This document shows, piece by piece, positions 1 through 64,000 of a DNA stretch of 64,000 nt (the stretch's first letter is position 1; each line of letters opens with the position of its first letter). The position numbers and the translations under genes were made by a program. The notes below the pieces were generated by a model. The model saw only the letters and a program-made list of their open reading frames with translations, had not been told where the DNA came from and did not search any database. Source of the DNA: Symbiodinium natans (lineage: Eukaryota; Sar; Dinophyceae; Suessiales; Symbiodiniaceae); NCBI GenBank assembly GCA_905221605.1, contig CAJNDS010002636.1, forward strand, positions 99,501-163,500, given 5' to 3'.

Positions 1-170
1 GCCAGCACTTGTTTTTTTTTTTTTTTTTTTGGGGGGGGGGTTGGGGTTTAAGAGCTTAAGAATTTCGGAGTTGAGGAGTTTAGGGTTTAGGGTTTAGAGT
101 TTAGGAGGTTGGGGTTTTGGGGTTTAGGAGTTTGTGGTTTAGGGTTTAGGGTTTAGGGTTTAGGGTTGTC

Positions 171-1430
171 ATTTTCAATTGCGGCGCTTTCGCAGAATGG
201 CTCTGGCAAAATGGAAACGGAGCCCTCACGGCGCACGCAGCCCTAAACCCTAAACCTAAACCCTAAACCCGAAACCCTAAACCCTAAACCCAAAACCCTA
301 AACCCTAACCCTCTAGGACTTACATGTTTAGGGGCTCGGGGTTCGAGATGGGGTTTTGGGGTTCAAGGGCTTGACGGCTTTGTTGAAGTTTCCCTCAGCC
401 CTACACCCTCAACCCTGAAACCCGAAACCCGATCTGATACCCTAAACCCGAATTAAACGCTAAATCCTAAACCCTGAACCCTAAACCCTAAAGCCTAAAC
501 CCTAAACCCTAAAACCTAAACCCTAAACCCTAAAACCTAAACCCTAAACCCTAAACCCTAAACCCTAAACCCTCTGAGGCTTTTTGGCGCAGACGAAGCG
601 AAGTCCTGGAGCTTTCTGTGCGAGAGCTGCGCTTCCAGCGTGTTTTAGGTCTTGGTGTTCCCTGAACCCTGAGCCCTAAACACTAAACCGTAAACCCTAA
701 ACCCTAAACCCCTAAGCCCTGAACTTTTTTTCAGAGGTTCTGGGAGTCAAGGGCTTCGGGGCTTCTTTGGAGCCGACTGAAGGGCTTCGTGGTTCGGGGC
801 GGAGCCTGGGGCTCAGGGTTCAGGGTTCAGGGTTTACGGTTCAGGGTTCAGGGTTTAGGGTTTAGGGTTTAGGGTTCAGGGTTTAGGGTTCAGGGCTTCG
901 GGTTCGCGATTAGGGTTTAGGGTTTCGGCTTTCGGGTTTTGGGTTCAGGGTTTAGGGATTACCTACCCCTAAAGCTGCACATGAACCCTACTTCGTAGAG
1001 GCTACTCATAAAAGACATCTGATGCATTTGGGGCCCACCATCTTGGCCTGTCAAGGCTACAGGTGGTACTGCAGCGACGCTGTGGTCTTCAGGGTGTATA
1101 GGGCGTACAAGGTTTACAGGGTGTATAGGGAGTATAGGGTGTATGCGGTGTATAGGGTGTATAGAGTGTATAGGGTGTATAGGGTGTATAGGGTGTATGG
1201 GGTGTATGGGGCGTTTAGGGTTTATGTATGGGCTTTGTAGAGGTTGAAGTATAGGACTTCGTGTATGCATAGGGCCTCTAGGGCTTCTGGGGTTCATGGG
1301 GCTTCTAGGCCTATAGGGCTTTAGACTGAGGACTGCGGCCACAGCGCGAATTCGTCGGCAGCCCCCACAAGGGCGCATGGAAAATGCAGCCGAGTGGATA
1401 TGCATCATGGGCGGACACCCTCAGGAGCCC
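171..1430 (+). other. Candidate plus-strand mini-exons between telomeric tracts
   Basis: Protein-like plus-strand pieces occur at about 171-240 (FNCGAFAEWLWQNGNGALTA), 585-647 (FWRRRSEVLELSVRELRFQ, with AG|GTC after it), 1010-1098 (LGPTILACQGYRWYCSDAVV) and 1332-1419 (PPQGRMENAAEWICIMGGHP, then CAG|GAGCC). They resemble the mini-exons of the better-supported genes but were not joined. Telomere-like repeats fill the gaps. Confidence 0.3.
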
Positions 1431-2464
1431 CCCCCAATCATTCCTCCTATTACATTTAAGAGCGTTCCCAAACCCTAAACCCTAAGCCCTAAGCCTTAAA
1501 CCCTAAACCCCAAACCCTAAACCCTAAACCCTGTATATAAACTACTCATAGCTTCAGGCCTTCGGGGCTTAGGTGGACTGCGCCGTGGCACATACCCATT
1601 CGGAGGGAAGACTCCCAAAGCTCGGTCGCATGTGGGAGTCGCGTCTTTTTTTGGGTTTAGGTTTAGGGTGTAGGGTTTAGGGTTTAGGGGAAACAACGGG
1701 TTCCAGAGTCTAAAGTGCGAAAGCCCTCCCATTCCGGCTTGGTGATTCGGGCTGGGGGGCGGAAGCGACTGAGCCCTAAACGGCTTCGCGGTGAGACAAG
1801 GGCGTGTAGGACCTCGCGTGCCTGGCGCGGGGGGTTTGGGCTGTGGGCTTTCGGCCACGAAACTCCTCTCGCTAAACCCTAAACCCTAAACCCTAAAGCC
1901 CGAAAGCCCTAAACCCTAAGCTTTCGGCCCTAAACCCTTCATGTGGGCTTTCGGGTTCTGTGGTGGCTTGTGTTGTGGGCTTTTTGGGGCATTTGGGCTT
2001 GAGGGTCCTGGGCTTAGGGCTCTTTTTGTTTGGGGCTCTTTAGGGTTAGGGGCTGTTTGGGGCTTTTAGGGGCTTTAGGGTTTAGGGTTTAGGGTTTAGG
2101 GTTTAGGGTTTAGGGGCTTTAGGGTCAAGAGTCAAGAGCCTTTAGGGCTTAGAGCATTCTTGGCTTCTGGTTGAGGAACTCATAAGTTAAGCTACCCTGT
2201 CAGGGTCAGAAAGCAACGGCCGCAACCTGAGTTTCCGCTGGCATACTTGAAGCTTCTTGTGGTCCGTTCTCGAAATTATGGTCCCTTTTCGGGTACCCTA
2301 AATTTATAGGAGGGGTCGCCTTGTCAGAAGGACCCCAACAGGGACCATACTTTAGAGAAGTGGACCATGTGTGGCTATGAGTAAGGTCACGGCGCACTAC
2401 CGGCCCCCCCCAAGACCCCACCACCACCACAGAACCCATCATGGTGGCAGCTGCCATCACGGTA

Positions 2465-2573
2465 GTCCAAGGGTTTAGGGTTTAGGGTTTAGGGTTTAGG
2501 GTTTAGGGTTTAGGGTTTAGGGTTTAGGGTTTAGGGTTTGGGGTTTAGGGTTTAGGGTTTAGGGTTTAGGGTT
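2465..2573 (+). repeat. Telomere-type tract (TTTAGGG)n
   Basis: About 15 nearly perfect 7-bp units. Confidence 0.95.
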
Positions 2574-2748
2574 GCCCGGAAGACGCAGACAACCTACCCA
2601 CCCCATTACCCGCAAGAGTCCACGAACATCCTCCCACCCAAAGAGACCTGGAAGCCGAAAACAACACGGAACTGCCTCAGGGACAGCAGCCCGCCTGTGT
2701 GCTTTAGGTGAAGCGCCGAGGGGCTAAGACGGCTAAAACAATAGGATT

Positions 2749-2868
2749 CCCTAAACCCTAAACCCCTAAACCCCTAAACCCCTAAACCCCTAAACCCCTA
2801 AACCCCTAAACCCCTAACCCCTAAACCCCTAAACCCCTAAACCCCTAAACCCCTAAACCCCTAAACCG
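2749..2868 (-). repeat. Variant telomere tract (CCCCTAAA)n, 8-bp unit
   Basis: Uniform 8-bp units rather than 7, so amplified from one variant. Confidence 0.9.
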
Positions 2869-4296
2869 TAAACCCTAAGCCCTAAACCCTAAACCGAAAC
2901 CTCTAAGCACCGTAAACCCCCTAAGCCCTAAACCCTAAACCATCATCTTGACTTAGCAGAAAGCTTCTCTGGGCTCCCTTGTCATGGGCTTCAGCAATGC
3001 AAGAGCGAGCCGAAAACTCAAGCCCCTTGAATGGGGAAAAGCTTTCGCCTTAAACCCTAAACCGCTCCGAAACCCTAAACCCTCAACCCCCAAGCCCCAA
3101 AATACATCATATGGCTCCCAGTTTTGTTGGAGTTTTTTGTGATGTTTTGGGGGGGAGCTGGAGGTGTTGCAGTTCCTTGCTGACAGAATATGGGGTGGGA
3201 TTTAGGGCTTTAGGGTTTAGGGTTTCGGGTTTAGGTTTCCGTTAATGGGGATACCCTTTCAGGGGTTCCGAGTAAGGATTAAGCTGCTTTGAGGGAGACA
3301 CCTCAGCCACATCACACGCAGGCCACGATGTTCGGGAAAAACGTGGGGAAGAAATGGCTGCCCGCAGCGCGGCAGTCTGAAGCATCAACCCAAAGCCCGA
3401 AGACCGTCCGCGTAGTGACGTGTAATCCCCAGACTCGCCTTCACGGCCATGGATGTCTCCTAAACCCAAAGACCCTACACCCCTACACCAAAAGTCCTGC
3501 ACCCCTGAACCCCGCTCCCTCCTCAACCTCCCCAAACCAAAAACCCAAAACACCCTGAAGCCTCAAACCGTCAATGCCCCAGAGTGCCTACACCCCAGAC
3601 CCTGACCCTCTAAACCCTAAACCCACACCCTGTAAGCCCTGAACCCTTTGGTTCCCAAAACCCTAAACCCTAACACCCTAAAACCCTAAATGCCTAAACC
3701 CCTAGAACCCCAAAAGCCCCAGAACTTCAAAAAACAAACCCAAAAATCCCTAAACCCTAAAATCCCAAACAGCCCTAAAACGTTAAAAATCCCCCCCCCA
3801 AAAAAAAACATAAAAAAAAAAAAAAACGCAAGATCCCTAAAACCCCCTTAAAAAAAGGCGCTCTAAGCCTTCAAGAAAATCACCATGTAAATTGAGAATA
3901 TTTGACTAGTTAAATTAATTGCAACATAAGGGGCCTTCGGCTGGCCGATCGAGCTTTGGAGCTTGACGCCCCCAGCGCCTTCCTTCTGGCCGTCGTACTT
4001 CAGCTTGAGCCTCGGGCTTTTGGGGCTTTTTGGGGCGTTTTAGGGCTTTTAGGGCTTATAGGGCGTTTAGGGCTTTTAGGGCTTTTGGGGCTTTTAGGGC
4101 TTTTGGCGCTTTTCGGGCTTTTGGGGCTTAGAGGTTTGGGGGTTTTAGGGGTTGAGGGCTTTTGGGGCTTAGGGTTTTAGGGATTTAGGGCTTAGAGGTT
4201 TGGGGGTTTTAGGGGTTTAGGGCTTTTCGGGTTTCGGGCTTTTAGGGTTAAGGGTTTATAGGGTTTAGGGTTTAGGGTGCAGGGTTCAGGTTTAGG

Positions 4297-4374
4297 GTTT
4301 AGGGCTTAGGGTTTAGGGCTTAGGGTTTAGGGCTTAGGGTTTAGGGCTTAGGGTTTAGGGCTTAGGGTTTAGGG
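4297..4374 (+). repeat. 14-bp alternating tract TTTAGGG-CTTAGGG
   Basis: Two heptamers alternate for about 5 units. Confidence 0.85.
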
Positions 4375-4429
4375 CTCCAGGCGTTCCTAGATGTCAGGGG
4401 TGTCCAGATCCCGGAACCCCTGAACCCAA

Positions 4430-7400
4430 GTTGTTGCTCATCTGTCTCCGTCTTCCTCAGGTCCTCGACCCTGCCCGAAGCCTTTGAAGTGTACACATCA
4501 CCTCTCAAGCGTAAACCCTAAACCCTAAACCCTAAACCCTAAACCCTAAACCCTAAACCCTAATCTCAAGGCATGGGGAGGGCGGGAGTGGCATGTACAG
4601 AAAGACCCATGCTTCGCACGTGGGCGGTAGCACCATTTCAGTGCACTGAGTCTGGGCTTCTGTGTTGGGGTTCAGGGTTGAGGGTTGAGGGTTTAGGGTC
4701 TAGGGTCTAGGGTCTAGGGTTTAGGGTTTAGGGTTTAGGGTTTAGGGTTTAGGGTTTAGGGGGGTTTGGAGGTTGGGGGACTTCATGTCTGACTTGGTGC
4801 GGGCCCCCCAGCCGAATGCACTTTTCCGCGACGGTGTGGAACAGAAACCTCCGCAGCAAATCGAGCTCGCCAGGCCCCCACGTAAGGGAAGCTAGAGGTA
4901 GAGCTTGAGTTAGGGTAGCTAGAGGTAGAGAGTAAGAGAACTATATACCATAGTTAAACCAAAACAAAGTTGCAACCAGCTATGTGCTCCTAGGCACTGC
5001 ATAAAGTAACTATGCGGCAAGTTCTCTCAACCATGGTCCCTTTAGGTACTCCTACTTGAGAAACGCGGGGAGCCTCACCCGCAAGCCCCACCAGCCTACG
5101 AGGGGGTAGATGAGAGTTTACGAAAATAAGGGACCCCTTTTACTGGACCCCCAAATAGTAGGATGCCCTGATAATGAGGACCCCACTAAGGTACGCTACT
5201 TTCGGAAACCCCCAGATCGGGGTTTAGGGTTTAGGGTCTCTGCTGGCCCCGAGCCGAAAGGAGAAAAACAATCTCATCCCGCACCCTAAGCACCCTAAGC
5301 ACCCTAAGCACCCTAAGCACCCTAAGCACCCTAAGCACCCTAAGCACCCTAAGCACCCTAAGCACCCTAAGCACCCTAAGCACCCTAAGCACCCTAAACC
5401 CTAAGAAACCCTAGAGAGTCCCCAGGCAGCCCGCGCCTAATGTGCTCGCCACCCTTCAGTGCACTGGTTGGGAAGAATGGAATTCCGGCCTGGCAGACAC
5501 TTTAAGGGTTTAGGGTTTTAGGGTTTAGGGTTTGGGGTTTGGGGTTTAGGGTTTAGGGTTCAAAATCCGGCGGGCTTTCAATAGGACTTCGGGTTTACAG
5601 CGTCCAACAATATTCCCTTAAAGTGGTTAACAACAACTAAGCCCCAATTGACTAAACTCCTCAATTCCCTATACCTTGAAGGAATAACGCAGGGGGATAT
5701 AGGAACCCTGATTCCTAAACCCCAAACCCCAAACCCTAAACCCTAAACCCTAAACCCTAAACCTAAGAAGCAGGACAGGTAAGGCACCCAATTCCCAAGT
5801 CCCTGCTTTCCAGCAGTCAGGGCTTTTTGCCTTCTTGTTTTCGAAGCCTTTAGGGTGTAGGGTTTGGGGTTTTAGGGTTTCAGGGTTTTAGGGTTTTTGG
5901 GTTTATAGGGTTTAGGCATGTTTCGAGGTTTAGGTGTTAGGGTTTAGGGTTTAGGGTTTAGGGTTTAGGGTTTAGGGTTTAGGGTTTAGGGTAACCCAAA
6001 ATCCTAAACCCTAAACCCCAAACCCTGAAGCTCTGCTTACTCTTCACGATCGGAGCCACAAGAATTCCCACCGTCAAGGGCTCGGCAGGCGCTACCTGTG
6101 CGCCCCTCAGAACCCAAAATGGGGCTTAGGGTTTAGGATTTAGGGTTTAGGGTTTAGGGTGTAGGGTGTAGGGTTTAAGGGTTTAGGGTTTAGGGTTTAG
6201 GGTTTAGGGTTTAGGGTTTAGGGTTTAGGGTTTAGGGTTTAGGGTTTAGGGTTTAGGGTTTAGGGTTTGGGGTTTAGGGTTTAGGGTTTAGGGTTCAAAA
6301 TCCGGCGGGCTTTCAATAGGACTTCGGGTTTACAGCGTTCCGGATATCGGGCTTAGGGTTTAGGATTTAGGATATGGTTCAGGGCTTATAAAGTCTAGTA
6401 TTCAGGGGTATTACCGTTTCTTGGTAGGGCAGAAAGGAACGATGTACCCAACAATATTCCCTAAAAGTGGTTAACAACAACTAAGCCCCAATTGACTAAA
6501 CTCCTCAATTCCCTATACCTTGAAGGAATAACGCAGGGGGATATAGGAACCCTGATTCCTAAACCCCAAACCCTAAACCCTAAACCCTAAACCTAAGAAG
6601 CAGGACAGGTAAGGCACCCAATTCCCAAGTCCCTGCTTTCCAGCAGTCAGGGCTTTTTGCCTTCTTGCTTTCGAAGCCTTTAGGGTGTAGGGTTTGGGGT
6701 TTTTAGGGTTTCAGGGTTTTAGGGCTTTTGGGTTTATAGGGTTTAGGCATGTTTCGAGGTTTAGGGTTTAGGGTTTAGGGTTTAGGGTTTAGGGTTTAGG
6801 GTTTAGGGTTTAGGGTTTAGGGTTTAGGGTTTAGGGTTTAGGGTTTAGGGTTTAGGGTAACCCAAAATCCTAAACCCTAAACCCCAAACCCCTGAAGCTC
6901 TGCTTACTCTTCACGATCGGAGCCACAAGAATTCCCACCGTCAAGGGCTCGGCAGGCGCTACCTGTGCGCCCCTCAGAACCCAAAATGGGGCTTAGGGTT
7001 TAGGATTTAGGGTTTAGGGTTTAGGGTGTAGGGTGTAGGGTTTAGGGTTTAGGGTTTAGGGTTTAGGGTTTAGGGTTTAGGGTTTAGGGTTTAGGGTTTA
7101 GGGTTTAGGGTTTAGGGTTTAGGGTTTAGGGTTTAGGGTTTAGGGTTTAGGGTTTAGGGTTTAGGGTTTAGGGTTTAGGGTTTAGGGTTTAGGGTTTAGG
7201 GTTTAGGGTTCAGGGTTTAGTACTCATGACAAGCATCATTGTCATCAGAGTTTAGGGTCCTTTGGGTGTTGAGGCGTCGTTTCGGCTTGGGGTCTTGCTT
7301 GCTTTAGGGTTCAGGGCGGTTAGCGGGAACCCTGTGAAGTTTCGGGTTGTGAGGCGAACCCTAAACTTAAGCCCGAAACTAAGCTGTTTCGGATTTGGGT

Positions 7401-10400
7401 TCTGGGCTACCCTGAACCCTAAACCCTAAACCCTAAACCCTAAACCCTAATTAAACCCTTAACAAACCCTCAACCCTCAACCCTCAACCCTCAACCCTAA
7501 ACCCTAAACCCTAAACCACATTGTGGGGGCCCCTCTTTTTCCAGGCCTCCTCCGCCCAGTGCGAGATGGGATCCATGGAGCCCGACTGCTCCTGTTTAGG
7601 TTTAGGGTTTAGGGGTTAGGGTTTAGGAGTTTAGGGTTTAGGACTCAGGGCTTAGGGTTTAGGGGTTTAGAGGGCTGGCTGACGACCAAAGGATGTTGGG
7701 GTCTTCACCTGCGTTTTAGTTGGGTGTGGGGTTTCTTGTGGAAGGTTCGTGGCAGTCTTTTTGGGGTTTAGATGGGTTTAGGCGTTTGTTGTTGAGGGTT
7801 TAGGGGGCTCAGGGTTTAGGATCTCAGTGGAAGACGCCGCACTTCGAAGGAACCGCCCGAGGAAACCTCACCACGCAAGCCTCTCCCCAAAAACCTGCCC
7901 TAAACCCTAAACCCTAAACCCTAAACCCTAAACCCTAAACCCTAAACCCTAAACCCTAAACCCTAAACCCCAAACCCTAAAACCCTAAACCCTAAACCCT
8001 AGGGGTCCTGTGTCAGAAGATCCTCTTTGGTCCCAACCAGAATGAAGAGGCATTTCGGATTGTGATCCTTGGCGCAAGCAGGATCCGGATCCATCTGTCC
8101 AGTTGCTTGAAACCCTAAACCCTAAACCCCTAAACCCCTAGACCCTAGACCCCTAAACCCCTAGACCCTTAACCCCTAAACACCTAAAGCCTAAACCCTA
8201 AACCCCTCAACCCCCAAACCAGTGAACTCCTAAAAACCCTAAACCCTTCTCAAGTGCTTTCAATCACCCACGGGCCAGCTTGGATGTTCCGGCAGCAATC
8301 CTCCACCCTAAGCCCAAAAACTCAACTTCACAGAGAGGCCACGGGATTCTACTATGAATTCAGGCATATTCCTTCGTTGAGGGGTTATTGGTCTCTGGGT
8401 TGAAACCACTCGTACTTCACACTACTGGCTGGTTCTTAGTAGGGAATGAGGAACCCTCAACCCTAAACCCTAAACCCTAAACCCTATACCCTAAACCCTA
8501 AACCCTACTAAGAACCAGGGACTATTGCAGCTGGAGCTCTGTAACCCTCTTCATCCAAAACTGCGTTCGGTCGAAGGTCGACACATCGGACATGTCGAAG
8601 CACAAGAGGCATACCTACACCAGCAGGCGGGGGGTTTAGGGTTTAGGGTTTAGGGTTTGGGGTTTAGGGTTTAGGGTTTAGGGTTTAGGGTTTAGGGTTT
8701 AGGGTTTAGGGTTTAGGGTTTAGGGTTTAGGGTTTAGAAGCATCTTGCGCTGCACGTCTTTCTGAGACACAATCGCCCGAACCCAAATGTCCGTGGTGCT
8801 TCATTGCTGCTTAGACGCTTCAGCATGCTGACGCCGTGAAAAACACAACGTAGGGGCATGCACAGTCTACTAAATATGGGGAAACAAATGTCCAACTGAA
8901 TAGGGCAAACAATAAGCTTGCCCCTACGCAGCAGTCGCCACAGCATTCGGGTTCCTGGCCCTAAACCCTAAACCTTAAACCCTAAACCCTAAACCCTAAA
9001 CCCAGGCGGCCGAAGCTCGGCATGGCAGCCAAGCCCTTAAAGTGCTTCGAGTCTCGGTTTCGGGTCCAGTTGTTAAGCCCTTCCAAGCCTACTTTGGAGG
9101 TTCATGAAGTACTTGCAAGCAGGGTTTTGCGTTTAGGGTTTAGGGTTTAGGGTTTCTAGGCACCCTGAAGAGATCGAGGTCACACGCATGGTTGCCGTAC
9201 TTAGAGCCCTGCTTGTACCTATGCAAATGAACATCCAAGATGTCTGAAGTAGGGTTTATATTTCTTGTACCCCCAAAAGGACACCCAGTATATACACCCA
9301 CCAAGATTAAAAAGGAACCTTCTATACACTCACCCAAAAACACCCTAAACCCTAAACCCTGCTTCATGTATCCTTGGAGGCCTCCGCCACGCGGTAGTAG
9401 CTGGCGGCCATGTCTGCGAAGCGCTCTTGGCCGGCTGTGTCGTAGAGGAAGAGATGCACCTCAGGGCACATGTAGGGTTTAGGGTTTAGGGTTTAGGGTT
9501 TAGGGTTTTGGGGATTGGGTTTTGGGTTACCACTAGCTCAACTTGCTTCAGGGTTTAGAGTGGCACGCAGCAGGGGTTTAGAGCTTGAGAGATGGGGGTT
9601 TACGACAATGAGGGTTCCCCCCAAATAGTAGGATTCCCCCAACAAAGGACCCCAATGAGGTACCCCCTAGTTTTTTAGGGTTTAGGGTTTAGGGTTTAGG
9701 GTTTCGGGTTTAGGGTCTAGGAAATCCTCCGACATATACCCTTTAAGGGATTGTGCAGGGCCCTGATTCCCTCATTCCCTACTCAGAACCCGCCAGTGAA
9801 CCCAAAGATGAGGCTCAGCTACTCATGGTGGCCTACCAGGGGGGTTGTTCTAAATACTGGTCCCTTTGAGGCTGTCCTATTCATAAGGTTTCGTGTTCTG
9901 ATAGGAACCTTAGAAAAGGGACCACAATCCAGAGAACTTCGGGGTACTCTTTTCGTAAGGCTTCGTATTCTGCTAGGAACCCATGAAAGGGACCATAATT
10001 TAGAGCACTGCCCGGGTGTCGGAGCGGCGCAATGTCAATGTTCAGGCCTCTCGTGCGGTTTGGGGCTCGATGGCTCAGGGTTCCCCAAGTGAGCATGCAG
10101 CTAACATAGGGGCCTGAATAGATAGAATCGGGTTTTGGGGGTTATTATAGTATACTTCTAAAGGAACCATCGGGGAATAGTAGTAGTATATTTATGGGAC
10201 CATACGGGAATATTACTAGCAAAAATGTCGACCCTCTGGTAAGTTCTTGGCTGCTGCAACTCTGTTGTCTCTGAATGTCGTGTCTTTGGCTGTCTGCTCC
10301 TGAAAACCTCAAACCCTAAACCTCAAACCTCACCCTGAACCCTGAACCCTGAACCTTAAACCCTAAACCCTAAACCCTACACCCTAAACCCGTAACCCAC

Positions 10401-11864
10401 CTCTGAGTAAACCTTTTTTCATGCCTTTTGGGGCTCCCCCGCCTCGGTGTCCTCGATGAAGACCGACTTCTGCAGACAATCGCAGCCCAGGGTGGGTCCT
10501 TAGTTGCTGAGTTCCTCACCACAAAACGTGTACACTTTCAGTGGGTTTGAGGTTTAGGGTCTCGGGTTTAGGGTTTAGGGTTTAGGGTCTCGGGTTTAGG
10601 GTTTAGGGTTTAGGGTATGATACTATCCCACAAAGTGTTCAACGTGTACTCACTCAGCTACTCAGGGTCCGTGGGTGGCATCGTCGGCCGCGAAGACATT
10701 GTTGACCTCAAAAGGCCAAGGTGCGCTTCATTGTGGGGGGGTCTAGGGTTTGGGGTTTAGGGTTTAACTTTAAGGTTTAGGGTTTAACTTTAAGGTTTAG
10801 GGTTTAAGCTTAAGGTTTAGGGTTTAGGGTTTAGGGTTTAGGGTTTAGGGTTTAGGGTTTAGGGTTTAGGGTTTAGGGTTTAGGGTTTAGGGTTTAGGGT
10901 TTAGGGTTTAGGGTTTAGGAGTGGAGCACATAGAGAAAAAAGTTCAATGTCTCAAAACGCCGGCTCCCATGACGTGGTTTTCTGCAGGGCTTAGGGTCTA
11001 CGGCGCCAGAGCACCAAGGTGCGGCGGAAGCCTGCGCTTTGTCTTATCCAAGACCGTCATCCTAAGGACTGCTCGCAACTGCTGCAGGACCGTCTGTCCA
11101 GGGCCCCCCCCAAAGCTCAAAGTACATGTACGCTTCTATGCATGCAAGCATGTCTATTTTTGTGTATGTCGAGCCCTAACTAACCCCTAAACCCAAACCT
11201 TAAGCGTCAAAACCTCTGAGCCCTCAGCCCTGAAGCCTTCAACAAACGCCCTCCCCCGTAAAATCTTGCTGAGGTCTGCCCTGAAAAGTATCCCGAGGTC
11301 CTGCCCCTAAACCCTGAATCCGACCAAAGCCCCGAAACCATAATCTCCAGGCTCTAGGGCCCCCAGCCCGAAACCCTAAACCTTAGACCCTAAAACCCTG
11401 AACCCACTTCAGACCCCCCTAAACCCTAAACCCTAAACCCTAAAACCCTAAAACCCTAAAACCCTAAAACCCTAAAACCCTAAAACCCTAAAACCCTAAA
11501 ACCCTAAAACCCTAAACCCTAAACCCTAATAAACCCTAAAGCCTACACCCCATAAACCTCGGATCCACCGAGCTCGAAACAGCCCCCCAAAAAACAGCGC
11601 GGCGGAAGCCGAGCGCCCTGCGAATCTTTCGATCAGGCAGGTCTTCCCGGTCGCGGCCGGGCCGGCAACAATAACCTGCGGTTTACGGTTTCGGTTGTCG
11701 AATTGCGGGTTTAGGGTTTAGGGGTTAGGGTTCAGGGTTTAGGGTTTAGGGTTTAGGGTTTAGGGTTTAGGGTGTAGGGTGTAGGGTGTTTAGGGTTTAG
11801 GGTTTAGGGTTTCGGGATCCAACAGGCCGAGGTCCTTCGCATTGATCCGCTTTGGCAGCGACAT
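4430..11864 (-). CDS. Rab-like small GTPase, split into about ten mini-exons
   Basis: This is a Ras-superfamily GTP-binding switch protein, read by eye from colinear minus-strand exons: 11864-11835 (Met start), 11675-11619, 10706-10670, 10498-10443, 9459-9382, 8614-8531, 8067-8008 and 7591-7533. Less certain exons are 5489-5463, 4848-4806 and 4463-4430. Exon 2 holds the P-loop GPAATGKT (about residues 15-22). Exons 3-4 give switch I with TLGCDC and the following strand. Exon 5 has DTAGQERF followed by SYYR, a Rab hallmark. Exon 6 matches the CFDMSD strand-loop. Exon 7 has LVGTKEDL, where TKxD replaces the usual NKxD. Exon 10 resembles the last helix. Donors are GA (exons 1, 3, 7) or GC (exons 4, 5), and acceptors are AG|G. 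The joins after exons 2, 6 and 8 are unresolved. No C-terminal Cys pair was found. Every intron holds telomere-type repeats. The family call is firm; the 3' end is weak. Confidence 0.72.
4512..4563 (-). repeat. Telomere-type tract (CCCTAAA)n
   Basis: About 7 units, with TCTCAAG directly on both sides (4503-4509, 4564-4570). Confidence 0.9.
5280..5396 (-). repeat. Variant tract (CACCCTAAG)n, 9-bp unit
   Basis: Thirteen near-perfect 9-bp units, each containing CCCTAA. Confidence 0.95.
5561..7040. repeat. Tandem segmental duplication, about 0.7 kb per copy
   Basis: 5561-about 6170 is repeated at 6296-about 7040 with near identity outside the TTTAGGG tracts. The second copy has an extra 109 bp (about 6339-6447), and the TTTAGGG tracts differ in length. 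No coding recognised in either copy. Confidence 0.85.
6993..7219 (+). repeat. Telomere-type tract (TTTAGGG)n, about 225 bp
   Basis: Nearly pure 7-bp units; the first few are TGTAGGG. Confidence 0.95.
7898..8000 (-). repeat. Telomere-type tract (CCCTAAA)n
   Basis: About 14 units; lies in intron 7 of the Rab-like gene, next to the GA donor at 8007. Confidence 0.95.
8429..8518. repeat. 16-bp perfect inverted repeat around a CCCTAAA tract
   Basis: CTGGTTCTTAGTAGGG (8429-8444) and its exact complement (8503-8518) enclose about 58 bp of CCCTAAA-type sequence. In intron 6 of the Rab-like gene. Confidence 0.85.
8633..8737 (+). repeat. Telomere-type tract (TTTAGGG)n
   Basis: About 15 units, 20 bp upstream of the acceptor of Rab exon 6 (on the minus strand it reads CCCTAAA). 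Confidence 0.95.
10796..10919 (+). repeat. Telomere-type tract (TTTAGGG)n
   Basis: About 16 units, preceded by TTTAACTTTAAGG variants; in intron 2 of the Rab-like gene. Confidence 0.95.
11417..11532 (-). repeat. Variant tract (CCCTAAAA)n, 8-bp unit
   Basis: A core of about 10 octamers flanked by heptamers. The octamer equals the TTTTAGGG type. Confidence 0.9.
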
Positions 11865-12504
11865 GGCTCCAGAGCCCGGAAGAAGAGCCTCTGGTACCAA
11901 AAGGCTACTGGAAAAAAGGAAAATAACTCTTTTCCTTGCTGTGGTACAAAAGGCTACTGGAAAAGAGGCTTACTGCTTCTTCACGAGTCGTGGGCTTTAG
12001 GCGAAAGGTCTCAACCCTAAACCCACAACCCTTCACGATAACTCTTTTCCTTAGCTGTGCTACATGCATTGACCAAGGCGTGCTCTGCTATACGTATGAA
12101 TGCGCTCCTTAGGAATATGCCTTACCTTCGAGGGTTTTGGGACTCTCTCTGGGTACCTTGCATTGCAATGATCATGCGCGACCCCAACTATGGGTTCAAC
12201 GTCTGCACACAACCCGGAACGCTCGCGCCATCCTGTTGAGTGAGGCAAGAAGCTGCGCGTGCGTCGACAAGCTGAGATAAGCCCCCTAAACTCAAAAAGT
12301 CTGCCGACTGCAACTTAATGAAGGAATGTGCCTGAAAATCAAGATAGGGATGCTATGATTATGAACTACAAGGCATATACACCGACTAGTTTTTGTTGGG
12401 CTTCTGGGGTTTAGGGTTTAGGGTTTTTTTGTTCAGGATTGTATGGGTGGCTTTTTGGCTTTGTATTGGAGAGGGGGAAGAGGCGGGAAGGGTCTTCGGA
12501 GCCA

Positions 12505-12667
12505 GGAATTCCCTACCGCTGCCCACCCTGGGTCAGTCGCTCCGCCATGGTGCTGCATCTATCGCAAGGTGCCGGCAACTAAACCCAATTTTCCATCCAT
12601 CACGCGCTTTCACAAACTGTACTCGGGCACCTCGCGCAAGTGGAGTTTGAGGGCTTCAAGGGTTTGA
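12505..12667 (+). CDS. Candidate exon, unknown protein
   Basis: The plus-strand frame after GCCAG|GAATTCC reads PGSVAPPWCCIYRKVPATKP, then ITRFHKLYSGTSRKW. Sequence on both sides is repeat-like. No partner exon found. Confidence 0.3.
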
Positions 12668-13114
12668 GCTCGTTGGTTTCAGGGTTTAGGGTTTCTCGTT
12701 TAAGCCCCCCACCCGGCCCCCCACCACCTCCCTTTTATCCCTTGCCCACTCCTCCCTTTGCCCCAATCCACCGCCCACCCCCACCCTACTTCCCCACCCA
12801 AACCCTACCCCCCTCAACCTTGAGACCCGAAGCCCTAACCCCTAGCCGTTTACGGTCTGCTCCATATAGTTTAGGGTTCCAAAAGGCCATTCGGAACAAC
12901 CCCCATATACCGTTTCTGGCAACAGGAGACCCTACTGTCACTGCTGTGGTCTGAGCCTAAACCCGAGACCCTAAAGTTGTCACTGCGCCCAAACCCGTCG
13001 TTGTTTGGGTTTAGGGAGATGCTGGGTCTTTTTGAGAGGCTTTGGGAGGCTCTGGGAAGGTCACGGGGGAGGCCTGGAGGCCATAAGGCCCTCGGCAGCT
13101 CACACAAGCCACAA

Positions 13115-13990
13115 TGTGCACCCCCAAGTGTCGCAAGTGACCCCAAGCGACCCAAGTGTCCCAAGTGCTCCAAGCGACCCTTGTGACACAATTCTTCGCG
13201 CTCCAAGCAACCCATGTGGTACACGTCTCCCAAGTGCCATGTGACCCAAGTGTGCCAAGTGCCCCAAGTGACACAAGTGTCCCAGGTGGTGTCTTGCTGA
13301 CCCAAGTGTGCCAAGTGCTCCAAGTGCAGTGTCTTGAGGTGACTCAGTGCTCCAAGTGGCCCAAGTAACCCAACGTGCCAACACCGGCCCCTTCGACACA
13401 CCCTGGTGCCGAGCGACGATGAGTCCGCAGAGCCAGTGCCCCAAATGTTCCAAGTTTGCTAAGTGACCCCAAGCGACCAAACTGTGCTCCGAGTTCTCCC
13501 AAGTGTTCCAAGTGCTCCAAAGGGTGCTCCCAAATTTTCCCAGTGACCCAAGTGTTCCAAGTCCTCCAAGTCCCAACTGACACACATGTTCCGCAGGTCT
13601 TGACCCAGTGACCTACTTTTAGGCCCCTGCAGCACACCCGTTGAAGTGACCCAAGTGGTCTGACCAAGTGTCCCAAGTGACCGAGTGAACGAAGTGAGTG
13701 TCCCCAATGCCATGGCCCCCAAGTGCTCCAAGTGTCCCGAGTGACCCAAGTCCCAAGCGTGGCAAGCATGTAGTGATCCGGGTGGCAAGCATGTAGCGAT
13801 CCAGATGATCCAAGTGTCCCAAGTGACAGAGTGAATTAAATGTCCCTGTGACGCAAGCAACCCAAGCGTTCCCAGTGCAGACGAAAGTGTGCGACGTGTC
13901 GCAAGTGACCTAAGACCTAAGTTAAGTGAACCAAGTAACGTAACCCAAGTGTTCCCAGTCCCTTCAAGTGCTGCAAACGTCCCAAGCGCT
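13115..13990. repeat. Degenerate minisatellite, about 9-10-bp CCCAAGTGN units
   Basis: The motif CCAAGTG recurs dozens of times with spacers of 9-10 bp and multiples. It creates long artificial Trp/Leu/Gly/His-rich frames. A 24-bp unit is tandemly doubled at about 13757-13805. Confidence 0.9.
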
Positions 13991-14855
13991 CCAGGCGCGA
14001 GCCATGTGCATCAAGAGTACATGTTGCTCTGGAAAAAATCAAAGAAGGTCTTCACTCCATGAGAGTTGTAAGAGGGCGGACGGTCTTCGGGTGGGTAGGT
14101 CTGCAGACGAATGCGCGCTCACAAAGCACGCTTCCGTTTGGCACGCCCTATGCCAGGGCTGGAGGCAACCGCGCGCCCCGCAAATGTTACAGTTGTCCCC
14201 ACAAATATTTTAAGGGCCTGCCCGGCATCTGGCCTGAAGGTTGACAATTGTTCCAGATGCTTCGGTGATGTCTGGGGTCTGGACAAGCTCGTGGACAGAT
14301 CGTAAGAAAAGTTGGCAGACGCCTCAAGAGATGGCACGAACTCCCAAAAGTTGCCCGCGTGATCCTAAGCTTAGGGGCTTAGGCTTAGGGTAGAATAGGA
14401 GCCCTCTTTGCCTCCAAAGCTAAACCCCGAACCTTCTTATCGTATGGTTTAGGCACTCGGCTGGTGACATGGCACCTCCAGGCCGGGCGTCGACGGGCAG
14501 AGGCACTGTACCTTCTCTCGCTTTTCGAGGGTCAGGGCTGCAGAGTTGGGGGGTTTGAGGATTTGAGGCAACTTGAGGGTAGCTCAGAGTTGGGGATACA
14601 CGGGACGTTGTCTTGTGCTCCATACAAGAATGGCGCCACAATGCAGCTTGTTTGGGGTCTAGGGCCTTTCAGGGCTGCGCCTTCGATTCCTCGTGGTCCG
14701 CAAACAAGGGCAAGGCACAACACTGCAGGGGCTCGATTTGACCACTCTCCATAGTCTCCACCCATTGTCACGTGTGGAAGGGACAGGAATCTTCAGCGTC
14801 TTGACCACTCCTGTGGTTGGAGTCGGCCGAGCCGGCCAGACTACTCAAAACTCTT

Positions 14856-17241
14856 TCAGCCCGCTTGGACAGCTTCGCCGAAGCTCAAAGCCTCCCATGA
14901 AATCTCAAAGGAACGACAAATCCTCAATAAGTTAAAACGTCACCAGAGCAGGAACCAGTACCCCCCTCAGTAGCCGCGCCCTCCTGCAAAATACCCCTAA
15001 TCTCCCTAAACCCTAACCCTCCTGCAAAACTCCCTAAACCCTAACCCTAAACTCCCTAAACCCTAAACTCCCTAAACCCTAAACCCTAAACCCCAAACCC
15101 CAAAAGCTCGGTTAGCGCAGGGCGCAAGAGCGGCGCCGTGCCGGCGCAAGCCTCAAAAAACTCGTCGTGGCGCAGGAGGCCTGGAGGTTCGTAAGGGTTT
15201 AGGGTTTAGGGTTTAGGGTTTAGGGTTTAGGGTTTAGGGTTTAGGGTTTAGGGTTTAGGGTTTAGGGTTTAGGGTTTAGGGTTAGGTTTAGGGTTTAGGG
15301 TTTAGGGTTTAGGGTTTAGGGTTTAGGGTTTAGGGTTTAGGGTTTAGGGTTTAGGGTTTAGGGTTTAGGGTTTAGGGTTTAGGGTTTAGGGTTTAGGGTT
15401 TAGGGTTTAGGGTTTAGGGTTTAGGGGGGTTTTAGGGGCTTTGGGGGGGGGAGGGGGTCCGAAAGCTTGGGCACGGAAACCCGAAGCCTCCATCCTGCCC
15501 TGGACACCCCAAAGAAAAGGATGGAGGCATAAGGGTTTAGGGTTTCGGGTTTAGGGTTTCGGGTTTAGGGTTTAGGGTTTAGGGTTTAGGGTAAAAAAAT
15601 CGCTATGCTGGTTCAACCCTGAGCTCTCAAGCCTACGTCCGAAATCCTAAACAAAGAATACTTGATTCCCCATACTTGACTCCCAAGTCCGGCGTCGGAA
15701 TGGACAAACCCTAAACCCCTAACCCCAAGCCGCAAACCCCAAACACCAAACCCCAAACCCTAAACCTTAAACCCTAGATCCTAGACCCTAAACCCACTAT
15801 TGAGGCAGCCGCGCGAAACCTCACAAGGCAGCGACCGCTTTTTCGAGGTCCTCGTGCCCCGGGGTTTTGGGGTTTTAGGGTTTTAGGGCTTTGGGGGTTT
15901 GGGTGTTGGATTTCAGGGTTTTAGGGTTTTAGGGTTTTGGGGTTTTAGGGAATATTTCGGGTTTTAGGGTTTATGTAGGGTTTTAGGGCTTTAGGTTTTA
16001 AGGTTTTAGGGTTTTGGGCTTTGGGGTTCTAGGGCTTTTAGGGGTTTAGGGCTGAGGGCCACACAGGGCTGTGTGGGGTTTTGGGGCGTGCGTGGGGCTT
16101 TAGAGTTGGTGCAAGAAAAACTCCGAAAAAGTGGCTTCCGTAGCAACCTCAGCGTCGCTGATCATGAACTGGTAGCGTTTGGACATCTTCGGCTTCAACT
16201 CCCGCAGTCGCTGGATTTCCTGGTATTTAGGGTTTTGGGGGGCAAACCGGAAAGGGTTCCAGGGTTAGGGCTTTGGCCTGGAGCAGTGTGCCTTAGGGCT
16301 TATAAGGGCATCATCTGGCCATGTCCCCCTTAGAACCATAATCTAAACTTAAGTAGCACCCCCCTTCGAACCCAAAGTAAACTAAAGCAAGATGTGGGTT
16401 TCTGTATGAAGTCACAAACAAGCTACAGATGGGAGGTTCCCTGAATTCGGGTCCTTCTGTGGATCTCTAGACCTACATCACAGTTATGAACCCTAGCAAA
16501 ATTGTGTTTTTGCTGTTTCTTAGGAATTATAGTACCCAAAAGTTACAAAATAATTACCAAGTACCCCTAAGACAGGACCTGACATGTAGGGAAACGCACA
16601 CAAATGGACCATGACTTAGAGAACTGCCCACATACCACCAGGCTTCGCGGGCCAGCAATGCAGCTCCAGCCGTCGTGGCCTGGGGACCACAGGGATACTG
16701 CCGGTTTGGGGTTTGGGGTTTGGAGTTTGGGGTTTGGGGTTTGGGGTTTAGGGTTGAGGGTTAGGGTTGAGGGTTTGGGATTTTTGGGCTTAGGGCTTGG
16801 GGCTTAGGCCTTAGGGTTTAGGGTTTGGAGTTTAGGGTTTAGGGTTAGGGTTGGGGGTTGAAGACTTTGTGTCACGAGGCACACGCCTGGGTGGAAAGCT
16901 GGGGACTGTGGTCACCCTGCGCCCTAAGAGCCCTACAAACCTTATGATCCCTGTGCCCTAAACCCTAAACCCTAAACCCTGTGTACAAGCCTGTGTAAAC
17001 GCAACACCCTGTGCACCCTATGAACCCCATGAACCCTGTAAGCCCTGAGCTGGTACTTGATGGTGGTTTGAGGGCTTTTGAGGTGGGGTCCCTAAACCCT
17101 AAACCCTAAACCCTAAACCTTAAACCTTAAACCCTAAACCCTAAACCCTAAACCTAAACCCTAAACCCTAAGCCCTAAACCGGCCTGCAAGCTGGCAGCT
17201 GTGTCGGCGACAAACAAGCAAGTGGTTTCCACCCGGTGCTC
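14856..17241 (-). CDS. Split gene of unknown function, helical
   Basis: I do not recognise this protein. Minus-strand exons join in frame: 17241-17185, 16679-about 16644, 16219-16148, 15850-15823, 15180-15107 and a possible last exon 14891-14856 ending in TGA. The 16219-16148 exon reads 24 codons including RLRELKPKMSKRYQF and ends ISDAE. It is followed by DLEKAVAAL and, across a T|GC codon, LLRHDEFFEACAG. The composition is charged and helical. Acceptors are GAG|GA, CAG|GC, CCAG|GA, GAG|GA and CAG|GC. Donors are CAG|GC, probably GAA|GC, GAG|GT and T|GA. The introns carry telomeric tracts, including the longest in the window at 15194-15425. The 5' end is not found; a (CT)n tract and AT-rich DNA lie upstream. 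The exact end of exon 2 and the last exon are tentative. Confidence 0.5.
15194..15425 (+). repeat. Longest pure telomere-type tract (TTTAGGG)n
   Basis: About 33 units with one hexamer interruption; in an intron of the split gene at 14856-17241. Confidence 0.97.
15486..15528. repeat. Hairpin with 11-bp perfect arms
   Basis: GCCTCCATCCT (15486-15496) and AGGATGGAGGC (15518-15528), 21-base loop. Confidence 0.75.
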
Positions 17242-17287
17242 CTCAGTCCTTGACGTGTGAGGTTTAGGGCTCTCCCTCTCGCTCATT

Positions 17288-17329
17288 CTCTTTCCCTCTC
17301 TCTCTCTCTCTCTCTCCCGCTCTCTCCCT

Positions 17330-17387
<58 letters not shown>

Positions 17388-17410
17388 ATATATATATATG
17401 TATATGTATA
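17288..17410. repeat. Microsatellite (CT)n then (TA)n
   Basis: Long CT run with a few breaks, then TATATATG. All long frames here are artefacts of it. Confidence 0.95.
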
Positions 17411-18043
17411 CATATATGCGTATTTCCCGAGCTCCCCGCCCCGGCCCCCCTCCGCCCTCGCATCTTCTTCGCGTTTCAACAGGTACGAGGAAAAAGACGA
17501 CCTTTTCGCCAAGCGATTTTGTTCTAGAGAAAAGTCGTTTTTGTTTTGGTTCTTTTGGTTCTTTTGGTTCTGGTGGTGTCGGTGTTGCCGGGTCAGACTG
17601 GCGGTGCTATCGTGAAGTCACTGCGAATGATGCAGTGTACTTCGGCAGAAGCCACTATCTGCAGCAGGAGGGTTCTCGTCTAGCAGGTATTTTACGATAG
17701 CAAAGTGAGGCTAGCAGGCCATGTGCGGATGCAAGGCATCTAAATAATGTTTTATGGACCCTGGTTCACAGGGGAACCTTGCACTCCAGACCCCCTACAT
17801 CAATCACCCTGAACCCCTCAACTCCCAAACTCGAGACTCTTCAAATCCCTAAACCCCACACGAAGCTCCATCTGCAAACCTGTAAGCCCCCATAAGCCCG
17901 ATAAACCTTGTAAACCCCATATGTGTATATGCACTTCTACACGTGTGTGTATATACATATATGTATACAAATATATACAGGAATAAGACAATATGTCTAG
18001 AATTGTACTATACTACATCAAGTACCATATGTGTGTGTATATA

Positions 18044-18085
18044 CATATACATATACATACATACATACATACATACATACATACA

Positions 18086-18121
<36 letters not shown>

Positions 18122-18128
18122 TATATAC
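18044..18128. repeat. Microsatellite (CATA)n then (TA)n
   Basis: About 17 CATA units, then TA. Confidence 0.95.
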
Positions 18129-18224
18129 ATTTGCTACCCTCCCCCCCATGGACCTACCTCTTTTTCGATTGTTCTGCACGTACCGGCCTCGAGGTGAAGG
18201 TCTCCTTGTAAAACAAAAGCCCGC

Positions 18225-18461
18225 CTTCGCAAAACATGGGCTTTACCGATGTTTTGCGAAGCCCACCCTCCAAAAACATCGGGTAAACCGATGTTTTGTG
18301 AACCCATGATCCGAAAACCTCGCAAAAACCAAAAAAACATTATAAAAAAAAACCATGATTCTCCAAACTACTCGGCCGGCCACCCCAGCCGCTTTTTTCG
18401 AAAATCATGGTTTTTATGGTTTTTTATTGGTTTTTGTGATGTTTCGGGATCATGGGTTCAC
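18225..18461. repeat. Cluster of three consecutive hairpins (foldback element)
   Basis: Hairpin 1 (18225-18261) has 13-bp perfect arms CTTCGCAAAACAT / ATGTTTTGCGAAG. Hairpin 2 (18273-18297) has 10-bp perfect arms AAAACATCGG / CCGATGTTTT. Hairpin 3 (18298-18461) has about 60-bp imperfect arms that begin GTGAACCCATGATCC and end with its complement, around a 42-base loop. Confidence 0.75.
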
Positions 18462-18985
18462 AAAGCGGTCGATCGATGGCTCTGACAGTGGAAACACAAA
18501 GGCGGAGAACGAGGCTCTGGGCTCACGATCTTCGCGGAAATGGTAGTGGTCATAATGAGGGAGTCGCTGAACGACTTGCCTCATACTGAACACGTTGGCT
18601 CCTTCTTTTCTCACATAGCCTAGGAGGGGCTTCATCGCATCCTGCCACTGCACCGGCAACGAGTAGGCAGAGGCTGGAGCATCTCCGAGAAAGGAATTAC
18701 TGCCAGGCAATTTTGCGGAGATTTCCACAGCACCCAGAGGCGATGTCGCGCCAGTCACCCTCGGCCGCATAACCATAAGCCACATCCCAGTTCCTCACAT
18801 CAGGAGGCATGAAAACTCCATGGCGGCCGAAGAGTTCATTGCCCTGCCAAATGACCATCACATCGATGAGCTGCTTCTCCCGCAAACGCGGGGGGCAGTT
18901 GTTGGTGATCTTCTCAAACGCTTTGACGATGGACCCCGACGAACCGGCTGGCGCCCCGCTCACCCTTCAAACGCCCCTCAAGAAG
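18462..18985 (-). pseudogene. Frameshifted coding fragment of unknown family
   Basis: A natural minus-strand protein runs from about 18963 with SIVKAFEKITNNCPPRLREK, VMVIWQGNELFGRHGVF and VRNWDVAYGYAAEGDW. Near 18.74 kb it shifts frame to LGAVEISAKLPGSNSFLG, YVRKEGANVFSMRQVV and PHYDHYHFRED, ending near 18.5 kb. The VxxWxGNxxxGRxG stretch recalls SGNH-hydrolase-like proteins, but I am not confident. The last residues run into the hairpin arm at 18461, so the fragment is truncated by, or abuts, the palindrome cluster. Stops flank both parts, and no start or splice site explains the shift. Confidence 0.4.
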
Positions 18986-19344
18986 CGCTGAAGTTTTGGG
19001 TTTTGGGGTTTTGGGGTTTTGGGTTTAGGGTGTAGGGCCTCGATGAAGGTACTTATACCCCTACTTACAGCGTCAGGGGACATTTAGAAAGTAAGGGTAC
19101 AACCTCCAAGTAGATCCCAAAGTAGCCTAGAAATGAAAAGGGTGGCCCAGTTCTCCTGAAAAGAAGTCCCAGGCGGGCCCTGCGTGCTAGCGTATATCCC
19201 AGGCGACCATGTGTGTGGACTGGGCCATGGTTTAGGGTTTTGGGTTTAGTGTTTAGAGTTTAGGTTTAGGGTTTAGGCTTTAACAAGTCGACCCTAAACC
19301 CTAAACTCTGCCTCCCCTACGCAGAGGCACAGGAGGATCCACGC

Positions 19345-19923
19345 CTGGCCACGGGCCGGCGGTTTTGGGTGCTGGGCTTGGAGGTCCTGGGCGGTTAGGG
19401 CTTAAGGCTAAGGATTTAGGGTTTAGGCTCGGCCTGCGGAAAGGCCCTTCAAAGGGCCCATTGGGGATTTAGGGTTTAGGGTATAGGGTATAGGGTTTAG
19501 GGTTTAGGGTTTGGGGTTTGGGGTTTCGGGTATAGAGTTTAGGGCTCAGGGATTGATTAAGGTTTAGGGCTTTGAGGGTTAAGGGTTTAGCGCAAGCAGC
19601 CACTACGAGACACTTGCAGCAACATGCCTGCTGCTGGTACTTCTCACGAGCTTCCTGCGCTTTGGAGTGAGCAGCCTGATGGCACAAACACTTCTACAAC
19701 TTAAGCCCTAAGCCCTACACCCTAAGCCCTAAACCCTAAACCCTAAGCCCTAAACCCTAAACCCTAAACCCTCCACCCTACAACAAGTTCAGAGCATGTC
19801 AGGGCCTGTTGGCATTTTGTCACCCGGGCTCACTCCAGCCTGCAACATCTGAGCTTCCTCCTGTGCCAGACGCTGCTCTTCCGCTTCTTGGCGTGGTTGG
19901 GCCTGTGCCTGATCGCCATGCAT
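19345..19923 (-). CDS. Q/E-rich coiled-coil protein fragment, three exons
   Basis: Three minus-strand exons read through in frame. Exon 19923-19840 (28 codons) begins ATG CAT GGC GAT CAG and contains QEAEEQRLAQEEAQMLQ. Exon 19675-19628 (16 codons) reads AAHSKAQEAREKYQQQ. Exon 19386-19345 (14 codons) reads DLQAQHPKPPARGQ. The first intron has a CAG|GCTGGAG donor and a CAG|GCTGCTC acceptor, so CAGGCTG is duplicated at both ends. The second has CAG|GCATG and CCAG|GACC. The next donor is CAG|GCGTG at 19344, so the gene continues towards lower coordinates, where I could not follow it. Both introns consist largely of CCCTAAA/TTTAGGG-type repeats. The Glu/Gln/Ala-rich heptad-like composition suggests a coiled coil. 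The function is unknown, and the ATG is plausible but unproven. Confidence 0.5.
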
Positions 19924-20102
19924 TGAATGCGTCCAAACATGTCGTCAAGAGCTACTGCGACTACCCTGAACCCTAAACCCTAAACCCTTTGAAGGGTTCG
20001 GTTTGGGGGCTCTAAGGATTTCGGGTACAGGGCGTGCAGGGTTCACGAGGCAAAAAAGGCAAGGTTGATGGGCTTGGGGGTTGAAGAGCTTAAGGGTTCG
20101 GG

Positions 20103-20167
20103 GTTTAGGGTTTAGGGTTTAGGGTTTAGGGTTTAGGGTTTAGGGTTTAGGGTTTAGGGTTTAGGGT
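20103..20167 (+). repeat. Telomere-type tract (TTTAGGG)n
   Basis: About 9 units. Confidence 0.92.
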
Positions 20168-20564
20168 CTAAAACCCAGCCGGTTTGGGGTTTAGGGTTTA
20201 GGGTTTAGGCTTAGGGCTTAGGGTTTAGGGTTTAGGGTTCGGGGTTTGGGGTTCAGGGTTCAGGGTTTAGGGTTTATGCCTATGGCTCAACCTAAACCCT
20301 AAAGCCCCAAACACTGTAGGGCTTAGGGTTTGAGAAGGTAAGATTTGGGCTTTAAGAGTTAAGGTTTATGGCTTCGGCTTCAGGATGTCAGTTGCATGGA
20401 GTAAGTGCGGTGGCTGTACTTAGAACGGGTTCAAACCAATTTCAATCAACCCTACACTCTAAACCCTAAACCCTAAACCCTAAACCCTAAAACCCTAAAC
20501 CCCGAACATCTCTCGATCCACCTGGACACCCAATTGGACCCTAGACCCAGAACCCTACGCCCCA

Positions 20565-20665
20565 AAACCCTAAACCCTAAACCCTAAACCCTAAAGCCTA
20601 AAGCCTAAAGCCTAAACCCTAAACCCTAAACCCTAAACCCTAAACCCTAACCCTAAACCCTAAAC
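20565..20665 (-). repeat. Telomere-type tract (CCCTAAA)n
   Basis: About 13 units, three of them AAAGCCT variants. Confidence 0.9.
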
Positions 20666-21248
20666 CTGAATTCAGCCAATAGCCGTGAAGGCCCAAGCTT
20701 CCAAAAACCCAAAGCCCCGTAACAAACCCTAAGCCCAATGAACCTCAACCCATACCTTGAACCATACAGTAGGGATCCCTATTTGGGCCCTCTAGGAATT
20801 TAGAAACATATCCTAAACCCTAAACCCTAAACTCGGGTTCTGATTCTTCGTGGCATTGATGACTCACAGGATGCGCTACTACCCTAGGCGCTGGTACACG
20901 CATGGGCCACAGAGTTTGGGGCTTAGGGTCAAGGCTTGGGGTTTAGGGTACATAGGGTTTAGGGTTCAGGGACTGGAGTTTAGGGTTTCGGAGACGCTTG
21001 GGCGATCAGCTCGACCTACTTTCCATGGTCTTGTGGCACTGCGAGACGCAGTGTAGGTGAGGCTCTCAACAAAGGTATCCATCTACTACTGCGCCTGTAA
21101 CTCTCAACCCTAGGGTCCTAATTTACAAGGGGACCGGAACTGGGGCGTTGGGCATCCTTTCGCAGTTAGGGTTTAGGGCTTAGGGTTTAAGGTTCAGGGT
21201 TTAGGGTATACACCCAAATCCCTAAACCCTGCTTCTGCTCCTGTACCT

Positions 21249-21376
21249 TCACGTTGCCCGCTGAAAAGGGGGAAGAATGTGGACTACAACTGGGCTGGCC
21301 ATTTGACCCGCTGACAAAGTTTCCAAAATAAGATCCTCTTCAGCCCGAATAACGTCAGCCAACAACAAGCAAAGCC
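21249..21376 (-). CDS. Likely 3' terminal exon, unknown protein
   Basis: The minus-strand frame reads LLADVIRAEEDLILETLSAG, then ASPVVVHILPPFQRAT and TGA (21249-21251). The start is near 21376 after GGTAG. Upstream sequence is Pro/Gly-rich repeat, and I could not connect it to other exons. No domain recognised. Confidence 0.4.
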
Positions 21377-21385
21377 CTACCCGGA

Positions 21386-23065
21386 ACCCTACCCTGTAAA
21401 ACCCAAGTACGCCCAGTAGACCTTCAAACCTATAACTCCCGCGAACCCAAAACCCGAAACCCTGAAACCCTGGAACCCGAAACCCAGCACCGCGCTTGGC
21501 CTTCGCGAAGCCTGCAGGCCGAACTGGGGTGGGGGGCGAGGGGGGGTAGGCTCCTGAGGGTTGAAGGGTCGGCGGGGCATTGATAAAGCAGAGGGGGGCG
21601 TAGGGGGTGGGGCAGTGGGGCGTGGCAGGGGGAGGGGGCATGAGATAGGCCTGTTGGGGGGGGGGGGAAGGCGGCTGAGGGCCCCCCGCTCCACCCCCCC
21701 CCCCGGGTCCCCACCCCCCGACCCCTCCCCCCGTCCCACCACACGGGCGAAACCAAAAAAGAATGTATATCACAGAACATAACATCTACATGGGGGTTGC
21801 AGCTGTACAAGAGGCATGTGATTAGAGACTCGTGGCAAACCAGTGAACTACTTTGTATTTACTTTGTAAGCCCGGTCGGCTGGTTTGGCCCCAAACGGAA
21901 ACCCGAAAACTGGGAGGGCTAAAGGTCCGCCTGCCTACTGGAGGGGTTTAAGGCCCTTGCTTGCTGAGATGGTTTCAGGTCCCCCTGCTTTTTCTGCGTT
22001 GAAGTTAGGGTTTCAACTGGGGTTGGGGGTAGCCTCGGGCCCCTGGGAGGCCCTGGGAGGGTCCTGGGACCTGCAAGCTCTACAAACCCGGCCCTTAAGG
22101 AGGCCTGAGGAATTTGGCAACCAGTCAGCTAGGAATCTAGCCGCCAGGGGCAGGGGGGCCCTTAATAATGACCTCCAAAGAGAAGGGTTACGATTTGGGG
22201 ATAAACTTTTGCTACGCAAGGTGGTCTGGGGAAGGCCATCCCGTATTCGAATACTGACGTTGTCGTAAGGAAGGCCAATATCCATTGGCCTGTCCAGGAC
22301 AGACGGTGAGGCTTAACCCTCACCTTTCCGCGTCTCTTCTCGTATGGGCGCTCGGGCTGTTTTGCCCTCGGCCAAGCGTTCGGGGTCTGTCGCTCGACGG
22401 ATCACTTAGTTTAGGGTTTGGGGTTTGGGGTTAGTAGGGTTGAGGCATCCTGGCATTCGGAGAGTTTCGCATTTAGAGCTGGGGGGGCTTCGGGCTTTTG
22501 AAGCGATTCCGCTGGCCCGGCTCTTAACACCCCATGAGGCATGCTCCTCAATAAGATTCTCCAAAGGTTGAGTTCATGTAAGCATAAGGCTCTTAGTATT
22601 CATCAGATTCATAACATTCATCATATTCAGGATGTCAAGGATGCCCACAAAAGGACCTGAAACTCACAAGCCTGGAGAGCTGACAACTCTACTCGAAGGA
22701 CCCGGGGTCCCACGGCCTAAAGCCCGAAAACCAAAAGACCCTCGGCTTCAAGGATCTCTCATACTTACCTGGAGGTTCATGGGCACTGATAACCCCACTG
22801 AAACATCTACTTCGAACCCACTGAGAGGACTTAGGGGTGTTTTTGAGGGTTTTTCTGGCTTCTTCCCACCCCTGAAAGGCCCCAAGCCCCAGAAACCTAG
22901 GACATTGTCCTAGGGCTTTTCTGGCTTCTTCCCACCCTGCAAGGCCCCAAGCCCACAGAAACCTAGGAGCCAAGGCAAAGCAAGGGCACTTAGATTATAC
23001 ATTTCAACACACGGAAATTTATTGCTCCTGGCCCGGGCCCGCCCTCCACAGGTTTAAAAACAGTC
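21386..23065. other. No gene recognised
   Basis: Pro/Gly-rich shadow frames over G/C homopolymers (21.53-21.74 kb), a short palindrome AGGCCAAT / ATTGGCCT (22272-22291), and a 64-bp tandem doublet at about 22.85-22.98 kb. Confidence 0.5.
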
Positions 23066-23159
23066 ACCGTAGGGTTTAGGGTTTAGGGTTTAGGGTTTAG
23101 GGTTTAGGGTTCAGGGGGGTTTGGGGCTTGGGCGTTTTAGGGTTCAGGGTTAAGGGTTT

Positions 23160-23222
23160 CATCCCTTGGGCGGGGTCGCTGGTGACGCCGCCTTTCCAGC
23201 AGCTCGCGCACCACACGAGAAG
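23160..23222 (-). CDS. Candidate mini-exon
   Basis: The minus-strand frame reads RASRVVRELLERRRHQRPRP between telomere-like tracts. A single isolated fragment. Confidence 0.25.
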
Positions 23223-23402
23223 CCCGAAAGCCCCCCCCGCAAGAGGGTTCAGGGTTCGTAGGGGTTAGGGTTAGGGTTTTGGATTTAGGGTTTGGGGCTT
23301 AGGGTTTATAGGGTGTATAGGGTGTATAGGGTTATAGTGTTAGGGTTTAAGGTTTAGGGCCCAGGGTCTAGGGTCTACAGGGTTTAGGGTCCGGGCGTTT
23401 GG

Positions 23403-23722
23403 GCACAACCCTACCTATAAGCCCTACAAGCCCTATAAGCCCTATAAACCCAATAAACCCTATAAACCCTGTAAACCCTAGAAACCCTAGAAACCTTAGA
23501 AACCCTAGAAACCCTAGAAACCCTCTAAACCCTTTTAACCCTATAAACCTATAAACCCTATAAACCCTATAAATCCCACCACCCGCGAGCCTAGAAGACC
23601 AAGCAAGCGGAACACCTCGGTGGCGGCTCATGGATTCAGGCTTCGGGAGGCTTAGGGCGTACAGGGCACAAAGGGTTTATGGGGTTTATAGGGTTTATAG
23701 GGTTTATAGGGTTTATAGGATA
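23403..23722. repeat. 9-bp telomere-like tracts CCCTATAAA / CCCTAGAAA / TTTATAGGG
   Basis: The first part (23403-23575) is C-rich on the plus strand. The second part (23655-23722), after about 80 bp of unique DNA, is the G-rich complement. The retroelement inserted at the end of the second part. Confidence 0.85.
23710..23722. repeat. Left target-site duplication candidate, 13 bp
   Basis: GGTTTATAGGATA, identical to 39953-39965. It ends a run of TTTATAGGG units but deviates from the run in the same way as the right copy. Confidence 0.6.
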
Positions 23723-24112
23723 GGCGTTTCGGCTTAGATTGTGTCTTTCCGTAGCCTCTGCTCGTAGCAGCGCCTGCGGATCTGCAACAGCCAGACCCCA
23801 GGCAGGCCTTAGTCCTGCCGCCATCTATCGGGCTTGGGTCCGGTACTTCTGATCTGCGCGGCTGGCCCGCGCCGATCCTCAGGGTCGCGGGGCCCTGAAT
23901 TGCTGGCATTGGTCCTGGATCATTTGCTGGCTGGTGGTTTGGGCACTGGATCCGCCACCGGGATTTTTCATCCCCTCCCTAGTGGGTTACGCTGCCTTTT
24001 TGGGCCGTCACCCTGATATCTCTGCGCCTCCCTGGTTATTCGCTGCCTTTCCTGGGCCGACTGATCTGGGACGCGCAGCACATGAGAGGACAGCGAGTCC
24101 TCATCAAGCTCT
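23723..24112 (+). other. Retroelement 5' leader
   Basis: There is no clear coding before 24.1 kb, although two short frames are open. It contains TCCGTAGCC (23748-23756), equal to the first nine bases of the dinoflagellate spliced leader, but the rest of the leader is absent and this may be chance. Confidence 0.4.
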
Positions 24113-27100
24113 TTGCACTGGCTTGTTTGCTTCCTCTTACTTGGACAAACCTCCAGAATTACAACGGTGCCTCGCAGGGCACGCTCTCCCCCGTGGCATC
24201 GTCGGCTGCGGAGGAAGCGCCAAGTGGCGCGGAACCGGCTGAAGACCGGTCGCGGCAGACCAGACGATCGACTCCGTCTTCTACGGCATCACGGATCCAT
24301 GCCGCCTCAGAGCCGGAAGGAGACTGGATCGAAGGGCCAGCCGAAGGGTGCTGGGAAAACCAAAGCTGCGGCGCCCTTGCTGTCAGCTGTGCGGTTCGTG
24401 CCACCGGCGAGTGTGGTTTCGGCCCTCCAAGCACGTGCTGGCAGGGCTCAAAATGCTGTGCTAGCTGCCGAAGAACAACATGCTGGCAAGCGTACCTTGG
24501 CACAGGAAGCCAACTGGCTGGCGACGCAAGTTGCCAAAACTACCAAGAGACTGGAAGCAGACCTTCGTGCGAAGCAGGACTTGGGCGAAGCGGCTCTCCA
24601 ATGGCACTCCCAGCTCGCAGAGCACCTATCCACCAATTATGCGGAGGTGGAGCGCTTGGCGGGACAATTGGATGCGGATGTCAAAGAAGCCCTGAAAATA
24701 CTAACGCCTTTGGTCTCCACTACGACCTCGGATGCCACCCAGGTTCTGCTGCACAAAGGTGCACAGAATGCAGGGCCTATCTGGCCACCCCAAGTGACTG
24801 GCTTGCTCGAGATGGCGGCCAACGCTCTTCGGGCTGTGGCTGCACTGGATCCACTGGGACACAACCGCGCTCCGGCAGTTGGCGGTGGGGTGCCTTCAGT
24901 CCCGACTCAGACGCAGGGGATTGGGGGCCACCATGCCAGACGACAACCACCAGGTCTCGACGGGGGCATTTTCCCTGGCGCTATGCTGACCTCGGGTTCC
25001 CCAACGATGGTAACAGAAAGTCACAGAGCCCAGCCTCCTCCTGTCTCTGGGAATCGTTTTAAGCACGCAAGATCACGGGCCACTGGCTGGAACGCCGGAG
25101 GCTGTGCCATGGCCGCAGGAAAGCACCGGCAGAACCCCCACCCGTCCCTCACGCCCAACCTCGTCCTGGATGGCACCTGCCCATTCTGCACCGGTGGAGC
25201 TGGATGGATCCGATGGTTTCAGCGAGCCAATGTCCTTTCTTGGGGGAGAGGAGATGGAAGCCCCCCTTTCAGCGGTCGAGGAAGACTGGCAGCAATGGCA
25301 ACTGAGTTGGATCACGGCATGGAATACGTCGGTGGGGCAACTTATGGACATGTGTGGAGCTGCTGCCACTGCGGCTCAAAGCAATCCGGTGTTGCAGGAG
25401 GTGCTTCCCGAGCCACCGCACATGGACACCGAAGAGGTCCGCAACCAATGTCAGAGCACGCTGCGGAGCTTGCAGCAACACCCCTGGGCATGCGGACCAG
25501 AGATTGCGACTGTGGTAGAGGACCTGATGCGCTGCTACTCGTGCCTAAAAAGCTGTCCAGCCGCTGTTCCGGACTGTCCCCAAGCTGTGCTCCTCCTAGG
25601 CCACATTCTTCATGCTGCGGTTCAGGACGTCATGTCATACACGCCACAATGCACAGAAGAATGGTTGTTCCCACAGCTGGTTCTCGGGAAGCACCCCGAC
25701 TTAGCGGCACGCCTGGGTGCCAGCACCCCAGCCCTTCCGCATCACGCCCTGCTGCAAACGTGCGCCTGTCCCTTCTCGCCTGCATAGTGTGCATTCTTGC
25801 GGGTACTACCTCAACAGCCAGAGGCCTTGGACCACCCTCAGGACGAGGCACCGGCACCTTCGTTAGTGTCAGAACTCTCTGGTTTATAGGACATTGCCTT
25901 GGTTGCGGAGGTTGCATTGCCGTTCAAGGCACGGAATTTCTCTTGGCGGCACTGTCTGCTGGAGTCCTCTTGGGTTGCGTGTGGACTACCCTTGCCGATC
26001 CACCCCATTTCAAGCCCCTTGGTCAGATGGCATACGACTTGCCCAGTGAGCACCAGGTCCTAGGTCTGCTTTTAGCTGCCATGGGATGTGGGCTGGCCCT
26101 TGCACCCTGCCTCTTGATGGTTGTGGTAGCCTGGCTCCCGATAGGAGTTTTCCTCCTAGGCCTCCTTTCACCTGCCCTGCCGCCCCAACATACACGGCGA
26201 GAGCCTTGGTGCAAGAATAAGAGAACGAGGGAGACTGCGGTAAAACAGATGAAGGGGTGCTTCTTTCTCTGTCTGCTGTTCTCACCGGTTGGAGCATCAG
26301 GTCTGCCTAAAATCCATAATCCTGAACACGTCAGACAGGAGGAGGGCGTTGTATCGATGCCCGACAACAATGAGGCCGATGACTCTTTCATGATGCAGGT
26401 AGCGGGCCAGGCCCATTTCAACAGAATTCCGGCTTGGTCCCTCAGTCGAGTCCCACGCATTCGAATACGGCGTGAGCTGCACCCTTTGGAAGAGGTCGGT
26501 GCCCGGCCTCTAGCGATGCAGGAATTGTGCACGGCAACCTATACACGGAAGCTTGCCGTGTTCCATGGGGGAGTGGTTGAAGGCCCCGAGCCTATCCTCT
26601 TCAGAGTTGACAGCCGCCTTTTCCGACCCGCACTTGATGAAGCCATTGTGCAGGCCCTCGGCATCTCAGCAGATGCAGTCGACGTGTTGATGCTGGCCTC
26701 GCCGTTTGACTCTGTCACTCGCGAGCAGTATGTACTCCGGCCCCGCGCCTTCCCTTGGTATGCGCAAGCCGTTCCTGTCCTGGTGCGAGGCGAGCTTGAC
26801 AGCTTCCATGTGCTACAAGCAGCAAGGGATGAACAGTGCCACGATCTCGTCGCAGCGGCAGCGCTGCTCACTCAGATGCAGTCCATCCCGGAAGCTGAGC
26901 AGTGTCAGTGCGTGGAGGGTACTTTTGTGGCCGATTCCCAACCTCTCTTGCAGCCACGTTGTGACGCGATTGTTTGGACGCCGATTGCGCTCAAACAGCG
27001 GCTGAGTGAAGCCAGTGCCCACTCCCCTTATGCGGACATGCACAGCAATCAGGGCCCCCCCAGCCAGACCCTCCTGTCCTGCGTTATCATCACTGCTAAT

Positions 27101-30100
27101 GGTATCATACATGCACTCACGCCGGCCTTTGCTCCTGATAGCGAGACCTTCCGCTTCCTGCGTGGCGAATTCCCGGAGCTCGCTTCCCTGACTATGCGCC
27201 GCATGCGGTATGCGCTTACTGACCTGCCGCCGACGCAGTTCCTAGCCTTCCGCCGTGAGGAACTCGGAAGGCATTCCTTGGTAGTTGACCTCCGTGCATT
27301 GGATCTTGGACTGCTTACTCTCACAGTACCCAGATACATATCGTGCAGCCAAATCCTCGATGTCACTGCGAGAGACCATGCTCGCATCCTGGACACGGCA
27401 GCCATGCATGAACATGTGATGTCTGGAGATTATATCTGTTTGCTCCATGATCAAGCCGTCGGGCCTGATGTCATGCTTGACGTGGCTGGCTTTGATCTGC
27501 TACGAGCCTATCGACACACACTAGTCGAGGTGCCCATTGGGAGTGACTCTGAAAATGCTGCCTCGCGGGGAGCCTCCTTGGCAAAAGCCCTACTCATTGC
27601 AGCAGCGCCGCTACGGGGACCTGTCGGCTCTATGTGCCTACTGCTTGTGGTAGGTGCCAGCCAAGCACTTGCAGGACGCGCTGCTAGTGCCCCACCACAT
27701 CGCAGTGGACGGTTACAGCGGGTGCCAGCTCCCCCCTGCAACCTGCCCAACAAGGCCTCGCAGGCCACCCATGCGGCAATTCAGCGAGAGCTGCTGGCCT
27801 CTGGCAAGCTTCTCACGCCCGTTATCAGTCCTAGCCCCCTCGGCAATGACGACCCACGTGAAGTCACATTCAAGCTGTGGCACCCTGGGAGGGTCCTTAC
27901 CCGGTGCTACCCGGCGCAATGGCCGTGGTTTGATGTGCACGCTGACCTCCTTGAGACTGTATCCGCCCTAGGCAGGTATGTCGTCCTGCCTGCTGCCGCG
28001 ACACCGGACCATAGAGCTGTGCATATGGTCGCTATCTCCAGTGCAGACACGCATAGCACCATTCTGGTGGCACGGGCAGGATCGTGGAAATGCCTCGATG
28101 TTGACTGGCGCAATCCTGCAGCTGATATTCATGCATGGGTGGAAAGCTTGGATGGTACCCATTCCTATCGCATTGACTGTGCGCACCGGGGACGCATGCG
28201 GCATGGCGATGTCTGCGTGGTTGTTGATACCTTTCAATCAGCTTCACCCACACTTCTGGATATTAGCACTCTCTCTCTGACGATGCCAGTAGGGTGCTCT
28301 TGGACGCGCACTATAGGCAGGCAGGTCTTTCCCTTGCTGCAAGCCGGCCAACCACATCTTTGGCTGCCACGCGTGCAAGGCGTGACAGCACGTGACACTG
28401 CCATGGATATGCTGCACACTCTTCGGTCGCCAAACCCCGAAACTACCCATCTGCTCGATGTGCCGCCATATCTTTTAGGCCTTCCGGGTCCTATTCTTCT
28501 CGCGGCCCCTAGAGGTGGGATGTGCACCCTTGTCTGGTTGCATGACTGTCACGAATGTGTTCCACACGGTGTGGCATTCGCCGTGGAAGGGGTGTTCCCA
28601 AGCCGCGCTGACCTTCTCTACGCGCTGCGTGAGCTACCGGGAGCCGCGGCTGCAATATGGCTCCGGGCAACGGAAATGTTTCTCCTTTGGGGGCCCTCCG
28701 AATCCTTGCACTCTGCCGATAATGAGGCTGTTGTAGCTGAGATTGTGACAGCTAGCGTTGACATGCGACTGCTGCTGTCGCATAGCCGCACAGACTCCCT
28801 CTCTTCTGCGCCACACATGGGAGCGCAGGGGATGGCATCCATGCCGGGTCCCCAGGAAGCCAGGAGTAGTCAGATTTCTTCCCTGGATTCCTCGCTCGCT
28901 GACCCATGCATCCCGACCCTGGGTATCCCCGACGAAGGCACCTTGCATGTTGTGTACTGTGGTGCGATCCAGACCAGCTGTGTGGTACCCTGTCCTAGCC
29001 GGAGGATGCCATGGGCTCTCATCATTGGAGATGAAATTAGGACGGCCTGTACTGATCAAACCTCCTGGGCTGAGGTAGCCACCGTAGCAGATCTCTCAGT
29101 CTTGGACTTGCAAGGGGTGGCCGTTGTCCTTGATGGGTTCCGCTGGATGTGGCCAGAACCCATTACTCATCTTGGGCACGCCTGCGGCACGCTTCTCCGG
29201 CGCACTCCGAACAAGGATTCCCGCTGTTATGTGGAGAGTGAGCACACTCTTCCGCCCTCACCGCTGCAAGCAAGGAGCTCATGTGGTGGCATGAGGCTTG
29301 CTAAGTGGGCTCAACTAGTTGCTTGGACTGCTAGTGCACCTTGCACCGGCCGTTGGCTACCTATTGCACTTCTTGTCAACGCTGCTATGGCCATGGTAGT
29401 GCCAGTCGACCCTACTGCTGCACGTCCGCCTCTCATGTGTGTCCCTCCTCCTGGGTTCCTCCTTTTCGTTGATGTGCTTAACTGCTTCCTCCAGCACCCA
29501 CCGGTAGAGGGTACCCTCTTGCGGATATGGCGCCCCTGTAGGGGTCCGGCCGTTTACCAGTTCCGACAACAAGTTGACCTTGACAATCTGAGTACCTGGT
29601 TGCGTGAGCAGGGATGCCGGCCTACCCGTGATGTGGTCCACCTCGCGCATGACTCTGGCCCAGATGCCATTGACTTGCTTTGCACCCCGCCGGCCTCTGG
29701 AGCTTGGTGGATATTGCGAGATGGCAGTCACCGTGAGCTGCTCAGACCCGTCTGTCAGCTGCCGGACATCTCGGAACAATTGGTCACGATTGATGAAGGA
29801 GGTCAGGCACATCGTCTGATTTGCGGAGGTCAGGCCGACCTCCGGCCAGAGCTTCTCCCGGGTAAGCGGGCAGCGATTGGACGCAGCGTCCCTAACTGGT
29901 ATGGCGCCTTAGCTGGCACTGGACTGATGATGTTTTCGACGTCTGCTTGCTGGCGCTTGGCGCCGGTCATGCTGGCCACTATCATAGTCGTGCAGCCTGT
30001 GGGCGGGCAGACTATTCCAGCCAGTCATCCCCGCAGAGTCTGGACCTTCGGACTGCCTGAGCCTGTGGACCTTCCGACGACAGCACGGACGGTCACAGAT

Positions 30101-30979
30101 GCTCGTCTAGTTCTTGTTCGGGCCCATCTCCCTAGGCAGCTTGATAATGATGGGAAGCTTCTGGAAGTCTCCCCCCCCCTGATACAAGGGGTTCAGCACT
30201 GGCTATATGTGCCTAGGACAAGAGTGGGGACATACACCTACTTGCTCATGCAGTGGCATAGGCAGGCGGCAGTCTTCGAGAGTCGGTCTAACCCATTGGA
30301 CTGGGATGCCCTGTTCCAGTGGGCCACATCTGTCTTCACCCTAGAACAGCCGCTTGCACAAAAGTTTGTCCTGGTCCTCGACAGACAGATTTTTCGTTTC
30401 GGCACCATCGTGAGTGGTCTCCGACACGGACAGCTTCTGGCAATTGGGGAGCATACACCATCGCGCAGCCCGATGCGCTACCTCAATCCCTGGGGTGAAG
30501 AAGAAGAACTGCCTGAGATTGTCCGCAGTGACTGGGGAGACACTCTCCTCACTGGGCCCGGTGGCCAGATTTCTCTGCGCCCGGAAGGACCGGCTTTCCT
30601 GACGGCCACGGCGGGACGAAGTGAGGCTACATCCCCGGCAGTCGCACACAGCTCTTGTCAAACTCCCCTCTCGCTGCCCCCTAATAACACCTCTCTTCTC
30701 GCTTGGGAGGCGGCTACCCACCAGCTTGGGGAAGTTCTACGACTGCTGCGACAGCGGACCCAGGGCTACGCATTCCACCCTCAATGTAGCGCAGAGAGCG
30801 GAGTGCCTGTCAGCACGACAACCCTGGGCATCTCTCCACAAGGCCCGGTCACCCTGCCAGACGGGGCTGAACATGGAAGCAGCGCTCGGTCGGAACCTCA
30901 GGCCTCTGCAGGGGATCGTACCCCGCTACTTCTCATTGGTGCACCGGCGTGGCCTTTGGGTGATGCTTCTTCTCGGTAA
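24113..30979 (+). CDS. Retroelement ORF1-like polyprotein, modular, with hydrophobic segments
   Basis: This is an open frame of 2288 codons. The ATG at 24299 (residue 63) is an alternative start that opens on a basic, Gly/Lys-rich region. Residues about 120-190 form a Lys/Glu-rich coiled coil, as in many LINE ORF1 proteins. Between about 24.9 and 25.8 kb the natural-looking protein lies in another frame (25104-25787, acidic with EEDWQQW), so two frame changes are likely inside this ORF. Hydrophobic, signal-peptide-like segments lie near 25.77, 25.94, 26.06-26.19, 26.25, 27.58-27.68, 29.35 and 29.93-30.0 kb. Between them are beta-rich modules with FPW/WPW, W-x-P (LWHPGR, RIWRP) and R-H-G-D motifs (28196, 30419). 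I recognise no enzyme here. The natural reading passes into the next frame near 30.85-30.9 kb. Confidence 0.75.
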   Translation: MHWLVCFLLLGQTSRITTVPRRARSPPWHRRLRRKRQVARNRLKTGRGRPDDRLRLLRHHGSMPPQSRKETGSKGQPKGAGKTKAAAPLLSAVRFVPPASVVSALQARAGRAQNAVLAAEEQHAGKRTLAQEANWLATQVAKTTKRLEADLRAKQDLGEAALQWHSQLAEHLSTNYAEVERLAGQLDADVKEALKILTPLVSTTTSDATQVLLHKGAQNAGPIWPPQVTGLLEMAANALRAVAALDPLGHNRAPAVGGGVPSVPTQTQGIGGHHARRQPPGLDGGIFPGAMLTSGSPTMVTESHRAQPPPVSGNRFKHARSRATGWNAGGCAMAAGKHRQNPHPSLTPNLVLDGTCPFCTGGAGWIRWFQRANVLSWGRGDGSPPFSGRGRLAAMATELDHGMEYVGGATYGHVWSCCHCGSKQSGVAGGASRATAHGHRRGPQPMSEHAAELAATPLGMRTRDCDCGRGPDALLLVPKKLSSRCSGLSPSCAPPRPHSSCCGSGRHVIHATMHRRMVVPTAGSREAPRLSGTPGCQHPSPSASRPAANVRLSLLACIVCILAGTTSTARGLGPPSGRGTGTFVSVRTLWFIGHCLGCGGCIAVQGTEFLLAALSAGVLLGCVWTTLADPPHFKPLGQMAYDLPSEHQVLGLLLAAMGCGLALAPCLLMVVVAWLPIGVFLLGLLSPALPPQHTRREPWCKNKRTRETAVKQMKGCFFLCLLFSPVGASGLPKIHNPEHVRQEEGVVSMPDNNEADDSFMMQVAGQAHFNRIPAWSLSRVPRIRIRRELHPLEEVGARPLAMQELCTATYTRKLAVFHGGVVEGPEPILFRVDSRLFRPALDEAIVQALGISADAVDVLMLASPFDSVTREQYVLRPRAFPWYAQAVPVLVRGELDSFHVLQAARDEQCHDLVAAAALLTQMQSIPEAEQCQCVEGTFVADSQPLLQPRCDAIVWTPIALKQRLSEASAHSPYADMHSNQGPPSQTLLSCVIITANGIIHALTPAFAPDSETFRFLRGEFPELASLTMRRMRYALTDLPPTQFLAFRREELGRHSLVVDLRALDLGLLTLTVPRYISCSQILDVTARDHARILDTAAMHEHVMSGDYICLLHDQAVGPDVMLDVAGFDLLRAYRHTLVEVPIGSDSENAASRGASLAKALLIAAAPLRGPVGSMCLLLVVGASQALAGRAASAPPHRSGRLQRVPAPPCNLPNKASQATHAAIQRELLASGKLLTPVISPSPLGNDDPREVTFKLWHPGRVLTRCYPAQWPWFDVHADLLETVSALGRYVVLPAAATPDHRAVHMVAISSADTHSTILVARAGSWKCLDVDWRNPAADIHAWVESLDGTHSYRIDCAHRGRMRHGDVCVVVDTFQSASPTLLDISTLSLTMPVGCSWTRTIGRQVFPLLQAGQPHLWLPRVQGVTARDTAMDMLHTLRSPNPETTHLLDVPPYLLGLPGPILLAAPRGGMCTLVWLHDCHECVPHGVAFAVEGVFPSRADLLYALRELPGAAAAIWLRATEMFLLWGPSESLHSADNEAVVAEIVTASVDMRLLLSHSRTDSLSSAPHMGAQGMASMPGPQEARSSQISSLDSSLADPCIPTLGIPDEGTLHVVYCGAIQTSCVVPCPSRRMPWALIIGDEIRTACTDQTSWAEVATVADLSVLDLQGVAVVLDGFRWMWPEPITHLGHACGTLLRRTPNKDSRCYVESEHTLPPSPLQARSSCGGMRLAKWAQLVAWTASAPCTGRWLPIALLVNAAMAMVVPVDPTAARPPLMCVPPPGFLLFVDVLNCFLQHPPVEGTLLRIWRPCRGPAVYQFRQQVDLDNLSTWLREQGCRPTRDVVHLAHDSGPDAIDLLCTPPASGAWWILRDGSHRELLRPVCQLPDISEQLVTIDEGGQAHRLICGGQADLRPELLPGKRAAIGRSVPNWYGALAGTGLMMFSTSACWRLAPVMLATIIVVQPVGGQTIPASHPRRVWTFGLPEPVDLPTTARTVTDARLVLVRAHLPRQLDNDGKLLEVSPPLIQGVQHWLYVPRTRVGTYTYLLMQWHRQAAVFESRSNPLDWDALFQWATSVFTLEQPLAQKFVLVLDRQIFRFGTIVSGLRHGQLLAIGEHTPSRSPMRYLNPWGEEEELPEIVRSDWGDTLLTGPGGQISLRPEGPAFLTATAGRSEATSPAVAHSSCQTPLSLPPNNTSLLAWEAATHQLGEVLRLLRQRTQGYAFHPQCSAESGVPVSTTTLGISPQGPVTLPDGAEHGSSARSEPQASAGDRTPLLLIGAPAWPLGDASSR

Positions 30980-33900
30980 CCTCCTGATCTGTGGGGTAGA
31001 AGCGCCGCCGGCACCTGTCGGAGTAGAACAGGCTCTCGTTAGTGCTACAGGAGCATCGATTCCAGGGGGGGGGCATACCGAACACGCCCATTGCAATGTC
31101 ACGCTACCGCTGAACGGCAATACCCTGTCATGGTCCGTGAGGGATGCCTCCCCAGAGCAGCACGGAGCCCTGCAGGCTCAGCTCAGTACTGTGTGGCAGG
31201 CTCGAGCTGGAGGCAGACGCGTCGAGGAATCACCCTCCTGGCCGAGGACTGCAGGGAAGTTCCTCATTCACTCCCCGGCTGTGCCAAGGCAGCCGCTAAC
31301 AGGTCGGTTTCTGCTCACCGAAGATTGTCTCAATGAGCTATATGACATCTCCGAAATTTGGAGAAGACAAGCCCAGGTCGATGCTGTCATACCGCTGTCA
31401 CCACAGCCCACCCGAAGCGCCATCCACCTGACTACCTGTGAGCCGGAGTCCGACCGAGCGTCTGTTGTGCTATGGTGGGATGGGATGTTGTGGCCAAGGA
31501 AGCTCCCCAGACAATGCCCCGCTGAATGGCTACGCAACTACTGCATCCTTGGTACGGTGGGCCTCATCCCGCCCCCTGTGGGCGTTCAGGCTCAACCCAC
31601 TGTGCCTTTCAGAGACGGAGACTGCGTCCCCTTTTGGGTCTGTCCACAGGCTCAGCTTGAAGACATTGAGATCTCCCTAGCTGGCTGTCCCCGGAGCCTA
31701 AGGCTTTCTTGGGTTCTCCAGCTACTTCTAGCTTGCCCACGAGGCTACCTTTGTGCCTTGTTCATTCTTGCGGTGGGGCTACCTGGCCCTGCCGGGGCGA
31801 TGATGACCAGTCAAAACCTAGCTCCAGAACACGTCCCCCACATGTCTTGTTGGCGACACGGCAATACCAGGGACCTGGATAAAGCCCGCGGGGGCTTTCC
31901 GAATCACAGAGCACTCTCCATGGAAATTTTAAGGACGCAGGCGCCAAGCGCTGCCACACATCTGGTATGGCGACGCAACAGCCTGGCCATGTGCCTACGC
32001 ATGTGTTCATGCACCCCGCCTGCTGTGGCGGAGATGGCCCTTCTGGCCGGGCTGCCTTCTTCTTGCCATAGCTCTGTTGTGTTGGATGGGGCGCCACCTG
32101 ACATTGAAGCTGTCCATTGGAAATTAGTCCCAGAAACTGATGCCTCACCTTCACGGCACTTGAGCCGGTGGCTGTTCAGCATTGCCTTGGGGGTCTCATC
32201 GGGTTGGAGGGTCTCCCTCCTTTCAAGTGTGATCGTCATGCACTTAACCCCTACACTAGTCAGGCCCATGACGCTTCGCCAGGCCGCGGAACCTGTTCGG
32301 GTAGGGGCATTTCCGTGGCATGTGGCCATCCCTGCGCGGACGGTTAGCAGTCTCTCTGAGACGGGGCCCATCCTGGTGCACCTGCTCAGCCCCTTTCGGG
32401 GCATGGGGGACACGCACGAAATTAGCCGAAGCTGCGACTGGTCATGGCTAGTGCGCCTCTTATATGCTGAGGAACCTAGATGGGGGCACCAACTAGTGCC
32501 AGTTTGGCCCAACACTGTCGCCAACACCTTGACCCTCGTCCCGGTTCCACCGGACAACTCCTTGGTTTGTGTGGTTGTGGTGGCGTCAACATGGAGGCTG
32601 AGCCTGTGCATCCCGCAAGTTGCTCGGCTGGAGTGGGTGCAGGAAGCTATAAGTCACCGAGCACCGCAGGCCTTTGGGCAGCTCTTTCCACCCCCGCCTC
32701 TCGAGGCGCTGCTTGAGCCAATGCCATCCTCTGAACTAGAGAGCGAGGTGCAGGCTACACTCCACATGCGTAGCGGTGACGTTTTCTACGCCTCTCTCCT
32801 GGGACAAGCAGGCTCCGCCCGAAGAGGGGGGGAGGTCACGGTGGAATCCCTCGCCTCCCTCAGACATGACACTCTTTGGCAACGGTTCTTAGTCATACCC
32901 TTCACCTTTGAATGCACCATATGGCAGCCCGGAAACAGTCCGAGTGTCATCGAGGTCCCAGCTGGGTCGAGATGGTTGCCGCACTCCCAGACCTTCGACA
33001 GCTTCCCGGAGTTGGGGGCTAGAGGCCAATGGGTCATCGCTCCTTGGGCATGGGGTCAAGGCATACATCTGTGCCTGCGCTGCCGTGACGCCTTCCATGC
33101 ACACATACTGATACACTGCGCTAGCAACAATCTGTGCGTCCGGACCCCCACCTGTGCGGATCGTGCGTACGTACAACACATCTTCACTGGGGCGGGAGGC
33201 CGTGGCGCTTGGACCGTCGCTGGCAGCTCCCCCCACCCCGCAACACAACTTACTGACCCGGTTCATCTTAGGGATGGAGATGTCCTGCGAGAGGGTTGTG
33301 CCGTAAGGGCACTGCCCTCGGCCCGCTCCAGTGGACGTCGCAGCCTAACCCTAAGCATAGGGCTGTACCTTCTAATCTCAGGAGGGTGGGGACATCGGCC
33401 AGTTGGGCAGGGCCAGGAAATAGTGCTTCTCTTGCCCCTTCTATGGGTTTCCCCAGCCATGGAACTTGAATGTAGCTCTAGCTCCAGTGAGTCAGGACAG
33501 CCTCCCGCCAGGCGGTCAAGGTCGCCCTCCAGGAGCGGTGCCTACAAAACACTGAAGCCACGGGTCGTTGAGGTCGGCTTGGTCCATCACCCAACCTCGC
33601 CTAGATGGCGTCCTGCCGAACACACGGTCAACTTGGGCGGCTTTCCATGGATCCAAACACTGTGCCCCGTTATGGGGGCGGCGGCTCCTTTGCGGCCACA
33701 TCCGCATATGCCACAGCAGGACATCTACCAACTGGTGCGAGCCACCATGCAGGACTGGCCGGAACCTCTTGTCCCTGTCTGGCCAGCACTGAGCATGGGA
33801 GCTCTACATCTCGTACCCTGCCCCCCGCCCCCCCTTCTGTGCGTTGCGGTCGTCAAAGGCGGAGAGGTGCAAGCGCGATTACTGTTGCGGGATATGCCAT

Positions 33901-34301
33901 GCCGACTAGTTCCTGACGCCCTCGGGATCGGTACGGACTATGCGGGGCCCCTCACAGCCGCGCCTTCCTTTCTTTCTTCTTCCAACACCCGTCTCCGACA
34001 TGGAGACCTCATTTGTGCGAGGCCAATGGCTAACTATCGGGTCCCTCCAGCCATGCCCATACATCTAACGCCATCCCAGGCCCGCCACCACGCTCTCTGG
34101 CAGCTCCCATTTGTCATTTCGCAAACTGGGCGAGTCACCATGTGGCGCCCAGGAGCACCGGCGCGCACCGTGGACACACCTGTTGGGTTCACGTGGAAGC
34201 CTGCTGCCTGTTGCTTCGCGGGCGACTGGGTAGGACAAGGGGAGCAATGGGCACCTGTGCCATGGATCCCCGCACCTGGGCTTCATCTGTGTTTTGCGTA
34301 G
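30621..34301 (+). CDS. Retroelement polyprotein continuation, duplicated modules
   Basis: This is an open frame of 1226 codons in frame +1 relative to the previous ORF. Natural sequence begins near 30.88 kb with RGLWVMLLLGNLLICGVEA. Further hydrophobic segments are near 31.72-31.80, 32.17-32.25 and 33.35-33.46 kb. Two tandem copies of one bipartite module are visible. Copy 1 (about 32.29-33.30 kb) has GAFPWHV, LVPVWP, IWQPG and GIHLC, then LRDGDV. Copy 2 (about 33.62-34.46 kb) has GGFPWIQ, LVPVWP, MWRPG and GLHLC. L/M/F-R-x-G-D motifs fall at 31608, 32766, 33267 and 33993. A Ser/Arg-rich linker lies at about 33.47-33.54 kb. The stop at 34299-34301 falls inside copy 2, and the homologous reading continues in the next frame, so the stop results from a frame change. 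The function is unknown. Confidence 0.75.
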   Translation: MRLHPRQSHTALVKLPSRCPLITPLFSLGRRLPTSLGKFYDCCDSGPRATHSTLNVAQRAECLSARQPWASLHKARSPCQTGLNMEAALGRNLRPLQGIVPRYFSLVHRRGLWVMLLLGNLLICGVEAPPAPVGVEQALVSATGASIPGGGHTEHAHCNVTLPLNGNTLSWSVRDASPEQHGALQAQLSTVWQARAGGRRVEESPSWPRTAGKFLIHSPAVPRQPLTGRFLLTEDCLNELYDISEIWRRQAQVDAVIPLSPQPTRSAIHLTTCEPESDRASVVLWWDGMLWPRKLPRQCPAEWLRNYCILGTVGLIPPPVGVQAQPTVPFRDGDCVPFWVCPQAQLEDIEISLAGCPRSLRLSWVLQLLLACPRGYLCALFILAVGLPGPAGAMMTSQNLAPEHVPHMSCWRHGNTRDLDKARGGFPNHRALSMEILRTQAPSAATHLVWRRNSLAMCLRMCSCTPPAVAEMALLAGLPSSCHSSVVLDGAPPDIEAVHWKLVPETDASPSRHLSRWLFSIALGVSSGWRVSLLSSVIVMHLTPTLVRPMTLRQAAEPVRVGAFPWHVAIPARTVSSLSETGPILVHLLSPFRGMGDTHEISRSCDWSWLVRLLYAEEPRWGHQLVPVWPNTVANTLTLVPVPPDNSLVCVVVVASTWRLSLCIPQVARLEWVQEAISHRAPQAFGQLFPPPPLEALLEPMPSSELESEVQATLHMRSGDVFYASLLGQAGSARRGGEVTVESLASLRHDTLWQRFLVIPFTFECTIWQPGNSPSVIEVPAGSRWLPHSQTFDSFPELGARGQWVIAPWAWGQGIHLCLRCRDAFHAHILIHCASNNLCVRTPTCADRAYVQHIFTGAGGRGAWTVAGSSPHPATQLTDPVHLRDGDVLREGCAVRALPSARSSGRRSLTLSIGLYLLISGGWGHRPVGQGQEIVLLLPLLWVSPAMELECSSSSSESGQPPARRSRSPSRSGAYKTLKPRVVEVGLVHHPTSPRWRPAEHTVNLGGFPWIQTLCPVMGAAAPLRPHPHMPQQDIYQLVRATMQDWPEPLVPVWPALSMGALHLVPCPPPPLLCVAVVKGGEVQARLLLRDMPCRLVPDALGIGTDYAGPLTAAPSFLSSSNTRLRHGDLICARPMANYRVPPAMPIHLTPSQARHHALWQLPFVISQTGRVTMWRPGAPARTVDTPVGFTWKPAACCFAGDWVGQGEQWAPVPWIPAPGLHLCFA

Positions 34302-35298
34302 CCCGAGCCATCTCTATGCTCATGTTATCTTCTGGGGTGCTAGCCCAATCTGCCAGAGGGTTTCAGTCCGGGCCATGGACACCCTCGACAACTCCCATCT
34401 GGCGCGCGGGGTCGCAGGGTTGGCTCCGTCTGAAATCTCACTCCGGGATGGCGATATCATCGAGCCCTCCGTTCCGTACGCGGGGCAGTCGACTACGGAG
34501 TTGCAAGCCCGACCTTTCTGGCTGACTCTGCTTCTTGGTAGGTGGGTTTTATGCCGTGCTACTGGTGCGCCTTCCGGGTGGATCGGCATTGCTGCTGTCC
34601 TCTACGTCCTCACGCAATGCCAAGCTGGGGATGTGCCCCATGGCAAGCTTCAGATCACTGTCCCTTCCGAAGCACAGTGGAGAGGGCAAGGCTACAGGGC
34701 TAACCTCTCGGCTGCGGGCCTTGTAGGACCGCTAAGCCGATGCCAAAGTTCCACCCCATACGCCTATTGGGATGCCAGGCCGATTTTCACGCAATGCTGG
34801 AGCTGTTACCTCTGCCCTCGCGGAGCACCGGAACTGGTTTGGCGCCAGAGCGAAGATCGGATCTGGGAGGCGGACCTTACACCCGTCGGGCAACTACAGG
34901 AGTTCCTTTATGAATACTGGATGGCTGAGGACCTGCCACTGGACCTCCCTAGTGCGGTCCGCCCTCACCTGCGGGCTGCGTGGGATGCATACCCGAAATG
35001 GACCCATGGTGTCCCGGATCAGCTCCTTCTGGCCACGGATGGGTCGGGGGCCGGTTCTGGGGCCTGGGCTTTCACCGCGTGGGCCGCTTTCCGTGGTTCC
35101 TGGTTCAGAGTCGGCTGGGAACATGGCAAGTTGATGGGTGGATGCCAACCGGGCTGCTTGGGGAGGTGTGCCCTCGCGGGTTGTGGCTGCAGTCGACAAC
35201 CAGGCCGCCCTCATGGTGGCTGCAGGCCATGCAACTGCCTCCTCCGTATGGGCAAAAGATGCCAGAGTGGCCTGGCAGGCCCTTCAATCACGGGTTAG
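34294..35298 (+). CDS. Retroelement: module end and N-terminal half of RNase H
   Basis: The frame continues copy 2 of the upstream module: LYAHVIFWGAS aligns with FHAHILIHCAS of copy 1, and LRDGDI is at 34441. It then has a hydrophobic segment (about 34.51-34.62 kb) and a linker with a CWSC..C motif near 34.80 kb. An RNase H start follows at about 35.03 kb, LLLATDGSGAGSGAW, with the first catalytic Asp at 35038-35040. After about 35.13 kb the protein becomes Cys/Gly-rich and unnatural, and the RNase H continues in the frame of the next entry. The first codon shown is TTG, not ATG. This is a segment of one larger polyprotein, not a separate gene. Confidence 0.75.
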   Translation: MRSPSHLYAHVIFWGASPICQRVSVRAMDTLDNSHLARGVAGLAPSEISLRDGDIIEPSVPYAGQSTTELQARPFWLTLLLGRWVLCRATGAPSGWIGIAAVLYVLTQCQAGDVPHGKLQITVPSEAQWRGQGYRANLSAAGLVGPLSRCQSSTPYAYWDARPIFTQCWSCYLCPRGAPELVWRQSEDRIWEADLTPVGQLQEFLYEYWMAEDLPLDLPSAVRPHLRAAWDAYPKWTHGVPDQLLLATDGSGAGSGAWAFTAWAAFRGSWFRVGWEHGKLMGGCQPGCLGRCALAGCGCSRQPGRPHGGCRPCNCLLRMGKRCQSGLAGPSITG

Positions 35299-36163
35299 CA
35301 CCGACCTCGTACATGTGCCAGGTCACGCGGGGTATATCGTCAATGAGCTGGCTGATAGCTTGGCTGGCCTAGCCGCGGCTGGTGGACCTAGTGGACCGGA
35401 TAGGGGCAGAGAGCCCCCCCAGTTTTCGGATCACTGGGTGAAACACGCCCAGCACCTGTGGCTTGTGCCATATGGGACACTACTTACCAACACTTGCCTC
35501 GTTCTTCGTGTCGTGGTTGCGCCTGACCCGCCGCCCAACTCGGGCATCCCAGACACACCAGGCGAGCCGGATGTAAGTGAGACGGGGTCCCCCTCGCCGG
35601 TTACAATCTTCTCCCGCGTCATTCAGGCGAATGTCCAAACCTTGAAGGATGTCGTCCCGCATTTCTTCAATAAAGCCGGCACAGGACAACGACGGGCCTA
35701 CTTGGTCAAGCAGTTAGACCATCTGAAGGTCGACGTCGCCACTCTCCAAGAATGCCGCTCTCGTGCAGGGAGGTGGATGTCCGGCAACTTCCCATCCAAT
35801 CAATGCGGTTACCTGTGCCTATCTGCATTCTGTCGGCACATGCGCCACATGCAGATCGCCCCCGTTCCGAAATTGTGGCCTTCTGGGGTGACTTGCGGAC
35901 ACGCTTGGCTAGATTGCCCCCTACGGCAGCCATTTGGCTGGGTCTTGATGCAAATGCGGACTTTGCAGTTGCTGATACGAATGGCCACAACATTGGCACC
36001 TTGGTTTCCGTTCATGAGCCTAGAGTTGGGGATGACAAACTTGCTCACATTTGTCGAGAAGCGTGCCTGGTCGCAGTGTCTACCTTCTCACATATACATC
36101 AAGGGCACACCTGGACGTGGCAGCACTCCAGCGGGCTGCGCAAACGCCTGGATCACATCCTGA
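35138..36163 (+). CDS. Retroelement: C-terminal RNase H and start of APE endonuclease
   Basis: The RNase H continues here with AAVDNQAAL (Asp codon 35195-35197) and VHVPGHAGYIVNELADSLAG (His near 35324, Asp near 35351), matching the Dxx...HxxxxxNExADxLA end of the fold. The stretch between the first Asp and this part is short and crosses a frame change, and the second catalytic Glu is not evident, so the domain is probably damaged. From about 35.61 kb an exonuclease-endonuclease-phosphatase fold begins with QANVQTL and LQECRSR, where the metal-binding Glu is at 35749-35751. After about 35.8 kb the reading becomes unnatural and continues in the next frame. Confidence 0.75.
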   Translation: MDANRAAWGGVPSRVVAAVDNQAALMVAAGHATASSVWAKDARVAWQALQSRVSTDLVHVPGHAGYIVNELADSLAGLAAAGGPSGPDRGREPPQFSDHWVKHAQHLWLVPYGTLLTNTCLVLRVVVAPDPPPNSGIPDTPGEPDVSETGSPSPVTIFSRVIQANVQTLKDVVPHFFNKAGTGQRRAYLVKQLDHLKVDVATLQECRSRAGRWMSGNFPSNQCGYLCLSAFCRHMRHMQIAPVPKLWPSGVTCGHAWLDCPLRQPFGWVLMQMRTLQLLIRMATTLAPWFPFMSLELGMTNLLTFVEKRAWSQCLPSHIYIKGTPGRGSTPAGCANAWITS

Positions 36164-36972
36164 TTTCCGAAGAAGCTTGGAACATCTCCATGACGCGACC
36201 GTTTCCGGACTTCGATGTGCTCCTAGGCCCACGTGACCACATGCCACTTATGGCGGAGGGGACCTTGACCCTCGCGGCGCCTACAGTCGAGCGGGCGCCT
36301 CGGCTGTGCACACCCACAGAATGCGCTCGAATGGCTCCAGCCCTGTGGGGCTCGGTTGGATCATGGACGGAGACACTATCCCTGCCCCCTCAAGTTCAAG
36401 TCGAGACATTTGTTGCGAGATATCAGGCTCTCTGCCGACAATTGCCTCGCAGACCCCGAGCGCATCCCAAGCAACCCTATCTCAGTGAGGAGGCTTGGCG
36501 ACTCCTGTGCTCCCTCAAGCAGCTGAGACAGGACAAGGCCCAGGCCAAGGCCCGAGCTCGGCTAGCATGGCTGAGACAATGTTGGCAGGCGTGGAAGGGT
36601 AGACGCCGACAGCTTCGACGCCTCGAAACATGGCGTCAAGTGGCGCTCCTCTCGAGACGCGAGGCGGGCATGTGCCGGCGCCTGCACCGTCTGGGGCAAC
36701 GCGATAAAACAGTTCACTTGCACTCCCTCTTGTCTGGCGCTATTTCGGCATGGCACGTCCATGGCCGGGTGGATCATGCCCTGATGCATCTCAAATGGGC
36801 TTCCAGGCGTGCAGCGGAACGCAGGAAGGTGCACTCCGCTGGTGGCTACAACATCCAAGCCGAGTTACGCGAACAGTTCAGGGAGCAGGAGCAGGGACGA
36901 GTGGTGACCCCTCAGCAGCTTGATGACTTCCACTTGGCGTGGCAGGAAAAAGCCAGGATGCCCCTGCCCTGA
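35752..36972 (+). CDS. Retroelement: C-terminal APE endonuclease and linker to RT
   Basis: The endonuclease continues with SAHAPHA (35833-35853), GLDANADF (35941-), a TW pair, RLDHILI (36145-) and RDHMPL (36232-), the expected motif series of LINE APE-type endonucleases. Only about 25 residues separate the LQE and HAP motifs, fewer than usual, so a stretch is missing besides the frame change. From about 36.4 to 36.9 kb follows a basic, Arg/Gln-rich helical linker. The frame ends at 36972, where the reading moves into the RT frame. It codes for part of one polyprotein. Confidence 0.78.
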   Translation: MPLSCREVDVRQLPIQSMRLPVPICILSAHAPHADRPRSEIVAFWGDLRTRLARLPPTAAIWLGLDANADFAVADTNGHNIGTLVSVHEPRVGDDKLAHICREACLVAVSTFSHIHQGHTWTWQHSSGLRKRLDHILISEEAWNISMTRPFPDFDVLLGPRDHMPLMAEGTLTLAAPTVERAPRLCTPTECARMAPALWGSVGSWTETLSLPPQVQVETFVARYQALCRQLPRRPRAHPKQPYLSEEAWRLLCSLKQLRQDKAQAKARARLAWLRQCWQAWKGRRRQLRRLETWRQVALLSRREAGMCRRLHRLGQRDKTVHLHSLLSGAISAWHVHGRVDHALMHLKWASRRAAERRKVHSAGGYNIQAELREQFREQEQGRVVTPQQLDDFHLAWQEKARMPLP

Positions 36973-39811
36973 GGCTTTGCCGTCGCTACTGGAAGTGGAG
37001 CATCTCTGCCGACGACAGCGCCCTACTAAAGCTCCAGGGCCGGATGGCATTAGAAACGGGGTATGGTCTCACCAACCCGCCCTTGCCAGCCGCTGGCTTT
37101 GGCAACTGCACGCGAAGATTACTTTGCGAGGGAAGGAGCCATCTGGCTTCAAGCACGCTCTTGCGTGCGCCCTTTACAAGAAAGGGCCGGCAGCGATCCC
37201 CAGCAATTATCGCTCCATTGTTCTCCTTAACGGCGTGGCGAAAATTTGGCATGGCCACATCCGCAACACAATAGGCCGGAAGGTGGTCAACGCCTATCAG
37301 CCGCTCCAGCTCGGAGGACGCCCTGGCATGCATGTGGGATATGCTCTCACTGCCTACCGAGCTGCAGCAGGCCTTACCCTGGCAGCCCAGCACTCCTTGA
37401 TTGCTCTTTTCGTGGACGTGCAGGCCGCTTTCTATGAGGTTGACCGGGAGCTCCTTTTCGGGGATTCGCGACAACTGCAGCCGCGTGTTGACCAAATCCT
37501 TCCCTGGGCCCAACATCTCTTGGACGGTGGCGCCCTTGGGCAGTTGGGGTTGGATGCCGCTGACCGGGCGCTGCTGCAAGACTGTGTCAGCGGCTCCAGT
37601 TGGCTGCTGCGTGGAGATAGATTGCCGGTCTTGGCCTCACGGGGCAGCCGTCCGGGCGATGGATTGGCTGACGTCCTCTTCGGAGCGATCATGACCTGCA
37701 TCATTGCCTGTCTCAGCAATGAGTTGGGGAAACATGGCGTTGCTCACCACAACCTCGCGGTTGCCTGTGCTGATGAGGTAGAGGAGCCATGCCCCATTGC
37801 ATGGGCAGATGACCTCGTCTTGCTCGCTGATGTGCCAGAGGCGGGGCTCCTGCCCTCGACCTTGCGATGCATGGGCAGCATTACGCTTGAGGTCTTTCAA
37901 CAGTTCCGACTCCGGGTCAATGTGTCGGCTGGGAAGACGGAGTTCCTCATAGATCCTCGTGGCGCTGGCGCCACGGCCGTGCGAGGAGAGCTGCTGCAAG
38001 GGGATGCCATCGTCCAATTGGATGCTAAAGCCATAAGGATTGCTCCCGAATACAAATATCTTGGTGTACCGCAGTTGCCCCGAGACAATGGCAGGCGAGA
38101 TATTGAGCAAGCCATTGGCCGTGGCAGGGGAGCTGAAGTCGCTGCTGGGCCGTTGCTCACCAGGTCGCGCCTTCCATGGAGAATCAGGGAAGGATGGATT
38201 GCAGGCCGAATCCTACCGGCCACTTACGCTTGCCTGGCCACTTCCCTTGCGCCAGGTCGCAACAGCCTCAAACCGATGGAAAGTTTCCTCCATCGTATTA
38301 GGAGGAAAGTGTGGCAAACCTGGCAGGAGGGGCACCACGCATGCCAGAAAGCCCTGGAGGTGCTTGTGCCTGTGACTTCGCCAACAGAGGCCCTTCTTGT
38401 GGCGAGATGCAGACTGGTCGTGCAGCTATGTGTGTCTGCTCCTGAACGAGTGTGGGACATGTTCGAGGCCGCCCTGATGCGGGATGTGCCCTGGGCGCGC
38501 GACCTGCTGTACGCGACCAGGCAGGTCTGGCGCAGCACATACATCCCTGGTGAGCTCATCACGGGCGGCTTCCGCCAAGCAGTTCGCACACATTCTCGCG
38601 CTCTTCTCAAGGCCTGCAAACGGGTCAGTCAGCATGGCACCCTACTGCGTGCCCTAAAGGCACACTGGGCCACGAACAAGGAGAGCCTTGCTCACTCGCA
38701 ACCGCTGGTGGAGGCCCGGGCACGACCGCCTCCGGCGTGGAAATGCCATGTTTGTCCGGAAACTCGGCCCACGAAGCATGCCTTGTCTGTGCATTTGCAC
38801 CGCACGCATGGAGTGGTGTCGGAGAGCATGTCCTTCATCGTCGACACCGTCTGCCGCTGGTGCTTGCGCGACTGTCACTCCACTGCACGTCTGAGGTACC
38901 ACATCGAACACACCCCACGGTGCAGATGTGGGCTTCGTCACGTGGTCGGGCCAATCTATGTGGCGGGCACAGCCACGAAGCGAGTGGGGGCGGCGGGCCA
39001 CCTCAGAGTCCCACCACTACAGACTGTGGGTCCTCTTCTGCCGACCCCCCTTCATCGTCAGGCGGCTGATGAAGACCGCTATGCCACGGAGGCTGAACTC
39101 CAGGCCGAGTTACAGCGCTGGGTTGAGCTTGAGGCTGCTGCCGGAGACACTGTACCTCAGGTTCCTGCGCCCGCGGTGGCCGAACATTTCTCCCAATCAG
39201 CCCCGTGTCCTGCAGTGGCCCGGGCCCCAGTAGAGGCTACTGCTGCTGGCTGGAAGGAATGGCGCTCAATTACGGATGATATGGCGGCTCCGTCACCCTT
39301 GTGGTCCGGGTTGCAGGGACATCGACTCTGGAGGCTGTCCTTTTCGCTGGCCTCCTTCCTGCCCCTCTGGGCCATGTGTGCCCACATGGAGTGGTGGTCA
39401 AGGCCGTTCGTGGAAGCCGCCCGCACACTACGTATGGAGGCCCAGGGGACGCCGCCTACTTCTTCTGAAGGGCACATCCGTCAAGGTGCCTCACGGGATT
39501 CCTGTACGGAGTTCCGGCAGCGTCTGCTGAGGGCTACCAACACTATTTTCCTTTTGGTTGCCTCCTTGCGCGACACTGGAGCCTTGTGGTGGTGTGGACA
39601 TCTCTCTCAGGCGATACGCACTGTCTTTGCCGCAGTCGACAAGCGAGTGGTGCTGCACGACGTCCGCTGGGAAGGTCGCAGCTTTGTTCTGGCCTCTCTG
39701 AGGCTTGACGCCGTGGCTGCCTTCCATTCCGAGCTGAGACGTGGCCTTTTGGCTTCCCATGCCAAAACTGTACAGATGGCCGCCTTGCACCAGTCGCTGC
39801 CGTCTCCCTGA
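36920..39811 (+). CDS. Retroelement reverse transcriptase with zinc fingers
   Basis: This is the reverse transcriptase of a LINE-like element. Motifs in order are KAPGPDG (37028-37048), NYRSIVLLNGVAKIW, LGGRPG, motif A FVDVQAAF with Asp at residue 166, motif B GSRPGDGLADVLF, motif C AWADDLVLLA with DD at residues 297-298, motif D VSAGKTEFL and motif E YKYLG. Catalytic residues are intact. After the thumb region lie two C2H2-like fingers (CHVC..H..H near 38.74-38.81 kb and CRWC..H..H near 38.85-38.91 kb) and a CRC knuckle. The last 290 residues contain a hydrophobic stretch near 39.34 kb and resemble nothing I know. The first natural residues follow the frame change near 36.96 kb, and the ATG shown is not a true start. 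Confidence 0.92.
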   Translation: MMTSTWRGRKKPGCPCPEALPSLLEVEHLCRRQRPTKAPGPDGIRNGVWSHQPALASRWLWQLHAKITLRGKEPSGFKHALACALYKKGPAAIPSNYRSIVLLNGVAKIWHGHIRNTIGRKVVNAYQPLQLGGRPGMHVGYALTAYRAAAGLTLAAQHSLIALFVDVQAAFYEVDRELLFGDSRQLQPRVDQILPWAQHLLDGGALGQLGLDAADRALLQDCVSGSSWLLRGDRLPVLASRGSRPGDGLADVLFGAIMTCIIACLSNELGKHGVAHHNLAVACADEVEEPCPIAWADDLVLLADVPEAGLLPSTLRCMGSITLEVFQQFRLRVNVSAGKTEFLIDPRGAGATAVRGELLQGDAIVQLDAKAIRIAPEYKYLGVPQLPRDNGRRDIEQAIGRGRGAEVAAGPLLTRSRLPWRIREGWIAGRILPATYACLATSLAPGRNSLKPMESFLHRIRRKVWQTWQEGHHACQKALEVLVPVTSPTEALLVARCRLVVQLCVSAPERVWDMFEAALMRDVPWARDLLYATRQVWRSTYIPGELITGGFRQAVRTHSRALLKACKRVSQHGTLLRALKAHWATNKESLAHSQPLVEARARPPPAWKCHVCPETRPTKHALSVHLHRTHGVVSESMSFIVDTVCRWCLRDCHSTARLRYHIEHTPRCRCGLRHVVGPIYVAGTATKRVGAAGHLRVPPLQTVGPLLPTPLHRQAADEDRYATEAELQAELQRWVELEAAAGDTVPQVPAPAVAEHFSQSAPCPAVARAPVEATAAGWKEWRSITDDMAAPSPLWSGLQGHRLWRLSFSLASFLPLWAMCAHMEWWSRPFVEAARTLRMEAQGTPPTSSEGHIRQGASRDSCTEFRQRLLRATNTIFLLVASLRDTGALWWCGHLSQAIRTVFAAVDKRVVLHDVRWEGRSFVLASLRLDAVAAFHSELRRGLLASHAKTVQMAALHQSLPSP

Positions 39812-39952
39812 GGGAGCGAGCTCTCGACTTTGTGCTTGTTGCGTTTTCGTAGGTTCTGTTTCTTAGTATTCGGGCTGCGACGTCATAGCGATGTCGTTTT
39901 TGGCCAGCGCGGGTACCTGCTCACCGGACCCTGATGCCTCGGAAGGAAGGAA
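39812..39952 (+). other. Retroelement 3' UTR with hairpin and GGAA tail
   Basis: This 140-bp 3' UTR contains a hairpin at 39878-39896: stem CGACGTC / GATGTCG (one G-T pair) with loop ATAGC, followed by TTTT. It ends in GGAAGGAAGGAA. LINE reverse transcriptases often recognise a 3' stem-loop and end in a short repeat; that role is inferred here. Confidence 0.5.
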
Positions 39953-39965
39953 GGTTTATAGGATA
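39953..39965. repeat. Right target-site duplication candidate, 13 bp
   Basis: GGTTTATAGGATA directly follows the GGAAGGAAGGAA tail of the retroelement and is identical to 23710-23722. Degenerate TTTAGGG-like sequence resumes after it. Confidence 0.6.
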
Positions 39966-42900
39966 TATAGGGGCTTGTAGGGTTTCTAGGGTTTCTAGGA
40001 TTTAAAGGGTTTGTAGGGTTGACAGGGTTTACTGTACAGGGTTTCTAGGGAGGGTTTAGAGGGTTTATAGGGTTTGGGGTTTTTTCGGTTTGGATGGTTT
40101 TGGCCTAGGCCCAGCAACAACCTTGAAGACAAAACCCTAAACCTTATTATAGTGTTCTTAAGGGGGGGGGGGGGGGGGGGTTCAAGGGGGTATGTAACCC
40201 AAGGCTCCCGAATACTCCACACTACTCCCTAAGGCTTCCGAAGCTTCCCAAAGGTTCCCCCGGTACCTACCCCCTCCCTGAAGGACCCTCTAACTTCAGG
40301 TTTCGGGCTTAGGGTTTAGGGTTCACATGGCAGGCGAAGCCCCCAAGCCCCCAAAAAACATGTAGAACCACCCAAAAAAAGCCCAAGAAAAACAAACTTA
40401 AACCCCCCAGCCCCCCAGGACCTAGAAACCACCCCGAAGTTGAAACACCTTGAGCCCCTAAACCCTGAACCCTACACCCTGGACCCTAAACCCTAAACCC
40501 GAAACCCTAAACCCCAAACCCGAAACCCTAACCCTAAACCCTAAACCCAAATCCCTCCAAGGGGCCGTGGCCCACATGATGTCAGACGGAGCAGGAGGCC
40601 AGCTTTAGAGCTCAAACTTGAGCCAATCGTGCATCGGTACGGTGCAAACCTTCGACACAAAGAGCCTCGAACCATTAAGGAGGCAAGATGAGAGTCAGAG
40701 GCTAGGAGAGAGAGAAACTCAACTGAGCGAGAAGAGAGATCAAATATTCACAATGCGAAGGAACCAGACACACGGGAAGGAATGGTGCAACAGCAGAAAG
40801 CAAGACATGAGTTAGAAAAGTCAAGAAGAAGAGAACCCGAACCAACAAACAAACCTGCCAGTCGCAAAGTGAGGGGTGGGTGCCCTAAACCCTAAACCCT
40901 AAACCCCAAACCCTAAACCCTAAACCCTAAACCCTGTTCGACACGCTCCCAGGGAGTGGGGGGGGGCGGGTTAAGGCTCAGTGTAGAGAGATCTTGCAGG
41001 GTTGCCCTTCACGCAGAGAAGCCGAGGATGTCAGACCCAATGCGTCCCGGGTGGAACCAACATGAAGTTGTTCAAGGGGGTTTAGGGTTTAGGGTTTAGG
41101 GTTTAGGGTTTAGGGTTTAGGGTTTAGGGTTTAGGGTGGGATGAAACCCAGGTTGCCGTGTCCGAACTCCCGTACCTGCATGCACGTTGGGCTCAGATGC
41201 TCAGGATTCATGGGCTTTGGGGAAGTCCAAGCATTCACCACGACACAGTTGCCCCACCCTCATGCGCGCATGGAAGCCGCGAGCTTGAGCACTAGATGAT
41301 TACGTTTCAAATGGCAAGTCTGAAGCGCATACAGCTGAGACACGTTCCTCCTCAACCCCTCGCCAAGGCTCGCGGAACACTTGGGAAGCCCAAATTGCGA
41401 ACTCAAAGCTCCCAGCCTCAAACGGTGACAAAAGCGGCATCATGGGCCCCCCGAACACCCGCGGAGAACACCCCGAAACACATTCCCCCCAACAGCCCCT
41501 GAAGCCTAAATCCCCATCCCGGCCATGACCAAGGGCCCCAGTGACCGATGCTGCTGCTGCCCCTCCTGGAGACTTCGCGTGGAAACAGCTCCGGGGAGAC
41601 TCTAAGGGCTTGTTAGGACCACTGAACCGGTGAAGCTGGGGAAGTGGATCCTACCAGCTGGGGTCCTTCAAGGAGTCGTGTGTTTCACATGCGAAAAAGA
41701 AGCTGCGCCCAACGAAGAAAGTGCACAGAAGTCCAAAGTTCAGTCGAAGATGGCAGCCCCAACTTCCCGCACATGGTCGTGGGTGAACTCTAACGCCGGT
41801 TTGGGGGCAAGCCTGGCAGTTTTTGCTTGGGGGCCTGCTCGAACAGCCAAAACATTGCCCATACTTGGGATGTTTCGGTGCTCTCCTCTTTCACTCTTCG
41901 GTCTGTTAGGAGCCTTTGCCGGACAAAGGCCAGGAAGAGGCGGCAGGAAGAGGTTAGCATCAGCACAGGGTGCACAAAGCAGCCGTGCAAGGGGGCTTGC
42001 ATCGTACGTCAGGCATTTGGAGGCATAGAGCAGTGTGAGCCATCCGGATGGGGGGAAACCAACAGGTGTTGACCCACACCATGGGGGATTCGGTACATCA
42101 TTTGGTGCCATTGCCTGGCGTGTCGTTAATTGGCGTTGCACGGGGAGGGAGCCCAGCTCCCGAAACCAAAGCCTGTTGCGCGTGAGGTGCCGGGTTTAGG
42201 GTTGAGGGTTTACAGTTTAGTGTTGTAGGTTGTAGGGTTTTAGGGTTTCGCGGCCCTTCTCAAAACCAAGAACCCCAAACCCCCCTGACTTATATATGGT
42301 TCAGCCCCGGCGGCCCCCCCCCCCCCCCCCCCGCCCCGCCCTATAGGTTTTGGGTTTAGGGTTTAGGGTGCGGAGATGCAATTGCATTGTGCACAAGTGA
42401 AGTAAGCCCGGTAACCCTCAGTTGGACCCCCCTAGCCTGGGTCGGTGCCCGTTCAGGGAGTAAAGGGCGGTGTGAGAACCCCGGAAAAATTTGGACAACC
42501 TTAAGGTGGGATAGTTGGTGCCATGTCCCCCTTGGTTGTTCCCCGCATAGGGTTTAGGGTTTATGGAGGGGCGCAGAATGCACAACGCGGAACCACATCT
42601 GGGCGTTGTTCTAAGGGTAAGGGAGGTCGACAGTTTATCCGACTGCCGTAAGGGCTTGGGTTCCGTTGACACCAGGATCAGCTTAAATCCACGCTGGGGT
42701 TTAATCAAAGCTTCTCAGGGTCTTAAATGAGGGTTCGGGAACCGAAACTAGTCCTAAAGGGACTACTAGTCTGCATCTGGCCTTGCGGCGGGAGCCACGG
42801 CCAGGCTAGGCAGCCAACCACCTCGGAGAAGCTTGTGGGGAAAGGCTCTTAGGCTTTCAGGCTTAGGGTCTAGGTGTTTTTGGGCTTTAGCTTCTTCTTT

Positions 42901-43000
42901 CAGGGTTTAGACCCCTTCCTGCTCTTATAGCGTAGATGGCCAGCTTAGGGTTGATATGATATAGGGTTTGATGAGGGGCAGTCGGCCCTAAACCCTAAAC
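39966..43000. other. Repeat-rich stretch, almost no gene recognised
   Basis: Holds CCCTAAA/TTTAGGG tracts (40868-40935, 41082-41138), poly-G (about 40158-40180) and poly-C (about 42316-42334). The candidate mini-exon at 41152 is the only likely coding piece, together with a weak plus-strand frame near 40.6 kb. The overlapping frames on both strands at 41.63-42.14 kb were not recognised. Confidence 0.5.
41152..41207 (+). CDS. Candidate mini-exon
   Basis: CCCAG|GTTGCC opens a plus-strand frame VAVSELPYLHARWAQML that meets an AG|GATTC (GA donor) near 41208. It directly follows a TTTAGGG tract. Weak on its own. Confidence 0.3.
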
Positions 43001-43049
43001 CTAAACACCTGTGCATAGCTTGGCACACAAGTACAGCCCAGCCCCTCTT

Positions 43050-43094
43050 TTTAACAGGGCCAGGCAATGGCCCTAGGCAATGGCCCCTGTTAAA
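43050..43094. repeat. Imperfect palindrome, possible terminal inverted repeat
   Basis: TTTAACAGGGCCA (43050-43062) and TGGCCCCTGTTAAA (43081-43094) pair with one extra base. 73 bp before the transposase remnant. Confidence 0.55.
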
Positions 43095-43166
43095 CACTTA
43101 TGGACTACTAGGACCTTACAACAAACCCCCTAAAACCGCGAATACCCGTTCAACTCTTACAATAAA

Positions 43167-43466
43167 ATGAAAAACTTCTCCGAAGCGGATGTTCGCCATG
43201 AGATAGTCAACCACAGTCAGGGAGAGATTACCAATTCCAACTCTACAAACGCCATCGAGTGCAAGTGGTCCTTAATTAAACGTTGGATCCGTCGGAGAAT
43301 GTCCGGGATCTTACCAGCTCATTCAGATCGCCAAAAATGGCGTCTGCTCATAGATGAGTACCAAGCCCGCAGCTCGCTCACAGCGAACGGCCAACACTCT
43401 TTTGATCACGGTAACCTCATCACAGCGCGCGTGCGCGATGTCGTACGTCTTTTCCAAGTTTCCTGA
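43167..43466 (+). pseudogene. IS1595/ISXO2-type transposase, C-terminal remnant
   Basis: The 99-residue frame has VNHSQGEI, then NAIECKWSLIKRWIRRRMSG and WRLLIDEYQAR. This matches the end of the DDE domain of IS1595-like (ISXO2, related to eukaryotic Merlin) transposases, where the NHS and TNxIExxW..LK motifs carry the last catalytic Glu (here the E of NAIECKW). The N-terminal zinc ribbon and the first two catalytic Asp regions are not upstream on this strand, so it is a fragment or one exon. An imperfect palindrome with TTTAACAGGG arms lies 70 bp upstream (43050-43094). Confidence 0.6.
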
Positions 43467-44038
43467 CAGCATCGCTTGCTTCGTCGAACACCATCTTACG
43501 CTTTAGCTGCTCAAAAGAAATGCTTTGCAGCTGCCATCTTTGGCCATCAAATTGGATATGCACTGTACGTAAACCTGCATACGCTTGTCTCTGTCCGCAG
43601 CTATGAACACATCCAAATGAGTGGTTTCGTTTCGTGCATTTACGTAAAATACTAAAACGCAGGGGCCGGGTTCACCCCTGGAACCGCTTGTTTTAACCTT
43701 TAAGCCCTATAAGTTCTAAAGGCTTAGGGCTTTTCAGGGTTTATCTCTAAAGCCCTGAGGGTTAAAGGCTTATATGCCTAAACCTGCAGCGTAAGTTCCT
43801 AAACCTGATGCGTTTAAACCTAAGGCCTGGGCATGTATGCCTTCAGCGCCTATAAGGTTAAAACGATGGAACCTTGATTGAACCTTTAAACCTTAACCCG
43901 GTTCAAACCTTAAACACTATAGGGTTTGAGGTTCCAATGTTTCGGTTGAATTGGTGGCTTGCGTTAAAATCCTATATAAATCTTAAACCCTAAGCCTTTA
44001 AAATGCATAAATCTTGGAATAGGGTCTGATCCTACTTC

Positions 44039-44344
44039 TTAGCGATATTCCAGCCCATGCACAGGGTTCCCGTGTCCTCTCTTACTTCCTCCCAGCGGTG
44101 GTTGAGTACAGGGTTTCGAGCAGGTTGTGTAGGATTGGGATGTTTTCTGCTTGAAACCTGCTTCGGCCCCTTGCCAGGTGGAACGACGAGCTCCTGGCGT
44201 TGCCGAGACCGTGGCCTTCCACTTGTCGGAGACAAAGATATCTCCTCCCCTCAATCCCAATGTCTGGATGTTTTTAAGCATCTCCTTGTGGCCACGGGGT
44301 TTGCCGTCCAACGGAGTAGCTGAAGATGCCGAAGGTCGCTTCAA
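44039..44344 (-). pseudogene. IS1595-type transposase, middle fragment
   Basis: The minus-strand frame has RGGDIFVSDKWKATVSA, which fits the second catalytic Asp region (GxxxxxDxWKA) of the same transposase type. It then drifts into low-similarity sequence. It lies on the opposite strand to the C-terminal piece at 43167-43466, so the pieces come from different copies or from an inversion. Confidence 0.4.
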
Positions 44345-44422
44345 TGTAGTCTTGCTCGAAGATGTTGATGGTCGTTTGTAGGCCTTTGAAGCAGGTTTCT
44401 TCGTAACTGCGCGGCTAGACCG

Positions 44423-45047
44423 CTATGCAGTACGAAGACGCTGGAAAAGTGGACCGTCGAACCCCTGGTTGAGTTGTGGTTGGTACCATGCACTCAATGT
44501 CTGCTGGAAGGATTGGGTCCAAGCATCAATTCGCTTGTGGTCAGTGGGACGCAACTCGCGAAGAATTTGTTGTCGAGGAAATTCATACATCCGCATCACG
44601 AAAGCTTCCAACTTAGGCATCCACATGTGTTGCTTCACGTTCGAAAGGAATCGCCTCAGGCTGCTGGTCTAGACACTCTAGACAGCCTTGGGTTTCGTAC
44701 CGAGCTCCAATCCAACGATATCGTGAGCTCTTGAAGCGTAGCTGGTAAGGCGTCTGACAACTCGGACAAACACGCTCAGGAGGCACGAGATGCAAAGCCT
44801 GTGCTGCGAGCACTGCTCGCGTAGCCAAGGTATCCGGGAGGCCACCAGGATCACGAACACGACTGTACTTCACGATGTCAGAGAATTGGGTCCTGTTGAG
44901 AAGGTCTGCAGACGAAACCGCGGCTCGGAAGGCACTCCAATCTGCATAGCATGCCATTGCGAAAAAACTATAATATCTCGAGCCACTTACAAAACAACAT
45001 CGAGAAGTCAGGTGAACATCATGAGCATCGAGTGACTTGGGTAGCAC
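44423..45047 (-). pseudogene. IS1595-type transposase N-terminal fragment with zinc ribbon, frameshifted
   Basis: A plausible protein starts at MACYADWSAFR (about residue 31 of the open frame). It has a CPSC..CLEC pair near 44.70-44.78 kb, as in the zinc ribbon of IS1595-type transposases. Near 44.63 kb the frame stops, and a natural helical continuation (KLEAFVMRMYEFPRQQILRE) appears in another frame down to 44423. With the fragment at 44039-44344 it makes a broken colinear transposase on the minus strand. No promoter or intact start is visible. The family assignment rests on the zinc-ribbon spacing and the neighbouring fragments. Confidence 0.4.
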
Positions 45048-45050
45048 ACA

Positions 45051-45227
45051 GATGCTGGACTGACATATGACAAAGCCGGGCTATGCGTGAGACCATGATT
45101 TGCGCAAAACTGCTGCGCGCCAATGCTGGTATTCACACATGATGCTGGACTGACATGCGACAAAGCCGGGCTATGCGTGAGACCATATTTTGTGCAAAAC
45201 TGCGCGCCAATGCCGGTATTCACACGC
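45051..45227. repeat. Tandem duplication, 90-bp unit
   Basis: Two copies, 45051-45140 and 45141-45227, both begin GATGCTGGACTGACAT. The second lacks three bases. They lie where an intron of the minus-strand frame would be. Confidence 0.7.
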
Positions 45228-45626
45228 TCACTCGGCAATATCCACGCGGTCGGCTTCGTCCATCATCCGCTTGAGTTCCTGCTCCATATCGTCTGGGACG
45301 TGACCAACTTGTGGCATGACATCATCGTCGTCTGTGTCGGCATCATGAGCGAGACTAGGGAAAGCAGGATTGGATGGCGCTGCGACGCTGACAGCATCGG
45401 TGAGTTTGGCACGCTTTGACGACAGCATGACTGAAATGGACGAGGATGCGGTGGACTTCTTGGGAGACGGCGAGTCCAGGTCGATGGCGTGTGTAACTGC
45501 CTGACCTTTGAGGGAACGAAAAGCTGCAACCTTTTCCTTCTTGACCTTGACGCGAAGCTCCGGTTCAGGAAGCAGGCGTGATGGCACTGGAGGCACTAAC
45601 GTATTTACGTTGACCTTTGATAGCAA
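45228..45626 (-). CDS. Hypothetical acidic protein or first exon
   Basis: The 132-codon frame starts MLSKVNVNTLVPPVPSRLLP. It is rich in Lys and Ser in the first half and has an acidic DADTDDDD stretch near the end. I recognise no domain. At its end the sequence reads GA|GTGAGCGTG, a good GT donor, and a tandem 90-bp repeat follows, so it could be a first exon joined to the transposase-like frame downstream (45047-44423) rather than a complete gene. Confidence 0.4.
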   Translation of the reverse strand: MLSKVNVNTLVPPVPSRLLPEPELRVKVKKEKVAAFRSLKGQAVTHAIDLDSPSPKKSTASSSISVMLSSKRAKLTDAVSVAAPSNPAFPSLAHDADTDDDDVMPQVGHVPDDMEQELKRMMDEADRVDIAE

Positions 45627-45699
45627 ACAGTTTCATGCTGTTCAATGAATATGCATCCACTATATAGGCACTATTCAGAAGCAGCAAACCAACAGCCTC

Positions 45700-45960
45700 G
45701 GCTCACGAAATAACAAAGCCAAAATAACAACAAAAAACCAAAAATTTAAAAAACATCCAAAAAAAACCAAAAAAGCAACCAAAACCAAAAACGAACCAAA
45801 AAAACACAACCAAAAAAAACCAAAACCAAAAAAACATTTCCTAGGAAATCTTATAAGGAAACTTCCTGAATAATGTTTCTTTTTTTGTTTTTTTTTTTTT
45901 GGTTTTGTTTTTTTTGGTTTTGGCTTTTTCTGATTTTTTGTTTTGGTCTTTTTTATACAC
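45700..45960. repeat. CCAAAA-rich / TTTTGG-rich foldback low-complexity sequence
   Basis: The left half is A-rich with CC, the right half T-rich with GG. The halves are roughly complementary around TTCCTAGGAA. Confidence 0.6.
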
Positions 45961-46447
45961 CCCAACACTGAAACAGCAATCATAAACCCTTCGCCCCTGG
46001 AGCGTGTCGGCATGCACGTCGGACACGACGCCGCTTACCTCAGACAGAATAAAAGTGCCAAAACGCAGGGGCCGGGTTCACCCCTCAGCCAAAAAAACCT
46101 ACCGCCTGAGAATTTATACCTTCAGCGCCCAAAGTGTTAAAACCTGTTAACGGTTTAGAGCCCTATAGGGCTTCAGGGTTCTGACCCTAAAGCGCTTAGG
46201 GTTGGGCCTGAAACGCCTAAACCTTAAACCCTTAAGGTTTAAACTCTATGGGCTTGGGTTTTAATGCCTAAATCTTCAACCCTGAGCCTTTAAACCTTAA
46301 CCCTATGCCTTTAGGGTTTAAAGATTAGGCGTTTAGGACCCTTAACCCTATAGCCTAAAGGGCTCAAAGGTTAAGTGTTTAGGCCCACTAAGATTAAACT
46401 CTATGGGCTTATGTTTAGTTTCAATTCCGAAGTATTAAAGCCTAAAC

Positions 46448-46957
46448 CTGGTTGCCGTGTGGAAGGATGGCCGGTTGACATGCGAGTCCGCGGAGAAGGC
46501 CACGAAAGCCAAGAAGGCGAAGAAGCCTGCGATGAAGGCGATGAAGGCGACGAGTAGGGTTTATGAGCTGTTTACTTGTAAGTCTTGAGGATAGTTTATA
46601 TAGATGAATCTTATCTTTGAGAAATTGTAACTCTTTTTGGAGGTCCTTTAGGAATCATGAGATGAACAGCCACATACTTGCAAGTAAGTCGGGCTTTTCC
46701 TGTCTTTGATGGCTACTACTTCTCCAGCTGCGCTTCGCAGCACCGTATACAGAACACCAGCTGCATTTTGCAGCAATTGTACCTCTGCTTTGGCAGTTCC
46801 GTGAACCTCGACATAGTCCTCTACACGAGCTATGCCGTACCTGACCTACCAGGCGATGAAGGCGATGAAGGCGATGAAGGCAATCAAGCCAATGAAGGCA
46901 ATGAAGGCAATGAAGGCCATGAAGTGATGAAGGCCAGAAAGCTACGAAGGCCATGAA
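46448..46957 (+). CDS. KAMK-repeat basic protein coding, broken or split
   Basis: From about 46451 a plus-strand frame reads VAVWKDGRL, then EKATKAKKAKKPAMKAMKAT, and reaches the canonical donor T|GTAAGTC at 46578. A second stretch at 46853-46930 reads KAMKAMKAMKAIKPMKAMKA and stops at TGA. Lys-Ala-Met-Lys repeats are a known dinoflagellate low-complexity type in basic, often nuclear proteins. The underlying DNA is a 9-bp GATGAAGGC minisatellite, and in another frame the same DNA reads Gly-Asp-Glu. That alternative frame runs from 46678 through a natural-looking PVFDGYYFSSC segment, so which frame is used is open. Confidence 0.4.
46574..46698. repeat. 125-bp direct repeat, copy 1
   Basis: Nearly identical to 47012-47136 (one difference seen). 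It starts ACTTGTAAGTC and ends AAGTAAGTCGGGCTTTT, so it carries two GTAAGT donor-like sites. Confidence 0.8.
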
Positions 46958-47011
46958 GGCGAAGAAAAAAAGTGAGCTCCTTTGTGCTTCGTCCCTTTCA
47001 CCCCCATTCGA

Positions 47012-47136
47012 ACTTGTAAGTCTTGAGGATAGTTTATATAGATGAGTCTTATCTTTGAGAAATTGTAACTCTTTTTGGAGGTCCTTTAGGAATCATGAGA
47101 TGAACAGCCACATACTTGCAAGTAAGTCGGGCTTTT
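47012..47136. repeat. 125-bp direct repeat, copy 2
   Basis: Copy of 46574-46698, offset by 438 bp. The two copies bracket the second KAMK-coding stretch. Confidence 0.8.
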
Positions 47137-47403
47137 GGAAGGCCCAGGACCCGGAACATAGTGAAAGGATATTTGCTCACAGTATTCTCGCTTCTCTGGG
47201 GCCTACTTGCAATAGATTCATTCGAATAGATAAATCGCAGCACCCCATGCCCTCAAATACTTCCTAGCCTTATGGGAGTTTACAGGCGGCTGTACGATAT
47301 CAGGCTACTGTACCAAGACACCGGGGGGGGGGGGGAGTAGTGCACACGGGCATCAACAAAAACCAACAAAGGTAGGTCCATGGGGGGTTACCATATACTT
47401 ATA

Positions 47404-47560
47404 TTTATATACATACATACATATACATATCTGTATATATACAGATGTATGTTGTTATTAGACTATATTCTATTGTTTTAAGTGTGTGTGTGTGTGTATG
47501 TATATATATATATATGTTCTTTGTATGTATGTATGTATGTATGTATGCATGCATGTGTGT
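47404..47560. repeat. Microsatellite TA, GT and GTAT repeats
   Basis: Simple-sequence runs; no coding. Confidence 0.9.
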
Positions 47561-47566
47561 ATAGTC

Positions 47567-47670
47567 ATGGCTCAGCAAAGGCGTCATCGTAAACATGAGC
47601 TGCAACCTCGGCGAAGTCAAGCCATCGGCGCAGGCGCTTATCGGGCTGCTTTGAGAGTTTAGGGGTCCAG
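47567..47670 (-). CDS. Possible 3' exon, unknown protein
   Basis: The minus-strand frame reads DKRLRRWLDFAEVAAHVYDD, then FAEP and TGA at 47567-47569. It is open upstream to about 47.67 kb and beyond. It lies downstream, in the same orientation, of the ubiquitin-like gene and could be its last exon or a separate gene. No domain recognised. Confidence 0.35.
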
Positions 47671-48225
47671 GGATTTGGGGTGCTGTTTTGGGTTTAGGGT
47701 TGAAGGTTTAAGGTTTAGGGTTCAGGGCTTTAGGGGTTTTGGGAGTGTAGGAGTGCAGGAGTTTAGGAGTGTAGGGGGTTTTTTGTAGGTGCGGGGCTTT
47801 GGCTTTGGGAGTTGCGGCAGACAACCGCGCTGAGGGCTTGTTCAGTATTATAGGACTCTTTAGAGTTCATCTCGCATAGGTTCCCTACAACAACCAGGGA
47901 CCAAGGAACCCTCAAAAGCAAAAAACAAAAGAAGCCCCGTTTGCCTTAAAGAATCACGAGCCCCATACGGGAAACCTGAACAGATGACATCAGACGTGAA
48001 GCTTATGGCAAGAATGGAGCTAACTTACTTCTTTGCGTGTGTAGCCCTGAGATCAAGCTTGGAGATGTGTACTATAAGAGTACGCCCTGCTTGTGCAATA
48101 TAGCGGCCTTAGTAATTAGAATAAGGCTTTTTTTTTTTGGGGGGGGGGGTTATTCTAGTATGATTCTATTGGGACCCTTAGTACTTACTCCAACCCCGAA
48201 ACCCTAAAACCCTAAACCTTAAACC

Positions 48226-50012
48226 AGGGGGCTCCAGCGCCCCCAGGTCCTCCAGCGACTCCTCCGGCTGGGGGCGCCGCCCCCCCGCCACGAGGACGAA
48301 GTCGGGGAAGATGCCCAGGGAGTCCGCCAGCCGCCCCTTGAAGTCCCCAAGCGTCCTCGGGTTTTAGGGTTTTAAGGGGTTTAGGGGTTTAGGGGTTTAG
48401 GGGTTAAGGTTTAGGGTTTTGGGCCTCTTGGAGTCCCCAAGCGTCCTCGGGAGGGGGATTCTTGGAGGGTTCGGTGTAGGGTTTTAGGGTTTTAGGGGGG
48501 TTTAGGGTTTAAGGTTTAGGGTTAAGGGGGGGGGGGGGGGGGGGGGGAGGAGGATGCTTGGAGGGTTCGGTTTATAGGGGCTTTTTGGGGTTTTAGGGTT
48601 TTTAGGGTTTTAGGGGCTTTAGGGGGTTTAGGGTTCAGGGTTTATTGGTTGGGGCTCTGGCACTTTGCACTTTTGGGGTCCCCCCCCCCCCCCCCCCCCT
48701 AAAAGCCCTACAAGGGCCTAAAAGCGCTTGTTAAGTGCGGCCGGGCAGTCTCGCCAGCGCGGGGCTGGGCTTTGGTCATGCGCCCGCTGAGCGAGACGCA
48801 CTGCGGCAGGCCGGGGATCTGGGGCTCCGCTTCAGGCTCCTATGCTGTCCTTAGAACCCTTTTAAATTTTTTTTTTTTAGTTAAGATTCTCTTGGGTTTT
48901 ATAGAAACAAAAATAAAAACAATTCCCAAGGGGGATAGAGGCTCTGGACCCTCATCGGCAAAGATGCTGTGCCTGTTCAGCATTCCCAGAACCTCCTCGA
49001 GCTTCTGCACGGGGCAGCGGCCTGCATTGAAGAGCCCTAAACCCTAAACCCTAAACCCTAAACCCTAAACCCTAAACCCTAGACCCTAGACCCTAAACCC
49101 TAAACCCTAGACCCTAAACCCTAAACCCTAAACCCTAAAGGGGCAGCGGCCTGCATTGAAGAGCTGCCCAACAAGCCGGGCAACTCCCTTGGCGCTCTCT
49201 CGGGCCCTCTGGGTCTCCTGCAGGACGTCCGCATCCCCGGCGGATCGGAAGAAGTGGCGGCTCATGTCGCGCGTGATGGAGTCGATCACGCAGGAGCTCA
49301 GGCTCCTTTTGCTTCTCCAATAACCAAGAAAAAAAAACGGCTAAACTCCATTATTCCCTCTGAAATTAAAAACGGCTAAACTCTATAATTCCCTCCAAAA
49401 TTAAGGACACCCAAAGAGCTTAAAAACCCGCCGCTGGCTAAGTGAGGCTCACTTCGGGCTCGGAGGGCTCGGCATCCGCAGGGTCCGCAGGGTCCGCAGG
49501 GTCCGCAGGGTTCAGTTGGTCCAAGGCAAGGATGATGTCAGCAAGAGGCATCGCCCCGGTGGGCCGCGAGTTTCCGGACCACACCGAGACCTGGGTTTTG
49601 GCCCTTTCAAAGAGGAATATTTACAAAGAAAGGGTCCCTTACAAACCCAAATCAGGAAGTCATGAAGTTCTGTCCCCAACATCCAGCCTAGAAACGAGTA
49701 TGTCGTTGGCAATTTGCATGAAGACCTCCTTGTCGGCACTCGCCAAGTTCATGGCCATCTCACCCTCGGACTTCCTAGCCTCGTCTACCAACCGGCCAAG
49801 GTTCGTCGGCGAAACCTTCAGGGGTCCCTTGATGAAGCTTAACTATCCCTAAATAGCCCTTAATTCAGGGATAATTAAGGCTTAGTTAGGCTTAACTATC
49901 CCTAAATAGCCCTTAATTGTGGGGGGAACCTCAGGGGGGTAGTATAGAGGGGTAGTAGGGGAGCCCATGGAACCTTGTTCAGGAACAGCTTCACTGCATT
50001 GGATCCAGTCAT
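48226..50012 (-). CDS. Split gene ending in a ubiquitin-like segment
   Basis: Minus-strand exons join in frame: 50012-49974 (Met start, MTGSNAVKLFLNK), 49815-49696, 49590-49451, 49305-49151, 49021-48945, 48839-about 48735, a small exon near 48460-48446 and 48355-about 48226. Recognisable stretches are NLGRLVDEARKSEGEM, an Asp-Pro-Ala tandem repeat near 49500, VIDSITRDMSRHFFRSAGD, and LPQCVSLSGRMTKAQPRAGE. The last exon reads TLGDFKGRLADSLGI followed by VLVAGGRRPQPEESL, which matches the spacing of a ubiquitin-like beta-grasp (helix, then VxxGxRxxxxxxSLxD). I do not recognise the rest. The introns at 49150-49022 (129 bp, GC-AG) and 48445-48356 (90 bp, GA-AG) are telomeric tracts between long direct repeats. 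The introns at 49450-49306 and 48944-48840 start with GAGCCT and are followed by GAGCCT. The small exon near 48460 and the true 3' end are unclear. Confidence 0.55.
48337..48451 (-). repeat. 20-25-bp direct repeats around a 65-bp telomere-like tract (putative intron 48445-48356)
   Basis: Copies at 48342-48361 and 48432-48451 are identical over 20 bp (AGTCCCCAAGCGTCCTCGGG). The insert is TTTAGGGG-type. Removing 90 bp with a GA donor and AG acceptor restores the ubiquitin-like frame. Confidence 0.8.
48451..48571 (-). repeat. 25-bp imperfect direct repeats around telomere-like and poly-G sequence
   Basis: 48451-48475 and 48547-48571 match at 23 of 25 positions and share CTTGGAGGGTTCGGT. The insert between them holds TTTAGGG-like units and a G run. 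Confidence 0.7.
49011..49163 (-). repeat. 24-bp direct repeats around a 105-bp telomeric tract (putative intron 49150-49022)
   Basis: Identical 24-mers at 49011-49034 and 49140-49163 (start GGGGCAGCGGCC) enclose CCCTAAA/CCCTAGA units. The gene's reading frame continues across if 129 bp are removed with a GC donor and AG acceptor. Confidence 0.85.
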
Positions 50013-50159
50013 CTCCCCAGCTAAGCAGAGCGAACAGCTCTCGGCTCTCGGCGGAAGCCCCCCTCACTTGCTCCCCTCACTTGCTCTAGGCTCAAGCCCG
50101 GTGGCTGAAGGAAGAAGGCATTCTCCCGCCCCAAGTGGTGAAATCCCTCCAGCTTCAAG

Positions 50160-50235
50160 GCCCTGAAGCCCTGAAGCCCTGAAGCCCTGAAGCCCTGAAG
50201 CCCTGAAGCCCTGAAGCCCTGAAGCCCTGAACCCT
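50160..50235 (-). repeat. 8-bp tandem repeat (GAAGCCCT)n
   Basis: About nine units; creates Leu/Gln/Gly/Phe/Arg shadow frames. Confidence 0.9.
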
Positions 50236-50484
50236 GAAGCCCCAAAACCCCGGGTTGAGGCATCAATCTTGCGTCTCATCTGAGTCCACGGTTGACCCTT
50301 CCCTCACGGTGCCCTTCTTGCTCTCCTGAACTCAGCTAACCTGAAACCCCCCAGATCATCCCAAATCCCGGGTCTCTCCACAACCTCTTCTGCTCTTCTG
50401 GGATCCTGCTTGCCCCGCCTTTAAGCCGGTTTAGGGTTTAGGGCGTTTGGGACCTAGGTGGGCAAGCTCATCAGCTGATTTTAG

Positions 50485-50778
50485 TTCGGGGTTGAGGGCT
50501 TATGGGATCTAGAGCTTTACTCGACTAGCCCCAAGCTCGCCCCACCTTATCACCAGTCTCACAGCACACCGACAGGAACCACTCAAAAAGGAGCTTCAGG
50601 CACGACAACCGCAGAAACAGCAGCAAGGGCAGCAGCAAGAAAGCTCGAAGGTGCAGCCAACAGTCCATGGGCAAAACGAAAAAAGGTGCGCGCACGGATG
50701 AAAGACCTGAAGCCAGTTTTGGAAAGTACGCTGAACCTGCAGGCAACCTGCGCACCCCGAACCTTCGTGAAGGGATGA
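50485..50778 (+). CDS. Hypothetical basic protein fragment, no start codon in frame
   Basis: An open plus-strand frame begins directly after a TAG at 50482-50484 and ends with TGA at 50776-50778, 97 codons. The composition is protein-like: Thr/Ser/Pro-rich first, then TAETAARAAARKLEGAA, WAKRKKVRARMKDLKPVLE and FVKG. The only Met is late (MKDL), so it is likely a last exon or a truncated gene. No domain recognised. Confidence 0.4.
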   Translation, partial: FGVEGLWDLELYSTSPKLAPPYHQSHSTPTGTTQKGASGTTTAETAARAAARKLEGAANSPWAKRKKVRARMKDLKPVLESTLNLQATCAPRTFVKG

Positions 50779-51007
50779 GCTCTTTGTAATTCTTGTGAGC
50801 GCAAGAAGGCTGGTCTTGTGCCGTCTTCCGCCGGTTTCGCGCTCACGCTGGCTAACTCCCCTGCGATACCTGACAGCGTGCCAGGTGCTCTCAAAATGCC
50901 GAGCAACTCTCTTAGACACTTATGGATTTAGGGCTTGGGGGCGCCTATACAAAGAACTGCACATGCAAGGTTAAAAGAGCCTGTCGTGCATAAGCCTGGC
51001 CCTCAGG

Positions 51008-51265
51008 ATCGCTGCTAACTGGACTTGGTTGCTGTACCTACGCCGATGCCCCTCTGAAGAACAGAACCCTGACACTCTGAATATCAGCCTGGAGTTAGAC
51101 TCAACACACAAGGTAGCACGGGTGCCCTGCGTTTTTTGGCTTGCGTTGGGGCGTACTCAAGTTGAAAAGTGCCAAAAACCTGGATTTTCGAGCAACTCCC
51201 AAAAACAAGGCAAGTTGTTCGTTGAGGCTTCAGGCAATTTAGGGTTAAGGGCTTCAACACCCTAA
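51008..51265 (+). CDS. Hypothetical open segment
   Basis: The plus-strand frame with RRCPSEEQNPDTLNISLELD, CVFWLALGRTQVEKC and GKLFVEASGNLG looks like coding sequence. An ATG-type start is possible at 51029 (codon CTG or TTG region); otherwise it is an exon. It ends at TAA in telomere-like sequence. Function unknown. Confidence 0.3.
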   Translation: MAANWTWLLYLRRCPSEEQNPDTLNISLELDSTHKVARVPCVFWLALGRTQVEKCQKPGFSSNSQKQGKLFVEASGNLGLRASTP

Positions 51266-51599
51266 AGCCAGATAGAAACCTCGAAACCCCGAAACCCCGA
51301 AACCCCGAACCCCGAAACCCAGGAACCCCCAAACCCCCAAACCCTAAACCCTAAATCTAAACCCCGAAACCCTAAACCCCGAACCCCTAAACCCTAAACC
51401 TCCAAAGCCCAAACCTTGAAACCCCTGAACCTCACCGTGGGCGCCTCATGGTCGCGTGGCGATGGTCACGGGCGCGCCTGAAAAGACCCTATGTACGCGG
51501 TTGGCTGCTTTGCGTTTATTGCTTAGGGTTCAGGGTTCAGAGTTCAGGATTTAGGGTTTAGGGTTTAGGGATTTAGCTTCAGGCTTTAGGGTTTAGGGT

Positions 51600-51868
51600 T
51601 TGAGGCTTTGGGGTTTACAGGTGCTTTGGAGTTTCAGGCGGGCGATGCCTTTGGCATGCAGCGTTGCCTTTGCGGAAAGCTTCGGCTGCAGCCCTACCCC
51701 TAAACCCTAAACCCTAAACCCTCGTTCTTGGTAGGGAAGTAGGGATCTCGCAAGCTTGTTTCACTCCTTTTCTTGGGTGTTGACTCTAGATCTTGACCGT
51801 TGCACGAACCCCTCGGCCCCCCGACTCTGCCGCAGCGCCGGGGCGCTGGCGAGGCGCCTTAGCTGAGT
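51600..51868 (-). CDS. Two candidate exons, unknown protein
   Basis: The minus-strand segments 51868-51775 (RRLASAPALRQSRGAEGF, RSRVNTQEK) and about 51690-51610 (PKLSAKATLHAKGIARLKL) are protein-like. They lie either side of a short CCCTAAA tract, as in the better-supported split genes. The splice sites were not settled. Confidence 0.3.
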
Positions 51869-52540
51869 TCTACCCTAAGCCCTAAAGACTAAACCCTGAA
51901 CCCCAAACCCTAAACCCTAACCCCTGAACGCTAAACCCTAAACCCTAAACCCTAAACCCTGAACCCTACACCCTAAACCCTAAACCCTAAACCGTAAACC
52001 CTGACCTAAACACTAAACCCTAAACCTCCTCTTGGGACAACCAAAATCTTCAGGGTTGTTTGCAGGGTTTCGGCTTCCGGTTGGCACAGGCTGGCCCAGC
52101 ATTAGACCAGTTTTGGGGTCAGAAAGGTTTAGGGTCTAGGGCGAGTAGGGTTTACAGAGTTTATAGAATTTAGAGTATGAATTGATGGGGGTTTATAGGG
52201 TTTAAAATGGTTTGTAGGGGTTCGGTTTACAGGGCTTATGCGGGGCGCATAAGGTTCATAGGGGTTACAGGGTTGATAGGGATGAAAGGTTTTATGAGGT
52301 TTATAGAATCCGAAAGAAAGTGCGTACAATTCAGGGCGTGAGGCTTGCGGTCATGATGGCGTGAGGCTTGCGGTCATGATGGTGTGGCTCAAAGGTTTCG
52401 GCAATTGCTTCACTCAGCGCCCCATACGGCCTAGAAAACCCAAGAGCACCAAACTTTGTCAGTAAACCCTGAACCTAACATGATGTGAACCCGACAAAGA
52501 CATTGATACCCCGATGATTCGCCTTGTCATCCCCAGACCT

Positions 52541-52612
52541 TAAACCCTAAACCCTAAACCCTAAACCCTAAACCCTAAACCCTAAACCCTAAACCCTAAA
52601 CCCTAAACCCCA
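52541..52612 (-). repeat. Telomere-type tract (CCCTAAA)n
   Basis: About 10 units. Confidence 0.92.
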
Positions 52613-53303
52613 CAAACCCTGTACACATCCGCAAAAAACCTGCAGCGACCACCTGAACCCGGCCTGAAGCCCTCGAAAGCCCATCCGAAGCCCTCTGTAC
52701 ACTTCCACAATGAAAACCTAGAGTTTAGGCTTTAGGGTTTGGGGTTTAGGGTTCAGGGTTTAGGGTTTAGGGTTTACGGTTCAGGGTTTGGGGTTTAGGG
52801 TTTAGGGTTTAGGGTCTAGGGTTTAGGGTTTAGGGTTTGGGGTCTAGGGTTACACCTCACATGGAAGGCACGACAGCGGCGCGGCCAGGCGCGCCGTGAG
52901 TAGCGGGGTAGGAGGCGCCGCTTGGGGAGGCCTCAGCGGCGTTTCGGTCGGGCCTCCCTAAACCTTAAACCCGGAGCCCTCAACCCTAAACCCTAAACCC
53001 TCTAAACCCTAAACCGAGTAGGGTCTTGGGTATTAGGGAGTGGGGCTTTGGGGTTTGGGGGTTTTGGAGGTTCCTCAGGGTTAGGGATACAGTCTACCGT
53101 GTGGAGGACTGGCTCTTCAACCATATGGGAGTTTACGAATCCCAAGGAACCCTAAAATAGACCGCAAATTGTAGGGTTAGGTACCACCAATTTCGGAAAC
53201 CCCCATGAAACAAACACAAGTTTGCAGCAAAATCGTATGGTTTCGGGCTTCGGATTTACTACTTTGTGCTTAACCCCCCCCAAAAAAAATTAAAATAAAA
53301 CTA

Positions 53304-53515
53304 TTCTTCCTTATAAGGGCAAGATGGGGATTATCATTTTCTTTTGTTGGGGGGTTCTTGAGCAAACCAGATATTCTTCCTTATAAGGGCAATATACGGG
53401 GGGGATTCTTAAGCTAATGGCCAGAGCCCCCCAAAAAAACATTATCCCTTAGAAGGGCAATATAGGGATTATTGTTTGTTGTTTTTGGGGGGCTCTTAAG
53501 CAAATGGCCGTTTAG
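53304..53515. repeat. Three degenerate tandem copies, about 65-100 bp
   Basis: CTTATAAGGGCAA or CTTAGAAGGGCAA recurs at about 53309, 53380 and 53447, each followed by a GGGGATT and TTCTTGAG/TTAAG motif. Confidence 0.65.
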
Positions 53516-53624
53516 AAGAAAGGCCCTGGCTGCAGTGGTGGCCGCACGGCGGTCACGGGGTGGCCAGGCAGAAGCCGCGAAGGATATCCTGGTCGCAGCT
53601 TGGCTGACTCTTCTGATGAACAGG
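53490..53624 (+). CDS. Candidate exon, unknown protein
   Basis: The plus-strand frame reads KWPFRRKALAAVVAARRS, then QAEAAKDILVAAWLTLLMN, and runs directly into a 200-bp TTTAGGG tract. The amphipathic, Ala/Arg-rich composition fits a helix. No partner exon was found. Confidence 0.35.
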
Positions 53625-53830
53625 GGTTTAGGGTTTAGGGTTTAGGGTTTAGGGTTTAGGGTTTAGGGTTTAGGGTTTAGGGTTTAGGTTTTAGGGTTTA
53701 GGGTTTAGGGTTTAGGGTTTAGGGTTTAGGGTTTAGGGTTTAGGGTTTAGGGTTTAGGGTTTAGGGTTTAGGGTTTAGGGTTTACGGTCTAGGGTTTAGG
53801 GTTTAGGGCTTAGGGTTTTGGGTTTAGGGC
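53624..53830 (+). repeat. Telomere-type tract (TTTAGGG)n
   Basis: About 28 units with a few variants. Confidence 0.95.
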
Positions 53831-54189
53831 TTAGGGTTTTAAAAAAGAATCAGAAATGCCCCAAAAGCAGACTGAGGTTGCCTACTCAGCTAAGCCTCCA
53901 GCCGGGCACTCGCATGTAGGAGTTTGGAACATCGGGGAGGGCTTGAGGGGTTTGGCCCCTGTTCCTGGCCCTCTGGTGGTTCCCTAAACCCAAACCCGAA
54001 ACTCGAAACCCTAGGCCTGGAGAGCAGCAAGTAGATCCAAAGAGATGATGTGACAAGACCCAAACCTTATCACAACCCCACAAATCCTGGGGTCTGGGGA
54101 TCTTTTGGGTTTCGGTTTTAGGGGCCTATAATCAGCCCCTTAGAAACCCTATAGAACCTGCAAACCCTGTAAACCCTCCGAACCCTAAA

Positions 54190-54411
54190 CGGAACGATTC
54201 AACAGCATTGCCATTAACTGACGTTGACATGTTGATATCGAAGAATGGAGTCGTCATTGCCACTGTGTATCGCTACATGGCTACAGCTGTACGTTTGAGG
54301 CCCCCGCCTCAAGCCTCATGGGATGCGTTGTCCGCTGTTCGCACCGAAGACAAAAGAACGCATTCCGCTCGGTGTATACCACGCAGCCCTTTTGTCATGA
54401 ATTTGGTCTAA
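54190..54411 (+). CDS. Hypothetical open segment
   Basis: The plus-strand frame has LTDVDMLISKNGVVIATVYR and ASWDALSAVRTEDKRTHSAR, ending VMNLV and TAA. An ATG lies at 54208 or the frame starts further upstream. It is plausible coding, unrecognised, with no neighbours that help. Confidence 0.28.
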   Translation, partial: RNDSTALPLTDVDMLISKNGVVIATVYRYMATAVRLRPPPQASWDALSAVRTEDKRTHSARCIPRSPFVMNLV

Positions 54412-54664
54412 GAGGCGCTTGCACTGGCTACTCTCATGGAGCACTTCTTGATCAACATGCTGCTGTGGGTTGAAGGTTTACGCTTCAATTGGGAGCAGCA
54501 GCTTGGAGCCCACCCTCGTACCGGCATGCGACTCCCCAACCAAAAGCCCGGCGCCTTAACAAGTAGAATAATAGGGTGTTGGGGTATTACATAGGGAACC
54601 CCACTTTCACACCCTCAACACTGAAGCCCCGAATTCGACCCTTTGCCCTGCAGCACGTCCCTAA

Positions 54665-54765
54665 ACCCCAGACCCCAAACCCCAAACCCTAAACCCTAAA
54701 CCCTAAACCCTAAACCTTAAACCCTAAACCCTAAACCCTACAAACCCTAAACCCTAAACCCAGGC
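54665..54765 (-). repeat. Telomere-type tract (CCCTAAA)n
   Basis: About 13 units including CCCCAAA variants. Confidence 0.9.
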
Positions 54766-55485
54766 GCCTTGCGCACGCCCGAGCGGACCCGCGGATCGAC
54801 CGCGCATGCTCTGCGCGGCGAGCGCTCGAGGCGGACGGCACCTGGTCGACCGCGCATGCTTCTTGGGGCTTTAGGCGAGCGGCTCCCCGGGGTTTACCTG
54901 GTTTTAGGGCTTCTTGGGGCTTTAGGGTTTAGGGTTTAGGGTTTAGGGTTTAAGGGGTTTCCGGAGTTTGCCGCTTTAGGGCTCTATAGGGTTTTGCCTT
55001 TTAGGCCTTAGTGTGTTAAGGGCTCTCCAGTATCCGAGGAGGGGAAAGAAAAAGGGGCCGTTGCTTTGCTTGCTGGGATCATGGGGCAACCGAGCGCCCC
55101 TAAAAGAAGGTGAAAAGTCTACGTACTGGGCATCCTGCGTAACTAGGTGGGGGTCTTAGGGTCTTTCGGTGGGCCAGGGCTGTGCATGACACAGTTTCTA
55201 GGGGGATGAGGTCCGATGGCATGTGGTTGGAGGGGTTGTGGGTCCAGGGTTGCCCGAAACCCTAAACCCTAAACGCGAAACCCTAAACCCTAAACCCCAA
55301 ACCCTAAACCCTAAACCCTAAATCCTAAATCCTAAAGCCGAATTCGGGAATTCAGGTTTTGGGGGCTCCGTTGCAGCGAGAGATACACGACCCTAGACCT
55401 TGATGCCCTGAAGCCCCTAAACTTTCGCCCTATACCCTACGAATCCGAAGCCACCCTCACTTCACAGCCCCAACCCCCTATAATC

Positions 55486-55622
55486 GACACACACACACAC
55501 ACACACACATACACACACACACACACACAGAGGCACAGAGGCACAGAGGCACCGAGGCACAGAGGCACCGAGGCACAGAGACACACAGAGACACACAGAG
55601 ACCCGCCGAGACACACGGAGAA

Positions 55623-55670
<48 letters not shown>
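55486..55670. repeat. Microsatellite (CA)n with GAGGCAC units
   Basis: CA runs separated by GCACAGAG-type units; Cys/Val shadow frames on the minus strand. Confidence 0.95.
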
Positions 55671-55672
<2 letters not shown>

Positions 55673-55872
55673 AGACAGACAGGAGTTGGTCAGGCTGCAC
55701 CGAGAGCTGCACTGAGAAGCTCGCCTGGAAACAGACAGACAGACAGACAGAGCCCCCTAGAAACTGTTGGACGCATGCATGGAGTGAGCGAGGCACTGCC
55801 AGTCGCGGTGCTGCATAGCAAGGCGACGCCTTAGTACAGAGGAGAGATGGACAGAAACGAAAGGCTAGAGAG

Positions 55873-55986
55873 CGGTTCAGGGTTTAGGGTTTAGGGCTTA
55901 GGGCTTAGGGCTTAGGGCTTAGGGCTTAGGGCTTAGGGCTTAGGGCTTAGGGCTTAGGGCTTAGGGCTTAGGGCTTAGGGCTTAGG
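55873..55986 (+). repeat. Variant tract (GGGCTTA)n
   Basis: About 15 uniform CTTAGGG heptamers, a homogenised telomere variant. Confidence 0.93.
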
Positions 55987-56685
55987 ATTCAAGGGGTTTT
56001 GGGTTTAAGAGCGCAGGGATCTGGGTGTTCATCAGCAGGGATGTACAACCCTCAAACCTCATTGGGTTAAGGGTTTGGGGCTGACGTTGCTTGTGAACAA
56101 GCCCAACAAAATGCGGCAGCGTAGGGTTAAAGGATGTAGGGCTCAGGGCCACGTTTGAGAGTGCACCGCACGACCGGCGCCACTATTTCTGTTCTTGGCT
56201 TTTTGATTTCTCAGTGTTTTCGCAACTTTGATATCCTTATCTCTCCTGCTCTTCCCTTTCAGCTGGCTGTCTCCGTCCCTTTCCACGCTAAACCTAATGA
56301 AAAACGTCGCAATACAGGCCGCAGATTTTGAGGCTCGCACAGGAACCTAGCTTCAAAGAGTCTACCGAGGTCTCCGGACACGAACAAGACGTACTTCAAT
56401 TGGCTGTTAAATTCACAGATCAACAGTTCGTAAACCAAAGACTTCTCAAGGGAATGCGAAGTTTCCATAACAAATAGTTAACAAGGAGCGTTTTTCGGCC
56501 CCTCGAAAGAACCATGGCAAAAACTTCCCCGCAAAGATCTGTTCCCAAGCCCCAAGAGCTCTCCAGGATTGTGTCGATGTTTGCTCTTCCCTAGCTACAT
56601 GTTTTCGATCACCGTGTACATGGGGCTTCCACTGGCTGATTGGGAGCTGGCCCCTACAGCTTTTTGGGGTTTGGGGCTTTGGGTT

Positions 56686-56790
56686 ACCCTAAACCCTAAA
56701 CCCTAAACCCTAAACCCTAAACCCTAAACCCTAAACCCTAAACCCTAAACCCTAAACCCTAAACCCTAAACCCTAAACCCTAAACCCGAG
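56686..56790 (-). repeat. Telomere-type tract (CCCTAAA)n
   Basis: About 14 pure units ending at the candidate exon 56791-56878. Confidence 0.95.
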
Positions 56791-56878
56791 GGCTTCCCTC
56801 AATTTTAAGGCGCCGACGCGGTTGGTCACCACATAGCACCTGCCCGTCCCGCACCACGTCATGGGCTTGGGGGTGTAG
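56791..56878 (-). CDS. Candidate exon, unknown protein
   Basis: The minus-strand frame reads PKPMTWCGTGRCYVVTNR, then GALKLREAL. It is bounded on one side by a CCCTAAA tract and on the other by TTTAGGG-like sequence. It looks like a single mini-exon. No family recognised. Confidence 0.35.
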
Positions 56879-57178
56879 GGTTCGCAGTCTAGGCTGGTCT
56901 TTGGGGTTTAGGGTTTAGGGTTTAGGGCTTAAGGCTTAGGGCTTAGGGCTTAGGGTTTAGGGTTTTGGGTTTTGGGTTTAGGGTTCAGGGTTTCGGGTTT
57001 AGGGTTTGGGATTGGGGTTTGAGGGTTTGAGATTGGGGTCTGGGGATTTGCGGCTTAAGGCGGGTGTGGCGTTGGGGTTCTTCGAGTTCTGGCTCGTGGT
57101 TTTCTCGGGGGTAAAGGTTTTTTCGCTCGGGCTTAAGGTCAAAGGTTTGGGGTTTTCGGGCTTGGAGTTTGAGGTTAA

Positions 57179-57394
57179 TTGGGCTTCGAGCCTAAGGTCC
57201 GAAAGGGCCCAGAAATGTTTAGGGCGGAGATGGGCGGAGGGCCTGAGGGTGTGTGCAGCCACGTAATGGGACTTCTTGGACCCCTCAGGCCTTCCGAGGA
57301 GAAAAAAACTCCCTACCCGATGGGTATTGGATGCCTACGAGCAGGGCCCAGAAAAAGAAAACAGGCTTTGGCACCCCTAAACCCTAAATCCTAA
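57179..57394 (+). CDS. Hypothetical open segment
   Basis: The plus-strand frame has EPKVRKGPEMFRAEMGGGPE and VMGLLGPLRPSEEKKTPYP, then enters CCCTAAA sequence. Weak evidence from composition only. Confidence 0.2.
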   Translation: MGFEPKVRKGPEMFRAEMGGGPEGVCSHVMGLLGPLRPSEEKKTPYPMGIGCLRAGPRKRKQALAPLNPKS

Positions 57395-57908
57395 ACCCTA
57401 GACTATAAACCTTAAACCCCTAAACAGTTCCCCACTTATCGCTACCCAAGAGCCGGAAGGTAAGTCAGACTCAATGGCCTGAAGCCGAGCACCCCAACAC
57501 GCAAGAAGCCCCCGCGTGGGTTTCGGGGGGGCTTCGGGGGGGGGGGGGGCTTAGGGGGGTTTAGGCGGGATTACGGGGGTTTAAGGGGTTTAGGGCTTTG
57601 GGGGTTTAGGGTTTGAGGCTTTAGGGGGTGTAGGGGGCTTTAGGGGAGCTTTAGGGGGCTTTAGGGGAGGTTTATGCGAATTAAGCCTTAATTATTAAGG
57701 GCCCCTAAGCTCTTGCCTGTGAGAAGGCACGGCAACATGGCATGGGCCCGGTGGCCTTGTCAGAAAGTGGGCTTTGTGAAGGTTCAGGGCTTAGGGTTTA
57801 GGATTTAGGGTTTAGGGTTTAAGGTTTAGGGTTTAGGGTTTAGGGTTTAGGGTTTAGGGTTTAGGGTTTAGGGTTTGGGGTTTAGGGTTTAGGGTTGTGA
57901 TGCTACGT

Positions 57909-58016
57909 AGAAGGGGCCTGCCATGAAGAATTACGAAACCCGCAAACACACACAAGCGGAAGAGTTTTACAAAGAAATGTGGTATGTAAAACGCAGGCCC
58001 CATGGCAGGCCCTTCT
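57909..58016. repeat. Foldback element, nested inverted repeats, between telomeric tracts
   Basis: AGAAGGGGCCTGCCATG (57909-57925) pairs with the complementary arm ending at 58016 (one base shorter). Inside, GTTTTAC (57964-57970) pairs with GTAAAAC (57986-57992). TTTAGGG tracts lie directly on both sides. Confidence 0.7.
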
Positions 58017-58288
58017 GTTCGGGTTTGGGGTTTAGGGTTTGGGGTTTGGGGTTTAGGGTTTAGGGTTTAGGGTTCAGGGTAACTCCCTTGGGAACCCGAA
58101 GCCAAAAAAAGTTAAGACCCTGAACTTAAAGCATCGTTGAGACCTTGCACACCCCCAGAAGCCGTCAAGCCCTTGACCTTGAGACGTGCCAAAGTTTACT
58201 GCTAAAGGCCCTGGAGAGACCCTAAAAGGCCCCAAAAGACACCTGAAGCCCCAAAAGCCCTAAACGCCCTCACGCCTGAAAAACCTTC

Positions 58289-58717
58289 ATGCCAACTAAA
58301 AATGCTGAACGTCAACGGCTGGCAGCATGGAAGCAATATGTGAACAACACTATTTTTTTTGAGGCTGTGTTCGGAACACCCTTTCCTCCACTCCGCTCTT
58401 TTTCCTACCGCACTTCCACGTTCTCTTCGAGTGCCACTGCAAAGTTGCGGCGGGTCCGTCTTATGGCAGTAGTAACAGACCACCCACCCACAACCTCACC
58501 ACCACCTTCAGCAGCACCCTCAGCAGGAACCTCAGCACCAGCACGAGCACCAGTCACCACCGGCACCGCACCAGCACCAGTAGTAGTGCCAGCGGCAGTC
58601 AGCAGCATTCAGCATTCAGCAGCAGCAGCCGCAGCAACAGCAGCAGCAGCAACAGCAGCAACCGCAGCCAAAAAAAATCTATTGATTTTGCAGTATTCTG
58701 TAGGGGAAACTCCTTGA
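58289..58717 (+). CDS. Low-complexity Ala/Thr/Pro frame over CAG/CACCAG repeats
   Basis: A 142-codon frame with an ordinary first third (AAWKQYVNNTIFFEAVFGTP), then Ser/Pro/Ala runs coded by CAC-CAG and CAG trinucleotide repeats at about 58.48-58.67 kb. It could be a real low-complexity protein or a repeat-driven frame. Confidence 0.25.
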   Translation: MPTKNAERQRLAAWKQYVNNTIFFEAVFGTPFPPLRSFSYRTSTFSSSATAKLRRVRLMAVVTDHPPTTSPPPSAAPSAGTSAPARAPVTTGTAPAPVVVPAAVSSIQHSAAAAAATAAAATAATAAKKNLLILQYSVGETP

Positions 58718-58808
58718 TGATGAAAGAAAAATACAATCTTGATGACGAGAAGAAACATTCGCTCACAGCCTCAAGGATAAGAGCACAGAAGTATTACGGT
58801 TTGGCGTC

Positions 58809-59153
58809 ATGCCAGTGAATCACAGCGACCTGAACGCGGAAATACTGAAATCCAAACTCCCTGCTCCAGACCGTACCCAGCAGACATGGTTTGGAGTTCA
58901 GGGTTCAACGTCGGCCCAGAAGCTTCCTGAGGTTTGGTTGTCTTTTCGAGTGACCTGGGGGAAAGCCTCTTCTGCGAAGACCGTGAAAACTGTGAAGAAA
59001 AACCCGCTGAAGAACAACGAGAAGAAGGAGACGAGGCCGGACGATGTGAATAAAGTGCTCACGAACACCAAGAAGATAAAAACTCTATTTCACTTGAAAC
59101 GTGCGTCGGCAAACTTTTATTGGACAACCCCGCAAAGGTGCAGACCTGTATGA
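58809..59153 (+). CDS. Hypothetical open frame, Lys/Thr-rich
   Basis: The 114-codon frame with an ATG start has HSDLNAEILKSKLPAPDRTQ followed by a Lys-rich stretch (KTVKTVKKNPLKNNEKKE). The DNA here is less GC-rich and free of telomere repeats. No domain recognised. Confidence 0.25.
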   Translation: MPVNHSDLNAEILKSKLPAPDRTQQTWFGVQGSTSAQKLPEVWLSFRVTWGKASSAKTVKTVKKNPLKNNEKKETRPDDVNKVLTNTKKIKTLFHLKRASANFYWTTPQRCRPV

Positions 59154-59760
59154 CGACACATCTGCAAGTCAAGAGCCTTTTTGTTGATTGGATTCCTGAA
59201 ATAGTTAGGAGCAAAGAATGGAGGATGTTTTGAACTGAGCGACACCAACATTGCCAGCGTTGTTGTGAATGCTTCAAAAATGTTTCCCAAGCAGGAAGTC
59301 TGTCAGGATCCAGGTCGTCATGCCAATTTTAAGTTGAGGGTCCTTAACGCACCTGGTCATTAAGACTTCACGCCTGCGAGATCAAAGGTGAAGTCCCTGT
59401 CGCTGACTTGACAGCACGTTTGCCTTCAAGCTATGTATTGGTTTCACGCGGCATCTCGGCAGGCAGCCAAGTTTTAGAAGCACCCTCTCCGCCTGCAAAC
59501 CTCGCCACTCAGCCACGCAACCTAGACAGTGACACGATGTCGTTCTCCCTGTTGCCAGATTCCACTTTGAGCAGCACCAGTTAACAGCAAGAACTACCCA
59601 GATAAACCCGACTGAGGATGTTGCAGGATCTTAAGCCCAATGGAGCCAGACTAAGTTCAAAAAAGTCTCCGACTTCACAGATGTGGTTCCCCCGCGCCTT
59701 TCCTACTTGGGATATCTTGTGTCGGCATCCATGACAACCGACGGTTCCCGCGACCCTGAC

Positions 59761-60615
59761 TTACCGTTCACGCACAAAGGATTGCCTCTGACTACTGAGT
59801 GACCCACTACTCAAGTAGTCTCCACAGTTCACATTCGGTGTGAACCTTCGCGGCGCTTCGCCAAACACGGCGTAAACAATGTTCCTTTTGCTGCTTCGCA
59901 GCGGTGACATCGGCGAAGAAAGCGGCTCCTTGTCAGAAAACCCAGCAGTTATAGTTATGGCTTTGCCTGAAGCATCTCGCGTCGCCTTGGCGCGGTTCGT
60001 GTGCTTGGGAAGGAGGTCGTAAAAGAGCTCAGCCAGGTCGTTCGTAGCTTTGCCAATAGCATCGCCGTAGATTGCCGAGTAAGCAGATGTTTGATCGGCA
60101 TAACCTGCTAGTCGCTCGCAACCTGAGCACGTCCGTCCATGGCAAGAGGAGGCAAGGGGCGCGCGTGCTTCGCCCCGGATCAATCAACTTGCTGCTTCGA
60201 TTCGGAACTTGTGTCCACCCGATGTTGTTGTCATTCCCGACAAAACTCTTCCGTTCTTCTCAACACTCAGTCATGTCTATGGCTACACGGTGACATGTTG
60301 CCTGCAGAAGACGACATGACGAATGACATCGCATCAAAAACTAGTCGCTCGTGCAGCAGCCGATCCCTTGAAGATTGCCTACTCAGCAACAGTGACTGCA
60401 CATTGTTAAGATGCTTTGGCGGCGTTTGCCAAGTTCTGCGCTGCGGATGCTGTGGGAGGCAACGCAGTAACACCGTTACTATTTGGTTGCGAGCACGGGG
60501 GTAGAAAGAGCTGCTCCGAGAGGCGCGGCCCATCCTGAACCGGAGCCGTCACCAGCATCAGGTTGGGTGAATGGAGGGTAGTCCAAAATCGCTCAAACCT
60601 CGCTGCGGCGTTCAA
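59761..60615 (-). pseudogene. Possible degenerate coding region
   Basis: Three minus-strand frames follow each other with natural composition: 60615-60406 (FERFWTTLHSPNLMLVTAP), 60533-60267 (QSLLLSRQSSRDRLLHERLV) and 60183-59761 (IGKATNDLAELFYDLLPKHT, then GKAITITAGFSDKEPL). They could be one frameshifted gene or exons. No family recognised. Confidence 0.25.
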
Positions 60616-61284
60616 AAACTTAGCTGCGTTCTGCGTTTTTGCATCTTGCCTGCAGCTGACCCTTCATGTCCGGGCACCCTCAGAATTCCAGAGTTGATGC
60701 TGCTCGAGGTTGAAGGGTATCCATGGATATCCATGGGTCTCACGCAGCACACCGTGCTAGGGAACGGCAAGTCGGAAGCACAACTTGAACCAACGGCGAG
60801 CTTAATCCGCCAACCCCCTGGCAGCCGGGGCGGCTTTAGTGAAGACCTGTATTTTCGTCAGAACCCTCTTCCCCCCCCCCATACCTCACAGACCCCACTA
60901 CTGATCCTCGCAGAGTGCCTCACTACTGGTCCTCCTCTTAGTTGCTTGCGCACTCACCGCCCTCCCAAACCCCCCACCCCCCAAGTCCCTCCACACCCTG
61001 CAGCCAAGTTTGGCTCTGCGCCCTCCCCGCCCTCACGCCCACCCTCTCCTCACAGCCCACTATTGGTCCCCGTCCCATATGCAAGTAGTACAAAACGTTC
61101 GAGTGTAGCCGCTGGACCGCCCCGGCTGACATGGATCTAGAGGGTCCAAACCCTCACCACCATCACCGTCCCCACAGACGCCTGATTCTCGCCCTTTGCG
61201 TGGGAACACCTTCACCTGGGCCCGTCCTCAACACGAAATGGAACGCCGTGGGGTTCAACAGCAACCAAACTAATTGCAGTATGG

Positions 61285-61506
61285 ATGGCAGCACCAAGGG
61301 CGACCGCAGTAGTAGCAGCAGCACGGGTGTGGTGGAAAAAAGGCCTCCGAGGTGCGCATTTGTTTGGTTATGATCTGTATGGCTACGCAGCCGGTTACGA
61401 GTATCAGACGTCTGAGCAGTACAGCAAACCTCGAAATCTGTTACTCAAGTTCGTGAAGTCCTTTATGGTTCGAACTTGGGCAAGCGAAGGTGAGTCAACT
61501 AGATGA
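61285..61506 (+). CDS. Hypothetical open segment
   Basis: The plus-strand frame has KKGLRGAHLFGYDLYGYAAG and NLLLKFVKSFMVRTWASEGE, ending TAG. It is preceded by GCAGCA-type repeats. Plausible coding, unrecognised. Confidence 0.25.
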   Translation: MAAPRATAVVAAARVWWKKGLRGAHLFGYDLYGYAAGYEYQTSEQYSKPRNLLLKFVKSFMVRTWASEGESTR

Positions 61507-61760
61507 CTCTTTGAGTTGTATGCATTGAACTAATGAGAATGTATGACGAGTGAGAGGCCGTGTGTCGTTTACAAACAATTCGCAGAAAATACAGAGCTCT
61601 TGGCTAAAAAAGCCTGGATTAAGGATGAAGCTTTGTATGTGAACCAAAGGCGCTTCAACATTTCATTCAGCTTGAGAACTATAGTTTGTTCATTGTAAAT
61701 GAGCAAAAGCTATCTTATTTCTTGGAACACAAGAACAAGGGAACAAATGTCTGATGGGCG

Positions 61761-61820
61761 AATAAAACGAGAGAGAGAGAGAGGGAGAGGGAGGAAGAGA
61801 GAGAGAGAGAGGGAGAGGGA

Positions 61821-61871
<51 letters not shown>

Positions 61872-62029
61872 AGACTTTTTGACTTTGAGTTCGCAGAACG
61901 ACATCGTCCCTTGCGAGGTCAGTAAGGCAGACCTCTAGTCCGGCATTATAAACTGTGTCTAGACACACCCAACTGAGTTATGAAACACCCCGCCTAAGAA
62001 ATGGCCAAGCAGCAGATATGTGTATATAT

Positions 62030-62115
<86 letters not shown>

Positions 62116-62170
62116 GGAGAGAGACGGAAAAAGAGAGGGGGAGAGAGAGATAGAGAAAGAGAGAGAGAGG
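61761..62170. repeat. Two (GA)n microsatellites
   Basis: 61761-61870 and 62029-62170; all frames here are repeat artefacts. Confidence 0.95.
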
Positions 62171-62904
62171 GAAACAAAAAAGAAACGAGAGCGAGAACCG
62201 CTCGCCCATTCGCCCATTTCGGTGGGTTACGCAGGAAGATCAAAAAAATGGTGGAAAGAAGCTACATGGAAATACCTTACGAGCAAACTCAATATTAAAT
62301 CTCAAAGCATCAAGTAGTTTCCGTTTCTCTTTGACCTCACAGCCAAGAAAAAAAGACGCACTTGAAACCCCGAGCTCCATTTTGGCGTCACAGGCAAACC
62401 CTGGAACCCACCCCGAAACCCCAACACTCCTCAATCAGATTTAGGAGCGCACCCTGTAACTTGAGGGTTCAGGGCTTAGGGAGCAGGGATCTTTATTCAG
62501 AATTCAGGCATCCTTGGGAGGGACAGAGAGAGAGAGGGAGCAAATCGCCCCACGGAATCTCTTTGTCCCCTAATATGGAGTTTCTGCAGCAGCCCACCCG
62601 ACCCCACCTGTGGGGCACTGGAATGTTCTGCTTGGCGACAGCAACCTGTCGACTCGCAAGCGCATGGCTGGGGGTTTAATGGTATATCCGGGTCGAACCC
62701 TAAACCCCAAACGCTACACAAAACTTAAAACCCAACAAAAAACCAAAACGCAAAACCAAAAACCAAAACCCAAAAAACACAGTAAACCATAAACAAAAAA
62801 AACAACCCAAATCAATCCAAAACCCTCAACCCTAAATTGCAGGGCTTAGGTTCCTTAGGGCTTCGGCCGTTACGGGTGGTTTGGGGTTTAGGGTTTCGGG
62901 TTTT

Positions 62905-63003
62905 AGGGTTTATGGGTTTAGGGTTTAGGGTTTAGGGTTTAGGGTTTAGGGTTTAGGGTTTAGGGTTTAGGGTTTAGGGTTTAGGGTTTAGGGTTTAGGG
63001 TGT
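62905..63003 (+). repeat. Telomere-type tract (TTTAGGG)n
   Basis: About 14 units. Confidence 0.93.
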
Positions 63004-63289
63004 AGCACGGGTCAGCTGTACGCAGTTGTGTGCAGACATGCCCACCCCAAAGGCCACCCAAACACTACTTGCAGCGAAACAAACCAGAGCCAGCCGAACC
63101 AAAGCCAGCCCACATTCAAACACTTCTGCACTTAATGCTGTACTTCGGACCAGTATCCATTATGTTTTTTGATGTTACGAAATTTGCTTTGAAGATGCCT
63201 TGCTGCATGGTAACATTTAAGAAGCTGCCTTGGAAATAGAACCTCCTGTTGCTAGAAAGGAGCCTTATGGAAGTCATGCCTGAAGCTTG

Positions 63290-63990
63290 CAGGAGAAAAT
63301 TCAGGTTTTGCGCAGGGGGACGTCTTCGGACGGAGGGCCTTCTCATTGTTTCTGTTCCCTACGCTGGAGTGTCAAGGCTGCATGGCGAAAGACTTGCTGC
63401 TAGGAAGATGCCTTGTGAAAGGTATGTCTAAAAGCTTGCGAGAGAAAATTCAGGTTTTGCGCTGGGGGACGTCTTCGGCCGGAGGGCCTTCTCATTGTTT
63501 CTATTCTCTATGCCGGTGTGTGTCTAGAAGTTTGCGAGAGAAAAATTCAGGTTTTGCGTTGGGGGACGTCTTCGGCCGGAAGGCTATGCCGGAATGTCAA
63601 GGCTGCTTGGCGAAAGACCTGTTGCTAGAAGGGTGCCTTGTGAAAGTCACGTCAAGAAACTTGTAGCAAAAAAAACAGGTTTTGCGCTGGGGGACGTCTT
63701 CGGCCGGATGGCCTTCTCATTGTTTCTATTCTCTATGCCGGCGTGTCTCTAGAAATTTGCGATAGAAAAATTCAGGTTTTGCGCTGGGGGACGTCTTCGG
63801 CCGGAGAGCCTCTCATTGTTTGTATTCTTTAGAAATTTGCAGGAGAAAATCAGGTTTTGCGCAGGGGGACGTCTTCGGCCGGAGGGCCTTCTCATCGTTT
63901 CTAATCCTATGCCGGTGTGTGTCTAGAAGAAAAAATTCAGGTTTTGCGCAGGGGCTTCCCCGAACCTGGCTCCAAAACTTCAGAGAGCCT
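63290..63990. repeat. Tandem repeat array, units about 80-180 bp, to near the window edge
   Basis: The core TTCAGGTTTTGCGC, then GGGGGACGTCTTCGGCCGGA recurs about seven times (near 63300, 63450, 63547, 63676, 63772, 63852 and 63937). Longer units also share TGTCAAGGCTGC and GCGAAAGACTTG. No convincing coding. Confidence 0.85.
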
Positions 63991-64000
63991 TGAGGGCTTT

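Follow-up and report, generated by a model that had tools for sequence, protein, structure and literature searches.

How introns originate has long been asked. Introners, which resemble transposons, are among the leading sources described, and the wider literature also ties introns flanked by direct repeats to break repair. In the sections cited here of the account of introners by Gozashti et al. (2022; PMC9860276), the duplication flanking the insertion contributes splice sites and mRNA length usually stays unchanged, and in some cases both splice sites are co-opted from the insertion site; the same sections describe Symbiodinium introners that take their splice sites from 4-bp target duplications (for introners see also Roy et al., 2023, as summarised in the part of PMC11453091 drawn on here). 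The insertion described below, in an exon of a minus-strand gene, would resemble introners in supplying splice sites from its flanking duplication and leaving mRNA length unchanged, as would a second insertion at a parallel locus (L025). They differ in that telomere repeat makes up the inserted body, the duplication measures about 19–24 bp and no element is present. Introners, according to the same sections, form families of similar elements with 3–9 bp duplications and/or inverted ends in some; our two insertions have duplications of 24 and 19–21 bp, and they do not form a dispersed family with defined ends, the models of both introner families that we found at these loci missing the telomeric body.

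Interstitial telomeric sequences of mammals (Nergadze et al., 2007; PMC2246262) are, like ours, short tracts at double-strand break sites, and some carry a target duplication (6/130 rodent and 4/25 primate loci in the sections cited), a minority that resembles the minority of repeat-flanked tracts found here. They are not described in those sections as introns, whereas our two tracts interrupt exons and are apparently spliced out. For introns that carry direct repeats at their flanks, an origin in break repair upon insertion has been put forward (PMC11782384), with repeats near the splice sites as here, but the part of that paper cited does not mention a telomeric intron body, and a reference on telomerase is among the paper's two mentions of telomere-related terms. 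Introner elements of Amoebophrya (Farhat et al., 2021; PMC7789003) share direct repeats at exon/intron boundaries and unusual splice dinucleotides with our cases, but in the sections cited the repeats are 3–5 nt (direct) and 8–20 nt (inverted), and the mention of telomeres concerns scaffold ends. Among the sections of openly licensed PMC papers covered by our searches, we found no account of telomeric-repeat introns, in keeping with the first-pass annotation of this DNA, which knew of no such class. What seems new is the combination of a telomeric body, a long duplication and the derivation of both splice sites from that duplication.

Our reading of the locus, which lies in a window of 64 kb (the whole stretch of DNA analysed), is that an exon received a telomeric tract, with duplication of the ends of a staggered break, and that the tract is probably now spliced out as a new intron; we put the probability of this at roughly 0.7. 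The tract is 105 bp long and consists of 15 CCCTAAA units arranged head-to-tail, with 102 of 105 bases matching and three of the units reading CCCTAGA. The 24-mer that flanks it, GGGGCAGCGGCCTGCATTGAAGAG, was found on the plus strand of the window at positions 49011 and 49140 only, and the 25th base of the two copies matches too. Stop codons occur in all three minus-strand frames of the tract. Deletion of one repeat copy together with the tract (129 bp) leaves one frame open on the minus strand, joining the upstream exon end ...TTCAATGCAG to GCCGCTGCCCC, and the four exon pieces of Table 1 then form one frame of 159 codons, free of stops, across two introners and the tract. Two proposals made from the letters alone were thereby borne out, namely that a CCCTAAA-type tract lies between identical 24-mers (24/24) within minus-strand coding sequence, and that reading through it meets a stop while the 129-bp removal restores a continuous protein. 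Because the tract and the repeats are nearly unmutated, the insertion would be young.

Table 1. Features of the gene carrying the telomeric tract, with neighbouring tracts (window positions unless stated otherwise).
Feature	Position	Strand	Description and basis
Exon E1 (VSVWSGNSRPTGAMPLADII...EPEV)	49451..49590	-	5' boundary tentative; open frame
Introner, family I copy	49306..49450	-	145 nt, GA-AG, 6-bp repeat GAGCCT; alignment with L025 and dynein introners
Exon E2a	49151..49305	-	155 nt
24-bp direct repeat, gene's 5' side	49140..49163	.	exact match
Telomeric tract (CCCTAAA)15	49035..49139	+	102/105; reads TTTAGGG on the sense (minus) strand
24-bp direct repeat, gene's 3' side	49011..49034	.	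exact match
Inferred telomeric intron	49022..49150	-	129 nt, AATGCAG|GCCGC...AATGCAG|GCCGC (GC-AG); one open frame left, donor rule
Inferred telomeric intron, numbering of contig C2324	148522-148650		
Exon E2b	48945..49021	-	77 nt
Introner, family II copy	48840..48944	-	105 nt, GA-AG, 6-bp repeat GAGCCT; alignment with L025 intron b1
Exon E3	48735..48839	-	3' end left unplaced
Third telomere-like tract	48449..48571	.	within 27-bp repeats (25/27); repeat without AGG[ACT]; sequence apparently non-coding
Second telomere-like tract (48362-48426), candidate intron	48337..48451	-	within 25-bp repeats (24/25); repeat holds AG|GACGC

The exon that bears the tract looks like a genuine one, because introners bound it on both sides; third-position GC in the coding frame of E2 was 0.81. 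The upstream introner (family I) has relatives in three introns of L025 and in the dynein gene L041, the family model used for alignment having taken in 130 bases of the window copy. The downstream introner (family II) has a relative in intron b1 of L025, and its model consists of these two sequences only. The gene itself matched no Pfam family above the cut-off and had no convincing match among solved structures (best E 0.29), and a comparison with 5.8 billion proteins gave one match at E ≤ 0.001, a 56-amino-acid piece of the same sequence. An initial suspicion of a MIF4G-like domain was abandoned for want of support. A DNA search of the same genome for an uninterrupted copy returned only the gene's two halves, and a protein search gave one weak further match, on C646 (40% identity, E 0.03, one TGA), where no convincing exon was seen and which was attributed to chance. 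The gene is apparently single-copy by these searches and, because of this, the empty site is unseen at the window locus.

At L025, on C1719 (within 456882–459993), a telomere tract lies within a flanking repeat of 21 bp (21/21), two bases of which form part of the tract at one end (making the repeat 19–21 bp), and the repeat copies are 129 bp apart, as in the window. Tract purity in the two cases is 97–98%. The insertion at L025 makes up intron c (1490–1618), a pure telomeric intron of 129 nt, whose site is uninterrupted in three paralogs, two on C1546 (93% identity over 59 amino acids; ORFs of 1076 and 1055 amino acids, the letters having been inspected for the first, L046) and one on C180 (L049). 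These uninterrupted paralogs provide before-and-after pairs within one genome and show a precise gain with duplication, as the first-pass annotation had supposed in proposing a telomeric insertion that duplicated its flank. The tract at L025 was thus inserted at a formerly continuous site, and its precise removal keeps a conserved protein intact by comparison with all three paralogs; for the window gene, with no paralog found, the corresponding observation is the open frame.

Alignment blocks between L025 and L046 mark seven introns in L025, comprising five introners, intron c and an intron d (1743–1895), whose telomere tract is less pure and whose repeat measures 5 bp. Intron d is absent from L046 and from C180, the latter reading through the sites of both c and d. 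One of the five introners (b2, family I, 1196–1409) carries a nested telomere tract with a 15-bp repeat of its own (14/15). The spliced frame of L025 runs for 730 codons without meeting a stop. Over 690 codons aligned with L046, dN was 0.127 and dS 0.567 (ratio 0.225); the ratio was 0.413 for the N-terminal 285 codons and 0.113 for the 405 codons that begin 30 columns ahead of junction c and run through to the end (dN 0.065, dS 0.578). By these ratios the constraint on L025 is not that of an old pseudogene and would be compatible with a very recent loss; they are no proof of present function, because the insert is much younger than the split of the paralogs and because of the N-terminal ratio.

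The usual eukaryotic donor has G at position +5. All 19 introns whose boundaries we fixed have a donor of the form G[A/C/T]NNC, with C at +5 (17/17 without the two pure telomeric introns), and the acceptor was AG|G throughout, sliding boundaries being set to AG|G by choice. This set comprises seven introns from L025, seven from dynein genes, one from a CCT gene, one from a gene for gamma-tubulin complex component 2 (GCP2) and three from the window (loci L018, L025, L040–L045, L048 and the window). Boundaries rest on the paralog for L025, on Pfam matches and motifs that we take to be conserved for dynein and CCT, on homologs of solved structure for GCP2, and on frame and repeats for the window. 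They were placed by hand and, where sliding was possible, a G start and an AG|G end were chosen; C at +5 was not. One telomere-rich GCP2 intron misfits the donor rule and was omitted from the 19. We did not see the C-at-+5 rule in the sections of the literature examined; GT, GC and GA donors are reported for dinoflagellate introns in the part of PMC11453091 cited, as the first-pass annotation held for GC and GA.

Both telomeric introns follow this rule, with donors GCCGC in the window and GAGTC in L025, each preceded by AG and placed inside the duplicated stretch. The GC donor after AG and the AG acceptor first suggested for the window therefore agree with the signals of the other fixed introns. 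One duplication would yield donor and acceptor alike, because AG|G[AC]NNC sits within the repeat. AGG[ACT]NNC occurs in 8.5% of 4630 overlapping coding 24-mers and 7.1% of 4636 coding 21-mers (drawn from two related coding sequences), giving a chance of 0.085 and 0.071 per telomeric intron and of about 6 in 1000 for both together; for coding 19- to 30-mers the background of AG|G[ACT]NNC is 6–11%. The repeat of the second tract in the window also holds the motif (AGGACGC), that of the third, in apparently non-coding sequence, does not. The second tract adjoins an open stretch reading PRTLGDFKGRLADSLGIFPDFVLVAGG, which had no match in Pfam.

These figures bear on the main and most dangerous rival, a recent gene-breaking insertion, in which telomeric repeats were added at an exon break and the tract stays unspliced in a dead gene copy. 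The identity of the repeats (24/24 and 21/21) and the purity of the tracts do point to young insertions, and the window gene has, among the sequences searched, neither a paralog nor a database homolog that could show selection. For such a break, however, the presence of splice-competent AG|G[AC]NNC in the repeats of both exon insertions (joint chance about 0.006) would be a coincidence, to which would be added that L025, its frame intact (ratio 0.11), tolerates a second intron with telomere repeats, the more decayed d. We regard this explanation as unlikely.

It is also conceivable that a tract entered a pre-existing intron, or that the whole insert moved as an introner, the intron in either case not being made by the tract. 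Nested tracts do exist, as in intron b2 of L025 and in a GCP2 intron of L018, but at the two exon sites only one repeat copy and telomere repeats stand between the exon halves (with two extra bases at L025), the three L025 paralogs are uninterrupted at the site, and repeats at the L025 and window introners measure 3–6 bp as against 21–24 bp here; we consider these scenarios very improbable. Still smaller credence goes to an artefact of assembly or library preparation, in which a telomeric read or a chimera was joined into an exon. Short repeat-rich inserts are prone to misassembly, but two independent loci have the same architecture and a third (L027, whether coding or not) joins them, as do decayed examples with substitutions between the repeat copies.

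Support for the insertion at a staggered break and for the GC–AG intron reading comes from the paired repeats, the surrounding exon, the open frame, agreement with the local donor rule and the second locus with its uninterrupted paralogs; splicing and the telomerase step are what we infer from this anatomy. That the genome is probably a dinoflagellate one we judge from its intron types, its introners and its telomere repeat. Pure telomeric inserts in clear exons number two, the window case being one. In the sequence of events that we envisage, an exon of the apparently single-copy gene would have been broken with ends offset by about 24 nt, and fill-in would have left about 24 nt duplicated on both sides (about 19–24 bp over the window and L025), the gap being filled by telomeric repeats, most likely added by telomerase. 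Of the duplicated AG|GCCGC, the left copy would serve as donor (G[A/C/T]NNC) and the right copy as acceptor (AG|G), and the spliceosome would excise one repeat copy plus the tract (129 nt), with the protein unchanged. Wherever AG|G[ACT]NNC chances to fall within the duplication, such an insert could be spliced at once.

Insertion may alternatively have taken place without telomerase, by capture of telomeric DNA or of a copy of an interspersed tract through end joining or template switching at the staggered break, which concerns the insertion step only and is compatible with the splicing claim. The genome offers more than 2 million overlapping telomeric 21-mers as a source for copying, and the variant unit CCCTAGA recurs within the window tract; yet non-telomeric bases beside the tract number two at most in the window and L025 cases, and pure short tracts are what telomerase adds. 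We hold capture to be a possibility to be entertained tentatively, and telomerase-aided repair of a staggered break to be the likeliest origin.

If our reading is true, an accident of DNA repair is turned into a silent intron: the intron body seems to come from telomeric DNA, which chromosome maintenance produces, and both splice sites from the break duplication. Intron density in an intron-rich lineage would then be connected with DNA repair and with a relaxed donor rule. The odds seem to us about even that telomere-born introns are a standing class here, steadily added by telomerase-aided repair of exon breaks with duplications of 15–30 bp. About 1/12 of coding duplications would then be splice-ready, as the spliceosome accepts G[A/C/T]NNC, and the tracts would decay into ordinary introns such as intron d of L025.

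Telomere tracts are ordinary in this genome, and tracts with long flanking repeats are not. The exact 21-mer (CCCTAAA)3 was counted 1,184,385 times in forward and 1,185,204 times in reverse orientation across the whole genome (759.4 Mb, 2543 contigs), where the reversed-pattern control gave counts of 33 and 41, and a tract scan found 96 telomeric tracts in the 64-kb window. Density is very uneven, four stretches of 10 kb each (L033, L034, L035 and L037) holding no exact (CCCTAAA)2 or (TTTAGGG)2 and the first 12 kb of the window being dense in telomere 7-mers. In 216 kb with 338 scorable tracts, 4 of 68 long pure tracts (at least 60 bp and 95% pure) had an adjacent repeat scoring at least 12, compared with 0 of 1360 shuffled flank pairings; the four repeats measure 25, 21, 18 and 15 bp (one mismatch in the shortest) and include that of the window tract, and the other 64 tracts had no adjacent repeat of that score. 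Short tracts gave little excess in the adjacent setting (score of at least 8 in 5/149; null 18/2980), and a laxer distance setting gave a score of at least 9 in 13/338 tracts compared with 8/1690 for the null. The loci L010–L028 in these counts were chosen for likeness to the window tract and are not a random sample; L001–L007 (overlapping copies of one place), L009, L038 and L039 (the window locus) and later loci were left out of the counts, as were tracts near sequence ends (342 compared with 338).

More decayed repeat-flanked tracts comprise the second and third tracts of the window and one in L022 (2230–2325; 17-bp repeat, 16/17). Three telomere-like tracts with flanking repeats of 24–27 bp fall inside 830 bp of the window (48337–49163), an apparent clustering. 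The distance between repeat copies is a multiple of three in six of seven cases: 129 bp (49011/49140), 90 bp (48337/48427) and 96 bp (48449/48545) in the window, 129 bp (1487/1616) and 108 bp (1273/1381) in L025, 132 bp (1474/1606) in L027 and 79 bp (2230/2309) in L022. When codon usage was scanned to pick out tracts flanked on either side by coding sequence, seven rows resulted, two of them the L025 tract, and the window tract was not flagged. Another row, a tract in L028, was looked at closely and revealed neither a repeat nor a join.

Conserved genes can carry such tracts within introns. The GCP2 protein encoded at L018, joined by hand before comparison, matched solved GCP2 with E about 1e-51, and the alignment is gapless across REFASK|VAHWEV and ELWCL|RYQCQ; at the latter this is partly imposed, because the join was chosen with what we take to be the human GCP2 spacing in mind. 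The intron at REFASK|VAHWEV (1672–1464) is GT–AG with a 7-bp repeat and has a telomere tract of about 105 bp inside; the one at ELWCL|RYQ contains two tracts and its ends read CA–AG or GC–CA. As joined, the gene shows introns with telomere tracts to be compatible with an intact conserved gene, which does not imply that the GCP2 introns arose from tracts. No telomere tract was present in six dynein stretches and one CCT stretch, and none of the eight introns fixed there (0/8) is telomeric; these stretches hold further introns beyond the eight.

Elsewhere in the window, about 16 kb with long open frames (23710–39965) is flanked on each side by the 13-bp sequence GGTTTATAGGATA, which stands in telomere-like repeats and was found at these two places only on the plus strand; the segment itself is nearly devoid of telomere 7-mers. 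One of its frames narrowly passes the cut-off with an endonuclease match (E 2e-5), two fall short of it with matches to RNase H and reverse transcriptase (E 0.004) and three others match nothing; the segment has the look of a non-LTR retrotransposon that entered telomere-like sequence. Two near-identical 72-bp copies (71/72), at 46574–46645 and 47012–47083, lie near KAM-type codon repeats and possibly represent another introner family.
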